Below, piece after piece: positions 1 to 64,000 of a stretch of DNA of 64,000 nucleotides. Positions within the stretch are counted from its first letter, which is position 1, and the number at the start of each line of letters is the position of its first letter. Source of the DNA: Parvimonas micra (lineage in GTDB: Bacteria; Bacillota; Clostridia; Tissierellales; Peptoniphilaceae); assembly GCF_900637905.1 (NCBI RefSeq), contig NZ_LR134472.1:1488001-1552000 (forward strand), in the 5' to 3' direction. The notes beneath the pieces are model-generated. The model ran no database searches. It saw only the letters and a program-made list of their open reading frames with translations, and was not told the origin of the DNA. The translations under genes were made by a program, and so were the position numbers.

Positions 1-1491
1 TTTGGAATATTATATTTTTTAATTTTTGAAAAATTGTATTATAGTAAAATAGATTATCCATTTTTAGTGTTATTGACATTTCTAGTGTTTTTATATTTTG
101 TGTTTTTAATTCCTTTTTGGGGCTATCATATGGAAAAAGGTGTTAATGTTTATCAGAAAAATTTAACTGATTTAGTTTTTACAACAATTCTTAATAGAAA
201 TAGTGATGTACATTCATCTGAAAACATTACTTTAATTCAACATGATGTAATAAATGATTCTAAAATATTAGGTTGGGATCTTGTAGTGCTTTTTCAGGCT
301 ATTTTATCAGGTATTATATCAACTATTGTGATTTTTAATGCTTCATATAAAATGCTACTATTACTTTACATTCTAGGTTTAATTGCAATAATATCAAATT
401 TATTTTTTATAAAAATTATAAAAAAATTATATTTATGTATAAGAAAAAATATTGAACTTAAAATAAAATATGTGTCTGAGTATGTAAATAATTTAATAAT
501 AGTAAATATTTACGGATTAAACGAGTCAATGGAAAGCGATATTTTAAAAGTATTGAGGGAAGTATATAAACAAAAATTAAGAATTAAAATTTATGAAACG
601 ATAACTTTTTTTATAGACAATATGGTATATAAAATTGGATTCAAATTAGTCATAATTATTTATGGAATGTATCTTGTTTCGATAGGAAGTATAAATTTTG
701 GATATCTATTACTATGTTTTTCTATGGTTGAAGGAATAATTTTCTTTTTAAGTTATACAGGTGAATATATATCTGTTATACAAAAATTATTTATAAGTAT
801 TTCAAAAGTTAATACTTTTTTATATTCTAAAAGAAATTCTGAAAAATCAAAATTTGTTTTAAAGCCTATATCTAAGGTAGAATTTAGGGATGTATTTTTT
901 AAATTTTTTGATAGTAAAGAGTATTTAATAGATGGACTAAACTTAGAATTTGATTTTTCAAATAACTATATAATTTGTGGTAAAAATGGTATTGGCAAAA
1001 GTACAATATTTAAATTGATATTTGGTATTTTAAAACCTGATAAAGGGAGCATTAACTTTAAATATTGCAAATTAGAGAATAGTGGAAATCCTGTTTATGT
1101 TTCTCAAGAACCTTTGATTTTTTCGGGTACTGTAAGAGAAAATATATTACTAGATAAAAAAGATGTTAGTGACGATAAAATATATGAGGTTTTACAAACG
1201 GTTTGTTTAGATAATTGGATAGATTCTTTGGATGATGGACTTGACTTTTATATTGATGAAAAGGTAAGTGTTTTATCTAAAGGAGAAAAAATGAGATTAA
1301 CAATAGCTAGGGCATTAATAACAAACCCTCAAATACTTTTTTTAGACGAACCTGATGCAAATTTAGATGTTGAAACAATAAAATTAATTATAAATAATAT
1401 AAAGAAATTGTATAAATGTAAATTTATGATTATTTCACATTTAACAAAGTATAATATTTATAATGAAGATTTTAAAATAATAGAGTTGTAA
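1..1491 (+). CDS. ABC exporter, permease-ATPase half-transporter (5' partial)
   Basis: Membrane exporter subunit fusing a type I ABC transmembrane domain to an ATPase. The frame is open to the window edge, so the N-terminus is missing; the first possible start inside (TTG at 34) has no good ribosome site. Several hydrophobic segments fill the first 270 residues. The ATPase follows with Walker A GKNGIGKST (near 979-1005), a Q-loop in VSQEP, signature LSKGE, Walker B ILFLDEP with the catalytic Glu, and the H-loop SH in IISHL. About 485 residues are visible against 550-600 usual. No C39 peptidase domain is visible. Substrate unknown; bacteriocin or peptide export is possible but unsupported. A hairpin terminator follows at 1547. 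Confidence 0.85.
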   Translation, partial: FGILYFLIFEKLYYSKIDYPFLVLLTFLVFLYFVFLIPFWGYHMEKGVNVYQKNLTDLVFTTILNRNSDVHSSENITLIQHDVINDSKILGWDLVVLFQAILSGIISTIVIFNASYKMLLLLYILGLIAIISNLFFIKIIKKLYLCIRKNIELKIKYVSEYVNNLIIVNIYGLNESMESDILKVLREVYKQKLRIKIYETITFFIDNMVYKIGFKLVIIIYGMYLVSIGSINFGYLLLCFSMVEGIIFFLSYTGEYISVIQKLFISISKVNTFLYSKRNSEKSKFVLKPISKVEFRDVFFKFFDSKEYLIDGLNLEFDFSNNYIICGKNGIGKSTIFKLIFGILKPDKGSINFKYCKLENSGNPVYVSQEPLIFSGTVRENILLDKKDVSDDKIYEVLQTVCLDNWIDSLDDGLDFYIDEKVSVLSKGEKMRLTIARALITNPQILFLDEPDANLDVETIKLIINNIKKLYKCKFMIISHLTKYNIYNEDFKIIEL

Positions 1492-1546
1492 AAAAGAAAT
1501 GTTGATGAATTTATCCAAAATCTAAGTGAAAATATAATTATGAATT

Positions 1547-1575
1547 AAGATAAACATTATTGTTTGTCTTTTTTT
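1547..1575 (+). terminator. Rho-independent terminator after ABC exporter gene
   Basis: A 10-bp stem (AAGATAAACA with TGTTTGTCTT, one G-T pair), a 4-nt loop and a run of T. It lies 55 bp after the exporter stop codon. Confidence 0.75.
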
Positions 1576-1597
1576 ATATAATTTATAGTAATGATTA

Positions 1598-1626
1598 TTG
1601 AATTCGTTTCGCTAATGTGATATAAT
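1598..1626 (+). promoter_or_regulatory. Promoter of lipoprotein gene
   Basis: TTGAAT, 17-bp spacer, TATAAT, 27 bp upstream of the lipoprotein ATG. It sits directly after the preceding terminator. Confidence 0.7.
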
Positions 1627-1653
1627 GGAAGAGAATATACAGAGGTGGTTATT

Positions 1654-2250
1654 ATGAGTAAAAAAATTAAACTTTTTAATTTTAAAGTCCTATTGGCAAC
1701 ATTTTCTTTTTGCTTTTTAATTCTTTTTTCTTCTTGTAAAAGTTCTAATATTAGTATAGAAAAATTTAGAAATAAAGTATTTTTAGCAAATGACAATGGA
1801 CGTATTGTATTTCATATGGATAAAGTTAATATAAAATATCCTGACTATTGTTGGAACAAAAATTCAGGTGTTATAGTTGATAAGAATGGAGAAGTTTTTA
1901 AAAAACCAAACAGAGAAGAAGCCTTCTTTGAAGCCTTTAACCTAAAAATAGAAGTAAGGAACGGGAAAAAATATATAAATTCTGATAGTAAGTTTTATCC
2001 AAATTATAGATTTGAAATCAAAGATGAATTTACGATTTTAGATACACTTTTGGGGATAGAATATGTTGATAATTTGAGTAAATATGGAATAGAGAGTGAT
2101 GACAACGAATATATAAATGCTTATAAAGAAGCTAAGGATTTAGTTAATCAATATAAAAATACAGTTAAAGGTATGGAGAATAATAAAGATGAACTTTCTC
2201 CAAAAGTTAAAGATGAAATAGAGCGAGAAATGAAAAAAGATAAAAAATAA
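1654..2250 (+). CDS. Lipoprotein of unknown function
   Basis: A secreted, lipid-anchored protein of 198 residues. The N-terminus has a positive stretch (KKIKLFNFK), a hydrophobic core and a lipobox ending FSSC, so cleavage before that Cys and lipidation are expected. The mature part is hydrophilic with a charged, Lys/Glu-rich C-terminal tail that is probably helical. I do not recognise the family. The start is ATG 1654 rather than an in-frame GTG at 1645, because that GTG lies inside the AGAGGTGG ribosome site. It is a single-gene unit: own promoter at 1598 and terminator at 2277. Confidence 0.75.
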   Translation: MSKKIKLFNFKVLLATFSFCFLILFSSCKSSNISIEKFRNKVFLANDNGRIVFHMDKVNIKYPDYCWNKNSGVIVDKNGEVFKKPNREEAFFEAFNLKIEVRNGKKYINSDSKFYPNYRFEIKDEFTILDTLLGIEYVDNLSKYGIESDDNEYINAYKEAKDLVNQYKNTVKGMENNKDELSPKVKDEIEREMKKDKK

Positions 2251-2276
2251 AATATTTTATTGATAAAAAATAAGAT

Positions 2277-2307
2277 AAGATTGGAATTATATTTCAATCT
2301 TTTTTTT
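2277..2307 (+). terminator. Rho-independent terminator after lipoprotein gene
   Basis: Stem AAGATTGGAAT with ATTTCAATCTT (one G-T pair), short loop, then eight T. It ends 27 bp after the lipoprotein stop. Confidence 0.75.
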
Positions 2308-2388
2308 AATTCTTAAATACAAAATTTAATTTTAATATATTTTTTGAAGTTTATATATTTATAAATATATTTTAAATATTGAAAAATT

Positions 2389-2418
2389 TTCGAAAAAATG
2401 ATACACTTATTGTATAAA
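2389..2418 (+). promoter_or_regulatory. Possible promoter of the pyrH-polC operon
   Basis: TATAAA at 2413-2418 with only a weak -35 (TTCGAA, 18-bp spacing), 23 bp before pyrH. The region between 2308 and 2440 is otherwise very AT-rich and holds nothing else I can name. Confidence 0.4.
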
Positions 2419-2440
2419 ATTAAAGGAGAAAAACTATCTT

Positions 2441-3154
2441 ATGGATTTAGATTTTAAAAGAGTAGTTATTAAACTTAGTGGAGAGGCTTTGTCAGGTGGA
2501 ATAGGACATGGGCTTGATGATGAAACAATTGAAAAAATTTGTAAATCAGTAAAAGATGTATATGATTTAGGTATTCAAATTTGTATTGTAGTCGGTGGTG
2601 GAAACTTTTGGAGAGGCCGTTCGAGTGAAAAAATAGAACGTTCAACTTCTGACCATATGGGTATGCTTGCAACTATAATAAATTCTTTAAGGTTACAAGC
2701 TACACTTGAAAATATGGGAGTACCTACAAGAGTTCAGACCTCAATTAGTGTACATGAAGTTGCAGAACCTTTTATAAAGAGGAAGGCTGAACGTCATCTT
2801 GAGAAAGGTAGGATTGTTATTTTTGGAGCAGGAACAGGTATGCCATATTTTTCAACAGATACGACTGCAGCTTTAAGAGCAGCAGAAATGCAAGCAGATG
2901 TAATTTTACTTGGTAAAACAGGAACTGACGGTATTTATGATAAAGATCCAAATAAATTTAAAGATGCGAAGAAATTTGAAGAATTAACATATATAGAAAT
3001 TTTGAATAGAGGATTGGGTATAATGGATGCTACAGCTACTTCTCTCTGTATGGATAACAATATTCCTCTTATTGTATTTGGAATTGACAATCCGGAAAAT
3101 TTAGTTTCAGTTGTAAAGGGAGAAAGAGTAGGAACAATAGTAAGGGGGAAATAA
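2441..3154 (+). CDS. pyrH: UMP kinase
   Basis: Cytosolic kinase that phosphorylates UMP to UDP with ATP, the committed step toward UTP and CTP. It has 237 residues, the usual length. Amino-acid-kinase family features are visible: N-terminal KLSGEAL, the glycine-rich [29 protein letters not shown] around residues 128-147, and the DGIYDKDP segment near 165-172. ATG at 2441 with AAAGGAG upstream. It heads a tight operon with frr only 1 bp downstream; pyrH-frr-uppS-cdsA order is standard in Firmicutes. Confidence 0.97.
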
Positions 3155-3155
3155 A

Positions 3156-3713
3156 ATGCATAGAGAAATAATTAATGAATTAGAAAGAAAAATGTCAAAA
3201 TCAATAGAATCTTATGAAACAGAACTAACAACAGTAAGAGCTGGTAGAGCAAATCCTACAATTTTAGATCAATTTACTGTTGATTATTATGGAACAGAAA
3301 CTCCAATTAAGCAAGTTGCATCTATTTCAGTTCCGGAGGCAAGATTATTAGTTATTCAACCTTGGGATGCATCTTTGATAACTCCTATAGAAAAAGTTCT
3401 TTTAGCATCAAATTTAGGAATAACCCCATCTAATGACGGAAAAGTTATTAGACTGCCATTCCCGGCATTGACAGAAGATAGAAGAAAAGAATTAGTTAAG
3501 GTTGTTAAGGGATATGGAGAAAACTCTAAGATAGCTATTAGAAATTTGAGACGTGATGGACTTGATAAATTGAAAAAATTAGAAAAAGATAAAGAAATCA
3601 GCGAAGATGAATTAAGACAAGCTGAAGAAGAAGTTCAAAAAGTTACAGATAAATTTATCAAAAAAGTTGAAGATATTACAAAATTAAAAGAAAAAGAATT
3701 AATGGAAATTTAA
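3156..3713 (+). CDS. frr: Ribosome recycling factor
   Basis: Splits post-termination ribosomes together with EF-G. At 185 residues it is full length. Typical family segments are visible: TVRAGRANPTILD near residues 26-38, the VDYYGTETPIKQVASISVPEAR hinge region, and the C-terminal Lys/Glu-rich long helix with NLRRDGLDKLKKLEKD. It begins 2 bp after pyrH. The stop TAA shares one base with the uppS ATG (TAATG), so translation is likely coupled. Confidence 0.97.
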   Translation: MHREIINELERKMSKSIESYETELTTVRAGRANPTILDQFTVDYYGTETPIKQVASISVPEARLLVIQPWDASLITPIEKVLLASNLGITPSNDGKVIRLPFPALTEDRRKELVKVVKGYGENSKIAIRNLRRDGLDKLKKLEKDKEISEDELRQAEEEVQKVTDKFIKKVEDITKLKEKELMEI

Positions 3714-4429
3714 TGAAAGATATAGATTTAAAAAATGTGCCAAAACATATTGGTATAATTATGGATGGTAATGGAAGATGGGCAAAAAATAGATTTTTGC
3801 CCAGAATTGCCGGACACAAAGAAGGAATGAATAGAGTTGTTGATATTGTTGAAGAGTGCTGTAAAATAGGAGTTAGGACTCTAACTTTATATGCATTTTC
3901 AACTGAAAATTGGAAAAGACCTGAAGAAGAAGTGAATGGTCTTATGAATATTTTGGTTATTTACATAAATTCTCAATTAAAGAGAATTTTAGAGAATAAT
4001 ATAGTTTTTAGAGTTATTGGAGATTATAGTAAGTTGCCGGATTCTATAGTTAAGTTGCTTGAAGACAGTATAAATAAGTCAAAAAATAATAATGGAATGG
4101 TATTAAATATTGCATTAAATTATGGTGGTAGAGCTGAAATTATTGCATCAATAAAAAAATTATATGATGATATTTTAAAAGAAAAATTTTCAATAGATAA
4201 TTTAAATGAAGAAAGCTTTAAAAAATATCTATATACAAAAGAAAATTCAGATGTTGATTTAATGATAAGAACAGGAAATGAAAAGAGGATAAGCAATTTT
4301 TTGATTTATCAATTAGCTTATTCTGAATTTTATTTTACAGATATTTTATGGCCTGAGTTTTATGCCGATGATTTGTATGATGCAATATATGATTTTCAAA
4401 ATAGAAATAGAAGATTTGGGGGAATTTAA
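3713..4429 (+). CDS. uppS: Isoprenyl transferase (undecaprenyl diphosphate synthase)
   Basis: Cis-prenyltransferase that builds C55 undecaprenyl diphosphate, the lipid carrier for peptidoglycan and the polysaccharide made by the 39-47 kb cluster. It has 238 residues. The family signature MDGNGRWA lies at residues 17-24 with the magnesium-binding Asp18; further motifs are TLYAFSTENWKRP and DLMIRTGNEKRISNFLIYQLAYSEFYF, the C-terminal substrate-binding signature. It overlaps frr and cdsA by one base each. Confidence 0.96.
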   Translation: MKDIDLKNVPKHIGIIMDGNGRWAKNRFLPRIAGHKEGMNRVVDIVEECCKIGVRTLTLYAFSTENWKRPEEEVNGLMNILVIYINSQLKRILENNIVFRVIGDYSKLPDSIVKLLEDSINKSKNNNGMVLNIALNYGGRAEIIASIKKLYDDILKEKFSIDNLNEESFKKYLYTKENSDVDLMIRTGNEKRISNFLIYQLAYSEFYFTDILWPEFYADDLYDAIYDFQNRNRRFGGI

Positions 4430-5211
4430 TGAATAGTTTTATTAATAGGACTATAAGTGGAGTTTTAATGTTAATAGTATCTTTTATTTGTATCTGTTGT
4501 GGTGGTTATGCACTTATAGGATATGCTATGACTATTGCTGTTCTATGTTTAATTGAATTGTTTAGGACATTTAAGTTAAATGATATATTAGTAATAGTTC
4601 TTAGTATGTTATTTTCTGTGGCAATTTTGTATTCTATAGGAAGTTCAAATAAAGATTTAGTATTGACTTTTTTTTCATTATATTTTCTTTCTATTTCCAT
4701 ATATTATTTGTTTTTTAATAAAATCAATATTGAAAATTTTGGAAAATTATTGTTTTCTTTTATTTATATTTCAATACCTATGGGAATTTTTTTAAGATTA
4801 GGGCAAACAAATCTTTTGTGGGTTGTATTTCTTATTTCATGGGGAACTGATACATTTGCTTATCTATTTGGAATAATTTTTGGAAAACATAAGTTATATC
4901 CAAGCATAAGTCCTAAAAAAACTGTTGAGGGCTCTTTAGGAGGAATTTTCGGATCAGTTATATTGTTAAATGTATTCAATTTTTTTGTTTTAAAATATAA
5001 TGCCGTTTTTATAATTAGTTTTGGAATAATTCTTTCTATTGTCGCTCAATTGGGAGATTTATTTGCATCTAAAATAAAAAGAGAAATTGGAATAAAAGAT
5101 TTTAGTAATATTATTAGAGGACATGGCGGATTTTTAGATAGGTTTGACAGTATAATTTTTGTAACTCCTTTAGTCTATATTATTTTTCACATATTTGGAG
5201 GTAGTATTTGA
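4429..5211 (+). CDS. cdsA: Phosphatidate cytidylyltransferase
   Basis: Integral membrane enzyme making CDP-diacylglycerol from phosphatidic acid and CTP. It has 260 residues and about eight hydrophobic segments. The C-terminal CdsA signature is clear: SPKKTVEGSLGG, then AQLGDLFASKIKRE and KDFSNIIRGHGGFLDRFDS. Translation is coupled at both ends (TAATG with uppS, TGATG with rseP). In most Firmicutes dxr follows cdsA; here rseP follows directly. Confidence 0.94.
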   Translation: MNSFINRTISGVLMLIVSFICICCGGYALIGYAMTIAVLCLIELFRTFKLNDILVIVLSMLFSVAILYSIGSSNKDLVLTFFSLYFLSISIYYLFFNKINIENFGKLLFSFIYISIPMGIFLRLGQTNLLWVVFLISWGTDTFAYLFGIIFGKHKLYPSISPKKTVEGSLGGIFGSVILLNVFNFFVLKYNAVFIISFGIILSIVAQLGDLFASKIKREIGIKDFSNIIRGHGGFLDRFDSIIFVTPLVYIIFHIFGGSI

Positions 5212-6242
5212 TGATTATAAAAATAATAATAGCACTTTTAGTGTTTATGGTAGTAGTTGTAGTTCATGAATTTGGACATTTTATTTTCGCTAAAAGAGCT
5301 AAGATAAAAGTAAATGAATTCTCCGTCGGAATGGGACCTAAAATTTTTGGAAAACAAAGAGGAGATACATTATATTCTATCAGAGCTTTACCATTAGGCG
5401 GTTTTTGTGCTATGGAAGGTGAAGATGAAGGAGAAGACGAAGAGGAATTAGATTTTTCAAAAAGAGGACATTTTAATGGAGCCTCAATAGGTGGAAGAAT
5501 TTTAACTATTTTTGCAGGACCATTGTTTAATTTTATTTTAGCATTTGTTATCCTTTTTACACTATTTGGATTTAGAGGACATCAAACAACTACGGTGGGT
5601 AATCTTAAGGACAATTCAATTGCTCAAAAGTATGGAATTCAAGTTGGAGATAAAATTGTAGGTATTGGAGAAAATAAAATAAATTCTTGGAAAGATATTC
5701 AAGAAAGTTTATCTAAGCTTGACAAACAAGAAACTGTTGTTAAGGTAGTGAGAAATGGACAAGAAAAAGAAATAAAAGTAAAATTTGATAATTCTAATGA
5801 AAAAATTTTGGGTATTACTTCAAAATTGGAAAGAAATTTATTAGTTTCTGTAAAAGAAACTTTTAATACATTTTTTTATTTTATAAGCTCAATGTTTGAT
5901 ATTTTAAGACAATTATTTACAGGTAAAGTTGGTGTAGGACAATTATCTGGACCAATAGGAGTAGTTGGAGCAATAAGTAGTGCTGCAAGTAATGGATGGT
6001 ATTCATTATTATACATTACAGCTTTTTTAAGTGTGAACTTGGGTTTTATAAATTTATTGCCTATTCCGGCTTTAGATGGAGGAAGACTGGTTTTCTTATT
6101 TATAGAATTTATTTTAGGAAGACCTGTTTCAAGATCTAAAGAAGGCTTAATTCATACAATAGGATTTATATTTTTAATGGGTCTTATTTTATTCGTATCG
6201 TTTAAAGATGTAATAAGACTAGGAATTTTTGGAGCAAATTAA
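5211..6242 (+). CDS. rseP: RIP site-2 metalloprotease
   Basis: Intramembrane zinc protease (M50 family) that cuts membrane-bound anti-sigma factors or signal-peptide remnants. It has 343 residues. The zinc site HEFGH lies at residues 19-23 in the first membrane helix, one PDZ domain spans about 118-190, and the second metal-binding motif is NLLPIPALDGGRL near 285. The start is ATG 5211 (TGATG overlap with cdsA) with GGAGG at 5197, not the in-frame TTG at 5208. An acidic insertion (EDEGEDEEELD) follows the conserved GGFCAMEGE segment. Confidence 0.93.
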   Translation: MIIKIIIALLVFMVVVVVHEFGHFIFAKRAKIKVNEFSVGMGPKIFGKQRGDTLYSIRALPLGGFCAMEGEDEGEDEEELDFSKRGHFNGASIGGRILTIFAGPLFNFILAFVILFTLFGFRGHQTTTVGNLKDNSIAQKYGIQVGDKIVGIGENKINSWKDIQESLSKLDKQETVVKVVRNGQEKEIKVKFDNSNEKILGITSKLERNLLVSVKETFNTFFYFISSMFDILRQLFTGKVGVGQLSGPIGVVGAISSAASNGWYSLLYITAFLSVNLGFINLLPIPALDGGRLVFLFIEFILGRPVSRSKEGLIHTIGFIFLMGLILFVSFKDVIRLGIFGAN

Positions 6243-7297
6243 TGGAAAGAAAAATAACTAAGAAAATTTATGTGGGGAACGTACCTGTTGGAGGGGGTTC
6301 TCCTATTTCTATACAATCAATGACTAATACAATTACAAAAGATGTATTTTCAACTGCTAGACAAATTAATGAATTTGCAAAAGAAGGTTGCAATATTAGT
6401 CGTTCAGCAGTGAATGATTTGGATGATGCTTTGGCAATTAAGAAAATAAAGTCTTTAACTACAATACCTTTTATTGCTGATATACAATATGATTATAAAC
6501 TTGCAATATTAGCTGCAGAAAATGGCGCAGATTGTTTAAGAATTAATCCCGGAAATATTGGTGGAAAAAAGAAAGTTAAAGAAGTTGTGGAATGTTGTAA
6601 GTACCATAATATTCCAATAAGAGTTGGGGTTAATTCCGGATCTGTAAATCAAAAGTTTATAGATAAATTTCATGGAGTTAATAAAGAGTCTATAGTTTAT
6701 AGTGCCTTAGATCAGGTTGAATTTTTAGAATCTTTAAATTTTGATCAAATTAAAATATCAATAAAATCAAGCAATGTTCCTATTTGTGTTGAGTCTTATG
6801 AACTTTTGAGTAATTTATGCGATTATCCATTACATCTAGGGATTACAGAAGCCGGACCAAGCTTTAGAGGAACCATAAAATCTTCTGTAGGACTTGGTAT
6901 TATTTTAGCAAAAGGAATTGGAGATACGATTAGAGTTTCTTTAACCGGAGATCCGGTAGAAGAAGTTAAAGTTGGAAAAGAAATTTTACGTTCACTAGGA
7001 CTTTTAAAAGATGGAATAGATTTAATTTCCTGTCCTACTTGTTCAAGAACAAAAATAGATTTAATCAATATTGTTGAACAAGCTGAAAAGGAATTAAAAC
7101 ATGTAAAGAAAAATTTGAAAATTGCGATAATGGGATGCCCCGTAAATGGTCCCGGTGAGGCAAAAGAAGCGGATTTAGGAATTGCAGGCGGGAATGGTAA
7201 AGGTCTGATTTTCAAAAAAGGGCAAATTATAAAAAAAGTTGAAGAAAAAGATTTATTAGCAGAACTTATTAACGAAATAAATAAATTGGAGGAATAG
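6242..7297 (+). CDS. ispG: 4-hydroxy-3-methylbut-2-enyl diphosphate synthase
   Basis: Iron-sulfur enzyme of the MEP isoprenoid pathway, converting MEcPP to HMBPP. It has 351 residues. The [4Fe-4S] ligands are Cys264, Cys267 (SCPTC) and Cys299, with Glu306 in the MGCPVNGPGEA motif. The N-terminal part shows GGGSPISIQSMTNT, the substrate-binding barrel. It overlaps rseP (TAATG). The MEP enzymes IspD and IspF are encoded near 14-15 kb; dxs, dxr, ispE and ispH are not in the window. Confidence 0.96.
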   Translation: MERKITKKIYVGNVPVGGGSPISIQSMTNTITKDVFSTARQINEFAKEGCNISRSAVNDLDDALAIKKIKSLTTIPFIADIQYDYKLAILAAENGADCLRINPGNIGGKKKVKEVVECCKYHNIPIRVGVNSGSVNQKFIDKFHGVNKESIVYSALDQVEFLESLNFDQIKISIKSSNVPICVESYELLSNLCDYPLHLGITEAGPSFRGTIKSSVGLGIILAKGIGDTIRVSLTGDPVEEVKVGKEILRSLGLLKDGIDLISCPTCSRTKIDLINIVEQAEKELKHVKKNLKIAIMGCPVNGPGEAKEADLGIAGGNGKGLIFKKGQIIKKVEEKDLLAELINEINKLEE

Positions 7298-7298
7298 T

Positions 7299-10200
7299 AT
7301 GTATAGGAGTTTAAAAAGTTTTTATTTTTCACAGCGAAAAAATTACAGCTTATCAGATGATTTTATCATTGATGAGTTTATTTTTGGTGATGAAAAGATA
7401 AGTTTTAGATTGCTTACAAACTCCGATGATATTGGAATAGAAGAACTTATTGTTTTGGATAAAGAACTTCATGAGATATTTAATGGAAGAGAAGTAGATT
7501 TTTCGGTTCAAAACTTTTCAAAATCTGAATATCCTTATAAATATTTTTATTATATAAATTATGATGAATTTGTGAATGAAGTTCAAAAATTATTGAAGAA
7601 TCATGGATTTTCACTTACTAATAGTGATAGAATAAATTTTTTGGAAGATTATATAGAAATTTTTATTTCAAATTCTCTTTGTAGGTTTAAACTTATTTCA
7701 AATTCTTTTTTGGATGATTTAAAAGAATTTATATCCGGTAAATTTACTGAAGACATTGAGCTTATTATGCTAAATTGTTTAATGACAAGAGAAGAAAAAA
7801 GTTGTGAAAAACTTGATAACAAATTAGAAAATAAAAGAAAAGAAATAAAGCAAGAAAATAAAATTAAAGCTGAAAAAGTTAAAGTAAATAAAGAAAGTAC
7901 AGAAGAAAATAGTTTATTTAGACTAGGTAAAAAGATCTCGGATAAAGATCTAATTTTAAAAATTTCAGATTTAGATCAAAATAGTGGTTTTTGTAAAATT
8001 CAGGGAAGAGTTTATGATTTAGAAATTAGAGAGCTGAAAAGTGGGAAAAAATTAGCATTATTTGATATTGAAGATGAAACTTCTGCTATGAATTGTAAAT
8101 GGTTTTTAGATGAAAAGAAATTATCTATTTTCAATAATAATATAAATAAAGACTCCATTAAAAAAGGAATTTATGTAACGGCTATCGGTAGAGTTGAATA
8201 TGATCAATATGCAAAAGGAATTTCTATGATGATTGATGGCATGGAAAAGTCTTCAAGTTTTGTTTATATTGATAATGCACCTGAAAAGAGAGTTGAACTG
8301 CATTTGAATTCACAAATGAGTGGGCTTGATGGTTGTGTAAATTTAGAAGTCTTAAAATCAAGATTGGAAGAAATGGGTCATACTGGCGTAGGTGTCACAG
8401 ATATTGGAGTTGTTCAAGCATATCCGAAAATGATGGATTTGTTTGGGAAGAGCGATATAAAGGCATTATATGGACTTGAATTAAATTTGTTAGAGGATAA
8501 CCCGAGAATTTTATATAATTATAAAGATGGTGTAAATTTTGATACTTTTGTAGTTTTTGATATTGAGACAACCGGTCTTTCACATTTAAAAAATAATATT
8601 ACAGAAATAGGAGCTGTTCGAGTTGAAAGTGGAAAAATAGTTGATGTTTTTAATGGGCTGGTAAATCCTGAACAAGAAATATCTCAAGAAATTACTGAAA
8701 TAACCGGTATTACTAATGAAATGGTAGCAGATAAACCATTAATAAGTGAAATTATGCCAAAGTTTTTAGAATTTTCTAAAAATGCAGTTTTTGTTGCACA
8801 TAATGCAGAATTTGATATTTCATTTATAAAAACTAACTGTAAGAGATTAAATCTTGAATTTAATCCAACATTTATAGATACAATGGGTTTTGCAAGAGCT
8901 ATATTACCACATTTAAAAAATCATAAACTTAATACATTATGTAAGGAATTAGGAGTAAATTTATTAAATCATCATAGAGCCAGTTTTGATGCTGAGGCTT
9001 GTGCAGGAATACTTTTAGAACTTATAAAAATAGTTGAAAAAGAAGGAAAAGTATTTGATGAAAATATAAATAATATTGAAACAAAATGGCCTGTTGCAAA
9101 AAACATTTCATATAATTCAATTATATATGTTAAGAAAATGGAAGCCTTAAGTGGATTTTATAAGATGGTTTCTGAAGGATTAATGAAGTATTTTAGAAGA
9201 GTTGCCGGCTTTCCAAAGTCAAGATTGAAGGAATATAGAGAAGGCCTTTTAATCGGTTCGGGAAATTGGGATGGAGAACTTTTTAGAGCTTTTATTGAAG
9301 AAAAAAGTGAAGAAGAAATTTTAGAAATTGCAAAATTTTATGATTTTTTTGAGATTCAACCTATATCTAATTTAAAACATTTGTTTTTTAGAGGTAAAGT
9401 TTTAAGCATAGATGATTTGAAAGAAATAAATAAAAAGATTTATGAACTCGGAAAGAAATTAGATAAGTTAGTGGTAGCAACTGGAAATGTAAAATACTTG
9501 GATAAAAATGATTATATTTTTAGAAATGTAATTTTATATGGTCAAGGAAGAAAAAATCTTGAAAAAGAAGGTTCATTTTATTTTAGAACTACTGATGAAA
9601 TGTTTGATGAGTTTTCATATCTTGGGAAAGATGAAGCATATGAAGTTGTAGTAAAAAATACAAATATATTTAAAGATATGCTGGAAGATATTTTACCTAT
9701 TCCTAATGGAACATATCCACCTTTTATTGAAGGTTCTGATGAAGAATTAAGAAAAATATGTTATGATAAGGCTAAATCTATTTATGGAGAAAATTTACCA
9801 AAAATAGTTGAAGATAGGCTTGAGAGAGAATTAAGTTCAATTATAAAAAATGGATACGCTGTATTATATATAATTGCTCAAAAATTGGTTTGGAGATCAA
9901 ATGATGATGGATATTTGGTAGGTTCAAGAGGATCTGTCGGCTCATCTTTTGCAGCTACTATGGCTGGCATAACGGAAGTAAATCCATTAATCCCACATTA
10001 TATTTGTCCAAAATGCAAATATTCAGAATTTCATGAAGAATATAGTGGGCAATCCGGAGTCGATATGCCTGATAAAGAATGTCCACATTGTAAAATAAAT
10101 ATGAGTAAGGAAGGGCATGACATTCCTTTTGAAGTATTTTTAGGATTTGATGGTGATAAAGAACCGGATATTGATTTAAATTTTGCCGGAGAATATCAAT

Positions 10201-11594
10201 CAACTTGTCATAAATATACTGAAGAACTATTTGGGTCGGATAAAGTTTATAGAGCCGGAACAATTGGTACAATTTCTGATAAAACGGCATTTGGTTATGT
10301 TAAAAAATTTGTAGAAGAAAAAGAAATTTCTTTAACTGCCGGTAATATTAGAAGGTATGTAAGAAAGATAGTTGGCGTAAAAAGAACAAGCGGTCAACAT
10401 CCCGGTGGTGTAATGATTGTTCCTCATAATAAAGAAATCTATGATTTTACTCCGATACAATATCCGGCAGATGATCCAACGTCTGAAACTAAAACAACAC
10501 ATTTTAGTTATAAGTCTATAAGTGGAAGAATTTTAAAACTTGATTTACTTGGACACGATGTTCCAACTATAATAAAACATTTAGGAGATTTAACAGGAGT
10601 TGATCCTCTAAATATTCCTATGGATGACAAGGAAACTTTAAATATATTTTATTCAACAGATAGCTTAAAACTAATGGATAATAAATACAAAGATTCAGTA
10701 GGTACTTTAGGAATACCTGAATATGGAACGAATTTTGTAAGACAGATGCTACTTGATACAAGACCAAAAACTTTAACTGAACTTATAAGAATTTCAGGTC
10801 TATCTCATGGAACTGATGTATGGCTTGGAAATGCACAAGAACTTATAAAAAAGGGAATTCCTTTAAATGAGACGATTTGTACCAGAGATGATATAATGAC
10901 ATTTTTGATTTTTAAAGGTCTTGAAAATAAACGTTCATTTAAAATAATGGAAACAGTCAGAAAAGGAAAAAGTCTTGATGAAGAAACAGAATCATATATG
11001 AGAGAAAACGGAATACCTGAATGGTATATTGAATCATGTAAAAAGATAAAATACCTTTTTCCAAAAGCTCATGCTGTTGCTTATGTAATGATGAGTTATA
11101 GAATTGCATATTTTAAAGTTCATTATCCGGAAGCTTTTTATGCAACATATTTTACAACAAAAATAGATAATTATCCAGGTAATTTAATTTTTAAAGGACT
11201 TACTGCAATCCAAACTAAAATGAAGGAAATAGAAGAATTAGGAAAATTAGCATCACAAAAAGAACAGGATGTATATGATATTCTTGAAGTTGCGGAAGAA
11301 ATGTATCTTAGAGGAATTGTTGCAAGCAAAGTTGATTTAGAAAGGTCAGATTCTTCAAGATTTTTAATTGATGGAAATGGAAAAATCCTACCTCCATTTA
11401 GAGCGTTAGATTTTGTAAGCGATGTAAATTCAGTTTCAATTTATGAAGAAGTTAGAAAATTACCATTTATCTCTATTGAAGATTTTCAAGAGAGAACAAA
11501 AATAAATAAAAATGCTTTAGAATCCTTAAGAGAACATGGGGTGTTAAATAAGTTGCAAGAAACGAATCAAGTTAGTTTGTTTGATTTATTTTAA
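7299..11594 (+). CDS. polC: DNA polymerase III alpha subunit, PolC type
   Basis: Main replicative DNA polymerase of low-GC Gram-positives, 1431 residues. Order: N-terminal domain, OB fold (about 220-320), PHP domain split around the DEDD exonuclease (DIETTGL near 426; HHRASFDAEA near 562), then palm, fingers and the C-terminal domain. The zinc-binding CPKCKYSEF...CPHC module and the catalytic DGDKEPDIDLNF are present. The PHP metal ligands look lost: HLH is HLN, TDHG is TDIG, the CEAGE segment is NWDGE and GDVHY is GNVKY. The proofreading exonuclease looks intact. ATG with GGAGGA upstream, 1 bp after ispG; last gene of the operon. Confidence 0.97.
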   Translation: MYRSLKSFYFSQRKNYSLSDDFIIDEFIFGDEKISFRLLTNSDDIGIEELIVLDKELHEIFNGREVDFSVQNFSKSEYPYKYFYYINYDEFVNEVQKLLKNHGFSLTNSDRINFLEDYIEIFISNSLCRFKLISNSFLDDLKEFISGKFTEDIELIMLNCLMTREEKSCEKLDNKLENKRKEIKQENKIKAEKVKVNKESTEENSLFRLGKKISDKDLILKISDLDQNSGFCKIQGRVYDLEIRELKSGKKLALFDIEDETSAMNCKWFLDEKKLSIFNNNINKDSIKKGIYVTAIGRVEYDQYAKGISMMIDGMEKSSSFVYIDNAPEKRVELHLNSQMSGLDGCVNLEVLKSRLEEMGHTGVGVTDIGVVQAYPKMMDLFGKSDIKALYGLELNLLEDNPRILYNYKDGVNFDTFVVFDIETTGLSHLKNNITEIGAVRVESGKIVDVFNGLVNPEQEISQEITEITGITNEMVADKPLISEIMPKFLEFSKNAVFVAHNAEFDISFIKTNCKRLNLEFNPTFIDTMGFARAILPHLKNHKLNTLCKELGVNLLNHHRASFDAEACAGILLELIKIVEKEGKVFDENINNIETKWPVAKNISYNSIIYVKKMEALSGFYKMVSEGLMKYFRRVAGFPKSRLKEYREGLLIGSGNWDGELFRAFIEEKSEEEILEIAKFYDFFEIQPISNLKHLFFRGKVLSIDDLKEINKKIYELGKKLDKLVVATGNVKYLDKNDYIFRNVILYGQGRKNLEKEGSFYFRTTDEMFDEFSYLGKDEAYEVVVKNTNIFKDMLEDILPIPNGTYPPFIEGSDEELRKICYDKAKSIYGENLPKIVEDRLERELSSIIKNGYAVLYIIAQKLVWRSNDDGYLVGSRGSVGSSFAATMAGITEVNPLIPHYICPKCKYSEFHEEYSGQSGVDMPDKECPHCKINMSKEGHDIPFEVFLGFDGDKEPDIDLNFAGEYQSTCHKYTEELFGSDKVYRAGTIGTISDKTAFGYVKKFVEEKEISLTAGNIRRYVRKIVGVKRTSGQHPGGVMIVPHNKEIYDFTPIQYPADDPTSETKTTHFSYKSISGRILKLDLLGHDVPTIIKHLGDLTGVDPLNIPMDDKETLNIFYSTDSLKLMDNKYKDSVGTLGIPEYGTNFVRQMLLDTRPKTLTELIRISGLSHGTDVWLGNAQELIKKGIPLNETICTRDDIMTFLIFKGLENKRSFKIMETVRKGKSLDEETESYMRENGIPEWYIESCKKIKYLFPKAHAVAYVMMSYRIAYFKVHYPEAFYATYFTTKIDNYPGNLIFKGLTAIQTKMKEIEELGKLASQKEQDVYDILEVAEEMYLRGIVASKVDLERSDSSRFLIDGNGKILPPFRALDFVSDVNSVSIYEEVRKLPFISIEDFQERTKINKNALESLREHGVLNKLQETNQVSLFDLF

Positions 11595-11600
11595 TTTGAA

Positions 11601-11635
11601 AAAAGAACTGGGATTATGCTATTCCGGTTCTTTTT
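11601..11635 (+). terminator. Terminator of the pyrH-polC operon
   Basis: AAAAGAAC...GG, 11-nt loop, CC...GTTCTTTTT, 7 bp after the polC stop. The reverse strand also reads as hairpin plus T-run, so it may stop transcripts coming from the right. Confidence 0.75.
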
Positions 11636-11636
11636 A

Positions 11637-11739
11637 TTGTGGAACAATAAGATTTTCCGGTGCTCATTCGGTGGTATTGCGAAAATTGCGCTCTTAGAGA
11701 TAGCATTTAGTTGTATATTTAAATCTTTAGCAATAGGAC
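11637..11739. other. Intergenic island of higher GC, no ORF
   Basis: Between the polC terminator and the rpsT promoter lies about 100 bp that is visibly richer in G and C than the surrounding intergenic DNA (TCCGGTGCTC, TCGGTGGTATTGCG, TTGCGCTC). No reading frame is present. A reverse-strand transcript would end at the bidirectional polC terminator, so a small RNA is conceivable, but I recognise no known RNA family. Confidence 0.25.
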
Positions 11740-11768
11740 TTGTAAAAATTATATGTTTGTAGTATAAT
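11740..11768 (+). promoter_or_regulatory. Promoter of rpsT
   Basis: TTGTAA, exactly 17 bp, TATAAT, about 30 bp before the rpsT ATG. Confidence 0.75.
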
Positions 11769-11798
11769 ATTAATGTTATTTTTGAGGAGGTGAATGAA

Positions 11799-12071
11799 AT
11801 GGCAAATATTAAATCAGCACTTAAGAGAATAGATATTACTAAAAAACAAACTCTTAAAAATAAAAGTAGAAAATCTGAAATAAAGACTTATATTAAAAAG
11901 TTTGATTTAGCTTTAGCTGAAAAAAATTTAGAAACAGCTAATGAATTATTGAGAACAATTGACAAAAGACTTAAACAAGCTACTGAACACAGTGTTTTTC
12001 ATAAAAACGCTGCATCTAGAAAAGTTAGTAAATTAAGTAAAAGATTACATGATGCTTCAACACAAGCGTAA
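11799..12071 (+). CDS. rpsT: 30S ribosomal protein S20
   Basis: Small, basic, all-helical protein that binds 16S rRNA early in 30S assembly. It has 90 residues beginning MANIKSALKRI, the typical S20 start; HSVFHKNAASRKVSKLSKRL is the conserved C-terminal part. ATG 11799 is chosen over an in-frame GTG at 11790, because the GTG is part of the AGGAGG ribosome site. It forms its own unit between promoter 11740 and terminator 12105. Confidence 0.95.
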   Translation: MANIKSALKRIDITKKQTLKNKSRKSEIKTYIKKFDLALAEKNLETANELLRTIDKRLKQATEHSVFHKNAASRKVSKLSKRLHDASTQA

Positions 12072-12104
12072 ATATAGCGTGTATGGATCCAACACACTAT
12101 ATTT

Positions 12105-12128
12105 GCTCCGTGTGGAGCTTTTTTTTTT
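12105..12128 (+). terminator. Terminator after rpsT
   Basis: GCTCC, loop GTGT, GGAGC and nine T. Just upstream (12071-12104) a second imperfect hairpin (ATATAGCGTGT with ACACACTATAT, one C-A mismatch) stacks before it. Confidence 0.85.
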
Positions 12129-12154
12129 ACTTTTTTATGTTGATATGATATAAT
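12126..12154 (+). promoter_or_regulatory. Promoter of glycosyltransferase gene
   Basis: TTTACT, 17 bp, TATAAT directly after the rpsT terminator, 63 bp before the TTG start. Confidence 0.6.
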
Positions 12155-12217
12155 TATCAGAAGAAATTATGATTCGATATTTCAGTTTTTTATGATATTA
12201 TAAGGAGAGTTGTTAAA

Positions 12218-13429
12218 TTGAAAATTTTACATTTAATTAGTCAGTACCCTTCAAAAACAGGTAGTGGAATATATTTAACAGAAGTATATAAAAATTTTAA
12301 GTCTATGAACTTTACTCAAAAAGTTTTATGTGCAATGAATGAAGATGATATCATAAAAGTCAATTTTGATGATTATGAAATTATCAAATTCAAGAGTAAA
12401 GATTTATCTTTTCCAGTTGTTGGAATGAGTGATGTAATGCCTTATGAGTCATTTTTATTTTCTAATTTAGTAAACGAAAAATTAGAGGAGTATATTAAAG
12501 TTTTTACAAACAAAATAACAAAAATTGTTAACGAATTTAATCCCGATATTATTTTTACAAACCACTTATATATTATGTCATCCATTGTTGCAAATCTTAA
12601 TTTAAGTTGTAAAGTTTTTGCATTTTGTCATGGAACTGATTTAAGACAATTATATAAAAATAATATCCATAAAAAGTTAATTTGTAAAAATATCCCAAAA
12701 GTTGATGGGATTTTTTGCTTGTCCGAAAAACAAAAAGAGGAAATTATTGAAGTATTTGAATATAATAAAGATAAAGTTTATGTTATCGGAGGTGGATATG
12801 ATTTAGAATTTTATTATAAAGGCGAAGATAAAATATATAATAAAAATTCTAAATTAAAACTTATATATGCCGGAAAATTTAGCAGAGCTAAGGGAGTTAT
12901 ATATTTACTTAAGGCCTTTGAAAAAGTAAAAGACAAATATAATATAGAATTAATTTTGGCAGGAAGTGGAACGGGAGAAGAATATGATGAAATTATTTCA
13001 TATTCTCAGAAAATGTCAGATAAAGTTAAATTGTATGGATATATGGATATGCAAGAAATAGCTGATTTATTTAGATCTTGTGATATCTTTGTTATGCCTT
13101 CATTTTATGAAGGACTTTCACTTGTAACAATAGAAGCAATGGCTTGTGATTTAAAAGTTGTTATGAATGAACTCGAAAATTTTATGGATTTTGTTGGAGA
13201 TGATATAATAAATTCTAAAAATATAGAATTTGTAAAAATGCCAAAATTGTTTGACGCTGATAAAGTTGTGAAAGAAGAAGTAAATGATTATATTCAAAGA
13301 TTAAGTTTGGCTTTAGAAGATCAAATTAATAATTTATATAATAATAATTTTGAAAAAGATTTTTCATATAAAATAACCCAATTTAGTTGGGAAAATATAT
13401 GTAATAACATAAAAAATATAGTGATATAG
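12218..13429 (+). CDS. Glycosyltransferase, GT4 family
   Basis: Retaining glycosyltransferase of the GT-B fold, probably cytosolic or membrane-associated, using a nucleotide sugar. It has 403 residues. The N-terminal half opens with KILHLISQYPSKTGSGIYL, and the C-terminal donor domain starts near LIYAGKFSRAKGV. The EX7E motif is in EGLSLVTIEAMAC around residues 300-312. TTG start at 12218 with TAAGGAG 10 bp upstream. It stands alone, away from the polysaccharide cluster, so acceptor and product are unknown; glycolipid or cell-wall polymer synthesis are both possible. Confidence 0.85.
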   Translation: MKILHLISQYPSKTGSGIYLTEVYKNFKSMNFTQKVLCAMNEDDIIKVNFDDYEIIKFKSKDLSFPVVGMSDVMPYESFLFSNLVNEKLEEYIKVFTNKITKIVNEFNPDIIFTNHLYIMSSIVANLNLSCKVFAFCHGTDLRQLYKNNIHKKLICKNIPKVDGIFCLSEKQKEEIIEVFEYNKDKVYVIGGGYDLEFYYKGEDKIYNKNSKLKLIYAGKFSRAKGVIYLLKAFEKVKDKYNIELILAGSGTGEEYDEIISYSQKMSDKVKLYGYMDMQEIADLFRSCDIFVMPSFYEGLSLVTIEAMACDLKVVMNELENFMDFVGDDIINSKNIEFVKMPKLFDADKVVKEEVNDYIQRLSLALEDQINNLYNNNFEKDFSYKITQFSWENICNNIKNIVI

Positions 13430-13470
13430 AAAAAAATTATTAATAAGTTGTATTAATAAGAAAAAATTAT

Positions 13471-13499
13471 TTTACTTTATTCTAAATATATGATATTAT
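13471..13499 (+). promoter_or_regulatory. Promoter of rhodanese lipoprotein gene
   Basis: TTTACT, 17 bp, TATTAT. The 31-nt block 13469-13499 matches 39013-39043 (promoter of the polysaccharide operon) at 29 positions, far more than the flanks do. Confidence 0.7.
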
Positions 13500-13529
13500 T
13501 CTACTGATTAAAATTTAGGAGGTAAATTA

Positions 13530-13955
13530 ATGAAAAAATTATCAAGAATATTGCTTTTGTCATTAATCACTGCAACAACTTTGGTAGGTTGTGGTTCAAA
13601 GAGTGACAATAAGACAGCTGAAAAACAAACTGAAAAAAAGGATGATAAAAAATCATCAAATTTAATGAAAGGGGAAACTCTTTTAGAAGAACAAAAAAAA
13701 GGTGCTACTGTTATAGATGTTAGAGTTGCAGACCAATACAAAGAAGGACATATTAAAGATGCCATAAATCTTCCTTTAGAAACAATTGAAAAAGATATTG
13801 CATCTAAGGTACCTAAAAAAGATACAAAAATTGTTTTATATTGCAATACTGGAAACAGAAGCGGACAAGCATTCGAAAAATTGAAAAAATTAGGTTATAC
13901 TAATGTTAGCAATGCACAAGGTGTAAAACAATATAAATATGATCTTGTAAAATAA
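13530..13955 (+). CDS. Rhodanese-domain lipoprotein
   Basis: Extracytoplasmic lipid-anchored sulfurtransferase-like protein, 141 residues. A signal peptide ends in lipobox LVGC (Cys22), followed by a Lys/Asp-rich linker and one rhodanese domain (about 45-141): VIDVRVADQYKEGHI, NLPLETI, and the active loop CNTGNRSG with Cys105. The CxxGxRS loop fits an active single-domain rhodanese. The role could be sulfide or cyanide handling or thiol redox work at the cell surface; the substrate is not evident. ATG with AGGAGG upstream; single-gene unit. Confidence 0.88.
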   Translation: MKKLSRILLLSLITATTLVGCGSKSDNKTAEKQTEKKDDKKSSNLMKGETLLEEQKKGATVIDVRVADQYKEGHIKDAINLPLETIEKDIASKVPKKDTKIVLYCNTGNRSGQAFEKLKKLGYTNVSNAQGVKQYKYDLVK

Positions 13956-13966
13956 TTTATCTTTTT

Positions 13967-13993
13967 AAAAGCGGTGAGGATTCATCGCTTTTG
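13967..13993 (+). terminator. Terminator after rhodanese lipoprotein gene
   Basis: AAAAGCGGTGA, loop GGAT, TCATCGCTTTT (one G-T pair). The T tract is short. A second, weaker hairpin (TCTCACC 14011-14017 with GGTGAGA 14039-14045, long loop, T-rich tail) follows. Confidence 0.6.
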
Positions 13994-14138
13994 TTGTAAA
14001 ATAAAAAGTCTCTCACCTAATTCAAAAAATCATATAAGGGTGAGATTCTTTATTATTATTATTTTTACTTCGTAAATTTTATTATAAAATATAGAAAATA
14101 AATTTTAAATGTGGTACAATATAGTTCGAGGTGAAATT

Positions 14139-14825
14139 ATGGCAAAACAAATTTCTGTTATAATTGTTGCAGCGGGTTCTTCAAATAGGATGGGAATGAA
14201 TACAAATAAAATTTTTTTGGACTTATGTGGACGTTCTGTAATTGAAAGAACAATTTCTGCTTTTACTGATATACCTGAAATATTTGAGATTATTTTAGTA
14301 ACAAAGAAAGAATTTTTTGATGATTTTAAAAATATAATTAAAAGATATTTTTTAAATATAAAATTAGTTGAGGGAGGCTCCTCAAGAGAAGAATCTACTT
14401 ATAATGGACTTTTGGAAGTATCAGATGATTCAGATTTTGTAATTTGTCATGATGGAGCTAGACCACTTGTCAGTAAACAAAATATTGTAAATGTTATAAA
14501 CGAATTGGATAATTATAAAGCTGTTATTACAGGTGTTAGAGTCAAAGATACAATTAAATATATTTCTTCTGATTTAGAGGTTATTTCTACACCTGACAGA
14601 CGTTTATTATATAATATTCAGACACCTCAAGCTTTTGAAAAGGAAATTATTTTAGAAGGATATAAAAAGTTCTTTGAAAAAAGTAATTTTATTACTGATG
14701 ATTCTTCTATCATTGAAAAATTAGGTGTTAGAATAAAACTTGTTGAAGGTGAATATTCAAATATAAAAATTACAACTATAGAAGACATTTTATATGCAAA
14801 AGTATTATTAGAAAGAGGCATTTAG
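14139..14825 (+). CDS. ispD: 2-C-methyl-D-erythritol 4-phosphate cytidylyltransferase
   Basis: MEP-pathway enzyme joining MEP and CTP to CDP-ME. It has 229 residues. The nucleotide-binding N-terminus [29 protein letters not shown], and [14 protein letters not shown] are typical. ATG 14139 follows a GAGGTG ribosome site; the longer frame from 14109 adds ten residues and begins inside the promoter region (TACAAT at 14115), so I reject it. IspF starts one base after the stop. A paralogue at 40783 lies in the polysaccharide cluster and is more TarI-like, so this copy is assigned to isoprenoids. Confidence 0.92.
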
Positions 14826-14826
14826 T

Positions 14827-15300
14827 ATGAGAATAGGATTTGGTTTTGATGTTCACGAATTGGTCGTTGGACGGGATTTAATAATAGGTGGAGTAAAAAT
14901 AGAACATGAAAAAGGACTTTTGGGACACAGCGATGCTGATGTCTTAGTTCATGCAATAAATGATGCTATAGTGGGAGCATTGTGTTTAGGTGATATTGGT
15001 AAACTATTCCCTGATAATGATTCGAAATATAAAGATATAAACTCTTTAATAATGACTAAAGAAGTTGTAAGACTTATGAAAGAAAAAGGATATAAAATAG
15101 GGAATGTAGATAGTGTTATTTGTGCTCAAAAGCCTAAGCTTGCTGATTTTATTTTTAAAATGAGAAAAAATATTGCAAATGTTTTGGAAACTGATATAGA
15201 AAATATAAGTATAAAAGCTACTACAACAGAACATTTGGGTTTTGAAGGTAGAGAAGAAGGTATTTCTTCTCAGGCTGTGGTATTACTTGATAAAATATAA
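14827..15300 (+). CDS. ispF: 2-C-methyl-D-erythritol 2,4-cyclodiphosphate synthase
   Basis: Makes MEcPP from CDP-ME 2-phosphate; a zinc-dependent homotrimer. It has 157 residues. Metal ligands are in DVHE (Asp8, His10) and LGHSDADV (His42), with [15 protein letters not shown] at the C-terminus. It lies immediately after ispD and directly before the metK ribosome site (GGAGG 15301), so ispD-ispF-metK are likely one transcript. Confidence 0.96.
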
Positions 15301-15310
15301 GGAGGTAAAA

Positions 15311-16489
15311 ATGAAAAAAGTTTTATTTACGTCTGAATCTGTGACTGAAGGGCATCCGGATAAAATTTGTGATCAAGTTTCTGATGCTATTTTAGATGAA
15401 ATTTTAAAAGTTGATCCGGTTGCAAGAGTTGCATGTGAAACTTTAACAACAACTGGAATTGTAATGGTTGTTGGTGAAATTACAACTTCTCAATATGTTG
15501 ATATACAGAGTATAGTTAGAAATGTTTTAAAAGAAATAGGATATACTAGAGCTAAGTTCGGTTTTGATGCATCAACTTGTTCAGTTGTAACAAGTATAAA
15601 CGAACAATCAAGAGATATAGCATTAGGTGTTGACAGCGCATTAGAATATAAAAATGGTAATGAAGATAAGTATAATTCTGTCGGAGCAGGAGATCAAGGA
15701 ATGATGTTTGGTTATGCATGTACAGAAACTGATGAATTTATGCCTTTACCGATTACTTTGGCTCATAAATTGTCAAAAAGATTATCTTATGTTAGGAAAA
15801 ATGATATATTAGGATATTTAAGACCTGACGGTAAGAGTCAGGTTACTGTTGAGTATATTGATGGTGTTCCTTCAAGAATAGAAGCAATAGTTGTTTCTAC
15901 TCAACATAGTCCTTCAGTTAAGTTAGAGCAAATTCAAAAAGATATAAAAGAATTTGTCATTGATGAAGTTATCCCTGAATACTTAATTGATGAAAATACT
16001 AAGATTTATGTAAATCCTACAGGTAGATTTGAAATTGGGGGACCAATGGGAGATTCAGGATTAACAGGAAGAAAACTAATAGTTGATACTTATGGTGGAT
16101 TTGGAAGACATGGTGGTGGAGCTTTTTCAGGAAAAGATCCAACCAAAGTAGATAGATCTGCTACTTATATGGCGAGATATATTGCTAAAAATATTGTTGC
16201 CAGTGGAATTTGTGAAAAATTAGAAATAGGAATTTCTTATGCTATTGGGGTGGCTAAGCCTCTTTCTATTTATGTAGATACCTTTGGTACAGGAAAAATT
16301 TCGGATGATAGGATTATTGAAATAATCAACAAGGTGTTTGATTTAAGACCTGCTGCAATTATCGATACTTTAGACTTAAGAAGACCTATATATCGTCAAA
16401 TTGCCGCTTATGGTCATTTCGGACGAAATGATTTAGATTTACCTTGGGAAAAATTGGATAAAGTTGAAGATATTAAAAAATTAATATAG
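15311..16489 (+). CDS. metK: S-adenosylmethionine synthetase
   Basis: Makes S-adenosylmethionine from methionine and ATP. It has 392 residues. The start [30 protein letters not shown] and [17 protein letters not shown] are the family signatures. ATG 15311 is 10 bp after GGAGG; the frame extending back to 15242 overlaps ispF and lacks a ribosome site. There is no SAM riboswitch in front of it, as the gene follows ispF without a leader. Confidence 0.97.
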
Positions 16490-16519
16490 ATTAACGTAAA
16501 TTTTATAGGAGATGTTATT

Positions 16520-17710
16520 ATGGGAAGATGTTATGATTTTAATGAATATGTAGACAGAAAAAATTCACACGCAGAAAAGTGGAACAATATGATTTCTGCA
16601 GGAGCACAAAAAAATGACCACTCAATTTTGTCTATGTCCATTGCTGATATGGAATTTAAATGTTGTGATGAAATTTTAGAAGCTTTGAAAGAACCGATAT
16701 CAAACGGAGTAATAGGATACGACTGTCCATGTGAAAAGTTTTTTTCATCATTTATAAAATGGGAAAAGGAAAAAAATAATTGGGATATAAAGAAAGAATG
16801 GATAGTTCCTGTCCCTGGAGTAGTACCGGGAATTGCAAACACTATTTTACGTAATACAAAAGAAGGAGATGCTGTTATTATAAACACTCCTGTATACCCA
16901 CCTTTTTTTAATGCTATACAATTAAATAACAGAGTCGTTGTTGAAAATCCACTAGTTGAATTAGCAGATAAGTATATTATTGATTTTGATGATTTTGAAA
17001 AGAAAATTATTGATAATAATGTAAAATTAAGTGTGTTATGTAGTCCTCATAATCCTGTTGGAAGAGTTTGGACAAAAGAAGAGTTGAATAAATATGGGGA
17101 AATCTGTAGAAAGCATAATGTATTAATGGTTTCAGATGAAATTCATGGAGATTTAATTCTTAAGGATTATAAACATATACCAATTGCATCTCTTAATGAT
17201 GACTTTTTATATAATACAGTTACTTTAACTGCTCCAAGTAAAACCTTTAATATTGCAGGTCTTGCACAATCTGTTGCTATTATTCCAAATGAAGAACTTC
17301 GAAATAAATTTATAGAAGGATTAGTAGGATATGGAATTTTCCATATGGCAAGTTTTGCAGCAGTTGGATTTGTGGCAGCCTACACTTATGGTAAAGAATG
17401 GTTTGAAGAATGTATAAGTTATATTGAAGATAATATTGACTTTGCTATAGATTTTATAAACAAAGAAATTCCAAAAGTAAAAGTAAAAAGACCGGAAGCA
17501 AGTTTTCTATTATGGCTAGACTTTAGAGCTTTTGATATTGATCACGATGAGTTGCACCAAAAACTTATTAATGAAGGTAAGTTACTACTAAATTCAGGAA
17601 TAACTTATGGAGAAAATGGAAGACTATTCTTTAGAATGAATATAGCTTGTAACAGAAAAATGCTAACAGACGGGTTGAACAGATTGAAAAAAGTTGTAGA
17701 TAGTTTATAA
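16520..17710 (+). CDS. patB: PLP-dependent C-S lyase, MalY/PatB family
   Basis: Class I aminotransferase-fold enzyme; members cleave cystathionine or cysteine (C-S lyase, releasing pyruvate, ammonia and a thiol or H2S). It has 396 residues. The PLP lysine is Lys241 in APSKTFNIAGL; SPHNPVGRVW and SDEIHGDL are the cofactor-contact motifs. It follows metK by 30 bp with an AGGAG site and ends at a strong terminator, so it may act in sulfur amino acid metabolism. In oral bacteria homologues produce H2S. The gene symbol is by family, not proven substrate. Confidence 0.88.
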   Translation: MGRCYDFNEYVDRKNSHAEKWNNMISAGAQKNDHSILSMSIADMEFKCCDEILEALKEPISNGVIGYDCPCEKFFSSFIKWEKEKNNWDIKKEWIVPVPGVVPGIANTILRNTKEGDAVIINTPVYPPFFNAIQLNNRVVVENPLVELADKYIIDFDDFEKKIIDNNVKLSVLCSPHNPVGRVWTKEELNKYGEICRKHNVLMVSDEIHGDLILKDYKHIPIASLNDDFLYNTVTLTAPSKTFNIAGLAQSVAIIPNEELRNKFIEGLVGYGIFHMASFAAVGFVAAYTYGKEWFEECISYIEDNIDFAIDFINKEIPKVKVKRPEASFLLWLDFRAFDIDHDELHQKLINEGKLLLNSGITYGENGRLFFRMNIACNRKMLTDGLNRLKKVVDSL

Positions 17711-17715
17711 GTTTT

Positions 17716-17740
17716 AAGACTGCTTAAGCAGTCTTTTTTT
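17716..17740 (+). terminator. Terminator of ispD-ispF-metK-patB
   Basis: Perfect palindromic stem AAGACTGCTTAAGCAGTCTT followed by T, 6 bp after the patB stop. Confidence 0.85.
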
Positions 17741-17754
17741 GAGAATTTTTTAGA

Positions 17755-17783
17755 TTGTAAATATTTATAATCTATGGTAAAAT
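17755..17783 (+). promoter_or_regulatory. Promoter of the rel-like/acpS-nnrD/alr operon
   Basis: TTGTAA, 17 bp, TAAAAT with TATGG just before the -10, 24 bp upstream of the TTG start. Confidence 0.65.
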
Positions 17784-17807
17784 ATTTCTGTGATTGGAGG
17801 TGTTTTT

Positions 17808-19187
17808 TTGAAACTTGAAATTTTTCAATTTTTAGAAAAATCAATAGAACATATGGATAAGAATATGGATTTTATTTCTAATTCTTCTGAATCATTAAAA
17901 AAGTTCTTTAACGATATTTTTTTGAATTGTGATTTTTTTATAAACACAACCGCAAGAATAAAAAGCGAGGATAGTATCAGAGAAAAATTGTTAAGAAATA
18001 ATTATTATTATAAATATCCTAATTATAAGACTGCAATCGAAAATCTTCCAGATCTAATAGGTATTAGAGTTGAATGTAGATTTATTGATGATGAAAAGAA
18101 AATTTTTGATGAAATTTCCAAAAATTTTACTGTTGAATTAAAAGATGGTTTTTATAGGAGTGAACTAAATTCAAATATAGAATTAAAACTTAGTGAAAAG
18201 CAACCTACAGTTCAGAAAAACGGTTTTGAAATATATAAAATTGATGGTAGATATGTAGTTGAGGGTGATTATTTTGTAAATTTTGAATTGCAAATAAAGT
18301 CTTTGGTAAATATATTTTGGGGAGAAATTGATCACAGAGTATTGTATAAAAATTTTAATTATATGATAACAGAAGATTTTATTCGATCTATAATGTTTTC
18401 TATTAAAGCTAATTTATCGATGATAGATAATCAACTTCAAAGTGTTTATAATCATTTAAAAAATGTAGAAAACAAGAATAATTATGATTCTTCAAAGATA
18501 CATTTAAAAACTATTGTTTCAAAGATGGTTCATGATTTGTATTCTGTTAAAATTAAAGAAAGCACAGGATTCGTTGTTGATTTCAAAGATTGTGCAAATA
18601 TTATTGTAGATTATATTTTTTCAAAAAACAAATTTCATAATTCTATGCGCTACGAGGATTATTTTGTTAGATTTTTAAATAGGCTTAGTGGAGCAAACAA
18701 TAGAACCATTGTTATTGGAGAAACTTTTGAAATTTGTGATACAATTGAATTTAAAAATGATTTGTGTAAAAAATTTGGATTAGGACTTTTAGAACTGGTA
18801 AATAAGGATTTTAAATGGAATTTGATTTTTTCCGTTATTCAAGATATTGAAGAAAATGACTTTTGTGAAGAATTTGTTTTGTTTTCAGAATTTATTGTAT
18901 TCGCAGTTGTTAAGAGAGTGAAACGTGCTGTTGATGAATTAAATATTTCAGATGAAGATAAGTTTAAATTGAAATGGGATATTTCTTATGTGGTTATGGA
19001 ATTTATTTGTAATTCATATGCACCTAGTTTAATTACTTTTAAGAGTATGAAAGAAATTGAGAATAAAATTAGAAATTTCTTAAAAAATGTAGAACAACCT
19101 GAAGAAATATTAGCTTTAAATTATGAAGAACTATATAAGTCTTTGGAAAATAATTTTGTTATAAAAGAAATGGATGAATTTGAATAA
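17808..19187 (+). CDS. Divergent RelA/SpoT-domain protein
   Basis: Related to (p)ppGpp synthetases, but longer (459 residues) than small alarmone synthetases (about 210-260) and lacking the HD, TGS and ACT domains of long Rel proteins. Visible ATP-site residues are Arg50, Lys52, Ser56 and Lys60 (RIKSEDSIREK), the metal Asp82 and Arg87 (DLIGIR), and ELQIKS followed by FWGEIDHRVLYK. The GTP loop, normally NGYRSxH, reads NGFEIYK, so the Tyr and His are changed. The remaining 250 residues are helical and unassigned. TTG 17808 follows GGAGG; an earlier GTG at 17790 is part of the leader. It overlaps the next gene by one base. Confidence 0.7.
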   Translation: MKLEIFQFLEKSIEHMDKNMDFISNSSESLKKFFNDIFLNCDFFINTTARIKSEDSIREKLLRNNYYYKYPNYKTAIENLPDLIGIRVECRFIDDEKKIFDEISKNFTVELKDGFYRSELNSNIELKLSEKQPTVQKNGFEIYKIDGRYVVEGDYFVNFELQIKSLVNIFWGEIDHRVLYKNFNYMITEDFIRSIMFSIKANLSMIDNQLQSVYNHLKNVENKNNYDSSKIHLKTIVSKMVHDLYSVKIKESTGFVVDFKDCANIIVDYIFSKNKFHNSMRYEDYFVRFLNRLSGANNRTIVIGETFEICDTIEFKNDLCKKFGLGLLELVNKDFKWNLIFSVIQDIEENDFCEEFVLFSEFIVFAVVKRVKRAVDELNISDEDKFKLKWDISYVVMEFICNSYAPSLITFKSMKEIENKIRNFLKNVEQPEEILALNYEELYKSLENNFVIKEMDEFE

Positions 19188-20410
19188 TGATAGGAATAGA
19201 TATTTGTAGTATTTCAAGATTTTCAAATATGAAAAATTTGGACAAGTTTTTAAAAAGATATTTTACAAATGAAGAGATTGACTATATTTTAAAGACGGGA
19301 AATAGAGATGAAACCATAGCAGGTATTTTTTCCTTAAAAGAAGCCTTTGTAAAGGCAATTGGCACTGGATTTGGAAACATTTCACCTATTGATGTAGAAA
19401 TTATACATAATTTTTCCGGAAAACCTGATTTAATTATTCATAATGAAATTATAAAAAAAATTGAAGATTTATCTTGTTCTGTTTCCCATGATTCTGATTA
19501 TGCCATTGCAGTAGTAGATGTTAAATTTTTAAATATATCAATAAATACCAAAAATGCCTTAGAATGTAAAAATCTCATATTAAATAGAAAAGATGATGGA
19601 CATAAAGGTGATTTTGGAAAAGTCGGAATAATTGGTGGAAGTATTGGAATGTGTGGAAGTGTTGATTTATGTGCAAAGGCTTCACTTAGAACAGGAAGTG
19701 GATTGGTTTATAATATTTGTCCTAATTCTATTTCAGATATTTTACAAATAAAAGCTGTTGAAAATATTGTTTTACCAATTTCTGATGACAATAAAGGTTG
19801 TTTTACTTTTAGATATATTGACGAAATAATTGATAAAATAAGTAATTTGGATGCTATAGCTATTGGATGCGGATTAGGAAGAAATGAAGAAAATGCAAAA
19901 ATTTTAGAAATGATTGTAAAAAATTTTAAAAAACCTATAGTTATAGATGCTGATGCTATATTTTTCTTAAGAAATATTAAAGCAGAGATTTTAAATAGAA
20001 ACAATATTGTAATAACTCCTCATGAAGTAGAATTTTCAAGGTTTTCATCTTATGATTTAAAAAATATTAAAGAAAATAGATTGGAAGTTGTAAATAAATT
20101 TTTTGAAAAAAATTTAAACTACACTCTTGTTCTAAAAGGTAAAAATACTATAGTTAAGTCTGACGAAGAAATATATATAAATAATACTGGAAATTCAGGT
20201 ATGGCAACAGCAGGAAGTGGAGACTGCCTAACAGGAATTATTTTATCTTTGCTTGGTCAAGGTCTTAGTGCTTTTAATTCCGCAAAGCTTGGGGTCTTTA
20301 TTCATGGTTTGGCTGGAGATTTTGCCAAAGAAGAATTAGGTGAAGATTCTTTAGTAGCATCAGATATAATTAAATTTTTACCAAAGGCAATTAAATATAT
20401 TAGGGAGTGA
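19187..20410 (+). CDS. Fused holo-ACP synthase and NAD(P)HX dehydratase
   Basis: One 407-residue chain joining two enzymes. Residues 1-113 are AcpS, which attaches phosphopantetheine to acyl carrier protein (MIGIDICSISRF; FSLKEAFVKAIGTGF with the metal Glu; SVSHDSDYAIAV). Residues about 120-407 are the C-terminal YjeF/NnrD kinase-like domain that repairs hydrated NAD(P)H using ADP (KVGIIGGSIGMCGSVDL; DADAIFFL; TPHEVEFSRF; MATAGSGDCLTGI). The NnrE epimerase domain is absent. No stop or frameshift lies between the parts. Start ATG 19187 overlaps the upstream stop (AATGA). alr follows 4 bp later; acpS, nnr and alr are often neighbours, so this is a fusion of adjacent genes. Confidence 0.9.
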   Translation: MIGIDICSISRFSNMKNLDKFLKRYFTNEEIDYILKTGNRDETIAGIFSLKEAFVKAIGTGFGNISPIDVEIIHNFSGKPDLIIHNEIIKKIEDLSCSVSHDSDYAIAVVDVKFLNISINTKNALECKNLILNRKDDGHKGDFGKVGIIGGSIGMCGSVDLCAKASLRTGSGLVYNICPNSISDILQIKAVENIVLPISDDNKGCFTFRYIDEIIDKISNLDAIAIGCGLGRNEENAKILEMIVKNFKKPIVIDADAIFFLRNIKAEILNRNNIVITPHEVEFSRFSSYDLKNIKENRLEVVNKFFEKNLNYTLVLKGKNTIVKSDEEIYINNTGNSGMATAGSGDCLTGIILSLLGQGLSAFNSAKLGVFIHGLAGDFAKEELGEDSLVASDIIKFLPKAIKYIRE

Positions 20411-20414
20411 TATT

Positions 20415-21596
20415 ATGTATGAAAATCAATCTTTGATTTTTGTTAATTTAGATAAATTAAAAAATAATTTTTTAAAAATAAAAGAAAAATGTAATGGAGC
20501 AAAAGTAGGAATAGTTTTAAAAGCAAATGCGTATGGGCTTGGTGCTTGTACTGTCGCTGAATTTTTGCAAAAACAAGGAGCAGATTATTTTTGTGTTGCA
20601 AACTTTTCAGAGGCTATGGAGCTTAGAAAAAAGAAAATAAAATTACCTATTTTAATTTTAGGTTATGTTCCAAATGCATTATTTGAAAAGTTAATAAAGA
20701 ATAATGTAGATTTAACAGTATATAATATAGAAATGATAAGAGAGTTAAATGAAATTTCAGCGAAATGTAGAAAAAAATGTAAAATACACATCAAAATAGA
20801 TACTGGAATGAATAGACTTGGTTTTTTAATTGATGATAAATTAAAAGATTATTTAAAAGAAATTTATTCTATGAAGCATATTATTGTAAAGGGAATGTTC
20901 TCACATTTATGCGTTTCTGATATTGATGATTTTTCATTTACAAAATTACAAGTTGAAAGATTTGAAAAAGTTAAACATATTTTAGAAGAAGAAAATCTAA
21001 AAATACCAATGTTACATATTGCTAATGATGGCGGAGCATTGCTTCATGATTATTATTATGATATGGTTAGAGTTGGAATTGGAATATATGGTCACTACCC
21101 TTCAGAATATGTAAAAGATAATTCTAAAATGAAAATGGATACTGTTGTGAGTTTTGTTAGTACAGTGAGTAATATAAAATATATTCATAAGGGTGATACG
21201 GTTGGATATGGTAGGACTTTTTGTGCAGATAGAACTATCAAAGTTGCTACCATTTCAATAGGATATGCAGATGGATACCCTTACGAATTAAGCAATAAAG
21301 GGTATGTTATGATAAATAATAAAAAGGCTAAGATTTTAGGAAAAGTTTGTATGGATCAAACTATGATAGATATTTCTGATATTGATGATGTAAAAATAGG
21401 AGATACAGCCTTACTTTATGGAGAATACAAAGATATGAAGCTTGATATTTTTGAGATTGCAAAAATTGCGAATACAAATGTCTATGACTTAATTTGTAGA
21501 ATAAACATGAGAATTCCGAGGGTCTATCTCGAGGGGAATAAAGTAGTAAGAGTAGTAGATTATCTATCAACCGAAAAAAACTATTATGAATTATAA
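20415..21596 (+). CDS. alr: Alanine racemase
   Basis: PLP enzyme making D-alanine for peptidoglycan. It has 393 residues. The PLP lysine is Lys36 in VLKANAYGLG; the second catalytic residue is the Tyr of DTVGYGRTF; KIDTGMNRLGF and SIGYADGYP are conserved. ATG with GGGAG upstream. Last gene of the operon, ending at a strong terminator that also separates it from convergent rodA. Confidence 0.96.
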   Translation: MYENQSLIFVNLDKLKNNFLKIKEKCNGAKVGIVLKANAYGLGACTVAEFLQKQGADYFCVANFSEAMELRKKKIKLPILILGYVPNALFEKLIKNNVDLTVYNIEMIRELNEISAKCRKKCKIHIKIDTGMNRLGFLIDDKLKDYLKEIYSMKHIIVKGMFSHLCVSDIDDFSFTKLQVERFEKVKHILEEENLKIPMLHIANDGGALLHDYYYDMVRVGIGIYGHYPSEYVKDNSKMKMDTVVSFVSTVSNIKYIHKGDTVGYGRTFCADRTIKVATISIGYADGYPYELSNKGYVMINNKKAKILGKVCMDQTMIDISDIDDVKIGDTALLYGEYKDMKLDIFEIAKIANTNVYDLICRINMRIPRVYLEGNKVVRVVDYLSTEKNYYEL

Positions 21597-21627
21597 AAAC
21601 TCGGTGCAAAAATGCATCGAGTTTTTA
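21596..21627 (+). terminator. Terminator of alr operon
   Basis: AAAACTCGGTGC, short A-rich loop, GCATCGAGTTTTT. The reverse strand also has hairpin plus T, but rodA ends 50 bp away, so the main client is alr. Confidence 0.85.
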
Positions 21628-21678
21628 TGTTCATTAATTCAGAATAGTTTAATATAAAAAATAAAAATTAAATATGTT

Positions 21679-22779
21679 TTACATAAAATCAAGTGGAGTT
21701 TTTTCACAAGATATAGATAATACTATTCCCATTGCTATTAAATTTACTAATTGAAAAGTTCCACCATAACTTAAAAACGGAAGTGGAATGCCTGTTATTG
21801 GCATTAGTCCTATTGTCATTCCTATATTTTCAAATATATGTGCTAAAAACATTGCACATATTCCAATAATTAACATTTGATTGAATTTATTTGCTGTCTT
21901 TTTAGAAAGTTTAACAAATCTATACAACATAATTGTATATAATCCGATTAAAATTGTTCCACCAACGAATCCCATTTCTTCAACAAAAACCGGAAAAATA
22001 TAATCTGTTTGTTTTTCAGGTATAAAATTAAATTGATTTTGAGGACCTTTAAACAGTCCTCTTCCTATAAATTTTCCTGAACCTGCAGCTATTTTTCCTT
22101 GAACCGCTTGATAACCTGTATTTGTAATATCTCTTTCAGGATGTAAAAAGTTTAAAATTCTATTTTTTTGGTATGGTGATAAACTAAAATAAAAAGCAGG
22201 CAAACTTGCTACTGCAGCGAGTAATGTATAAACTACGAGTCTTAGACTTATTCCTGCTACAAATAGCATTGACCCAATTACCAATATAAAAACAAATGCA
22301 GTTCCAAAGTCTGGTTGCATTAGAACTAATCCAACCGGAATAAAAGCAAATATTAGAACTTTTATTAGAGTTTTCGGCTCGTTTAATTTAGCACTATTTT
22401 TTTCAATAACTGTAGCTAAACAAATAATCATCCCAAGTTTTACAAATTCTGATGGTTGAAAAGAAATAGGACCGAATTTAATCCAACTTCTTGCTCCTAC
22501 GGAATCTCCTGTACCAATTATAAGTACTAATATTAATAGTGCTATTGAAACTATATAAATCGGTAAATATAGTCTTTTTAAAAATTTTATATTTACTGCA
22601 ATTAATATAAACATTAAGACGAAACCTAAAATTGTAGCAACTATTTGCGACAACATAAAATTCCTCTTTAAACTTATTGTTGCACTATATAAATTTACTA
22701 ATCCTATTAGTATTATTAAAATCAACGATATCAGTATAAATAAATCTATTTTATATAAATTCTTATTTTTAAAAAACAT
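21679..22779 (-). CDS. rodA: SEDS peptidoglycan glycosyltransferase RodA
   Basis: Polytopic membrane enzyme that polymerises lipid II. It has 366 residues with about ten membrane segments. SEDS motifs are visible: GARSWIKFGPISFQPSEFVKLG, the QPDFGTAFVF loop, and the C-terminal NIGMTIGLMPITGIPLPFLSYGGT. RodA rather than FtsW is favoured by the opening YKIDLFILISLILIILIGLVNLYSAT; the cell shape implied is uncertain because cocci also carry RodA. The start is the ATG at 22779 after GAGGTGAT, not the GTG inside that box at 22788. Single-gene unit with its own promoter. Confidence 0.92.
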   Translation of the reverse strand: MFFKNKNLYKIDLFILISLILIILIGLVNLYSATISLKRNFMLSQIVATILGFVLMFILIAVNIKFLKRLYLPIYIVSIALLILVLIIGTGDSVGARSWIKFGPISFQPSEFVKLGMIICLATVIEKNSAKLNEPKTLIKVLIFAFIPVGLVLMQPDFGTAFVFILVIGSMLFVAGISLRLVVYTLLAAVASLPAFYFSLSPYQKNRILNFLHPERDITNTGYQAVQGKIAAGSGKFIGRGLFKGPQNQFNFIPEKQTDYIFPVFVEEMGFVGGTILIGLYTIMLYRFVKLSKKTANKFNQMLIIGICAMFLAHIFENIGMTIGLMPITGIPLPFLSYGGTFQLVNLIAMGIVLSISCEKTPLDFM

Positions 22780-22802
22780 ATTAATCACCTCATGATGTAT
22801 AT

Positions 22803-22831
22803 ATTATATTAGAAAATCTTTAAATATGCAA
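22803..22831 (-). promoter_or_regulatory. Promoter of rodA
   Basis: On the minus strand: TTGCAT, 17 bp, TATAAT, 24 bp upstream of the rodA ATG. Confidence 0.7.
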
Positions 22832-22904
22832 ATAAAAAGTTAAAAAATGTTAATAATTATTTTTGATTGGGTATATACCAATTATTAAAGGTTAGGAGAA
22901 AAAT

Positions 22905-23306
22905 ATGGACTTTGAGTACGTTAAGGTTATTAAAAGTGATTTGGATGATATTGATGAAGCAGTTTCCTTTATTTTGGGGAAATTGTCAAGTGTTATTAGA
23001 GATGAAGAATTAATGTTTAATATCCGAATAGTTATAAATGAAATAGTTATAAATAGTTATGAACATGGAAATAAATGTAACAAAGAAAAGGGTATAAACT
23101 TAAAAGTCTGTGTTAATATGGACTGTATACATATAAATGTTAAAGATGAGGGAGATGGAATAAATTACATATTTAATGAAAATAAAGATATTAATACGAC
23201 CACTTCAGGTCGTGGACTTAGAATTGTTAAACATTTAGTTGATGAACTTGAAATAAATAATAATGAAATCAGTGCAAAAATAAAATGTGAAACGGATGAC
23301 GTTTAG
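22905..23306 (+). CDS. RsbW/SpoIIAB-like ATP-binding protein
   Basis: HATPase_c protein of the anti-sigma factor serine kinase type, 133 residues. N-box NEIVINSYEHGNK, G1 box DEGDGI and G2 box SGRGLRIVKHLVDEL are all present. Such proteins bind sigma factors and phosphorylate STAS-domain antagonists, but no STAS or sigma gene is adjacent: the neighbours are rodA and floA. It is its own unit with AGGAG before ATG 22905 and a terminator at the end. Partner unknown. Confidence 0.8.
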   Translation: MDFEYVKVIKSDLDDIDEAVSFILGKLSSVIRDEELMFNIRIVINEIVINSYEHGNKCNKEKGINLKVCVNMDCIHINVKDEGDGINYIFNENKDINTTTSGRGLRIVKHLVDELEINNNEISAKIKCETDDV

Positions 23307-23338
23307 AAATCAATTTTATAAATTGGTTTCTTTTTTTA
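23306..23338 (+). terminator. Terminator after RsbW-like gene
   Basis: GAAATCAATTT, short loop, AATTGGTTTC and seven T, starting at the stop codon. Confidence 0.8.
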
Positions 23339-23366
23339 TTGAATTTTTTATAAAAAGTGATATAAT
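23339..23366 (+). promoter_or_regulatory. Promoter of floA
   Basis: TTGAAT, 16 bp, TATAAT; 45 bp before the floA ATG. Confidence 0.6.
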
Positions 23367-23410
23367 ATAATCATACACGGAAGTGTAAATAAATTATGGA
23401 GGACTTAATT

Positions 23411-24394
23411 ATGAAGATGTTACCACAAACAATTATGAAAGTGTTACCAACAACTAATAGCATTATTGTTATTTTAATAGTGGTTTTGGTGTTTGGATTC
23501 TTTTATTTTGTTCCCGTAGGACTTTGGATTACGGCTTTATTCAGTGGAGTTAAAGTTAAAATTTCGAACCTTATTGGAATGAAACTTAGAAGAGTTAGAG
23601 CGTCAAAAATTATCTATCCATTGATTAAAGCAACAAAGGCTAATGTTAAAATTAACATTTCAGAATTAGAAGCACATTATTTGGCAGGAGGTAATGTAAA
23701 TAATGTTGTTGATGCTTTGATTGCAGCTCAAAAGGCTAATATTGAATTGACTTTTGAAATGGCAACAGCAATTGACCTTGCCGGACGTGATGTGTTGGAA
23801 GCCGTTCAAGTCAGTGTAAATCCTAAAGTTATCAATACTCCAAAAATTGCAGCAGTTGCAATGAATGGTATTGAAGTGATAGTTATAGCAAAAGTTACTG
23901 TTAGGGCTGATATTTCAAGACTTATAGGTGGAGCTGGAGAAGAAACTATCATAGCGAGAGTTGGAGAAGGTATAGTTACTACTGTAGGTAGTGCAGAAAG
24001 GCACAGTTTAGTGCTTGAAAATCCTGATGCTATTTCAGAAACTGTTTTGAAAAAAGGATTGGATTTAGGAACAGCATTTGAAATTTTATCTATTGATATT
24101 GCAGATGTGGATATTGGTAGAAATATAGGTGCTCAATTGCAAGCAGATCAAGCTGAAGCTGACAAGAAAATAGCACAAGCCAAAGCAGAAGAAAGACGTG
24201 CAATGGCTGTTGCAGTTGAACAAGAAAATAAAGCTAAGATTGAAGAAATGAAGGCGAAAGTTGTTGAATCAGAAAGTAAAATTCCACTTGCTATTGCAAA
24301 AGCATTTGAAGAAGGAAATATTTCTGTATTTGAATATGAAAAGTTAAAGAATTTAAAATCTGATACTAAAATGAGAGAATCACTTTCAGAATAG
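23411..24394 (+). CDS. floA: Flotillin-like protein FloA
   Basis: Membrane scaffold protein of functional membrane microdomains. It has 327 residues. An N-terminal hydrophobic hairpin (about 10-45) precedes an SPFH-type domain; [23 protein letters not shown] and the coiled-coil [25 protein letters not shown] are characteristic of YqfA/FloA. ATG 23411 sits 8 bp after GGAGG; the in-frame ATG at 23396 includes that box and is rejected. No NfeD gene is next to it. It is followed 12 bp later by the repeat protein, its probable partner. Confidence 0.93.
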
Positions 24395-24406
24395 AGGTGA
24401 ATTTCT

Positions 24407-24916
24407 ATGAAAAAAGAAAAAGGCTTTTTGTCTTTTATTGATGATTTAAAATCTGAGATTAATAATATAAAGACTCAAATTGATGAAGTGGGAATTGATG
24501 AACGTAAAAGTAATCATGTAGAAACATCAAATAAGTCTAAAGCTAAGAAAAATAACAAGAATAAAAAAAATAAGAGTCATAAGAATAATAATTTCGAAGA
24601 TTATGAGAGCCCTGAAGGTACGAGTGTTATGACTTCTACTTTTGAAGGAAATACTCTAGAAAATTATTCTTATGAAGGTAAGACGGCTATGACAACTTCT
24701 ATTGAAGGTAAGAGTATTATGAATACTTCTATTGAAGGTCAAGGTCAGATGTATAATTCTCGAAAAACAGAAAGAGTTACATTGAGAAAAGATATTCAAT
24801 CTTTAGATGAATTGATAGAAAGAAAGACTAAAAAGTTTATTATAAAAGGTAAAGAAAGTCTATCAAAAGCTGTACTCTATTCAGAGATTATCGGAAAGCC
24901 TAAATCATTAAAATAA
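24407..24916 (+). CDS. FloA-linked protein with decapeptide repeats
   Basis: Unknown 169-residue soluble protein. Residues 1-35 look amphipathic (FLSFIDDLKSEINNIKTQI), 41-62 are a Lys/Asn-rich linker, and 70-119 are five consecutive ten-residue units all starting Glu-Gly: EGTSVMTSTF, EGNTLENYSY, EGKTAMTTSI, EGKSIMNTSI, EGQGQMYNSR. The C-terminus (120-169) is basic and helical, ending in SEIIGKPKSLK. No signal peptide. It sits 12 bp after floA with GAGGTGA upstream and is presumably co-transcribed, so a role with FloA microdomains is inferred. Confidence 0.75.
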   Translation: MKKEKGFLSFIDDLKSEINNIKTQIDEVGIDERKSNHVETSNKSKAKKNNKNKKNKSHKNNNFEDYESPEGTSVMTSTFEGNTLENYSYEGKTAMTTSIEGKSIMNTSIEGQGQMYNSRKTERVTLRKDIQSLDELIERKTKKFIIKGKESLSKAVLYSEIIGKPKSLK

Positions 24917-24980
24917 GAATTCCATCCTTTCATGATACTTCATCGAGTTGGAGTTTGGAAATCTTGCTATTTTGATAATT

Positions 24981-25012
24981 AAAAGAGGAGACTGTTCAAA
25001 GTCTCCTTTTTA
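24981..25012. terminator. Bidirectional terminator between floA operon and lipoprotein
   Basis: AAAAGAGGAGACT, loop GTTCAA, AGTCTCCTTTTT. It ends 3 bp from the stop of the convergent lipoprotein gene and reads as hairpin plus T-run on both strands. Confidence 0.8.
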
Positions 25013-25014
25013 AC

Positions 25015-25851
25015 TTAATCAATTTTTTCTAATGTTATATAATCTACTCCTGAAATTATTAATTTCATTTCATTTTCTAATTTTATTTCGTGTGATTCTT
25101 GTAGATTTAAAATTTTAACCTCATTATTTTTTGAAATAGTTTTTATAATTGTATCTTTTGTTGTATTTGATATTTTATAAGTTCCTTGTTTTAAATCGGT
25201 TTCTATACTAAAAATTCCACTTGGCAGATTTTTAAAGTCATCATATTTAATATTATCTTTAAAAATAATACCTATAATATTTCCATTAAATTCAACATTA
25301 GAATTTTCTAAAATCTTAATTCGCACATATCTAGGTTTTTCATTTTCTTTTAGAGTTTCTTCACAGATTATTCTTTTATCCACAGAATATTTGAAATTAC
25401 CCTTACCGGTTAGTTTTATTAAATAATTATCATAAGAAAATTCTTTTTTACTAAGTTCTGTTTTTGTGTTTTGATTTAATAACTTTTCTTCTACTTTTAC
25501 ATTTATTGAAGATTCATTTTTAAAATTTATATATTTTTTGCCATAAAAATTTTCTATTTCTTCAAGCTTTTCCAATATTTTTGTTTCAAATGCTATATCA
25601 TTAGATGAATTTTCTTTAAATTTATTATACTTTTCTAATATTTTATTAAATACTTTTTTGTCTTCGTCTGAAAAATCTCTATAAGGTTTTTCTAATACAG
25701 CTAATTCTTCTGTATTTAGGGAAAATTGAGAAGTTGAATTTTTTATCTCATTATTTACCTTATCAACATTTTTAGTGCCTGTTTTACTACATGATACTAG
25801 CATAAAAATTGAAAATAAAATCAAAATAAATCTTTTTTTTATACAAAACAT
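25015..25851 (-). CDS. Lipoprotein of unknown function
   Basis: Secreted lipid-anchored protein of 278 residues: KKR start, hydrophobic core, lipobox LVSC (Cys21). A Glu/Lys-rich helical stretch (about 50-110) precedes a beta-rich C-terminal half. The segment FSIETDLKQGTYKISN resembles the DIPAGTYK-type repeat found in several Gram-positive surface lipoproteins, but I cannot name the family. ATG with AAGGAG upstream and its own promoter at 25888. Confidence 0.75.
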   Translation of the reverse strand: MFCIKKRFILILFSIFMLVSCSKTGTKNVDKVNNEIKNSTSQFSLNTEELAVLEKPYRDFSDEDKKVFNKILEKYNKFKENSSNDIAFETKILEKLEEIENFYGKKYINFKNESSINVKVEEKLLNQNTKTELSKKEFSYDNYLIKLTGKGNFKYSVDKRIICEETLKENEKPRYVRIKILENSNVEFNGNIIGIIFKDNIKYDDFKNLPSGIFSIETDLKQGTYKISNTTKDTIIKTISKNNEVKILNLQESHEIKLENEMKLIISGVDYITLEKID

Positions 25852-25887
25852 ATTTAAACTCCTTATTTAGTAAGTATTCACATAAAT

Positions 25888-25915
25888 ATTATACTACATT
25901 TTGATTATATTTCAA
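25888..25915 (-). promoter_or_regulatory. Promoter of minus-strand lipoprotein gene
   Basis: Minus strand: TTGAAA, 16 bp, TATAAT, about 35 bp upstream of the ATG at 25851. Confidence 0.65.
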
Positions 25916-25961
25916 AATGTATCAGTAATTTTTTCTATATTATGCTTACATTAATTAAACT

Positions 25962-26122
25962 ATTATGATATAATTACTGTAGCTTTACGTCATATGATAA
26001 AGGTATAGTAATTTTATTATAATAACCTTAATTTTAGCAATCATAGAGAAATTATGGTATAATTACTGTAGTTTTATGGTGTATGATAAAGATATGGCAA
26101 TTTTATCATAATTGCCTTAATT
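25962..26122 (+). repeat. Tandem duplicated promoter-plus-hairpin block
   Basis: Two 72-bp copies (25962-26033 and 26051-26122), about 83% identical, in the 336-bp gap before the cvfB-like gene. Each begins with TATAATTACTGTAG, a -10-like box preceded by a plausible -35 (TTACAT or TTAGCA at 17-18 bp), and contains TATGATAAA paired with TTTATYATA. In copy 2 an alternative hairpin GGCAATT/AATTGCC (26096-26116) overlaps this pairing. A third TATAAT lies at about 26146. No ORF is in the gap. Confidence 0.7.
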
Positions 26123-26187
26123 AAGTTATTAAAAAGATTTAATTGTATAATAATTTTATAGTGAAAATTTGAGATAAAGGAGAAAAT

Positions 26188-27027
26188 ATGTATAATTTAG
26201 GAGAATTTCAAAAATTATTTATAAAGCGCTTTAAAAATAATGGTGCTTATATTGGACTTAAAGAAATAAAAAATGAAAAACTAGATATTTTACTACCTAA
26301 AAAGGAAGTCCTAGAAACAGATAAGATTGGTGATGAAATTGAGGTTTTTGTCTATAAAGATAATCAAGCCAGATTTGTTGCTACAAGAAAAATTCCGAAA
26401 ATTTCTTTAGGAAAACTTGAAACTTTAGAAGTGATGGATATTTCAAAAATTGGAGCTTTTTTAGATTGGGGACTTGAAAAAGAATTATTTTTACCTTTTA
26501 AAGAACAATCTATGAAACTTGAAAAAGGAAGAAAATATTTAGTTGCTTTATATATTGATAAGTCGGAAAGACTTTGTGCAACAATGAAGATAAGAGATTA
26601 TTTAACTTCTGATTCACCATATAAGGAAGGTGAATGGGTTGAAGGAATTATTTATTCAATTCATAAAGATTATGGTGCTTTTGTTGCTGTAGATAAAAAA
26701 TATGATGCAATGATTGAAAATAAAGACATAGTTGGAGTTTTAGAAATTGGAGAACCAATTAATTTTAGAATTTCAAAAGTAAAAAAAGATGGTCGTTTAA
26801 ATTTGGTTTTAAAAAATCTTTCTCATATTGAAATAAATGATAATGCCGATATTCTTTTTAATATTATCAAAGATAGAGGAGGTTTTTTAGACTTAAATGA
26901 TAAAAGTGATCCTGATAAAATTAAAGATATTTGCGGGATGAGTAAATCATCTTTTAAAAAAGCAGTAGGAAGACTTTTAAAAAATGAAAAAGTTAAATTT
27001 GAAGGTAATGGAATTAAACTAATTTAA
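26188..27027 (+). CDS. cvfB: CvfB-like S1-domain RNA-binding protein
   Basis: Probable RNA-binding regulator of the CvfB/YitL family, 279 residues. Three S1-like modules are visible: residues about 1-60, 65-135 (KISKIGAFLDWGLEKELFLPFKEQ) and 145-215 (VEGIIYSIHKDYGAFVAV), then a C-terminal winged-helix part (DIKDICGMSKSSFKKAVGRLLK). Staphylococcal homologues affect virulence gene expression and mRNA stability. AAAGGAG before the ATG. It leads a three-gene unit, with a leader full of duplicated promoter elements. Confidence 0.85.
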   Translation: MYNLGEFQKLFIKRFKNNGAYIGLKEIKNEKLDILLPKKEVLETDKIGDEIEVFVYKDNQARFVATRKIPKISLGKLETLEVMDISKIGAFLDWGLEKELFLPFKEQSMKLEKGRKYLVALYIDKSERLCATMKIRDYLTSDSPYKEGEWVEGIIYSIHKDYGAFVAVDKKYDAMIENKDIVGVLEIGEPINFRISKVKKDGRLNLVLKNLSHIEINDNADILFNIIKDRGGFLDLNDKSDPDKIKDICGMSKSSFKKAVGRLLKNEKVKFEGNGIKLI

Positions 27028-27040
27028 GGAGGAAATATTT

Positions 27041-27784
27041 ATGGAAAGTAAAGTAATGGCAATTGTGAATGGAGTAGAAATTTTAGAGAGTGACGTTGAC
27101 AGGTTTATAGAATTAATGGGGGATAGAGCGTTACCATATAAAAATCCTGAAGGTAAAAAACAATTATGTGAAGAACTTGTAAAACAAGAGCTTATAATTC
27201 AAGATTGTTATAATAGAAAGTTAAATGAAAGTGAAGCATTCGTAAAGGAAATTAATGAAATTACACGCTCAATTTTAGCAAAACATTTCTTAAACGAATT
27301 ATTTGGTGATATAAAAGTTTCTGATGAGGAAATAAAAAAATACTATGAAGAAAATAAAAATTTATTTAAGAGTAGATATACTTTTAAAGCTAAACATATT
27401 TTAGTTGAAAGTGAAGAAAAAGCAGATGAGTTAAAGAAGCTTTGTGAAAATGGAGAAGAATTTGAAGAATTAGCAAAAAAATATTCTATGTGCCCTTCTA
27501 AAGAAGTGGGGGGAGATTTAGGAGAATTTTCTCAAGGACAAATGGTATTGGAGTTTGAAAATGCCTGTATAGATGCAAGAGTAGGAGAAATTACTAAACC
27601 TGTAAAAACACAATTTGGATACCACTTAATTATGCTGGAATCAAAAACAGAACCTGAACAACTAGATTTGGAAACAGTTAAAGATGAAATTAGAAAAAAT
27701 ATAGTAAAAGCCAAAGAACAAATAGCTTATGTGAAAAAAATGGATGCTTTGATGAAAGATGCAAAGATAGAAAGAAAATATTAA
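27041..27784 (+). CDS. Parvulin-type peptidyl-prolyl isomerase
   Basis: 247-residue protein with an N-terminal SurA-like helical region (MAIVNGVEILESDVDRFI) and a PpiC/parvulin domain about 110-205: KAKHILVESEEKADELKKL, FEELAKKYSMCPSKEVGGDLGEF, VKTQFGYHLIML. It has no signal peptide or lipobox, so unlike PrsA it should stay in the cytoplasm. GGAGG upstream; it lies between the cvfB-like and prepilin-peptidase genes. Clients unknown. Confidence 0.88.
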   Translation: MESKVMAIVNGVEILESDVDRFIELMGDRALPYKNPEGKKQLCEELVKQELIIQDCYNRKLNESEAFVKEINEITRSILAKHFLNELFGDIKVSDEEIKKYYEENKNLFKSRYTFKAKHILVESEEKADELKKLCENGEEFEELAKKYSMCPSKEVGGDLGEFSQGQMVLEFENACIDARVGEITKPVKTQFGYHLIMLESKTEPEQLDLETVKDEIRKNIVKAKEQIAYVKKMDALMKDAKIERKY

Positions 27785-27785
27785 T

Positions 27786-28421
27786 ATGTACTTTGTAGGT
27801 GGGATACTTAGTTTTTTTGTTTGTTTATTTGTTTCATCAATCGATTTAAACTTTTTGAATAAAAAAGAAAGGATTAAGGTTTCAATTAGAAATATAAAAA
27901 AATATTATAATTTAATAAATTTTATAATAATATTTTTTGTTAACTTATACTTAATATCTTTATTTTTGAATAATACTGTATTATACATAATAAATTTACT
28001 TTGTTTTTTATGTATATATATTTGTTCAGTTACAGATATTATTTGTAAAAATATTTTTTTAGATATAATTTTGAGTTTTGCTTGTCCTATCATATTTTTT
28101 AATATATATGGTAATTATATTAAAATTTCTGTTTTTGGACTGATTTCCGGGATTCTTTTGTATGGGATTATTTATATTTTATCTAAACTATTTTATGGAA
28201 TGGAAGCATTTGGGATAGGCGATATCTATGTATTATCTTTAATTGGACTTTCAACTGATTGGTATACAGTTTTTAATATCGGTTTGTTCGCTTTTGTAAT
28301 TGCAGGAATTTTTTATTTCATAAAGTATATATTCGTAAGGAAATTACAAACTTTTAAACATCAAGAAATACCACTAGTCCCATTTATACTATCTAGTTAT
28401 TTAATTTTAATTTATTTTTAG
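27786..28421 (+). CDS. Prepilin peptidase-like A24 membrane protease
   Basis: Polytopic membrane protein of 211 residues with the two-aspartate signature of type IV prepilin peptidases: Asp84 in SVTDIICKNI and Asp146 in FGIGD. The N-terminal methylase region with its cysteine-rich loop is missing, so it is the minimal peptidase form. No prepilin or type IV pilus gene is in the window. It begins 1 bp after the parvulin stop; terminator at 28422. Substrate unknown. Confidence 0.75.
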   Translation: MYFVGGILSFFVCLFVSSIDLNFLNKKERIKVSIRNIKKYYNLINFIIIFFVNLYLISLFLNNTVLYIINLLCFLCIYICSVTDIICKNIFLDIILSFACPIIFFNIYGNYIKISVFGLISGILLYGIIYILSKLFYGMEAFGIGDIYVLSLIGLSTDWYTVFNIGLFAFVIAGIFYFIKYIFVRKLQTFKHQEIPLVPFILSSYLILIYF

Positions 28422-28458
28422 AATCAACTTAAAAATCAATATTTTAAGTTGATTTTTA
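28422..28458 (+). terminator. Terminator of the cvfB-like operon
   Basis: AATCAACTTAAAA, short loop, TTTTAAGTTGATTTTT, starting at the stop codon of the A24 gene. Confidence 0.85.
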
Positions 28459-28477
28459 CTTGTAAATGTGTTATCAT
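28449..28477 (+). promoter_or_regulatory. Promoter of secG-hppA
   Basis: TTGATT, 17 bp, TATCAT; the -35 lies in the 3' arm of the preceding terminator. The secG ATG is 39 bp downstream. Confidence 0.5.
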
Positions 28478-28515
28478 AAGTAGCAGGTTAATTATGGATG
28501 TAACGGAGGTGTGTT

Positions 28516-28740
28516 ATGCAAGTTTTTATGGAAATAATATTGTTTATTGCTAGTATTGTGATAATAGTTGCAGTTCTTATGCAAGAATCGAAGTCTGATG
28601 GAGTAGCATCTTTGACTGGAGAAACTAATATTTCAGGAAAAGGTGGTAAAAAAACTAAAGATGCTTACTTAAGTCAAATTACTATTATAGCATCAATTGT
28701 GTTTTTTATAGTAGCTATTGCTATGGCTGCGATTAAATAA
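28516..28740 (+). CDS. secG: Preprotein translocase subunit SecG
   Basis: Small translocon subunit, 74 residues, two membrane segments (about 3-22 and 53-72) joined by a cytoplasmic loop with the conserved LMQESKSDGVASLTGETN motif. GGAGGTG precedes the ATG. Usually secG is followed by rnr and smpB; here hppA follows after 18 bp. Confidence 0.9.
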   Translation: MQVFMEIILFIASIVIIVAVLMQESKSDGVASLTGETNISGKGGKKTKDAYLSQITIIASIVFFIVAIAMAAIK

Positions 28741-28758
28741 AAAATTTAGGAGGAAAAA

Positions 28759-30768
28759 ATGGATACTAATTTGATTTTTTATTGTGCAATTGCCGTTGGG
28801 GTTATTGCGCTTGTGTTTGCTTATATTAAATATTTAAGCATTACAAAAATTGAACCTGGTAATGAAAGAATGAAAGAAATATCAGGTTACATTCAAGAAG
28901 GCGCGATGGCTTTCTTAGTTCGTGAATATAAGTATTTAGCTATATTCGTTGTTGTTGTTGCAATTATTTTAGGAGTAGCCATTAATTTACTTACAGCAGT
29001 TTGTTTCTTAGCTGGTTCAATTTGTTCTATTTTAGCAGGTTTTTTTGGAATGAAAGCTGCTACAAAAGCAAATGTTAGAACTGCAAATGCTGCTAAAGAA
29101 TATGGAATGGGAAAAGCACTTCAAACAGCATTTTCTGGTGGAGCTGTAATGGGACTTTCTGTAGTTGGATTAGGTATTTTAGGTATGACAGTTTGCTACT
29201 TCTTAGTAGGAGATGTTAATATTGTAACAGGATTCAGTTTTGGTGCATCATCTATTGCTTTGTTCGGAAGAGTTGGTGGCGGTATCTACACTAAAGCTGC
29301 TGACGTTGGAGCGGACCTTGTAGGTAAAGTTGAAGCCGGAATTCCTGAAGATGATCCAAGAAATCCTGCAGTTATAGCAGATAATGTAGGGGATAATGTA
29401 GGTGACGTTGCAGGTATGGGAGCTGACCTTTTTGAATCTTATGTAGGTTCAATTCTTTCTGGTATTACACTTGGTTCAGTTGCATTTGGAAAAGAAGGTA
29501 TCATATTTGCATTAGCTCTTGCTGCAACAGGTATTTTAGCATCATTAGTCGGATTGTTCTGTGTTAGAGGAGATAAAGATCCACAAAAATCTTTAAATAT
29601 GGGAACTATTGTTAGTTCAGTATTAACTATTATAGTTACATATTTCTTAAGTAGACAAATTTTAGGAAATAACTCAGCATTTATTTCTTCAGTTGCCGGT
29701 ATCTTAGTTGGTTTAATTATTTCACAATTTACTGAATATTATACTTCAGGAGATAAGAAACCTGTTCAGAATATTGCGGAAGAATCTGAAACAGGTTCAT
29801 CAACAAATATTATTTCAGGTTTAGCTGTTGGAATGAAGTCAACTGCTGGTCCTATTGTAGTAATAGCAATAGGTATTTTAGTATCATATATAGCATCAAA
29901 TGGTTTTTCAAATGCAGGTCAAGGATTATATGGTATTTCTGTTGCTGCTATAGGTATGCTTTCTACTTGTGGTATGACTATTGCTGTTGACGCATACGGT
30001 CCAATTGCTGATAATGCAGGCGGTATCGCAGAAATGTGTGAATTACCTCATGAAGTTAGAAATATTACAGATAAACTAGATGCAGTTGGTAATACTACAG
30101 CAGCTATTGGTAAAGGATTTGCAATAGGTTCAGCAGCTTTAACTGCATTAGCATTATTTGCATCATATACTCAAGCTGTAAAATTAACTTCAATAGATGT
30201 TACAAAACCTCAAGTAGTAGCCGGAATGTTTATTGGTGGTATGTTGCCATTCTTATTCTCAGCTTTAACTATGGAAGCTGTTGGAAATGCTGCAAATGAA
30301 ATGATTCAAGAAGTTAGAAGACAATTCAAAACTATTCCTGGAATTATGGAAGGAACTGGAACTCCAGATTATAGAAAATGTGTTGATATTTCTACAATGG
30401 CAGCGTTAAAACAAATGATTATTCCTGGATTATTAGCAGTAGTAGTTCCTGTATTAGTAGGTCTATTGATAGGAGCTGAAGCTCTTGGTGGACTATTAGC
30501 AGGTTCATTGGTAACAGGCGTTTTAATGGCAATCTTTATGTCAAATGCTGGTGGTGCTTGGGATAATGCTAAAAAATATATTGAAGAAGGACATCACGGC
30601 GGTAAAGGTTCAGATCCTCATAAAGCAGCAGTTGTTGGTGATACTGTAGGGGATCCATTTAAGGATACTTCAGGTCCATCATTAAATATTTTAATTAAGT
30701 TAATGACTGTAGTAGCTTTAGTATTTGCTCAAGTTATTTTAAACTATGGTGGAATGTTAATAAAATAA
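28759..30768 (+). CDS. hppA: Membrane-bound proton/sodium pyrophosphatase
   Basis: Ion pump driven by pyrophosphate hydrolysis, 669 residues, about 16 membrane helices. The substrate motif [35 protein letters not shown] is intact (motif begins near residue 186). The [10 protein letters not shown] segment carries Ala where K+-independent enzymes have Lys, predicting the K+-dependent class. Whether it pumps Na+ or H+ cannot be told by eye. Very regular codon use suggests high expression. GGAGG upstream; terminator at 30789. Confidence 0.96.
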
Positions 30769-30788
30769 TTATAATATTATGTTTTTGT

Positions 30789-30824
30789 AAAAAGTGTATT
30801 TTTTATACACTTTTTATTTTTTTG
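30789..30824 (+). terminator. Terminator after hppA
   Basis: AAAAAGTGTA, T-rich loop, TACACTTTTT followed by a T-rich tract, 20 bp after hppA. Confidence 0.8.
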
Positions 30825-30888
30825 TATTAGTTATCTACGTAAAAATATTTAGTATTATTGTTTAAATGAAAAATATAATATATTTTAT

Positions 30889-30917
30889 TTGCAATATTTA
30901 AAAATTTTTGATATAAT
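30889..30917 (+). promoter_or_regulatory. Promoter of CNNM/CorC gene
   Basis: TTGCAA, 17 bp, TATAAT, 33 bp before the ATG at 30950. Confidence 0.75.
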
Positions 30918-30949
30918 GCTTTTAAATGAATAAGTTTTAGGAGGTTATT

Positions 30950-32314
30950 ATGGATAGTGGACCCGAGGTCTATTTTCAAATTATTATTTTAATTTTATTA
31001 ACTTTAGTTAATGCTTTTTTTGCTGCATCAGAAATGGCAATTGTTTCTATGGATAAGAAAAAACTATTGACTTTGTCAGAACAGGGGGATAAGAGAGCTA
31101 TTAAAGTTGAAAAGCTTTTGAAAGAGCCTTCAAAGTTTTTATCAACGATTCAAGTTGGAATTACTTTTGCCGGATTCTTTACATCAGCTTCCGCTGCTGT
31201 TGGACTTTCGCATAAGTTTGGGAATTTTTTAGAAAATTTATCAGTTCCATTTGCATATAGAGTTTCTTTTGTCTTGATAACTGTTATTCTAGCGTTTTTT
31301 AGTTTGGTTTTTGGAGAACTTGTACCTAAGAGAATTGCTTTACAAAACGCAGAGAAATTTGCTTTATTTTCTGTTGGAACAATAAATTTTGTTTATAAGA
31401 TTATGAGCCCTTTTGTTTATTTATTGTCTTTATCTACAAATGTTATTTTGAAGATTTTTTCGATTCCTACAAGTGGAGTTGAAGCTAAAGTCACTTTAGA
31501 AGAAATAAAATCTATTGTAGAGGTAGGGCAAGAACAAGGGATAATTAATCCTACAGAACGTGAAATGATAGATGGAGTTATTTCTTTTGATGATGTTTTG
31601 GCGGAAGAGGTAATGACTGCTAGAACTGAAGTTTTTATGATTGATATTGATGAACCTGATAAAGATTTTGAAACTTTAATGCAAATGAGATATTCAAGGG
31701 TACCCGTTTATGAAGGTGATATTGATAATATAATAGGAATTCTGTATATTAAGGATTTTTTCTTAGAGGCTTATAAAGTTGGATTTAAAAATGTTAATAT
31801 ACGTTCTATTTTAAGGCCGGCTTATTTTATTCCTGAGAGAAAGAATATAAATGATTTGTTTCTTGAACTTAAAAATTCAAGAAATCAAATGGCTGTATTA
31901 ATTGATGAATATGGTGGTTTTACGGGAATTGTTACTATGGAAGACCTAATTGAGGAAGTTATGGGTGAAATAGATGACGAATATGATAAGAAAACTAATC
32001 CTGCAATAAAAAAAATAGATGATAGACATTTTATCGCAACAGGTGCCTGTGAAATAGAAGACGTTAATAATGCTTGTAATTTAAAACTTGATGAAAATTC
32101 TGAGGATTATGATACATTAGGCGGAATGCTTATGTACCTTTTGGGATATATACCAAATGATGGTGAAAAACTTACTATTGAGGATAATGGTGTTGTTTAT
32201 AATATTTTGTCGATTTATGAACACAGGGTTAAGAAAGTTAGAATAGTTCTTCCTAAAGAAGAAGTTGTAGAGATTGACAAAGATGAAGATGAAGAAAAGA
32301 ATTCTGAAAAATAA
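30950..32314 (+). CDS. CNNM/CorC-type transporter (HlyC family)
   Basis: Membrane protein of 454 residues with the order CNNM (DUF21) transmembrane domain about 5-200, paired CBS domains about 215-335 (EVMTARTEVFMID; LIDEYGGFTGIVTMEDLIEEVMGEI) and the CorC_HlyC C-terminal domain about 350-440. Members are linked to magnesium export or cobalt resistance; the old haemolysin name is not evidence of lysis. The C-terminus is very acidic. AGGAGG before the ATG; single-gene unit with terminator at 32359. Confidence 0.9.
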   Translation: MDSGPEVYFQIIILILLTLVNAFFAASEMAIVSMDKKKLLTLSEQGDKRAIKVEKLLKEPSKFLSTIQVGITFAGFFTSASAAVGLSHKFGNFLENLSVPFAYRVSFVLITVILAFFSLVFGELVPKRIALQNAEKFALFSVGTINFVYKIMSPFVYLLSLSTNVILKIFSIPTSGVEAKVTLEEIKSIVEVGQEQGIINPTEREMIDGVISFDDVLAEEVMTARTEVFMIDIDEPDKDFETLMQMRYSRVPVYEGDIDNIIGILYIKDFFLEAYKVGFKNVNIRSILRPAYFIPERKNINDLFLELKNSRNQMAVLIDEYGGFTGIVTMEDLIEEVMGEIDDEYDKKTNPAIKKIDDRHFIATGACEIEDVNNACNLKLDENSEDYDTLGGMLMYLLGYIPNDGEKLTIEDNGVVYNILSIYEHRVKKVRIVLPKEEVVEIDKDEDEEKNSEK

Positions 32315-32358
32315 TAAATTTTTTTGACGAAAATCCTTTTTAATAATTTATATACTAG

Positions 32359-32387
32359 AAAACCGCTAAGTAAATCTAGCGGTTTTT
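32359..32387. terminator. Bidirectional terminator
   Basis: AAAACCGCTA, 8-nt loop, TAGCGGTTTTT between the convergent CNNM and GrdX-like genes; both strands carry T-runs. Confidence 0.8.
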
Positions 32388-32400
32388 GTGTTTTTGTTAT

Positions 32401-32790
32401 TTATTCTATTCCCAATTTTTCTATTGTTTGAACAAGTATATTACAGTCAACATACCTAAAATCTCTTAGGACTCTATCGATCCATAATGGTGTTTTCATA
32501 TTGTTTTGGAATTTTTTATATGTTTCTATTGCTTCATCAATTATTATAATTCCATTAACATCCAGTTCTTTTGTTTTTGTTATTAAAATAGATCTGTAAG
32601 GAGTTTCATTAGGTTTTATACTTCCACAAAGTGGATGAGTCGAAAGTTCAAAACCATTTTGCAGTTTTTTCTTAACTATATCTAAAACATCTCCATATGT
32701 ATATTTTTCATTGAATATTATGTCTAGATCTTTTTTATTTTTTACCTTTTCATATAAATCAATATTATTAGTTATTAATGTAAATTTCAT
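32401..32790 (-). CDS. GrdX-like protein
   Basis: Small soluble protein, 129 residues. The N-terminus TLITNNIDLYEKV and the central ELSTHPLCGSIKPNETPYRSILI match my recollection of GrdX, an accessory of glycine/sarcosine reductase operons whose biochemical role is unclear. No grdA-grdE gene is adjacent. GGGAG upstream of the ATG at 32790. The name is from motif memory only. Confidence 0.65.
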   Translation of the reverse strand: MKFTLITNNIDLYEKVKNKKDLDIIFNEKYTYGDVLDIVKKKLQNGFELSTHPLCGSIKPNETPYRSILITKTKELDVNGIIIIDEAIETYKKFQNNMKTPLWIDRVLRDFRYVDCNILVQTIEKLGIE

Positions 32791-32911
32791 ATCGTTTCTC
32801 CCTTCGTACTATAAAATTGTAACATAAAAATATAAAAATATAAAGTGATTAGGTAAAATATATTTAAAAAATATTAAAAATATGGTAAAATCAATAAAGA
32901 GGTGATAATTT

Positions 32912-35900
32912 TTGGCTAATGATTTTGTACATTTAAATGTTCATACTGAATATAGTTTGTTGAATAACTATAATCCGATAGAAAAATTGATAGAAAAAGC
33001 AAAAGAATTAAATTTTAAAGCTATGGCTATTACTGATTATAACAATATGTATGGTGTTATCGATTTTTATAAAAGATGTAAAAAAAATTCTATAAAACCT
33101 ATTATTGGCTGTGAGCTTACTTTGTCGTACTCAAATAATGAATTTTATAATATAATTTTATTAGCTAAAAATAATCTCGGTTATAAAAATTTATGTAAAT
33201 TAGTTTCTAATTTGTATGTTGTTGAAAATAGAAATAGAGAATTTATAACTTTTGATGAACTTGAAAAGTATTCTAAAAATTTAATTTTAATAGTTGGTTC
33301 AAAGAGAAGTTTCATTCGAAAATGTTTATATTCAGAAGATATTTTGAGTGCAAAAAATGAGATTTTAAATTTTAAAAGTTTATTCAATAGAGAAGATTTG
33401 TTTTTGGAATTAAATTTTCATTTTGAAGAAAATGACGAATTGATGATGAATAGATATTTGGAATTTGCAAATGAGGTGAATATTGAAACCGTAGTAACAA
33501 ATGATGTTCATTATTTAGAAAATACGGATTTTAATTTGTTTAAAATTGCAAGATGTATTTCTAAAGGAGTTTTGTTATCCGAATTAAAAGAAGACAATTT
33601 TACTCAGGCTGAATATTTTTTAAAGAGTGAAGAAGAAATGTTAAAGATTTTTTCTACACTTGAAGATTCAATGTATAATACAAAAATGATTGCTCAAAGG
33701 TGTAATGTTGAGTTTGATTTTTCTACATATCATTTACCTGAATATAAAGTACCTGATGGGGTTAGTACAAAAGAAGATTATTTACATAGTCTAATTATAG
33801 AAGGCATGAAAAAGAGATATGAAAATCTAACTGATGAAATCAAAAAAAGAGTAAATTATGAATTTTCAGTAATAAATAAGATGGGATTTACCGATTACTT
33901 CTTAATTGTATGGGATTTTGTAAATTTTGCTAAGAAAAATAAAATTCCGGTAGGACCCGGAAGAGGGTCGGGAGCAAATTCTATTGTTGCTTATTGTTTA
34001 GAGATTACAGATATTGATCCGATTGAGTATGATTTAATTTTTGAAAGATTTTTAAATCCTGAAAGAGTTTCAATGCCTGATTTTGATATAGATTTTTGTA
34101 ATGAAAGACGTGAAGAAGTTATTGACTATGTAATTAAAAAATATGGGAAAAATCACGTTTCACAAATTATAACTTTTGGAACAATGAAACCACGTGCAGC
34201 AGTAAGAGATATAGGTAGAGTTTTGGGATATAAATTATCAACTGTGGATAAAGTTGCAAAACTGATTCCAAATAATTTGGATGTTACTTTTAAAAATGCA
34301 TTAAGAGATAGTTTAGAATTAAAAAAATTATATGATGAAGATATTAATATAAAAAAATTGATAAATATTTCTGAAAAATTCGAAAAATTTCATAGACATA
34401 TTTCAATTCATGCTGCGGGCATTGTAATAACAAAAGAAGAACTTACAGAGTATATTCCACTTGCTAAAAGTGGAGAAAATATTGTAACACAGTTTAATAT
34501 GGTAGAATTAGAGGAACTTGGACTTTTAAAAATGGATTTTTTGGGTCTTAGAACACTTACAGTAATTGATGATACAATAAAACTTGTTAAAAAGAATTAT
34601 AATAGAGATATAGATATCGAAAAAATATCTTTAAATGATAAAAATGTTTTAAACCTATTTAAAACGGCAGATACCATTGGAATTTTTCAATTTGAAAGTA
34701 CGGGGATGAGATTATTTTTGAAAGATTTGAAAGCAGATAATTTTGATGAGTTGGTTGCTGCAAATTCTCTATTTAGACCCGGACCTATGAATCAAATACC
34801 TAATTATATTAAAAACAAAAGAAATCCTAGTGGTATTAGATATTTGGATAAACGTTTAGAAAAATATTTAAAATCTACTTATGGAATTATTGTATATCAA
34901 GAACAAGTTATGCAGATTGCAAGGGAACTTGCAGGATATACTTGGGGACAAGCTGATAATTTGAGAAAAGCCATCGGTAAAAAGCATATGGACATTATGG
35001 AATATAATCGAAAAATATTTATTTATGGCTTGGATAATTTAGATGGAAGTATCAAAATTAAAGGCTGTATTAGAAATGGAGTTGATGAAAAACTTGCACA
35101 AAATATTTTTGATTTAATTGTGGAGTTTGGTAATTATGCTTTTAATAAATCACATAGTGCTTGTTATTCTTTAAATGCATATAGGACCGCATACTTAAAA
35201 TACTATTATCCGCTTGAATATATGGTTTGCCTTTTAAATTCTGTTATAAATTATGAAAGACAATTTTTCTTATATTTTCAAGAAATTAAAAGAATGGGAA
35301 TAAAGATTTTACTTCCAAGTGTAAATTTCAGTTTTTATAAAATAAGTACAGAAAATAAATGTATGAGAGTGGGTTTTTCTCAGATAAAAGGATTTAATAG
35401 ACTTTTAGCTAAAGATATTATAGAGGCAAGAAAAGCAGGAAAATTTAAAAATTTTAAAGAATTTTTGGAAAGATTGAAAGATTCAAAAAATATGAATCTG
35501 ATTTCAATCGAAAATCTAATAAAGTCGGGAGCTTTTGATGAAATAGAAAAAAATCGGATTGAGATTTTAAATTCTTGTGAAACTTTGTTTACACAAATTG
35601 TTTCAAAAAGTAAGAATGAATTATCAGGACAACTTTCTCTAATCAGTTCGGATTTTATGCAGGAAAAGTTTGTTGAATATAAAAATTTTTCAAAAGATGA
35701 TACTCTAGAGTTTGAAAAAGATGTTTTAGGTTTTTATATTTCTGCACATCCGTTAGATTCTTATAAAGAATATATAAAGTCTAAAAATAGTATGAAGCTT
35801 ATTGATTTAAAAGTTTTAGATAAAGGTATTTATAAAGTAATAGTTTATGTAAATTCTGTAAAAACTAGAAAAAGCAAAAAAAATAAGACATTAAAAATTA

Positions 35901-36280
35901 TAAATGTAGAAGATTTTTCAAGTAGTATTGAACTTTTAAATGTAAAAGATTTAGATATTAATAAAGGGAAAATCTATGAAATATCTGTTAAAGTAACTGT
36001 GAATTCCTTTGGAAATACTAATTTTACTATAATAGATGCTGATGAAATATATGATATTTATATTAAGAAATTGTATATAAAATTAGATAGTTTAGATTAT
36101 TATACTAAGAAAAAATTGGGAGAATTTTCAGAAAAATACAATGGAGAAAATCAAGTTATTTTATATATTTCATCTAATCATAAAACCTTGAAGTTAGAAA
36201 ATAAATTTGATTTGAGAAATGAAAATTTACTGGTTGAGCTAGAAGACAATTTTGGAAAAGATTGTTTTTATATAAATTAA
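32912..36280 (+). CDS. dnaE: DNA polymerase III alpha subunit, DnaE type
   Basis: Second replicative polymerase, in Firmicutes used for primer extension alongside PolC. It has 1122 residues. Order: PHP (1-280), palm with catalytic PDFDIDF near residue 389, fingers (GIIVYQEQVMQIARELAGYTWGQAD), helix-hairpin-helix region and C-terminal OB part. The PHP ligand pattern is altered: HLHVH is HLNVH and TDHG is TDYN, although NDVHYL is kept. TTG start at 32912 with AGAGGTGAT upstream. pfkA and pyk follow closely, the usual Firmicute neighbourhood. Confidence 0.96.
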   Translation: MANDFVHLNVHTEYSLLNNYNPIEKLIEKAKELNFKAMAITDYNNMYGVIDFYKRCKKNSIKPIIGCELTLSYSNNEFYNIILLAKNNLGYKNLCKLVSNLYVVENRNREFITFDELEKYSKNLILIVGSKRSFIRKCLYSEDILSAKNEILNFKSLFNREDLFLELNFHFEENDELMMNRYLEFANEVNIETVVTNDVHYLENTDFNLFKIARCISKGVLLSELKEDNFTQAEYFLKSEEEMLKIFSTLEDSMYNTKMIAQRCNVEFDFSTYHLPEYKVPDGVSTKEDYLHSLIIEGMKKRYENLTDEIKKRVNYEFSVINKMGFTDYFLIVWDFVNFAKKNKIPVGPGRGSGANSIVAYCLEITDIDPIEYDLIFERFLNPERVSMPDFDIDFCNERREEVIDYVIKKYGKNHVSQIITFGTMKPRAAVRDIGRVLGYKLSTVDKVAKLIPNNLDVTFKNALRDSLELKKLYDEDINIKKLINISEKFEKFHRHISIHAAGIVITKEELTEYIPLAKSGENIVTQFNMVELEELGLLKMDFLGLRTLTVIDDTIKLVKKNYNRDIDIEKISLNDKNVLNLFKTADTIGIFQFESTGMRLFLKDLKADNFDELVAANSLFRPGPMNQIPNYIKNKRNPSGIRYLDKRLEKYLKSTYGIIVYQEQVMQIARELAGYTWGQADNLRKAIGKKHMDIMEYNRKIFIYGLDNLDGSIKIKGCIRNGVDEKLAQNIFDLIVEFGNYAFNKSHSACYSLNAYRTAYLKYYYPLEYMVCLLNSVINYERQFFLYFQEIKRMGIKILLPSVNFSFYKISTENKCMRVGFSQIKGFNRLLAKDIIEARKAGKFKNFKEFLERLKDSKNMNLISIENLIKSGAFDEIEKNRIEILNSCETLFTQIVSKSKNELSGQLSLISSDFMQEKFVEYKNFSKDDTLEFEKDVLGFYISAHPLDSYKEYIKSKNSMKLIDLKVLDKGIYKVIVYVNSVKTRKSKKNKTLKIINVEDFSSSIELLNVKDLDINKGKIYEISVKVTVNSFGNTNFTIIDADEIYDIYIKKLYIKLDSLDYYTKKKLGEFSEKYNGENQVILYISSNHKTLKLENKFDLRNENLLVELEDNFGKDCFYIN

Positions 36281-36292
36281 TGGAGGGATATT

Positions 36293-37252
36293 TTGAAAAA
36301 AATCGCTATTCTTACAAGTGGAGGAGATTCTCCGGGAATGAATCCTGTAATAAGAGCTGTTGTAAGAACCTGTATTTATCATAATATTAGAATTTATGGA
36401 GTTAAGTTTGGTTATGATGGTCTTATAAAAGGAGACATCTTTGAAATGAATGTATCTAGTGTTGCAGATATAATTCAAAAAGGAGGAACTATATTAGGTA
36501 GTGCTAGGAGTAAAGAATTTATGACTAAAGATGGTCAGGAAAAAGCAGTTCAGAGTTTAAAAGATAATGGTATTGAAGGACTTGTAGTTTTAGGAGGAGA
36601 TGGTACTTTTCGTGGTGCTAATGTTTTAAGTAAATATGGAATAAAGACTATTGCTATACCTTGTACTATTGATAATGATATGGGATATACTGATTATACA
36701 ATTGGATTTTTCACTTCAGTAAATACAGTTATCGACGCTATTTCAAAACTTCGTGATACATCTTCTTCACATGGAAGAGCAAATATATTAGAAGTTATGG
36801 GACGAAAATGTGGAGATATCGCTCTAAATTCCGGATTGGCTGGTGGAGCTGAAAGTATAATAGTTCCGGAAGTCGATTTTGATATAGATAAAGTTTGCAA
36901 TAAAATTGTATCTGGTAGAAAAAGAGGTAAATTACACCATATAATAGTTTTAACTGAGGGGATTTTAAGTCCTTATGAACTTAAAAGACAGATTCAAGAA
37001 AAAACAAAGATTGATACAAGAGTAACTGTTCTTGGACATATCCAAAGAGGAGGAACCCCAAGTTCATTTGATAGAATTATTGCAAGCCAAATGGGAAGTA
37101 TGTCTGTTAAATTATTGTTGAAAGAACAAACTAATTTAGCTTTAGCTTTTAAAAATAATAATATTGAGTATATTACTATAGAAGATGCTGTATCTAGCAA
37201 AAAAATATTTAATAAAGATTTATATGATATAGTTGATGAACTATCTATTTAG
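36293..37252 (+). CDS. pfkA: 6-phosphofructokinase
   Basis: ATP-dependent phosphofructokinase of glycolysis, 319 residues. ATP loop [15 protein letters not shown], catalytic PCTIDND segment (Asp near 127), and [15 protein letters not shown] for substrate binding. TTG start 12 bp after dnaE with GGAGGG upstream. pyk follows after 9 bp, coupling the two control points of glycolysis. Confidence 0.96.
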
Positions 37253-37261
37253 GAGAGAATT

Positions 37262-39013
37262 ATGAAAAAAACAAAAATAATATGTACGATTGGACCTGCT
37301 TCAGATTCAGTCGAAAGTTTAAAAGAATTAATGCTTTGTGGAATGAATGTTTGTAGACTGAATTTTTCACATGGAAGCAAAGAAGAACATCAAGTTAGAA
37401 TTGATAATATAAAAAAAGCAAGAGAAGAATTAGATTTACCTATAGCAATAATGCTTGATACTAAAGGTCCAGAAATTAGGCTTGGGAAATTTAGTGTTGA
37501 TGAAGTTGCTTTAAAAGCAGGAGATACTTATACTTTTACAACTGAAGAAATTTTAGGAAATCAAGAAATTTGTTCCGTTTCGTATAAATTATTACCTAGT
37601 GATGTTAAAATTGGAGGAACAATTTTAGTAGATGACGGTTTGGTTGAAATGGAAGTTGTTTCTAAAACTGATAAAGAAATAAAATGCTTTGTAAAAAATA
37701 ATGGAATAATTAAGAGTAATAAAGGTGTAAATATACCGAATGAAATAATAAATTTACCTTCAATTACAGAAAAGGATAAATCAGATATTTTATTTGCAAT
37801 AAAGAATGATTTAGATTTTATTGCAGCATCTTTTGTTAGAAAACCTGAAGATGTATATGAAATTAGAAAAATTTTAGATGAAAATAATTCTGAAATCAAA
37901 ATCATATCTAAAATAGAAAATCAAGAGGGCGTTGAAAATATTGATAAAATTATAGAAGCTTCTGATGGAATAATGGTTGCTAGAGGAGACTTAGGAGTTG
38001 AAATTAAAGCAGAATTTATTCCAAAAATACAAAAAGAAATAATTAGAAAATGTAATTTAATAGGAAAACCGGTAATAACTGCAACACAAATGTTAGATTC
38101 TATGATTAGAAATCCAAGACCAACAAGAGCAGAAGTTACAGATGTAGCAAATGCAATTATTGATGGAAGTGATTGTGTTATGTTATCCGGTGAAACTGCT
38201 GCTGGAAAATATCCAAAGGAAGCGGTTAAAGTAATGAATAATATTGCAATAACAACAGAAAATTCTTTTGATTTTCAAAATAGTATAAAACATAAAAATA
38301 GAAATGATATTTTAAATACTATGAACTCAATAAGTTTATCTACAAAAGAAATTGCCGAAAATTTAAGAGCAAAAGCAATTATTTGTGCTACAGCTTCAGG
38401 AATTACACCAATATCAATTTCAAAATTTAGACCACTTGTTGATATTATTGCTGTTACGTATTCTGAAAAGGTTAGAAGAAAATTACAAATATTTTGGGGA
38501 GTTACTAGCTTAATTTCAAAAAAATCAGAACATACAGATGAAGTGATTGAACGTTCTATATCAGCAACATTAAATGCAAATTATATCAGCGATGGAGACA
38601 CTGTTGTTTTAACAGCAGGGATACCCGTCGGAGTTGCAGGCACAACGAATTTGATTAAGGTTCATACAGTTGGAAAAATTTTGATAAAAGGACTTGGAAT
38701 TGGGAAAGAATCAATTACCGGAAAAGTTTGTGTAATACATCGTGAAGAAGATTTAAAAAATAAATTTAAAGATGGAGATATTATTGTTTCTAAATTTACA
38801 GATAGAGAGTTTGTCGAATTTATTGATAGAGCATCAGGGATTATAGTTGAAACAGGAGGGTTGACTTCACATGCTGCAATAATTGCATTACATTTTGACA
38901 TTCCAACAATTATTGGCGCTGAAAATGCAACAAATATAATTAAAGATGGACAACTTGTAACAATAGATACTGTTGGTGGTTTAGTTTATGATGGAGATGT
39001 TAAGGTTCTTTAA
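37262..39013 (+). CDS. pyk: Pyruvate kinase with C-terminal PEP-utilizer domain
   Basis: Makes pyruvate and ATP from PEP. It has 583 residues: the barrel and B domain (KTKIICTIGPAS; LDTKGPEIRLG; MVARGDLGVEI; TATQMLDSM) and C domain to about 475, then an extra domain of about 105 residues like the phosphohistidine domain of PEP-utilizing enzymes, with the TSHAAI motif. This extension is known in Bacillus-type pyruvate kinases; phosphotransfer through it is not proven. No clear terminator follows; the polysaccharide promoter starts 2 bp after the stop. Confidence 0.96.
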   Translation: MKKTKIICTIGPASDSVESLKELMLCGMNVCRLNFSHGSKEEHQVRIDNIKKAREELDLPIAIMLDTKGPEIRLGKFSVDEVALKAGDTYTFTTEEILGNQEICSVSYKLLPSDVKIGGTILVDDGLVEMEVVSKTDKEIKCFVKNNGIIKSNKGVNIPNEIINLPSITEKDKSDILFAIKNDLDFIAASFVRKPEDVYEIRKILDENNSEIKIISKIENQEGVENIDKIIEASDGIMVARGDLGVEIKAEFIPKIQKEIIRKCNLIGKPVITATQMLDSMIRNPRPTRAEVTDVANAIIDGSDCVMLSGETAAGKYPKEAVKVMNNIAITTENSFDFQNSIKHKNRNDILNTMNSISLSTKEIAENLRAKAIICATASGITPISISKFRPLVDIIAVTYSEKVRRKLQIFWGVTSLISKKSEHTDEVIERSISATLNANYISDGDTVVLTAGIPVGVAGTTNLIKVHTVGKILIKGLGIGKESITGKVCVIHREEDLKNKFKDGDIIVSKFTDREFVEFIDRASGIIVETGGLTSHAAIIALHFDIPTIIGAENATNIIKDGQLVTIDTVGGLVYDGDVKVL

Positions 39014-39014
39014 T

Positions 39015-39043
39015 TTTACTTTATTTTAAATATATGTTATTAT
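39015..39043 (+). promoter_or_regulatory. Promoter of the polysaccharide operon
   Basis: TTTACT, 17 bp, TATTAT, 32 bp before the TTG start at 39075. Block 39013-39043 equals 13469-13499 at 29 of 31 positions. Confidence 0.7.
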
Positions 39044-39074
39044 ATTACAGACGTTTAAATAAGGAGAAAATATT

Positions 39075-39788
39075 TTGATAAAATATAAAGATTTACCTAA
39101 AGAGTTTCAAAATGAATCTGTAAAGAAGTATTATGAAATAGTTTCAAAAAAGAGGCTTAGTTTGGTTTTTAAAAGGATATTTGACATTATTTTTTCTGTC
39201 TTAACTTTAATAATTTTGCTTATTCCGATATTTATAATTTCTATTGCTATAAAATTGGATTCTAAAGGTAGTGTTTTTTATAGACAGGAAAGAGTTACAA
39301 GGTATGGTAAGAAATTTAAAATTTTTAAATTTAGAACAATGGTTTCAAACGCTGATAAAATCGGAACACTTGTAACTGTAAAATCAGATTCGAGGATAAC
39401 TAAAGTTGGAAAATTTTTGAGGAAATATAGATTAGATGAATTTCCACAAATTTTTAATATATTTTTAGGTGATATGAGTTTTGTAGGGACAAGACCTGAA
39501 GTTACAAAATATGTTGAAAGATATTCAGACTATATGTATGCGACTTTGTTATTGCCGGCAGGACTTACGTCATATTCCAGCATAAATTATAAAGATGAGG
39601 ACGAAATAATATCAAAGCACTTAGATGATAATATCAGTGTAGATGATATATATATAAAGTATATTTTACCTGATAAAATGAAATATAATATAGAATATAT
39701 TGAAAGATTTTCTTTTTGGTATGATATTAAAATTATGTTTAAAACATTTTTATCTGTATTTTTGGGAGGAAAAAATAATGAAGGTTAG
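39075..39788 (+). CDS. Initiating sugar-phosphate transferase
   Basis: Polyprenol-phosphate sugar-1-phosphate transferase that starts repeat-unit assembly on undecaprenyl phosphate. It has 237 residues. One membrane segment (about 35-57) precedes the catalytic domain: VFYRQERVTRYGKKFKIFKFRTM, then RKYRLDEFPQIFNIFLGDMSFVGTRPE. It is the short (PglC/EpsL) type without the extra N-terminal membrane region of WbaP. TTG start with AAGGAG upstream. First gene of the polysaccharide operon; its end overlaps the next gene. Confidence 0.9.
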   Translation: MIKYKDLPKEFQNESVKKYYEIVSKKRLSLVFKRIFDIIFSVLTLIILLIPIFIISIAIKLDSKGSVFYRQERVTRYGKKFKIFKFRTMVSNADKIGTLVTVKSDSRITKVGKFLRKYRLDEFPQIFNIFLGDMSFVGTRPEVTKYVERYSDYMYATLLLPAGLTSYSSINYKDEDEIISKHLDDNISVDDIYIKYILPDKMKYNIEYIERFSFWYDIKIMFKTFLSVFLGGKNNEG

Positions 39789-40779
39789 CATAGGAGTAGT
39801 TGCCTTGAATGAGGAAAAAACTTTACCTTCTCTTTTTGAAGATTTTAAATTACAGACATATCCACATGATGAAATTGAGATAATTTTAGTTGATGGCATT
39901 TCTACAGATAATACAAAGGAAATTATGCAGACTTTCAAAGACAATAATGATTTTTTAGAAGTAAAAATTTTAGATAATCCTAAAAAAATTCAATCTGCAG
40001 GTTGGAATATTGTAATAAAAAATTTTACGGGAGATGTTTTAGTAAGAATAGATGCACATTCTTCAATTCCAAGAGATTTTATAGAAAAAAATGTTAAGAA
40101 CATAAAATCTGGAGAAGATGTTTCAGGTGGTAAAAGGCCAAATATAATTGACGAAAATACTGCTTATAAAAGAATGCTTTTAGAAGCCGAATCTTCTATG
40201 TTTGGGAGTAGTATTGCACCTTTTAGAAATGCATCAGGAAAAAAATATGTTAAATCAATGTTTCATGCAATGTATAAAAGAGAAGTATTGGAAAAAGTTG
40301 GTTTTTTTAATGAAAAATTATTACGAACAGAAGATAATGAATTCCATTATAGAATCAGAAAAGCAGGATATAAACTTTGCTATAATGATAATATTGTTTC
40401 ATATCAACATACAAGGAATTCGCTTCTAAAAATGATTAAACAAAAGAAAGCTAATGGAATGTGGATAGGACTTACGACAGCTATTTGTCCTGAGTGTTTA
40501 AATTTATATCATTATGTTCCTTTTGCATTTTTAGTTGCACTTTTTATATCAATTATTTCATTATTTTTTACTAAATATTTATTTTTATTAGTATTTGGTT
40601 CATATCTTATAGTGAATATTTTGATGTCTTTAAGTTCAATTTTTAAAGGTAAATTTAATCCCTACAACTTATTGCTTCCAATTGTATTTTTTCTTTTACA
40701 TATTAGTTATGGATATGGTACATTGATAGGTTTTTTAAAAATCCCATCATTTTTAAAAACATATAATAAGGAGGACTAG
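39778..40779 (+). CDS. Membrane glycosyltransferase, GT2 family
   Basis: GT-A fold glycosyltransferase with a C-terminal membrane region, 333 residues. Domain start VSIGVVALNEEKTLPSLFEDF; metal-binding RIDAHSS; SGGKRPNI; TEDNEFHYRIRKAGYK. The last 90 residues hold three or four membrane helices, like ExoA-type transferases. ATG 39778 follows GGGAGG and overlaps the upstream gene by 11 bp; a longer frame back to 39700 lies entirely in that gene and is rejected. Sugar specificity unknown. Confidence 0.88.
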   Translation: MKVSIGVVALNEEKTLPSLFEDFKLQTYPHDEIEIILVDGISTDNTKEIMQTFKDNNDFLEVKILDNPKKIQSAGWNIVIKNFTGDVLVRIDAHSSIPRDFIEKNVKNIKSGEDVSGGKRPNIIDENTAYKRMLLEAESSMFGSSIAPFRNASGKKYVKSMFHAMYKREVLEKVGFFNEKLLRTEDNEFHYRIRKAGYKLCYNDNIVSYQHTRNSLLKMIKQKKANGMWIGLTTAICPECLNLYHYVPFAFLVALFISIISLFFTKYLFLLVFGSYLIVNILMSLSSIFKGKFNPYNLLLPIVFFLLHISYGYGTLIGFLKIPSFLKTYNKED

Positions 40780-40782
40780 ACT

Positions 40783-41490
40783 ATGATATATGCAGGTATT
40801 CTTGCTGGAGGAATAGGTAGTAGGATGAATATTTCCAATATTCCAAAACAATTTTTAAATATTGGAGATAAGCCTATTATAATTCATACTATTGAAAAGT
40901 TTTTATTATGTAACAAAATAGATAAAATTTATGTTGGGGTAAATCCCGATTGGAATTCTTATCTAGTTGATATAATTGACAAAGATTATAATTATTTGTC
41001 TGAAAGAATTGTTGTTGTAGATGGTGGAAAAGATAGAAATTCTACAATTTTAAATATTATTTCTTCTATTGAAGAAGACAACGGATTAACTGATGAGGAT
41101 ATTCTTATAACTCATGATGCTGTTAGACCATTTGTTTCAATTAAAATGATTGAAGAAAATATAGATAATTGTAAAAAATATAATATTATTGATACTGTAG
41201 TTCCAGCTTTTGATACTATAGTTTCTTCTGAAGATGGAAAGTTTATTTCATCAATACCAGATAGAAAAACAATGTTTCAAGGACAAACTCCTCAAACATT
41301 TAAAATTAATAAATTCATGGAATACTATAATAAATTATCAGAAGAAGAAAAGAACATTTTAACTGATGCTTGTAAAATATTTGTGTTAAATGGAGAAAAA
41401 GTATTTTTAGTTAATGGAGATTTTTCAAATATAAAAATTACTACTGTAACAGACTTAAAGATTGCTAAGGCAATGCTTATGGAGATTTAA
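40783..41490 (+). CDS. tarI: D-ribitol-5-phosphate cytidylyltransferase
   Basis: Makes CDP-ribitol from ribitol 5-phosphate and CTP. It has 235 residues of the IspD-like fold: GILAGGIGSRMNISNIPKQFL, ITHDAVRPFV, and SIPDRKTMFQGQTPQTF, the last being typical of TarI rather than IspD. A bona fide ispD is at 14139, and tarJ follows immediately, both supporting TarI. AAGGAGG upstream. Confidence 0.88.
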   Translation: MIYAGILAGGIGSRMNISNIPKQFLNIGDKPIIIHTIEKFLLCNKIDKIYVGVNPDWNSYLVDIIDKDYNYLSERIVVVDGGKDRNSTILNIISSIEEDNGLTDEDILITHDAVRPFVSIKMIEENIDNCKKYNIIDTVVPAFDTIVSSEDGKFISSIPDRKTMFQGQTPQTFKINKFMEYYNKLSEEEKNILTDACKIFVLNGEKVFLVNGDFSNIKITTVTDLKIAKAMLMEI

Positions 41491-41491
41491 G

Positions 41492-42511
41492 ATGATAAAT
41501 AGAATTTTTCAATTAATGAAACCGGGTTTTATCTCAGTTAAATATGTTGATGAGAGCTTTTTAGGAGATAAAGTCATTGTAAAACCACTATACGTATCTT
41601 TGTGTCATGCTGATCAAAGATATTATTTAGGAAAGAGAGATCCAAAAGTATTGGCAAAAAAATTACCGATGGCTCCAATTCATGAATCTTGTGGAGAGGT
41701 TGTTTTTGATCCTACAAATACTTTTAAAGTTGGAGATACAGTATCTATGATTCCAAATACTCCACCTTGTAATTTTGATGAAAGAATATATGAAAATTAT
41801 GTAAAAGGATCTTATTTTCTATCTAGTGGTCATGATGGTTTTATGAGGGAATTTGTCAAAATTGCTCCAGATAGGCTTGTTAAATTTAATGATATTGATT
41901 TATCGGTAGCATCTATTTTGGAGTTTATTTCGGTAGGCTTTCACGCTTATGACAGATTTATAAAAAATTCACTTGAAAACAAAGAAACAATAACTATTTT
42001 TGGAAACGGAAGTTTAGGATTCGTTATGGCTAATGTTTTAAAGTATAAGTTTTCTGATAGTAAAATAGTTGTTATTGGAAGAAACTTGGAAAAATTAAAA
42101 ATCTTTTCGTTCGTAGATGAAGTTTATTCAAGTGATGATATTCCTGAAGATTTTTCTACAGATCATGGATTTGAGTGTGCCGGAGGGCCGGGAAGTGAAG
42201 ATGCCATTAATAATATAATAAAATATATTAAGCCTCAAGGCTCAATTATGTTGATGGGTGTTAGCGAAAATAAAGTTGCAATTAATACTAGAGATATATT
42301 GGAGAAAGGACTAACATTAATTGGATGTTCCAGATCAGGAAGAGTTGATTTTCAAGAAGCAGTAAAAATGCTTGGAAATAAAAAAATCCAAAATAGATTT
42401 AAATCTATTGTGTTTGAAGATGACGAAATAAATAGTGTTGATGATATTCATAGATTTTTCAAAAATGACTTGAATACACCTTTTAAAACTGTTGCTAAAT
42501 GGAATATTTAA
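41492..42511 (+). CDS. tarJ: Ribulose-5-phosphate reductase
   Basis: Zinc-type medium-chain dehydrogenase that reduces ribulose 5-phosphate to ribitol 5-phosphate, feeding TarI. It has 339 residues. YVSLCHADQRYYLGKR carries the catalytic Cys; PMAPIHESCGEV follows; the nucleotide fold is TIFGNGSLGFVMANVL. ATG 41492 starts one base after the tarI stop, with GGAGA inside tarI. The usual four-Cys structural zinc loop is not evident, as in TarJ-like enzymes. Confidence 0.85.
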   Translation: MINRIFQLMKPGFISVKYVDESFLGDKVIVKPLYVSLCHADQRYYLGKRDPKVLAKKLPMAPIHESCGEVVFDPTNTFKVGDTVSMIPNTPPCNFDERIYENYVKGSYFLSSGHDGFMREFVKIAPDRLVKFNDIDLSVASILEFISVGFHAYDRFIKNSLENKETITIFGNGSLGFVMANVLKYKFSDSKIVVIGRNLEKLKIFSFVDEVYSSDDIPEDFSTDHGFECAGGPGSEDAINNIIKYIKPQGSIMLMGVSENKVAINTRDILEKGLTLIGCSRSGRVDFQEAVKMLGNKKIQNRFKSIVFEDDEINSVDDIHRFFKNDLNTPFKTVAKWNI

Positions 42512-42532
42512 TTAGTGGTTATGATATAAATT

Positions 42533-43378
42533 ATGGATGAAATAAATTTAAGAGAGTTACAACTTAAGAGTTTAGAAATTGGAAAATATTTTGTTTCATT
42601 TTGTGAAGAAAATAATTTGTTATGTTATCTTTGTGGTGGAGGAGCAATTGGTAGTTTAAGACATTCAGGATTTATTCCTTGGGATGATGATTTAGATTTT
42701 TTTATGCCTAGAGAAGATTATGAAAAATTAGCTTTGTTATGGAATGAAAAAGCTGATACTAAAAAATATTCACTTGTTAAGGCCAATAAAGATTTAGTTG
42801 ATCATAATCTTTTTATTACTATTAGAGATAATGAAACTACTGCTATTAAACCATATCAAAAAGGTTTAAATATAAGTCACGGAATAGCGCTTGATATTTT
42901 ACCTCTTGATGGTTGTCCAAGTGGGAAAATTAAGCGAAAATTTCAGATAATGTGGGGACTAATTTATTCTCTTTTTTGTGCTCAAGTTTTACCTGAAAAA
43001 CATGGTGGGCTAAAGAAAAAAGTTTCTAAGTTGTTATTATCAATTTTTAAATCTAAAAGAATTAGATATAAAATTTGGAAGTTTGCAGAAAAAAGAATGA
43101 CTAGGTATAAGATTAAAGATTCGGAATATATCACGGAACTTTGTTCCGGTCCGTATTATATGAAAAAGATATATAGAAAAGAGTGGTTTGTAGATAAGAA
43201 GTATTTTGACTTTGAAGATACAGGAATGCCAATTCCTATTGGATATGATGGATATTTAAAGACAGCATTTGGAGATTACATGAAATTGCCTCCAAAGGAA
43301 AAACAAGTACCACATCATGACTTACTTTTCTTAGATCTAAAAAACAGTTATACGAATTATGAAAATATTTGGAAATAA
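42533..43378 (+). CDS. LicD-family phosphotransferase
   Basis: Nucleotidyltransferase-fold enzyme of 281 residues. CYLCGGGAIGSLRHSGFIPWDDDLDFFMPREDYEKL contains the metal-binding DDDLD of LicD/fukutin proteins. LicD is classically a phosphocholine transferase, but no choline kinase or cytidylyltransferase for choline is here, while tarI and tarJ are directly upstream. Eukaryotic relatives FKTN and FKRP transfer ribitol phosphate from CDP-ribitol, so I infer ribitol-phosphate transfer to the polysaccharide. The ribosome site is weak (AGTGG). Confidence 0.8.
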   Translation: MDEINLRELQLKSLEIGKYFVSFCEENNLLCYLCGGGAIGSLRHSGFIPWDDDLDFFMPREDYEKLALLWNEKADTKKYSLVKANKDLVDHNLFITIRDNETTAIKPYQKGLNISHGIALDILPLDGCPSGKIKRKFQIMWGLIYSLFCAQVLPEKHGGLKKKVSKLLLSIFKSKRIRYKIWKFAEKRMTRYKIKDSEYITELCSGPYYMKKIYRKEWFVDKKYFDFEDTGMPIPIGYDGYLKTAFGDYMKLPPKEKQVPHHDLLFLDLKNSYTNYENIWK

Positions 43379-43387
43379 GGTGATTAT

Positions 43388-44487
43388 TTGAAAAAAACGA
43401 AAATATTATTTTTTTTATGGTCCTTTTCATTAGGAGGAGGAGCTGAAAAAATATTATCAACAATTGTAAATAATCTTGATAGCGAAAAATATGATATTGA
43501 TATATTGGAAATCGAGCATTTTGATAAAGGATATGAACCTGTTAATGATAATATAAGAATATTAAAATCGTGGCAAGATTATAGACAATCTAAGATAAAA
43601 AGAGCTATTTTATGGAGAATAAGAAAATTTTTTCCAAATTTAGTAAGAAAAATAATGGTTAAAGAAAAATATGATATTGAAATTTCATTTACTATAATTA
43701 ATCCGCCATTTGAATTTTCAAAAGATAAGAATGTAAAAAAAATTGCTTGGATTCATGGCAGTATTGAAGATTTTATGAAAGATTCTCAAAAGAGGAATAA
43801 TCATAAGAGATATTTAGAAAATGTTGATAAAATAATTTCTGTATCAGAAAAAACTAAAGAGTCCATAATTTCAATTTATCCGGAATACAAAGATAAAGTC
43901 TTGACAATTTATAATGGTTATGATTTTGAAAGTATTTTGGAAAAATCAAATGAGAGGACAGATATTAATATTGAAAAAAATTCGATTTGTGTAATTGGAA
44001 GAATTGAAAACTTAAAAGGTTCATTAGAAGTTTATGATACAATAAAAAATTACATAAAAATTTAAATAAAAAGTATCATTTATATTTTTTAGGTGCAGGA
44101 GAATTAGAGGCTCATATAAAAGAGCTTGTACAAAAAGATAATTTGGAAGAGTATGTTCATTTTTTAGGATATCAAAAGAATCCATATAAATATATAAAAA
44201 AAATGAATTTAATGTTTTCAATGTCTAAACAAGAGGGATTTTCCGGTGCTATTGTTGAAGGATTGGCTTTAGGAATTCCTTTCATTTCTACAGATGTTGG
44301 AGGAGTAAAGGAACTTTCAAACGACGGTAAATTCGGTAAAATTGTAAATTCTACTGATGATGCTTGTGAATGTATTGTTAATTATTTTGAAAATAATATG
44401 TCAGTAGATAAATCAGAAATGAAAAATTTTATAACTCAGTTTACGATTTCAGAACAAATGAAAAATATAAATGAAATATTAGAATAA
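43388..44487 (+). pseudogene. Glycosyltransferase, GT4 family, split by a frameshift
   Basis: The reading frame begins at TTG 43388 (GGTGA upstream) and stops at 44065 after 225 residues. The rest of the protein continues in another frame, traceable from about 44044 to 44487 (KKYHLYFLGAGELEAH, then EGFSGAIVEGLALGIPFISTDVGGVKEL, the GT4 donor site). The shift falls in the six-A run 44044-44049; one extra A restores a continuous protein of about 366 residues, normal for GT4. N-terminal acceptor domain: LGGGAEKILSTIVNNL. Either sequencing error, recent mutation or slippage switching. Neighbours on both sides are intact. Confidence 0.85.
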
Positions 44488-44500
44488 TGGAGATAATTAT

Positions 44501-45982
44501 ATGAATATTACTTTTAGAAAATTTTATTCTTTAATTACCGCATTCTCTTTTATTTTTACTCTGTTACTTGGAGTAAGTTATTTATACACAGATAGATTGG
44601 ATATATTACTTTTTACATTGTTGTCTTTTTTTGTCAACTTAATATTGTTTTGTTTTACAGATATAAAATATTATATAATACATTTATTTTTTTATATAAC
44701 TATTTTTATATTTCTAGTTTCAAGGCCTACGATAGATTACTTGAGAAGTTATAGTTTTAATACTTATCAAAAAGATGCATATGTTTTTGCGTTTGTTATA
44801 GTTATGATTTCACTTTTAGGATTGTTTATTGGAGGAATAATTTCAAAAGCATTATTAAAAATAAAAAACAAAAAGAGGTTAGATGTAGATAGTAATGATA
44901 AGTTAAAAAGCTCTATATGGCTAAAAAATATAAGAATAGTTTCTCTTACTGTATATATATTGACATATCCATTTTATGCTTTAAGACTGATTGAAAGATT
45001 AATATTTAAATTAAATACATCTTATTATATTTATTATGCGTCTTTCAAAAGTAATTTGCCTTACTTCACGTATATATTATCAGTTTTTACAGTATATTCG
45101 ATGTGTGTATATTTAGCATCTAAACCAAATAAAAGAAATGCTACTATAGTTCTGGTAAGTAACCTATTTGCAAATGCAATATATTTATTTATTGGGACCA
45201 GAAATCCATTTATTTTAAGCTTAATATTTTCTTTTATATATTATTTTATAAGGGGACAAGAAGATATTAAAAATAAATGGATAGGAGTTAAAGAAAAAAT
45301 ACTAATTTTTACAAGTCTTCCTATAATAATTGTAGGAATGGGACTTTTAAACTATGTCAGAGACAATGTTGAAGTTTCTAATTTTAAAATATTTGATATA
45401 TTTATAGATTTTATCTATAAACAGGGAACAAGTTTTGGTGTTTTAGCTAAAGGATTTTTGTATAACAGTAATATTGCAGTAAGAAGTTTTACAAATTTTA
45501 CCTTTGGACCTATTGTTGAGTATTTTACTCATGGGAATTTTGGTAAGTTATTATTTGATACAAAACCATTTACAGCTACAACAAACAGCATTGAGTTGGC
45601 AATAAAAAGTAATAGCTATGCACATAATCTTTCTTATATAGCGATGAAAGGTGATTATTTGCAAGGACATGGTTTAGGAAGTAGTTTTATAATGGAAAAT
45701 TTTACAGATTACGGATATTTGGGTGTATTCTTATTTAGTGTTGCTTTAGGATTTTTATTTATAAGAATGTTAAATGTTTCTTACAGAAATAAAATTTTAC
45801 CTTTCGTTTGCACGTTAATAATATTAAATAATTTGTTTTTTATGCCTAGAAGTAGTTTTTCAGAAAGTTTTTCAATATTACTTACATTCCAATTTTGGTT
45901 TATAATTATATTAATTTTTGTAGTGGCAAAATTAATATCAAAAGAAAATTCTTATACAATTTTTAAAATAAAGGAGATATGA
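44501..45982 (+). CDS. Wzy-like oligosaccharide repeat-unit polymerase
   Basis: Very hydrophobic membrane protein, 493 residues, about 12 membrane segments with one larger loop (about 340-385). The fold and the segment FIGTRNPFILSLIFSFIYYFIRG fit O-antigen/capsule polymerases that join repeat units at the outer face of the membrane. Sequence divergence is usual in this family, so the call rests on topology and context. GGAG upstream; Wzz-like gene follows after 1 bp. Confidence 0.75.
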   Translation: MNITFRKFYSLITAFSFIFTLLLGVSYLYTDRLDILLFTLLSFFVNLILFCFTDIKYYIIHLFFYITIFIFLVSRPTIDYLRSYSFNTYQKDAYVFAFVIVMISLLGLFIGGIISKALLKIKNKKRLDVDSNDKLKSSIWLKNIRIVSLTVYILTYPFYALRLIERLIFKLNTSYYIYYASFKSNLPYFTYILSVFTVYSMCVYLASKPNKRNATIVLVSNLFANAIYLFIGTRNPFILSLIFSFIYYFIRGQEDIKNKWIGVKEKILIFTSLPIIIVGMGLLNYVRDNVEVSNFKIFDIFIDFIYKQGTSFGVLAKGFLYNSNIAVRSFTNFTFGPIVEYFTHGNFGKLLFDTKPFTATTNSIELAIKSNSYAHNLSYIAMKGDYLQGHGLGSSFIMENFTDYGYLGVFLFSVALGFLFIRMLNVSYRNKILPFVCTLIILNNLFFMPRSSFSESFSILLTFQFWFIIILIFVVAKLISKENSYTIFKIKEI

Positions 45983-45983
45983 T

Positions 45984-47018
45984 ATGTTTGAAAATTACTC
46001 ATTTGGAGATTTATTATCCAATATATATAAAAAGAGAATTTTAAATTTAATAGCATTTTTGCTGTTGAGTATTGCTTTGGTTTGTCCGTTGGTTTTACAA
46101 ACAATAAATAAAAAAACTATAACAAAAGAAGGGGTGCAATATTCAACTTATGTTGCTTATAAAATAACAGCTCCTGAGAGTGATAATATAAATGCGTTAT
46201 ATAGTAGAAGAGGCTATTCGGATTTTTATGAAAAGTTACTAGTATCTAATCTAAATGGTGCTTATTTATTTAATGATGTAAGCGATAAAGATTTGTCAAA
46301 AATGGCTAAAGAATTGGATACATCGGCTGTTACTTTGAAAAATTCTAATGCTGATTATTGGGATAAGAAAGTAGTGGTAAATTATATTTCTACTAATTTA
46401 GGGGTTTCTGCTAAAATTTTAACTCCAAGTAAAGCTGTAAATGATGTTATTGAAAAGAAATTTGATGAATTAATAAATAAGTATAAATCCGTTTATAAAA
46501 ATGTTACTATTGAAAAAGTTGAATCAAATTATTCTAAAGAATTAAGCTCTAAAGAAAATGTTAATACAGGATATAGTATGAAAAAATTGTTAGTAAAAGT
46601 ATTTGCTATCGAAGTGGCTCTAATAATTTTAGTTGCTATTATGAATTTTGTTATGTACATTTTTAATCCTACAATTAATAGAGAAGGAGATTACAGAAAA
46701 TACAATATAAAATTTGTTCAGGAAATAAAAAATAATAATGATTTACTTGAAGTTTTGAAATATAAAATTAATAATGAAAATATTGAAGAATTAAGTATAC
46801 TTAGTTCAAATTCAAAAATTATTGATAAATTAAATGATTTGAATATTGATAAAGTGAATATAGTGAAAACAAATGACTTAAGTAATATAATGAATTTAAA
46901 AAATGTTATATTAGTTGAAGAGTATGGAATTACAAGATATTCAGCTTTTGAAAAATTATTGCAAAATATAAAAAATTATGAGAAAAATATAATTGGAGTA
47001 TTATCATATAAATTATAA
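45984..47018 (+). CDS. Wzz-like chain-length protein with decayed kinase domain
   Basis: 344 residues. Two membrane segments (about 20-37 and 210-228) flank an extracellular region, the Wzz/CapA layout. The cytoplasmic C-terminal part (about 235-344) has the alternating strands and final NIIGVLSYKL of BY-type tyrosine kinases (CpsD/CapB) but no Walker A lysine motif or Tyr cluster, so I read it as a non-catalytic remnant. Last gene of the polysaccharide operon, GGAG upstream, terminator at 47032. No separate kinase or phosphatase gene is in the cluster. Confidence 0.7.
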   Translation: MFENYSFGDLLSNIYKKRILNLIAFLLLSIALVCPLVLQTINKKTITKEGVQYSTYVAYKITAPESDNINALYSRRGYSDFYEKLLVSNLNGAYLFNDVSDKDLSKMAKELDTSAVTLKNSNADYWDKKVVVNYISTNLGVSAKILTPSKAVNDVIEKKFDELINKYKSVYKNVTIEKVESNYSKELSSKENVNTGYSMKKLLVKVFAIEVALIILVAIMNFVMYIFNPTINREGDYRKYNIKFVQEIKNNNDLLEVLKYKINNENIEELSILSSNSKIIDKLNDLNIDKVNIVKTNDLSNIMNLKNVILVEEYGITRYSAFEKLLQNIKNYEKNIIGVLSYKL

Positions 47019-47031
47019 TTTTAAAAAAACT

Positions 47032-47066
47032 AAACCGGCTAATGTTAGCCGGTTTTGATTTTTTTA
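47032..47066. terminator. Bidirectional terminator of polysaccharide operon and yedF
   Basis: AAACCGGCTAA, 2-nt gap, TTAGCCGGTTTT plus T-run; on the minus strand the same stem is followed by T-rich sequence. It reaches the end of the convergent yedF. Confidence 0.85.
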
Positions 47067-47663
47067 GATATTAATTACTTTTCCTGCATTGAATAATGTT
47101 TCGTATATTGAATACATATTACTTATTTCACCAACTAAAAGTTTTTCTTTAAGTTTAAAATAGTCTAGACAAGTTCCGCAAGAAATAATTTCTACTCCTT
47201 TTTCTTGAAGTTTCTTTAAGTCATCAATACAAGGTGATCCTTCACAAGTTAGTTTTACACCTGAATTAAAAAATACTAGTGTTTTTGGCAATTTTTCGTA
47301 TTCACTTGAAGTATAAACAAAGCCTTTGATTAACAATTTTCCAAGTTCTTCAGAGCCGTTTCCCATAAAGTTCTTAGAAATAGCTATTACTGTATCTGAT
47401 GAGTTTTCAACAGAACAAAAGGCACTTGGTTCTTTTAGAGAAGTTTCGTTATTTTTTGATACAAACACATTAAATTCATTATCAGATATTTTCTCAAATT
47501 TAAAATCCAGATTGCTACTTTTAGCAAATTTCTCTAAGTTTTTTACTGCAGTATCATTGTCAACTATAACTAAAAAATCTTTTTCTTCTGAACTTTCAAC
47601 AGCTCTTTTAGTTAAAATCAATGGTTGAGGGCAAGCTAAACCTTTAGCATTTATTTCTTTCAT
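47064..47663 (-). CDS. yedF: YedF-type sulfurtransferase-like protein
   Basis: 199 residues, linked in many bacteria to selenium metabolism. The N-terminal TusA/SirA-like domain carries KGLACPQPL (Cys11); the C-terminal DsrE-like part ends with EIISCGTCLDYFKLKEKLLVGEISNMY, the typical YedF signature. ATG at 47663 after GGAGGT. Together with the GrdX-like gene it hints at selenoenzymes in this organism, though no sel or grd gene lies in the window. Confidence 0.88.
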   Translation of the reverse strand: MKEINAKGLACPQPLILTKRAVESSEEKDFLVIVDNDTAVKNLEKFAKSSNLDFKFEKISDNEFNVFVSKNNETSLKEPSAFCSVENSSDTVIAISKNFMGNGSEELGKLLIKGFVYTSSEYEKLPKTLVFFNSGVKLTCEGSPCIDDLKKLQEKGVEIISCGTCLDYFKLKEKLLVGEISNMYSIYETLFNAGKVINI

Positions 47664-47690
47664 AATTTACCTCCAAAAAAATTAATTTAT

Positions 47691-47716
47691 ACAATATAAT
47701 TATACAATATAAAAAT
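47691..47716 (-). promoter_or_regulatory. Repeated -10-like elements upstream of yedF
   Basis: On the minus strand the block ATATTGTATAA occurs twice, 13-14 bp apart, each with a TATAA core; no convincing -35 is seen. The rest of the 47664-47837 gap is AT-rich without ORFs. Confidence 0.35.
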
Positions 47717-47837
47717 TATTAATACAAGTAAAATAGTTTATATTTTTGTATGCAATATCATGTATGAATTTTTAGTGTACAAATCAATATTAAAATTTAA
47801 ATAAAGTTAAAAATCATATTTAATTTTTATAAAAATA

Positions 47838-47866
47838 TTGTTTAAATTTTCTATATAGGGTATAAT
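47838..47866 (+). promoter_or_regulatory. Promoter of DnaJ-like gene
   Basis: TTGTTT, 17 bp, TATAAT, 41 bp before the ATG at 47907. Confidence 0.7.
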
Positions 47867-47875
47867 AAAATTAAA

Positions 47876-47892
47876 GGTCAAAGAAAGTCAAA
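47876..47892 (+). promoter_or_regulatory. CtsR-type heptad operator
   Basis: GGTCAAA, GAA, AGTCAAA: the direct heptad repeat with 3-bp spacing bound by the heat-shock repressor CtsR. It begins 10 bp after the -10 box, where it would block transcription start, and ends just before the AAGGAGG ribosome site. Confidence 0.75.
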
Positions 47893-47906
47893 ACAAGGAG
47901 GAATTT

Positions 47907-48833
47907 ATGGAATATAAAGATTATTATAAAATTTTAGGCGTCGATAAGAACGCGACTGATGCAGAGATAAAAAAAGAATATAGAAAGTTGGCAAAAAAAT
48001 ATCATCCTGATGTTAATCAAAATAATGAAGCTGCAAGTAATAAATTTAAAGAAATAAATGAAGCTTATGAAGTTTTGTCTGATAAAGAAAAAAGAAAACA
48101 ATATGATATGTTCGGATCAAATTATAATTTTAGTGGTGGAGATAATTTTGACCCAAGAAATTATGGTTTTAGTGCTTCCTATAGTGGAAGTGATATGGGT
48201 GGTTTTTCTGACTTCTTTAATATGTTTTTTGGTGGAAGTGGAAAAACTTCATCACATTTTAGCGGATTTTCAGGATTTGATGGTTTTACAAATTCAAATG
48301 CATATTCTGGAAATTCTTACTCAGGATTTGGAAGACAACCTCAAAGACAAAAATATGAAACTAGCTTGAATTTATCTGTTAAAGAAGCATATTCCGGAAT
48401 AGAGCGAGTACTTTACGTCAATATAAATAATTCTCCTAAAAAAATAACTGTTAAGATACCTAGAGGAATTACAACAGGTAAAAAGGTAAAAGTCAATGGA
48501 GATAAGTATAAGCTTGATGGTGATATATATGTAAAAATAAATGTTATAAATGATGAATATAGACTTGAAGGTTTAGACTTAATAAAGACAGTTAGTTTAT
48601 ATCCATGGGAAGCATATTTTGGAGTTACAAAGGTTATTGAAACTTTAAACGGAAATGTTAGAGTTAAGATTCCTGCAAAGATAGAAAGTATGAAAAAAAT
48701 AAGAATTTCAAACAAGGGATATACTGATTTAAAAGGAAAAACAGGAGATTTATATCTTGAAATAGTTATAAATAACCCTAAAAACTTATCAGGTGAAAAA
48801 TTAGAATTATATAAAAAATTAATGGAAAAATAA
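47907..48833 (+). CDS. DnaJ-class cochaperone without zinc finger (CbpA-like)
   Basis: Hsp40 cochaperone of 308 residues: J domain 1-70 with HPD at 33-35, a Gly/Ser/Phe-rich linker (about 72-150), then two beta-rich substrate domains (about 155-300). The Cys-rich zinc region of true DnaJ is missing, so it is a class II (CbpA/DjlA-independent) type. ATG after AAGGAGG. The CtsR-type operator and the neighbouring clpB place it in the heat-shock response. Confidence 0.9.
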
Positions 48834-48925
48834 GATTAAAATAATGATATTTAACTTATCTATTACAGAATGTATATGTTAAGTTGAATAAAGTTTTATT
48901 ATTATGCAATAAATATTTAATTATG

Positions 48926-48960
48926 TTGAATTTAATTTTTAAGTGAAAAGTTAAATTCAA
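48926..48960 (+). promoter_or_regulatory. Perfect inverted repeat before clpB
   Basis: TTGAATTTAA at 48926-48935 and its exact complement TTAAATTCAA at 48951-48960, 15-nt spacer, ending 6 bp before the GGAGGAG ribosome site. It matches neither CIRCE nor a CtsR box. Either an operator or an RNA hairpin in the clpB leader. Confidence 0.5.
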
Positions 48961-48977
48961 AAAAAAGGAGGAGTATT

Positions 48978-51545
48978 ATGAATTTAGAAAAATTTAGTAG
49001 TGATGCAATGAAAATTGTAGAAGAGTCTCAAAGTTTAGCAATAAAAAATGCAAATGTAGAAATATCAGATATTCATTTACACAAAGCTTTGATTGATAAT
49101 GATAATATAATTATTAAAATTTTAAATATCATGAATGTAAATATAGATAATTATAGAAATGATGTAAAACTTGCATTTGATAATTTACCTTCACAATATG
49201 GAGATTCTAACATTTATCCAAATACCGTTTATCAAAGAATTTTGCTTAATTCCGAAGATGAAATAAAAGGAACAGGAGATAGTACAATTTTACCCGAACA
49301 TATTTACCTTTCTCTTTTGAAAGAAAAGAATATAAAATCATCAGATATTTTTAGAAAGTATAACATAACATACAACTCTTTTAAATATGCTTTGATGGGA
49401 ATTAAGAATATGAAAAATGAACATAAAGATGGAAGTACAAGTGAAGAGTTGTTAAAATATGGAAGGAATTTAACAGAAGAAGCAAGAAATGGTAAACTTG
49501 ATCCTGTGATTGGTAGAGATGAAGAAATAAGGCATTCAATTAGAATTTTATCAAGAAGAACAAAAAATAATCCTGTTTTAATAGGCGAACCCGGAGTTGG
49601 TAAGACAGCTATTGTTGAAGGATTAGCTCAAAGAATTGTAAATAATGACGTTCCAGATGGATTAAAGAATAAAATAATTTTTTCATTAGATATGGGAAGT
49701 TTAATAGCAGGTGCCAAATTTAGAGGAGAATTTGAGGAAAGATTAAAGGCTGTTCTTGAAGAAATCAAAAATTCAGAAGGCGAAATAATTTTATTCATTG
49801 ATGAAATTCACACTTTAGTTGGTGCAGGAAAAACCGACGGAGCTTTGGATGCATCAAATATGTTAAAACCAATGCTTGCTAGAGGAGAATTGCACACAAT
49901 AGGAGCAACAACACTTGATGAATATAGGAAATATATTGAAAAAGATGGAGCTTTGGAAAGAAGATTTCAAAAAGTATTGGTAAAGGAACCTACTGTTGAA
50001 GATACAATTTCAATTCTTAGAGGAATAAAAGAAAAATACGAAATTCATCATGGAATAAAGATAACTGATTCTGCAGTTATTGCATGTGTAACTCTAAGTG
50101 ATAGATATATTACTGATAGGTTTTTACCGGACAAGGCGATTGACTTAATGGATGAAGCATCTTCTATGGTAAGAACTGAAATTGACTCAATGCCACAAGA
50201 AATTGATGACCTTAGAAGAAAAGTTTTACAATTAGAAATCGAAAAAGCAGGTCTTGTTAAGGAAACTGATGAAATTAGTAAAAAAAGATTGCAAAATTTA
50301 GAAGAAGAACTTTCCGATGTGAAAAACAAGTACAATGTTGAACTTGCTAGATGGGAAAGTGATAAAAAAGATATTAATGAAATAAAATCTGTGAAAGCTG
50401 AAATTGATTCTGTCAGAATAGATATTGAAAAAGCTGAAAGAGAATATGACTTTGAAAAACTTTCAGAATTAAGATATGGAAAACTTGCAAATTTAGAATT
50501 AAAATTAGCTGAACTTAATGAAAAGAAAAAAGAAAAAGAAAGTTATTTAAAAGAAGAAGTTACAGAAGAAACGATAGCTGAAGTAATTTCTAAGTGGACA
50601 AATATTCCTGTAAAGAAATTGGTTGAAGGAGAAAAAGAAAAATTATTACATCTCGGAGATATTTTGCATAAGAGAGTTGTTGGACAAGATGAAGCAATTG
50701 ATTTAGTTAGAGATTGTATTTTAAGATCGAGAAGTGGGTTAAAAGACGAAAATAAACCTATCGGTTCATTTATTTTCTTAGGACCTACAGGAGTTGGTAA
50801 AACAGAATTAGCAAAAACATTATGTGAAAGTATGTTTGACAGCGAAAAAAATCTTGTTAGAATAGATATGAGTGAATATATGGAAAAACATTCAGTTTCA
50901 AGACTTATAGGAGCACCTCCAGGATATGTAGGATATGATGAAGGAGGACAACTTACAGAAAGAGTTAGAAGAAATCCATATTGTGTAATTTTATTTGATG
51001 AAATAGAAAAAGCTCATCCGGATGTATTTAACATCTTATTACAAGTTCTTGATGATGGAAGACTTACTGATAATCAAGGAAGGGTGGTTGACTTTAAAAA
51101 TACTATTATAATTATGACTTCCAATATAGGTTCAACTTACTTGCTTGATGGAATTGATGAAAATGGCAAAATTACAAAAGAAGCTGAGAATGAAGTTATG
51201 AAAGAGTTGAAAAATTCTTTTAGACCTGAATTTTTAAATAGAGTTGATGATATAGTGTTATTTAAACCATTGCAAAAAGAAGAACTTTACAAGATAATTG
51301 ATATGACTATTTCAGAAATTGAAAATAGATTACAAGATATAGGTGTAAAAATTAATTTAGATGAAGAATGTAAGAAATTAATTTTAGATTCAACATATTC
51401 ATTTAACTATGGAGCTAGAATAATTAAAAGATATATACAAAAACATATTGAAACGGAAATAGCAACAAAGATAATTGAAGGTAGAATTACTCCAAACTCC
51501 ACAATAAATTTTAAAAATATAAATGGAAAAATTTGTATTTCATAA
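48978..51545 (+). CDS. clpB: ClpB disaggregase
   Basis: Hexameric AAA+ chaperone rescuing aggregated proteins with DnaK/DnaJ. It has 855 residues: N-domain 1-145, NBD1 with GEPGVGKT near 204, a long coiled-coil M-domain (about 400-525), NBD2 with GPTGVGKT near 604 and IRMDMSEYME-type motif RIDMSEYME, then the C-terminal [14 protein letters not shown] region. The M-domain and absence of a ClpP-binding loop separate it from ClpC. GGAGG before ATG. The DnaJ-like gene is 144 bp upstream. Confidence 0.96.
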
Positions 51546-51565
51546 ACTTATATTTTATAGACAAA

Positions 51566-51599
51566 GAGAGCTGAGAATAAAAAAATCTTAGCTCTTTTT
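51566..51599 (+). terminator. Terminator after clpB
   Basis: AGAGCTGAGA, A-rich loop, TCTTAGCTCTTTTT (one G-T pair), 20 bp after clpB. Confidence 0.75.
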
Positions 51600-51617
51600 G
51601 TATTTTTATAAATTTTT

Positions 51618-51646
51618 TTCACAAAAATTAAAAAATGTGGTATAAT
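51618..51646 (+). promoter_or_regulatory. Promoter of the AraC-family regulator
   Basis: TTCACA, 17 bp, TATAAT. The predicted leader to the ATG at 51776 is about 120 nt, long for this window, and is almost pure A and T. Confidence 0.65.
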
Positions 51647-51775
51647 CATTGCGGTTATGAGATGTATTTTTTATAATGTATATTGTTATATAAAATATAT
51701 ATTATATTTATAGTTAAAATATAATTTTAATGATAAATTTCTTAATTTATTATTAAAATAATTATGGAGGAAGTT

Positions 51776-54133
51776 ATGTATTTGATAAAAGAAAAAATAG
51801 CTCCTGAATTTCAAAGTCAGAATTTTGAGCTTAATATTGAGGCTATAAGTCTTAGATCTAAAAAATTTGAAATTAATACTAATATGTATAAAATAGGTGT
51901 TGTTATTGATGGTTCTATTGAATTAATGTATAGAGATAAAGTTAAAGAGCTAAAAAAAGAAGATGTTTTTTTGATAAATCCGGGAAGAGTTTATGGATTG
52001 TGTCCTACTTCAAAAAATAATTTAATGTTGATTTTAAATATAGATGAGGCATATATTTTGAAAAAATTTTCTAATAGGCCTTTTATACCATATTTCAATT
52101 TAGAGTTACTGGAAAATAAAGAGAAATTTTTATTAGATATATATAGAATTGTTCAGATGTATTATTATAAGACAGAAGTAGGATTTCAAGGCTTTTTGAG
52201 GGAAATAGATAGGCTTATTAATAACTTAATATTGGATAATAAATTTGAAGAAAATAAATTTCTGAATACATGGATAAGAGAAGAAGCTATTTCTAAAATG
52301 AAAGAAATATTTGATTTTCCTGATAATAAGTTAAAACTTGAAGATATATCCAAGCAGTTTAATGTAAAATCTTCTTTTATGTCTAAAGTGTTTAAGCATA
52401 TATTAGGCTATAGTTTTGTAGATGCATATCACATGGCACAAATAGGAAAAGTTGTTGAACTTTTAATAAATACAGATGAGAATATTCTTGAAATAGCTTT
52501 TGATTGTGGATTTTCTTCATCAAAAACTTTTCATGAGAATTTTAAAAAATATTTTAAAGAAACTCCAAATACTTTTAGAAAAAATATTCTTCTGTCAGAG
52601 CCAAAGTTTGTATATTCATCTTTTGATAAAGTAATGAATTCAGAAATTTTAAAAAATATAATAAATTGTGAAGGAAAAAATTATTATGAAAATTTAAGAC
52701 AAACTTATGAAGTATCGGTAGATGAAAGATCATTAGATATTGAAGAAAATTTTAGAGAAAAATCAATATTCAGTGCAAGTAATCTTGGACGTAATTGGCT
52801 TTATTATATTCCTGAGATTCAAAAAAATATAGGATTCAATACAATCCGAGTAGAAATTAAAATTTGTAAAGATAATATTTTTATAAGAGAAGGAGTGGAT
52901 GTTTGGACGCCGCTTGACGAGACTAATGCTATTAATGATATTCAGCTTATTGATAAGATAAATGTTCGAATACATATGGTATTAAAGATGAATATTGACG
53001 TTAAACAAAATATTAATTGTATTAATGATATGATGGATAAATTTTTTGACATTTTATTTAAGGCTTTACGGATTTCAAAAATAAAATCATGGAATTTTGA
53101 ATTAGATATGTCTTATCTTTGGAAAAATGGAATAACATATAATGTTGAAGATAGGTGTAAGCAGTTATATGCAATGTGGAATACTAAAATAAATACAAAA
53201 ATCGGAAGTAAGTTGATAGGAGTTCATATTGACGAAATAGGAAATCTAAAAGATGAAGAATTCATTCTTTTTATGGAAAAAACGGTTTTTTCTGTTCATA
53301 GACCAGATTTTATATCCGTTAATTTAACTGATAGAAATATATATTCTAAAAATGTTCCACCTGAAGAATTTTCAGAATATATTTCAGGAATTCAAAATGA
53401 AATTAAGAATTATACAGAACGATATGATATAGATGGTAAAAATAAAATAGAAGTTTATATATCGACGCTTAGAATTTTTGATTATACTTGTATGGTTCCT
53501 AATAAATATCATGAGATACTTTCTGCACTTGGAAATGCTTGGGGATTAACATGGGTTATAAAAACCGGGATTCCGGTTGCATCTATTGAGTATTTTAGTA
53601 AAAGATATAATAATAAGAAAGAGTTTGAAGAAAATTTAGAAATTTTTTGTAGAAAACTTTCATTATTTAACAAATATTCGATAAAAAATTTAGATTTCTA
53701 TGTATATAAATTTATATTCGAACTTTATGCTAATTTTATAAAAGTTGATGATGGTATTATTGTTACGACTAACGGAGCAGATTATAAAATAATACTATTT
53801 CAAAACATGGGTGAAAATCTACAATATATATTCAACAAAAAAGAATATCTAAAAGAGTATCCGGGAAGAGAAATTACACTTATTATAAACGGACTGAAAG
53901 GAGTATATAAATTTAAAGTGTCTACACTTAGAGCAGAAAAAGGTACTATGTATTATGAAGCGAATAAATTTGGAGAAACTGATCAATTCGACTTAAACGA
54001 TATAGAATATTTAAAAAATAAAGTTATACCTAAAATGAAAGTTGAGAAAGTAAATTTAAATGGAAATTTTAAAACAAAATTTAAGTTAGGTCTTTTTGAA
54101 ATTAAATTCATTGAAATAATAAAAATCGGATAA
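51776..54133 (+). CDS. Large AraC-family regulator with glycosidase-like C-terminal half
   Basis: Transcription regulator of 785 residues, over twice the usual AraC length. Residues about 25-110 look like a cupin sensor (VVIDGSIELMYRDKVKELKKEDVFLINPG). Two AraC helix-turn-helix units follow at about 180-272 (KLEDISKQFNVKSSFMSKVFK; ILEIAFDCGFSSSKTFHENFKKYFKETPNTFR). The remaining 500 residues resemble the GH39-like barrel region of long AraC proteins; staphylococcal Rsp and Rbf have a similar layout. ATG 51776 follows GGAGG; the ATG at 51764 contains that box. It lies directly upstream of, and likely controls, the pilus operon. Confidence 0.8.
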   Translation: MYLIKEKIAPEFQSQNFELNIEAISLRSKKFEINTNMYKIGVVIDGSIELMYRDKVKELKKEDVFLINPGRVYGLCPTSKNNLMLILNIDEAYILKKFSNRPFIPYFNLELLENKEKFLLDIYRIVQMYYYKTEVGFQGFLREIDRLINNLILDNKFEENKFLNTWIREEAISKMKEIFDFPDNKLKLEDISKQFNVKSSFMSKVFKHILGYSFVDAYHMAQIGKVVELLINTDENILEIAFDCGFSSSKTFHENFKKYFKETPNTFRKNILLSEPKFVYSSFDKVMNSEILKNIINCEGKNYYENLRQTYEVSVDERSLDIEENFREKSIFSASNLGRNWLYYIPEIQKNIGFNTIRVEIKICKDNIFIREGVDVWTPLDETNAINDIQLIDKINVRIHMVLKMNIDVKQNINCINDMMDKFFDILFKALRISKIKSWNFELDMSYLWKNGITYNVEDRCKQLYAMWNTKINTKIGSKLIGVHIDEIGNLKDEEFILFMEKTVFSVHRPDFISVNLTDRNIYSKNVPPEEFSEYISGIQNEIKNYTERYDIDGKNKIEVYISTLRIFDYTCMVPNKYHEILSALGNAWGLTWVIKTGIPVASIEYFSKRYNNKKEFEENLEIFCRKLSLFNKYSIKNLDFYVYKFIFELYANFIKVDDGIIVTTNGADYKIILFQNMGENLQYIFNKKEYLKEYPGREITLIINGLKGVYKFKVSTLRAEKGTMYYEANKFGETDQFDLNDIEYLKNKVIPKMKVEKVNLNGNFKTKFKLGLFEIKFIEIIKIG

Positions 54134-54309
54134 ATTTGTAACTTTTGTTAAAAAACGAAATATTATGTTAATAGTATTTATTAAAACTACTTTATTATGA
54201 AAATTTCATAAAAAAAAAAAAAATAAAATGTGTAACGACAAGCAGCGTAAACTTAAGTATCATAGTAAGAGAAGAAAATAATTTTGATATTTACAAATGA
54301 GGTGAGAAT
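54134..54309 (+). promoter_or_regulatory. Pilus operon control region with 14-A tract
   Basis: Contains a possible weak promoter (TTGTTA 54145-54150, 17 bp, TTAATA), a palindrome TATGAAA-A-TTTCATA (54196-54210) and a run of 14 A (54210-54223), then about 75 nt of leader to the GAGGTGA ribosome site. A run of this length near a surface-structure operon is a candidate for slippage-based switching. No second clear -10 is seen. Confidence 0.5.
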
Positions 54310-57240
54310 TTGAAAAGATTCAAAAAAATTTCAAAATTTATTTTATCTTTTATGATTATGCTTAATATGTTGTTTGTTTTTTTTATAGATATAACATTTT
54401 CTTATAAAAATGATTTCATTTCTCATAAACAAGAACAAAATGAAATAACTAGGCAAACAGATATTACTTCTTCATCAGGAATAATTAAAGAAAATATTCA
54501 GATGAAAAACAAAGATAAAATAAATGAAGATAAATTGAAAAACGAAACTAAAGAAGAATGTACTTTAGTAAATAATCTTGAACCTAAACTTAAGAAAGAA
54601 TTTAAGCAAAAACTTAGGTCAGGATCTACAACGCCAATATCCGGAACTAGCACAATTGCTGCAAATGAGATAGCACCTGCAAATTATCTTCAAATAATAG
54701 ATAGAATTGCAGGAGCAAAAGTGGAGATTTTAGAAACAGGACCTGGAGTTAATGCAACTAAAAGTTTAAATCCATGGGGGGTTGCTAACGATTTATGGAG
54801 TGGTAAATTTAATGATACTATATTTAATAAGCTCTCTGGTAACGGATATGGCGGATATACAATTCAGTTTAAACCATCAAATACCAGTGCTTATGGATAT
54901 ACTACAGATCCTAAGGCGGGTTGGGATAACTCTGATTTAAATTTGAGTACGAGTTCAATGTGGGTTAAAATTAAATATACAAATGCTGCCTATTATGATG
55001 GAGAACTTGTAGATGCAATAGCAGTAATAAAAATAACTCCATTTAAGAATAGAACGGAAGGAGCTTCATGGAGTAATGGAGATTATACTAATAATACTTA
55101 TTATCCACTTGTCCAAATTAGCGACCTTTTGTACAGAGGTTGGAACTGGCAGAACGTAAATGAGATAAATATTGATTTACAACTTTTTAAAAAAGGTTCA
55201 TCTTCACCTATTCAATTTAGTGAAGGTAATTTTGGAGATATGGAGGCAACATATTATACCATAAATTCGCTTAATCCTACTTCTATACAAGGTGAAGGAG
55301 AAAATCCTGCTGCAACATATGGACCAGAATATGTTCTTCCTAAAAAGGGTACTTACAGTGGAGCTTATGTTATACCTGGTAGTCATATAGTAACTTCGTA
55401 TGGTGGAGATACAAGTATGGGTACACAATATGCTTATAATGGGGGAAGTTCATATTGGGATGGTGATGATCCAAGTCATCATAATTGGTCTCAGAATTCT
55501 GTTTTATTTACAACCAAGGCTACTACTCATTTAAATTTCACTATGGGAAACTTGTCAAGAGATCCTCAGCAACAATCTGTAAAGAGGACAAATTTTGTTT
55601 GGACTTCAATAAGTACACAGTCATTTACAAATTCTTATGTTAAGTATATTGATATACCTGTTGAAAAGAAATGGCAAGGACCTGGAGCCGGAGATGATGT
55701 ATCAACAGTTACAGTTAAACTATATGCAAAATACAAACTTAATTACCAAGACAAAGAGTACGAATTTAGGAATCTTACACTTACAAAAGATTCAAATGGA
55801 AATTGGAAAGGAAAATTTATAGGAGTTCCTGATTTACCATCTTTAAAAAAATTACTTGAAAAACACCATAAAGGTGGGACTATTACTGATCAAACTTATA
55901 TAGTTAAAGAAGTATATCTTGATGGTAAAGAAATAACAAATACTGATTATGAAAGTACTATTAACGGAAATATGAATTCAGGGTTTGTAATAAATAATAA
56001 AAGAGTAAAAAATGGTCTTACTGTTATAAAAAATTGGCAAGATCAAAATGGAAATCAAATAACTGGTAATGATACTTCAAAATTTCCGGAGGTTAAAGTT
56101 CTTTTAAAAAGGAAAATAAAGACCGGTAATTATTCATGGATAGAAGACTCTTCCTTTAGTAAAGAAGTTTCTCTTAATTACGATGGTAATTGGAAAAATG
56201 TAATAAATGGACTTGATATAAAAGATAGTCAAAATAGAGAATATGTATATTATATTATTGAACAAAATATTCCTAAAGGATTCAGAATTGTAAGTTATAA
56301 ACCAAGTAGTAGTTCTAATCCTCTTGTATGCACAGGTATAGAGATAGGAAATAAGACTACCGATGAAAATAAGCTTGAAGTTACGAATGCAAAAGATTTA
56401 GCAGATGTAAATATAGAAAAAGTTTGGCTTGATGTAAATGGAGTTCAGATGCCTTTTAATCAGACAAGCAATTTTGGAAATATAAAAGTTAATTTATATC
56501 GTAAGGTAGGAAACATTAAAGATGATAACTTTGTCAAGGAAGTTACTTTAAGTTATACAAAAAATTGGAAAGAAAAAGTAACAGAACTTTCAGTTCATAA
56601 TTCTGATGGAGAATTATATAACTATTATATAGAAGAAGACGCAACTACTTTACCTGATGGATTTTCTATAAAAGGATATACTCCTACTTCAGGAATAAAT
56701 TTGTCTCAGGATAGTACGAATAATATTTTGAAAGTTGAAAATATAAGAGATAAAGTTGACATACCTATTGAGAAAATATGGTATGATGTAAAAGGTAATA
56801 AAATAACAACAGAAGGTCCTCCAAATCTGGTAGTAAAACTTTATAGAACAACAGATGGAACTACAAAAAATGGAGAACTTGTTCAAATAGAAGGAAAAAA
56901 CGAAGTACTTCTCACTTATAATCAAGGAGCTTGGAGTTATAAATATAAAAATTTACCTATAAAAGATAATAATGGTAAATATTACACTTATTATATTCAA
57001 GAAGTCAAACCTAGCGGTTATCTTGAAATAGGAAGTATAGAAGAAAGAAGTATTACTTTTAAGCAAAATGATAATACAATAAAAACATTAACACTAAAGA
57101 ACAAACTTAATCCTGTTTATCCAGCAACAGGAGGAAATGGTTCTAAAGTTTATTTAACTGTTGGAATTACTGCAGTAGCATTCGGAATACTACTGCGTGA
57201 AATAATTCAAAATAAAAAAGAAAGAAGGAAAAACGCGTGA
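54310..57240 (+). CDS. Cell-wall-anchored adhesin with four CnaB domains
   Basis: Surface protein of 976 residues, probably the pilus tip. A signal peptide (about 1-30) precedes a charged linker, a large N-terminal domain (about 110-440) without von Willebrand A motifs, and four CnaB-like domains at about 450-560, 568-690, 700-810 and 817-932 (openings VEKKWQG, VIKNWQDQ, IEKVWLD, IEKIWYD). The sorting signal is YPATG at 937-941 with a hydrophobic helix and basic tail; Tyr replaces the usual Leu. TTG start after GAGGTGA. Its stop overlaps the pilin GTG by four bases. Confidence 0.88.
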   Translation: MKRFKKISKFILSFMIMLNMLFVFFIDITFSYKNDFISHKQEQNEITRQTDITSSSGIIKENIQMKNKDKINEDKLKNETKEECTLVNNLEPKLKKEFKQKLRSGSTTPISGTSTIAANEIAPANYLQIIDRIAGAKVEILETGPGVNATKSLNPWGVANDLWSGKFNDTIFNKLSGNGYGGYTIQFKPSNTSAYGYTTDPKAGWDNSDLNLSTSSMWVKIKYTNAAYYDGELVDAIAVIKITPFKNRTEGASWSNGDYTNNTYYPLVQISDLLYRGWNWQNVNEINIDLQLFKKGSSSPIQFSEGNFGDMEATYYTINSLNPTSIQGEGENPAATYGPEYVLPKKGTYSGAYVIPGSHIVTSYGGDTSMGTQYAYNGGSSYWDGDDPSHHNWSQNSVLFTTKATTHLNFTMGNLSRDPQQQSVKRTNFVWTSISTQSFTNSYVKYIDIPVEKKWQGPGAGDDVSTVTVKLYAKYKLNYQDKEYEFRNLTLTKDSNGNWKGKFIGVPDLPSLKKLLEKHHKGGTITDQTYIVKEVYLDGKEITNTDYESTINGNMNSGFVINNKRVKNGLTVIKNWQDQNGNQITGNDTSKFPEVKVLLKRKIKTGNYSWIEDSSFSKEVSLNYDGNWKNVINGLDIKDSQNREYVYYIIEQNIPKGFRIVSYKPSSSSNPLVCTGIEIGNKTTDENKLEVTNAKDLADVNIEKVWLDVNGVQMPFNQTSNFGNIKVNLYRKVGNIKDDNFVKEVTLSYTKNWKEKVTELSVHNSDGELYNYYIEEDATTLPDGFSIKGYTPTSGINLSQDSTNNILKVENIRDKVDIPIEKIWYDVKGNKITTEGPPNLVVKLYRTTDGTTKNGELVQIEGKNEVLLTYNQGAWSYKYKNLPIKDNNGKYYTYYIQEVKPSGYLEIGSIEERSITFKQNDNTIKTLTLKNKLNPVYPATGGNGSKVYLTVGITAVAFGILLREIIQNKKERRKNA

Positions 57241-59228
57241 GAAAATCAAAGAAAATTATATCATTAGTTTTAACATTTGTTATGATGTTGGCAATTTTTG
57301 TTCCGGCATTGACAAACGCTGCTGATGGTCAAAAAACAAAAGTGATTATTCATAAAATTTTGATGAAAGATGAAAATGCTTTGAAAAATCATAACGATGA
57401 CAATAAAAATCCAAAATACGATGGTAATCAAATAAATAATATAACAAATTATTTTGGAGAAGGCTCTAAAGAAATTGCTGGAGTTGCTTTTGATATTTAT
57501 AAAGAGGGTGACGAAGGAATACAAGGTGATAATGCTATATTTGGAGGAGTTGCAGATTCAACTAAAAAATATAAAAAAGTTGGAGATACAGTTTTAACTA
57601 AGGCAAATGGAGCTGAATTTAAAGATCTTGAAAATGGAACATACATCATAGTTGAAAATAGAGAAAAAACAACTTATGTAGGAGAAAATGGTAAGTCTTT
57701 ATCAAATACTAAAGCAGTTCCTGCAAAAATTACTTTACCTATGACCTTATCTGATGGTTCAGGATATTTTAACAATGCAGATAAGCCTCTTCATTTATAT
57801 CCTAAGAATACAGAATCTGGAAAACCTGAAATAGAAAAGAAATTGGGCGAAAATGCACCTGTTGTTGATGGTAGTATTAAAGTAGGAGACACTATACCTT
57901 ATGAAGTAACTACTACAGTGAAAGCAGGGTCAACATACAAAACATTAGCATGGGGAGATAAAGTTTCAGCAGGATTAACTTTTAATAAAGATGTTACAAT
58001 AACGGCTGATAATGGTGTTACTTTACAAAAAAATACAGATTATACAATAGACGAAACAGATGATGGTTTTATGTTAAAACTAACAGATGCCGGATTGCTA
58101 AAAGTATCTAAGGTTACAGCACCTGATAACCCTCAATTGCCAATACAAGGGCAAAATAAAGATTTAAAGATAACATTAAAATACTCAGCAACAGTTAATA
58201 ATAAAGCTGTTGTAGAAAACCCTTTAGATAATACTGTTACTTTACATTATGGAAATAATAAATCATTTGTTCCTGAACCTGGTGATAATAACCCACCCCC
58301 TGTAAAACCTAAAAATAAAGAAATAAAAGTAAGTAAATCTTTTATAACAGGTGATGCATCTCATAGTCAATTACAATGGCCTGATAATTTAGAAATTACT
58401 TTTGTGTTAAAGGTTTATAATCCTGATACAAATAAGTGGGATGATACAGGAAAGACTATAAAGCTAACTAAAAACAAAGTAACAGATTCATTTAAAGATT
58501 TAGATGAAAATAAAGTTTATAAAGTTGTTGAAAAAGAAGTTAAAGGCTGGGTTCCTAATTATAGTCTTGATTCAGAAGGAAATTTAATTATTAAAAACAA
58601 GAAAAATGACAATCCGCCACCTATTACTCCAGACCCTGTAGTAGTAAGAACTTATGGAAAGAAATTTGTTAAGGTAGATAAGAGTCAACAAGATAAGACT
58701 TTATCTGGAGCAAAATTCTATGTTATGAATGAAAATAAAGATAAGTATCTTGCACTTAAAGATGACAGTCAACTTGCAACTGAACAAAAAGCATATACAG
58801 ATGCACAAGATGCTTATTTAAAAGCTGTGAAAGACAATGCCGCTAATAAAGACGAATTAAAAACTAAACGTGATGCTGCATATAAAGCTATGAAAATACA
58901 ATGGAAATGGGTTGAAAAATCAGAAGTAGCAAAAGCGTATGTTCTAATTTCAGATGAAAATGGAAAATTTGAAATTACAGGTCTTGCTAAAGGAAGTTAT
59001 TATTTAGAAGAATTTAAAGCTCCTGATGGTTATACATTACCACAAGGAGATGCAAGATATACTAAGTTTGAAGTTGGTACTGGAACTTATGCTCAAGAGG
59101 CATTAAAAATAAATAACGTTAAAGTAACTATTCCTCAAACTGGTGGAATGGGTGCAGTTATAGTTGTACTTTGTGGATTAGCAATCGTTGGTGTAGGATT
59201 TGCTATTAAGAAAAAAATAAATGCATAG
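57237..59228 (+). CDS. Major pilin backbone subunit
   Basis: Sortase-polymerised pilin of 663 residues. Signal peptide with cleavage near TNAADG, then isopeptide-bond domains. The pilin motif LHLYPKN supplies Lys190 for the intersubunit bond. An E-box YYLEEFKAPDGY (588-599, Glu592) lies in the last CnaB-type domain, and the sorting signal is IPQTG at 632-636 with membrane helix and basic tail. A Lys/Ala/Asp-rich helical insert (about 515-550) interrupts the last domain. GTG start overlapping the adhesin stop (GTGA), so translation is coupled. It is the likely shaft. Confidence 0.92.
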   Translation: MRKSKKIISLVLTFVMMLAIFVPALTNAADGQKTKVIIHKILMKDENALKNHNDDNKNPKYDGNQINNITNYFGEGSKEIAGVAFDIYKEGDEGIQGDNAIFGGVADSTKKYKKVGDTVLTKANGAEFKDLENGTYIIVENREKTTYVGENGKSLSNTKAVPAKITLPMTLSDGSGYFNNADKPLHLYPKNTESGKPEIEKKLGENAPVVDGSIKVGDTIPYEVTTTVKAGSTYKTLAWGDKVSAGLTFNKDVTITADNGVTLQKNTDYTIDETDDGFMLKLTDAGLLKVSKVTAPDNPQLPIQGQNKDLKITLKYSATVNNKAVVENPLDNTVTLHYGNNKSFVPEPGDNNPPPVKPKNKEIKVSKSFITGDASHSQLQWPDNLEITFVLKVYNPDTNKWDDTGKTIKLTKNKVTDSFKDLDENKVYKVVEKEVKGWVPNYSLDSEGNLIIKNKKNDNPPPITPDPVVVRTYGKKFVKVDKSQQDKTLSGAKFYVMNENKDKYLALKDDSQLATEQKAYTDAQDAYLKAVKDNAANKDELKTKRDAAYKAMKIQWKWVEKSEVAKAYVLISDENGKFEITGLAKGSYYLEEFKAPDGYTLPQGDARYTKFEVGTGTYAQEALKINNVKVTIPQTGGMGAVIVVLCGLAIVGVGFAIKKKINA

Positions 59229-59281
59229 AAAAATAAAGGGAGAAATATAAAAATTTGAATCCCTTAGAAAGGAGAGGCATT

Positions 59282-60145
59282 ATGAAAAAAACAATAAAAG
59301 GCTTATGGCTTATTATGATATTTGTTATGACATTTTTCATAGTGCCCACTGCCTTTGCAGATGAGAACTTCATAACTATTGAATATTATGAAAAATTAGA
59401 AAACGCAGAAAGTGGAAAAGACAGAATTCCAATAAAAGATTGTGTTTTTGGTATTATTAGAGTATCTGAAGATTTAAGTATTGAAAAAGCAAAACAGGAA
59501 GAGCTTTTGAAATCACTTTCTAGCAAAAACCTTAAAACTATTGAAGAAGAATACTCAAAAGTTGGTAAGCTTATAGAATTGAAGCCTACAGATAAAAATG
59601 GAAAAACAAAAATAGATGTAAATGAAAAAGGTATTTATTATGTTTTTGAACTTAGCAAGAAAGATGGAACAAATGAAATTGGAAAAAATACTGTTCCGTT
59701 TTTGGTAATTGTTGGGACAGGAAAAAATTATACTATATATCCTAAACATATTCCTTCTAAAGAAACGGTAGAACTTTCCGTAAAAAAGGTTTGGGAAGGG
59801 ACTAAGTTGGATGAGGTTGAGATAAAGCTTCTTGCAAATGGGGAAGAAACAGATGCGGTTTTTCTTAATGATAATAACAATTGGAAATATACTTTTAAAG
59901 GACTTGCTAAAAATGATAAAAATGGCAAGTTAATAGATTATAGTGTACGAGAAGTTGTTCCTAAAGGTTATATCGCTAAGGTAGAAAAGGATGATAGAGA
60001 AAATAGTTTTGTAATTACGAATAAAAAAACACCATCTAAAATTATACAAACCGGAGATATTTCTCATCTGTATTTTATAGGAAGTGCGTGCATTTTAATA
60101 GCCATGGGTTATACAATATATAAAAAAGGGAATAAAAACACATAA
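59282..60145 (+). CDS. Minor pilin, cell-wall base subunit
   Basis: Small pilus subunit of 287 residues: signal peptide ending near AFADEN, an N-terminal domain (to about 155), one CnaB domain (about 162-250; SVKKVWEG opening), then sorting signal IIQTG at 254-258, hydrophobic helix and KKGNKNT tail. Size and final position among the structural genes suggest the base subunit that anchors pili to the wall. ATG 59282 follows AAGGAGAGG; an in-frame upstream ATG at 59255 precedes that box. A weak hairpin (AAGGGA/TCCCTT, 59236-59265) lies in front. Confidence 0.85.
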   Translation: MKKTIKGLWLIMIFVMTFFIVPTAFADENFITIEYYEKLENAESGKDRIPIKDCVFGIIRVSEDLSIEKAKQEELLKSLSSKNLKTIEEEYSKVGKLIELKPTDKNGKTKIDVNEKGIYYVFELSKKDGTNEIGKNTVPFLVIVGTGKNYTIYPKHIPSKETVELSVKKVWEGTKLDEVEIKLLANGEETDAVFLNDNNNWKYTFKGLAKNDKNGKLIDYSVREVVPKGYIAKVEKDDRENSFVITNKKTPSKIIQTGDISHLYFIGSACILIAMGYTIYKKGNKNT

Positions 60146-60160
60146 CTGTGTTTTTATTTT
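60134..60160 (+). terminator. Terminator-like hairpin between pilin and sortase genes
   Basis: AAAAACACA, loop TAAC, TGTGTTTTT, followed by T-rich sequence; the loop covers the stop codon of the minor pilin. Only 12 bp separate it from the sortase ATG and no promoter is visible, so partial read-through is expected. Confidence 0.65.
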
Positions 60161-60172
60161 AATTTTTAAAAG

Positions 60173-61042
60173 ATGAAAAAGAATAATAAAATATTAATAA
60201 AATTTATAAATTATTTAACTACTTTTTTAGTTTTTCTAGGGATACTTATAATAAGTTATCCAATGGTAAGTAGAATGTATTATTATAACGTAAGTCAGAA
60301 AAATATTGATGAATTTAAAGAAGGAGTTAAAAAGATAACATCGGAGGAAATTCTTCAAAGAATGTCTCTTGCAAAGTCTTATAATGATTCTCTCAGCAAC
60401 ATTAATGTAGAAGATCCTTATATGAGAAAAAAACATGAAGAGGGAAAAAATGAATATGCAAGGATGCTTGAAGTGCAAGAAAAAATAGGATATATTCAAA
60501 TCCCTTCTTTAGATTTATCTTTACCTATATATGCAGGGACTTCAGAATCTGTTTTACAAAAAGGTGTAGGTCATATGGAAGGAACAAGTCTTCCTATAGG
60601 AGGAGAAAGTACTCATTGTATTCTTACTGCACATACAGGATTAAATACTGCAAGAATGTTTACCGATATAGACAAACTCAAAAAAGGTGATATTTTCCTA
60701 ATAGAAAATATCAAAGAAACTTTGGCATACAAGGTAGATAGTATACAAGTCATTGAACCTACAGATTTTTCGCAACTTGTAATAGTTCCAAAAGAAGATT
60801 ATGTTACTCTTCTTACATGCACTCCTTACATGGTAAATTCTCACAGACTTTTGGTAAGAGGAGTAAGGACTGAATATATTAAAAAATCTGTAGATGAGCA
60901 GTCAAATAAAAATAAGCCATTTTTGACAGAGAATAATTTGATAATGATTGCAACTATTTTCTTTGATATTTTAATTTTAATTATTTATTGGCTAATTTTG
61001 AAAAAAAGCAGAAAGGAAAAGAGTAAGATTGATAAAGTATAA
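60173..61042 (+). CDS. srtC1: Class C sortase (pilin polymerase)
   Basis: Membrane transpeptidase that links pilin subunits. It has 289 residues with membrane segments near both ends (about 10-32 and 250-272), the class C layout. Catalytic residues: His154 (TAHTG), Cys216 (TLLTC) and Arg229 (HRLLVRG). The lid motif DPY lies near residue 83 in VEDPYMRKKHEEG. It starts 27 bp after the minor pilin and has no strong ribosome site, consistent with low expression. 45-50% similar by eye to the next sortase. Confidence 0.92.
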   Translation: MKKNNKILIKFINYLTTFLVFLGILIISYPMVSRMYYYNVSQKNIDEFKEGVKKITSEEILQRMSLAKSYNDSLSNINVEDPYMRKKHEEGKNEYARMLEVQEKIGYIQIPSLDLSLPIYAGTSESVLQKGVGHMEGTSLPIGGESTHCILTAHTGLNTARMFTDIDKLKKGDIFLIENIKETLAYKVDSIQVIEPTDFSQLVIVPKEDYVTLLTCTPYMVNSHRLLVRGVRTEYIKKSVDEQSNKNKPFLTENNLIMIATIFFDILILIIYWLILKKSRKEKSKIDKV

Positions 61043-61862
61043 AAAAATCTTTAAAAATGTGATTTGGATATTACCGGTTGTTTTAGGCTTAGGTATAATG
61101 ATATATCCTCTTGTGAGTCAAATTTATTACCAAAGCAAATTTTCAAATGATGTTAAAGAATTTCAAAATGCAAAGTCAAATATTCCTTCGAAAGATGTAG
61201 AGAATAGAATAGAACTTGCAAGGAATTATAATAATACTCTTAATCCGGCTAGAATAGGAGATCCTTTCACTTCTGATGAGAAAAAAGGTAGAGAAGCTTA
61301 TGCTAAAATGTTGGAAATAAAGGAAAAAATCGGATATATTTCAATACCTAAAATAAATCAGGAAATTCCAATAAAAGCAGGAACTGAAGAATCGATTCTT
61401 GAAGAATGTGCAGGTCATATGGAAGGAACAAGTCTTCCAATAGGAGGTAAGGGAACACATAGTGTTATTACTGCACATAGAGGGCTTCCAAATAAAAGGT
61501 TGTTTACAGATTTAGATAAGTTAGAAAAAGGTGATTTATTTCATATAACTAATATTAAAGAAACTTTAACATATAAAGTAGATCAAATTTTAGTTGTAGA
61601 ACCTGATGACTTTGAACAAGTTTTGGTAGTTGAAAGTAAGGATTATGTAACTCTTCTTACATGTACTCCTTATGGTGTAAATTCACATAGACTACTTGTA
61701 AGAGGAGAAAGATATATATTACCGGAAGATGACGTTAAGAAAGAAAAAGTTGACGTATACAGAACTTATAGAGAAAAAATTATATATATATTTATTGCTT
61801 TAATAATCTTGACAATATCTTTTACTCTTTTTTGGAAAAGGAGAAGAAAATTTGAAAAGTAA
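61029..61862 (+). CDS. srtC2: Class C sortase (second pilin polymerase)
   Basis: 277 residues, paralogue of the preceding gene. Two membrane segments, lid motif DPF in IGDPFTSDEKKG, His150 (TAHRG), Cys212 (TLLTC) and Arg in HRLLVRG. TTG start, overlapping the upstream sortase by 14 bp. Two lid-bearing class C sortases with three substrates suggests division of labour, such as shaft polymerisation and tip or base addition; which does which cannot be seen. Confidence 0.92.
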   Translation: MIKYKKIFKNVIWILPVVLGLGIMIYPLVSQIYYQSKFSNDVKEFQNAKSNIPSKDVENRIELARNYNNTLNPARIGDPFTSDEKKGREAYAKMLEIKEKIGYISIPKINQEIPIKAGTEESILEECAGHMEGTSLPIGGKGTHSVITAHRGLPNKRLFTDLDKLEKGDLFHITNIKETLTYKVDQILVVEPDDFEQVLVVESKDYVTLLTCTPYGVNSHRLLVRGERYILPEDDVKKEKVDVYRTYREKIIYIFIALIILTISFTLFWKRRRKFEK

Positions 61863-62730
61863 AAAAATAGGTCTGTATATAGTATTACTTGGTCTTTTTG
61901 TATTTTTATATCCTCAAATAAAAGCTGTAGGTAGAGATATTATGATGTTTTCTGATATAAAAAACTATGGCAATTCAAAGTTAAATAATTTTGAACATAT
62001 AAATAATATAGAAAAGATAATTAAAAGCGATAAAATTATAAATGGGAATATTATAGATGTATTTAGTAATAATATAAAAGATAAGAACGAGACAAATTTA
62101 GAAGATGAACATATAGGGTATGTTTATATACCTAAAATAGGGCTTACATATAAGCTCTATAATAAAGCTAATTTGAAAAAATTGGAAAAAGGAGTTGCTG
62201 TACTTGAAGGTTCTTCTATTCCGAATGACAATGAAGAGAATAGGACTATAATTGCAGGTCATAATATGTGGCAAGGAACTGCTATTTTTAGGGATATAAA
62301 AGATTTAAAACAAGGAGATAAAGTATATATACATTCTCTTAGATCAAATTATGAGTATGAAGTGACAGATTTTAAAGTTATAGATCAATATGACAATGAA
62401 AGTATTTCAGTTATCAAAAACACGAACATACTTACACTTCTTACTTGTGTAAATGATTCTAAGTTTGATAAAAGATATATAGTTAATTTAAAACTTACGA
62501 ATGTAAAAATAGCCACGATGAATAGTCAAAATTTAGAAGAAGACGGGAAATTATTTCAAGGATTTGAAATTAATCCTCCCAAGAGTTTAGTAGATTATAT
62601 ATTTGACAAAAATATATCTTCATGGCAAAAAATGATAAGATTTCAACCTTATTTTTTTTCAATAGTAACTGTAGTAATAATATTTTTTGTGTTTATTAAG
62701 ATATTAAGAGTAAAAAAATTGGTTCAGTAA
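61852..62730 (+). CDS. Third sortase, lidless
   Basis: 292 residues, sortase fold with His137 (IAGHNMW), Cys199 (TLLTC) and Arg in DKRYIV. Membrane segments at about 5-22 and 262-285. No DP[FWY] lid is present in the region before HIGYVYIPKIG, and HNMW and CVND differ from the class C pair. It may attach finished pili to the wall or serve the divergent YPATG signal. TTG start overlapping the previous gene by 11 bp. Confidence 0.85.
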   Translation: MKSKKIGLYIVLLGLFVFLYPQIKAVGRDIMMFSDIKNYGNSKLNNFEHINNIEKIIKSDKIINGNIIDVFSNNIKDKNETNLEDEHIGYVYIPKIGLTYKLYNKANLKKLEKGVAVLEGSSIPNDNEENRTIIAGHNMWQGTAIFRDIKDLKQGDKVYIHSLRSNYEYEVTDFKVIDQYDNESISVIKNTNILTLLTCVNDSKFDKRYIVNLKLTNVKIATMNSQNLEEDGKLFQGFEINPPKSLVDYIFDKNISSWQKMIRFQPYFFSIVTVVIIFFVFIKILRVKKLVQ

Positions 62731-62760
62731 TTAGCATTGAAGACTAAAATTATCAATTTG

Positions 62761-62805
62761 TTAATTTATTAATACAAAAATTGCATTAATAAATTAAGAT
62801 TATAT
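62761..62805 (+). terminator. AT-only 13-bp inverted repeat after the pilus operon
   Basis: TTAATTTATTAAT (62761-62773), 11-nt loop, exact complement to 62797, then GATTATATATTTTTTT. A perfect stem but AT-only and with the T-run displaced, so a weak terminator or a protein-binding site. Confidence 0.45.
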
Positions 62806-62877
62806 ATTTTTTTAAATAGCAAAAAAATTAGTGAATGTTTTTTTATTTTATTTTTTAAACTTAATGATTGAACCTTT

Positions 62878-62907
62878 TTGTTTGAAAATTTTAAAAAGTG
62901 GTATAAT
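62878..62907 (+). promoter_or_regulatory. Promoter of ahpC
   Basis: TTGTTT, 18 bp, TATAAT with GTGG before the -10, 42 bp upstream of the ATG. No PerR-type box was recognised. Confidence 0.6.
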
Positions 62908-62949
62908 AAAACTGTCTTAGTAAAAGAGGCAAATATAGGAGGTATTAGT

Positions 62950-63513
62950 ATGAGTTTAATTGGAAAGAAAATTGAAGAATTTGATGTTCCAGCATATTAT
63001 GATGGGGACATAATAAGAGTATCAAATAAAGATTTAGAAGGTAAATGGAGTGTTTTCTTCTTCTACCCTGGAGATTTTACATTCGTATGTCCAACTGAAT
63101 TGGAAGATTTAGCACTAAGTTATGATAAATTTAAAGCTATTGACTGCGAAATTTATTCAGTATCTACTGATTCTGAATTTGTTCACAAGGCTTGGTGGGA
63201 TGCATCTGAAACTATTAGAAAAATTCAATATCCAATGATTTCAGATAGAGCTTTAGCTCTTTCAGAACAATTTGGTGTTTTGATTGAAGGAGAAGGACAA
63301 GCATTAAGAGGAACTTTCGTTGTAAATCCTCAAGGTGAAATAGTTCTTTATGAAGTAAATGCTAATGGAATCGGTAGAAACGCTAAAGAATTATTAAGAA
63401 AAGTTCAAGCTGCTCAATTTGTTGCAAAACATGGAGATAAAGTATGTCCTGCAAGATGGGAACCGGGTGATGAAACATTAACTCCAGGATTAGATTTAGT
63501 TGGTAAAATTTAG
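62950..63513 (+). CDS. ahpC: 2-Cys peroxiredoxin AhpC
   Basis: Thiol peroxidase reducing hydrogen peroxide and organic peroxides. It has 187 residues. Peroxidatic Cys47 in FTFVCPTE, resolving Cys166 in VCPARWEPG, and the GEGQALRGTFVVNPQG segment are typical. The usual reductase AhpF is not downstream within the window. ATG 62950 follows AGGAGG; the longer frame from 62878 runs through the promoter and is rejected. Single-gene unit. Confidence 0.95.
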   Translation: MSLIGKKIEEFDVPAYYDGDIIRVSNKDLEGKWSVFFFYPGDFTFVCPTELEDLALSYDKFKAIDCEIYSVSTDSEFVHKAWWDASETIRKIQYPMISDRALALSEQFGVLIEGEGQALRGTFVVNPQGEIVLYEVNANGIGRNAKELLRKVQAAQFVAKHGDKVCPARWEPGDETLTPGLDLVGKI

Positions 63514-63527
63514 TTATAAATCATTTT

Positions 63528-63558
63528 AGACCGATATTGTATTTCGGTCTTTTTTTTA
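63528..63558 (+). terminator. Terminator after ahpC
   Basis: AGACCGA, 8-nt loop, TTCGGTCT and eight T, 15 bp after the stop. Confidence 0.85.
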
Positions 63559-63626
63559 TTTTGAAACAACGTGATTTTTAGCGATGTATTTAATAGAAAT
63601 GATTGTAAGCAAGGGTATTATTTTTG

Positions 63627-63655
63627 TTGAAAATTAATTATTTTCGTGTTATAAT
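63627..63655 (+). promoter_or_regulatory. Promoter of the T-box leader
   Basis: TTGAAA, 17 bp, TATAAT; transcription would start near 63662. Confidence 0.7.
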
Positions 63656-63661
63656 ATATCT

Positions 63662-63890
63662 AATATTTTTATGTAAATAGAAAATTAAATATAGGCATAT
63701 AAAAGAGGAGTAACTTAAAAGGAATTTTTAGAGAGAATTTGTTTGGTGAAAAAATTTAATTCGTTTTTTGTGAAGGTAGCTTTTTAGCTTTGAAAAACGG
63801 GTAATTTCGTTATAAATTAGAGAGTCATTTTTATGAAAATTAGGTGGTACCGCGATAACTTCGTCCTATGTATAGGACGAAGTTTTTTTA
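63662..63890 (+). promoter_or_regulatory. T-box riboswitch leader
   Basis: tRNA-sensing leader of aminoacyl-tRNA synthetase or amino-acid genes. Visible parts: GGAGTAAC with the AGTA of the specifier loop (near 63704-63711), AGAGAG and GGTGAA elements of Stem I, the T-box AGGTGGTACCGCG at 63842-63854, and the terminator AACTTCGTCCTA/TAGGACGAAGTT plus T-run at 63857-63890. The specifier is ambiguous: AGC, CTT or TTT near 63784-63793, depending on how the upper helix is drawn. The regulated gene must lie beyond 64000. Confidence 0.88.
63857..63890 (+). terminator. T-box regulated terminator
   Basis: 12-bp perfect stem, loop TGTA, seven T. It directly abuts the T-box sequence, as needed for the mutually exclusive antiterminator. 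Confidence 0.88.
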
Positions 63891-64000
63891 TAAAGTAACA
63901 ATGTCCAAAACTTTCGCCAAATGTAAAGTATCACATTAAGAAGAAAAAATTATTATAGAGTACCGACCTGTCGAAAAGTATCATAAGAGTAGATTCTATA
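63891..64000. other. Region after the T-box without a recognisable gene start
   Basis: A 12-codon frame (ATG near 63911, MSKTFAKCKVSH) without a ribosome site is the only candidate. AAAGTATCA occurs twice (near 63926 and 63975). I see no SD box or longer ORF up to the window edge. Confidence 0.3.

What the first reader, a model, noticed from the sequence alone, without database searches (positions are those of the whole stretch)
40783..43378. LicD-family enzyme as a candidate ribitol-phosphate transferase
tarI and tarJ make CDP-ribitol, and the next gene is LicD-family with DDDLD. No choline genes are present. The related human proteins FKTN and FKRP use CDP-ribitol, so this triad may decorate the polysaccharide with ribitol phosphate without TagF/TarL-type polymerases.
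Basis: partly seen in the sequence, partly recalled or inferred. Interest (0 to 1): 0.55.

Follow-up and report, generated by a model that had tools for sequence, protein, structure and literature searches.

The report
Pneumococcus-type teichoic acid cluster in Parvimonas

Summary
The three genes are real: tarI 40783-41490, tarJ 41492-42511, licD 42533-43378. The LicD is the ortholog of pneumococcal LicD3, already proposed in print as the ribitol-phosphate transferase of teichoic acid (60.6% identity, against about 28% to pneumococcal LicD1 and LicD2). Its operon continues, as in pneumococcus, with a GT4, a TarP-like Wzy polymerase and TarQ. "No choline genes" is true of the window only: about 350 kb away the chromosome carries LicD1, LicD2, a TacF flippase and a LicC-LicA fusion. 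In one relative a GT2 and licD1-licD2 follow tarQ directly. So ribitol phosphate is probably an in-line backbone unit of a TarP-polymerised teichoic acid, not a side decoration. Eight Clostridia genomes carry licD3 near tarIJ with no LicA/LicC match, and in six it is the only LicD found; this favours CDP-ribitol over CDP-choline as donor. In the window strain the GT4 frame is split. New member of a known kind; enzyme activity and polymer are untested.

The parts
39075..39788 (+). Initiating polyprenyl-phosphate sugar-phosphate transferase (Bac_transf), first gene of the cluster
   Evidence: PF02397 204.9 bits; present in the window and the five other Parvimonas genomes compared
39775..40779 (+). 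GT2 glycosyltransferase, probably adds the second sugar
   Evidence: PF00535 93.3 bits; role inferred from position
40783..41490 (+). TarI, D-ribitol-5-phosphate cytidylyltransferase (makes CDP-ribitol)
   Evidence: NF001183 343.8 bits, cut-off 166; 2vsh E 8e-89
41492..42511 (+). TarJ, ribulose-5-phosphate reductase (makes ribitol-5-phosphate)
   Evidence: 6xh9 E 2.8e-98
42533..43378 (+). LicD3, proposed ribitol-phosphate transferase using CDP-ribitol
   Evidence: PF04991 170.2 bits; 60.6% identity to S. pneumoniae LicD3; group of 19 at 100/100; FKRP fold, Z 15.2
42632..42643 (+). LicD3-class loop C-G-G-G (residues 34-37), where LicD1/2 have [NS]-Y-G-[TS]
   Evidence: the hG[GS] motif of FKRP is described in passages of PMC6965139
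42683..42697 (+). DDDLD, presumed metal-binding aspartates (residues 51-55)
   Evidence: D51, D52, D53 and D55 conserved across the LicD groups compared
43388..44487 (+). GT4 glycosyltransferase (position of pneumococcal Spr1224), split into two frames in this strain
   Evidence: pieces at 43388-44065 and 44143-44487; PF13439 and PF13692; uninterrupted 366-369 aa in four relatives, also split in the frame-broken assembly G595
44501..45982 (+). TarP-like Wzy polymerase
   Evidence: PF14296 405.2 bits; TIGR04370 183.7 bits; 56% to the S. pneumoniae gene in the same place
45984..47018 (+). TarQ, Wzz-like partner of TarP
   Evidence: NF052598 teichoic_TarQ 484 bits, cut-off 350; 46% to S. pneumoniae TarQ

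Best explanation
The locus is the ribitol half of a pneumococcus-type (type IV) teichoic acid pathway in a Parvimonas species. TarJ reduces ribulose-5-phosphate to ribitol-5-phosphate and TarI activates it to CDP-ribitol. The LicD is LicD3: an NTase-fold, metal-dependent phosphotransferase that moves ribitol-5-phosphate from CDP-ribitol onto the second sugar of an undecaprenyl-linked repeat unit, forming a phosphodiester inside the backbone. Two glycosyltransferases (the GT4 here and a GT2 at the distant locus) then add amino sugars, LicD1 and LicD2 put phosphocholine on them from CDP-choline made by the LicC-LicA fusion, the TacF homolog flips the unit, and TarP with TarQ polymerises it. Shown: gene content, orthology, operon order, predicted fold. 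Inferred: every reaction, the sugar identities and the acceptor.
For: Orthology: the window LicD is 60.6% identical to S. pneumoniae LicD3 over 274 aa, but 28.7% and 27.8% to the other two LicDs of that genome. In a tree of 57 chosen LicDs, 19 LicD3s linked to tarIJ or tarPQ form one side of a branch at 100/100 and 12 LicD1/2s another at 100/100. Order: S. pneumoniae has licD3-GT4-GT2-tarP-tarQ, the window licD3-GT4-tarP-tarQ. The choline set is elsewhere in the genome: LicD1, LicD2, TacF (9xzn, E 1.5e-107), LicC and LicA domains (1jyk E 2.6e-38, 4r77 E 2.3e-31). In relative G182 tarQ is followed by the GT2, licD1 and licD2, which ties the halves together. Donor: 8 of 8 Clostridia genomes with licD3 by or near tarIJ gave no LicC-LicA match, and in 6 of 8 it is the only LicD match. 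Loop C-G-G-[GC] in 19 of 19 LicD3s against [NS]-Y-G-[TS] in 12 of 12 LicD1/2s, like the hG[GS] of FKRP. An aminotransferase, GalU and a PglF-like dehydratase are adjacent at L232, fit for an AATGal-type precursor.
Against: No enzyme assay or polymer structure for this genus; in the passages I read, the LicD3 role in streptococci is assigned from genomes and polymer structure, not from a donor assay. FKRP resemblance does not fix the donor, since the phosphocholine transferase mf1 also resembles FKRP best. Ten of 26 other LicDs also have glycine at loop position 35. The GT4 is split in this strain, so the full repeat unit may not be made. Choline-binding repeats were not found in this genome or in G595 (no match), though 4 of 6 Parvimonas genomes have them. 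Of the 8 Clostridia genomes 7 are MAGs of unstated completeness. LicB was not searched.
Confidence: 0.85

Rival explanations
1. One reading: a choline-free triad that adds ribitol phosphate as a side decoration to a capsule-like polysaccharide.
For: tarI-tarJ-licD are contiguous and no choline gene was found in the window ORFs scanned. Clostridia genomes with licD3 by tarIJ and no LicA/LicC match suggest that a choline-free form exists elsewhere.
Against: This genome has the choline set. TarQ passes its curated cut-off and the operon matches pneumococcus, where ribitol phosphate is in the backbone (passage of PMC12017771).
Confidence: 0.06
2. The LicD is a third phosphocholine (or phosphoethanolamine) transferase fed by the LicC-LicA fusion, and tarIJ serve another transferase.
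For: The LicD family is best known for phosphocholine transfer (general knowledge); the genome can make CDP-choline; the only NCBIfam hit of the LicD is to a cholinephosphotransferase, 57.4 bits, far under its cut-off of 225.
Against: Separate group from LicD1/2, a different loop in 19 of 19, orthologs in 8 genomes without LicA/LicC matches, and within 150 bases of tarI or tarJ in 11 of the 15 TarI loci that hold it.
Confidence: 0.05
3. A pathway remnant, compatible with the LicD3 identity: this strain no longer makes the full polymer because the GT4 is split.
For: GT4 in two frames; no choline-binding repeats found in this genome.
Against: The other cluster genes are open; the GT4 differs from an intact allele by one mismatch and one single-nucleotide length difference at a 7-base homopolymer, so the change is recent, switchable or an assembly error.
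Confidence: 0.2

Closest known systems
S. pneumoniae LicD3 (Spr1225 / SPD_1201) and the licD3-spr1224-spr1223-tarP-tarQ operon
   Same: LicD3 60.6% identical; GT4, TarP and TarQ in the same order
   Different: In Parvimonas tarI and tarJ head the operon; in the S. pneumoniae draft genome they are on another contig with licA and licC (L098). In the window genome the GT2 and licD1-licD2-tacF are at a second locus, and LicC and LicA are fused.
Gemella sanguinis teichoic acid cluster
   Same: LicD3, GT4, GT2, TarP, TarQ, LicD1, LicD2, TacF, TarI, TarJ, a LicC-LicA fusion and an initiating transferase within 18 kb (L198)
   Different: All in one cluster; tarIJ and licD3 are not adjacent
tarI-tarJ-licD3 clusters of Clostridia (L111, L113, L124, L138, L139, L142, L143, L146)
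   Same: LicD3 orthologs (52-63%) next to tarIJ in seven and about 2 kb away in L146
   Different: No LicC-LicA match; no TarQ over its cut-off, weak partial matches in 3 of 8
Human FKRP (ribitol-phosphate transferase)
   Same: NTase/LicD fold, Z 15.2, rmsd 3.2 over 170 residues; GG loop and acidic metal site
   Different: 19% identity over the aligned part, FKRP residues 310-485, so the stem domain and most of the zinc-finger loop of FKRP have no counterpart in the alignment; FKRP acts on a protein glycan
TagF/TarL-type polymerases (PF04464)
   Same: CDP-polyol donor (general knowledge)
   Different: Different family; none among the 45 window ORFs scanned; genome-wide not tested

Membership tests
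LicD3 (pneumococcal-type ribitol-phosphate transferase) | PF04991 domain over its cut-off | tested here: met
   170.2 bits against 22.6
LicD3 (pneumococcal-type ribitol-phosphate transferase) | Groups with S. pneumoniae LicD3, not LicD1/2 | tested here: met
   19-row group at 100/100; 60.6% against 27.8-28.7%
LicD3 (pneumococcal-type ribitol-phosphate transferase) | Synteny with GT, tarP and tarQ | tested here: met
   cluster found in the window and five other Parvimonas genomes, one of them a frame-broken assembly
LicD3 (pneumococcal-type ribitol-phosphate transferase) | Uses CDP-ribitol | not testable with these tools
   needs an assay
Pneumococcus-type teichoic acid pathway | TarI and TarJ | tested here: met
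Pneumococcus-type teichoic acid pathway | TarP and TarQ | tested here: met
   TarQ NF052598 484 bits, cut-off 350; TarP-like by PF14296 and by synteny
Pneumococcus-type teichoic acid pathway | LicA, LicC, LicD1, LicD2 and TacF | tested here: met
Pneumococcus-type teichoic acid pathway | Choline transporter LicB | not tested
   no search for LicB was run
Pneumococcus-type teichoic acid pathway | AATGal precursor enzymes | tested here: inconclusive
   PglF-like dehydratase, DegT aminotransferase and GalU adjacent; product and stereochemistry unknown
Pneumococcus-type teichoic acid pathway | Both GalNAc transferases intact | tested here: not met
   GT4 split in the window strain, intact in four relatives; GT2 open at L005:11000
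Pneumococcus-type teichoic acid pathway | Polymer contains ribitol and phosphocholine | not testable with these tools
   needs chemistry
LicD1/LicD2 phosphocholine transferases | Position in the LicD1/2 group and its Y-G loop | tested here: not met
TagF/TarL polymerase | PF04464 domain in the LicD protein | tested here: not met
   the window LicD matches only PF04991

The most novel reading that the evidence does not exclude
LicD3 is a stand-alone class of bacterial ribitol-phosphate transferase, older and wider than the choline pathway. Clostridia use tarI-tarJ-licD3 in choline-free polymers, and the pneumococcal-type teichoic acid arose when a choline module (licD1, licD2, tacF, licC-licA) was joined to it and shared among oral Streptococcus, Gemella and Parvimonas.
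Probability: 0.45. Interest if true: 0.55.

Novelty: new member of a known kind. Interest (0 to 1): 0.4.

Why it matters
It extends a cell-wall pathway described for mitis-group streptococci and Gemella to an anaerobe of another class. If the polymer is made, Parvimonas would carry phosphocholine on its surface, which would bear on phosphocholine-based tests, on choline-binding proteins and on host responses known for pneumococcus. The Clostridia orthologs without detectable choline genes offer a clean way to test what separates ribitol from choline transfer in the LicD family, which includes human disease proteins.

Tried and rejected
Fold comparison as a donor test: rejected, because FKRP is also the closest structural match reported for the phosphocholine transferase mf1 (passages of PMC11982090).

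Choline-binding repeats as a functional marker: 3 of 6 Parvimonas genomes by PF01473, 4 of 6 by PF19127, but none in the window's own genome or in G595, so it supports the genus, not the strain.

PF02719 as a marker of AATGal synthesis: rings in 14 of 14 control genomes, not discriminating; replaced by the neighbourhood at L232.

A first ORF extraction for the tree took only one strand and lost 31 of 57 loci; it was redone and only the second was used. The 57 LicDs are a chosen set: some matches were left out (further Parvimonas copies, short or partial matches, and matches for which no locus was returned). The two groups scored on the tree were named after seeing the blastp identities, so the tree confirms the split but is not an independent prediction of it.

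TarI as an ordinary IspD: rejected. LicD3 in the phylum sample: 20 of 398 genomes match the LicD3 profile at E 0.001 or better, and outside the window gene none scores above 146.2 bits, so no LicD3 ortholog was seen in that sample.

Full report
Observation. ORFs at 40783-41490, 41492-42511 and 42533-43378 (the TarJ ORF is listed from 41462, and 41492 is the likelier start) are TarI, TarJ and a LicD protein. The window also has a separate IspD beside an IspF gene at 14109-15300, so TarI is not the cell's isoprenoid enzyme.

Surroundings. The genes lie in an eight-gene run: initiating sugar-phosphate transferase, GT2, tarI, tarJ, licD, GT4, a Wzy polymerase and TarQ. TarQ passes the curated NCBIfam cut-off (484 bits against 350). 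TarP and TarQ are the pneumococcal proteins assigned to polymerisation of teichoic acid precursors (abstract and passages of PMC5448163). By gene number the pneumococcal order is LicD3 (Spr1225), Spr1224, Spr1223, TarP (Spr1222) (passages of PMC4649388, and PMC12017771); my map of S. pneumoniae SMRU824 shows licD3-GT4-GT2-tarP-tarQ (L192), the window's order with one extra GT2.

Organism. TarQ was found in 4 of 199 genomes of the order, all of this genus and counting the window's own, and in 1 of 398 of the phylum, the window's own. The cluster is in the window genome and in all five other Parvimonas genomes compared; one of them, G595, is a frame-broken assembly.

Choline genes. The genome has four LicD genes. 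Two lie in tandem at L005:11977 and 12796 with a GT2 upstream and, downstream, a flippase that matches the solved teichoic acid flippase 9xzn (E 1.5e-107) and a 601-residue protein with LicC- and LicA-like domains (1jyk E 2.6e-38, 4r77 E 2.3e-31). All 6 Parvimonas genomes have a match to that fusion, near full length in 4 (the G594 copy shows one internal stop). In G182 tarQ is followed by the GT2, licD1 and licD2 (L033), which ties the two loci together. The fourth LicD (L006:8961-9851, minus strand) is of unknown role.

Which LicD is it? By blastp the window LicD is 52.3-63.5% identical to 14 LicD3 proteins outside Parvimonas and at most 33.3% to the 38 LicDs outside the LicD3 group (57 sequences with the query). 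The tree puts the 19 LicD3s on one side of a branch at 100/100 and the 12 LicD1/2s on another at 100/100. The program flagged long branches, none in these two groups, and odd letter make-up in five rows, two of them in the groups (L156, L015).

Donor. The TarI scan matched 431 stretches, 355 of them relatives, and kept the best 80. Of the 80 loci, 15 hold a LicD3-type gene (at least 50% identity over 250 residues), 3 of them in Parvimonas or its sister; in 11 of the 15 it lies within 150 bases of tarI or tarJ. Of the other 65 loci, 58 hold a LicA/LicC-type match, nearly all streptococci, and 7 do not; in the two streptococcal genomes searched whole, licD3 lies with tarPQ on another contig. I then searched 15 chosen genomes of these 80. 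LicC-LicA matches were clear in 6 (S. pneumoniae, S. oralis, three Gemella, Abiotrophia), marginal in one (S. marimammalium, E 9.4e-4, short) and absent in the 8 Clostridia with licD3. The search finds relatives of 28-35% identity, so it is fairly sensitive. In 6 of the 8 the LicD3 is the only LicD match. A LicD with tarIJ next door and no sign of a CDP-choline supply is best explained by CDP-ribitol. MAG incompleteness weakens this; one of the 8, Lachnoclostridium An169, is not labelled a MAG.

Structure. The AlphaFold2 model (mean pLDDT 92.3, pTM 0.91) matches FKRP best: all 13 Foldseek matches with E up to 0.001 are FKRP chains and VIA-align gives Z 15.2, rmsd 3.2 over 170 residues, with the next family at 9.8. 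Sequence alone gives FKRP at E 0.0022. FKRP has an hG[GS] motif and catalytic aspartates (passages of PMC6965139); the choline transferase mf1 and its relatives are said to lack hG[GS] (passages of PMC11982090). All 19 LicD3s have C-G-G-[GC] there and all 12 LicD1/2s [NS]-Y-G-[TS]; 10 of 26 other LicDs also carry glycine at position 35, so the loop is suggestive, not diagnostic.

Sugars. A DegT-type aminotransferase, GalU-like protein and a PglF-like UDP-GlcNAc 4,6-dehydratase (best solved relative WlaL, 5bju, which I recall as PglF) are adjacent at L232:4695-8601, fit to supply a 4-amino-4,6-dideoxy sugar and UDP-glucose. The link to this cluster is inferred.

Strain caveat. GT4 is in two frames at 43388-44065 and 44143-44487. 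Against an almost identical allele in G187 there is one mismatch and one single-nucleotide length difference at a 7-base homopolymer. It may be switching, recent loss or an assembly error.

Known or new. Pneumococcal and S. oralis LicD3 are already said to insert ribitol phosphate (PMC4649388 passages; the review it cites, Denapaite 2012, was not held, and is known to me only by citation). Gemella is reported to hold the choline teichoic acid genes, and Parvimonas is named there as sharing surface determinants in an oral gene pool (PMC7136413, passages and section 15). The listings of my searches 'Parvimonas micra + phosphorylcholine' (6 papers), 'Parvimonas, teichoic acid, choline-binding, any two' (15 of 189 listed) and 'Parvimonas + licD' (1 paper) showed no paper that describes this pathway in Parvimonas; apart from parts of PMC7136413 I did not open those papers for it, and the library lacks most subscription journals. 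So: a new member of a known kind, with a broader evolutionary reading left open.

Noticed in passing
window 54310-62730: Sortase-assembled pilus cluster: Cna_B/LPXTG protein, pilin backbone, a second Cna_B protein and three sortases in a row.
   Followed up: no
window 43388-44487: GT4 gene split into two frames by a one-nucleotide difference at a 7-base homopolymer; intact copies exist in four relatives.
   Followed up: partly
window 36500-48430 against L034: DNA identity to Parvimonas G187 is a mosaic: 86.6-94.4% over 36.5-40.5 kb, 98.4-100% over 43.5-47.0 kb and 99.8-100% from 47.5 kb on, with lower and higher blocks between, which suggests recombination of the polymerase end of the cluster between lineages.
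   Followed up: partly
L005:15226-17031: LicC and LicA fused in one 601-residue protein with an N-terminal winged-helix domain; also in Gemella sanguinis and G. bergeri, and in S. oralis G608 as a second copy with one internal stop.
   Followed up: partly
G000 whole genome: No choline-binding repeats found by PF01473 or PF19127, although 4 of 6 Parvimonas genomes have them.
   Followed up: partly
L006:8961-9851: A fourth LicD, outside the LicD3 and LicD1/2 groups, next to an MFS/Atg22-like transporter gene; role unknown.
   Followed up: partly
L071 / L199 (Abiotrophia defectiva, G597) and L077 (Gemella haemolysans, G599): Have LicD3, TarIJ and LicA/LicC matches but no TarQ match, so another polymerisation partner may be used there.
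   Followed up: no
L120 (S. marimammalium) and L140 (S. gallolyticus): tarIJ lies in capsule-like clusters with LicD proteins only 31-34% like those of the window genome; those of S. marimammalium fall outside the LicD3 group. Possible independent ribitol LicDs.
   Followed up: no
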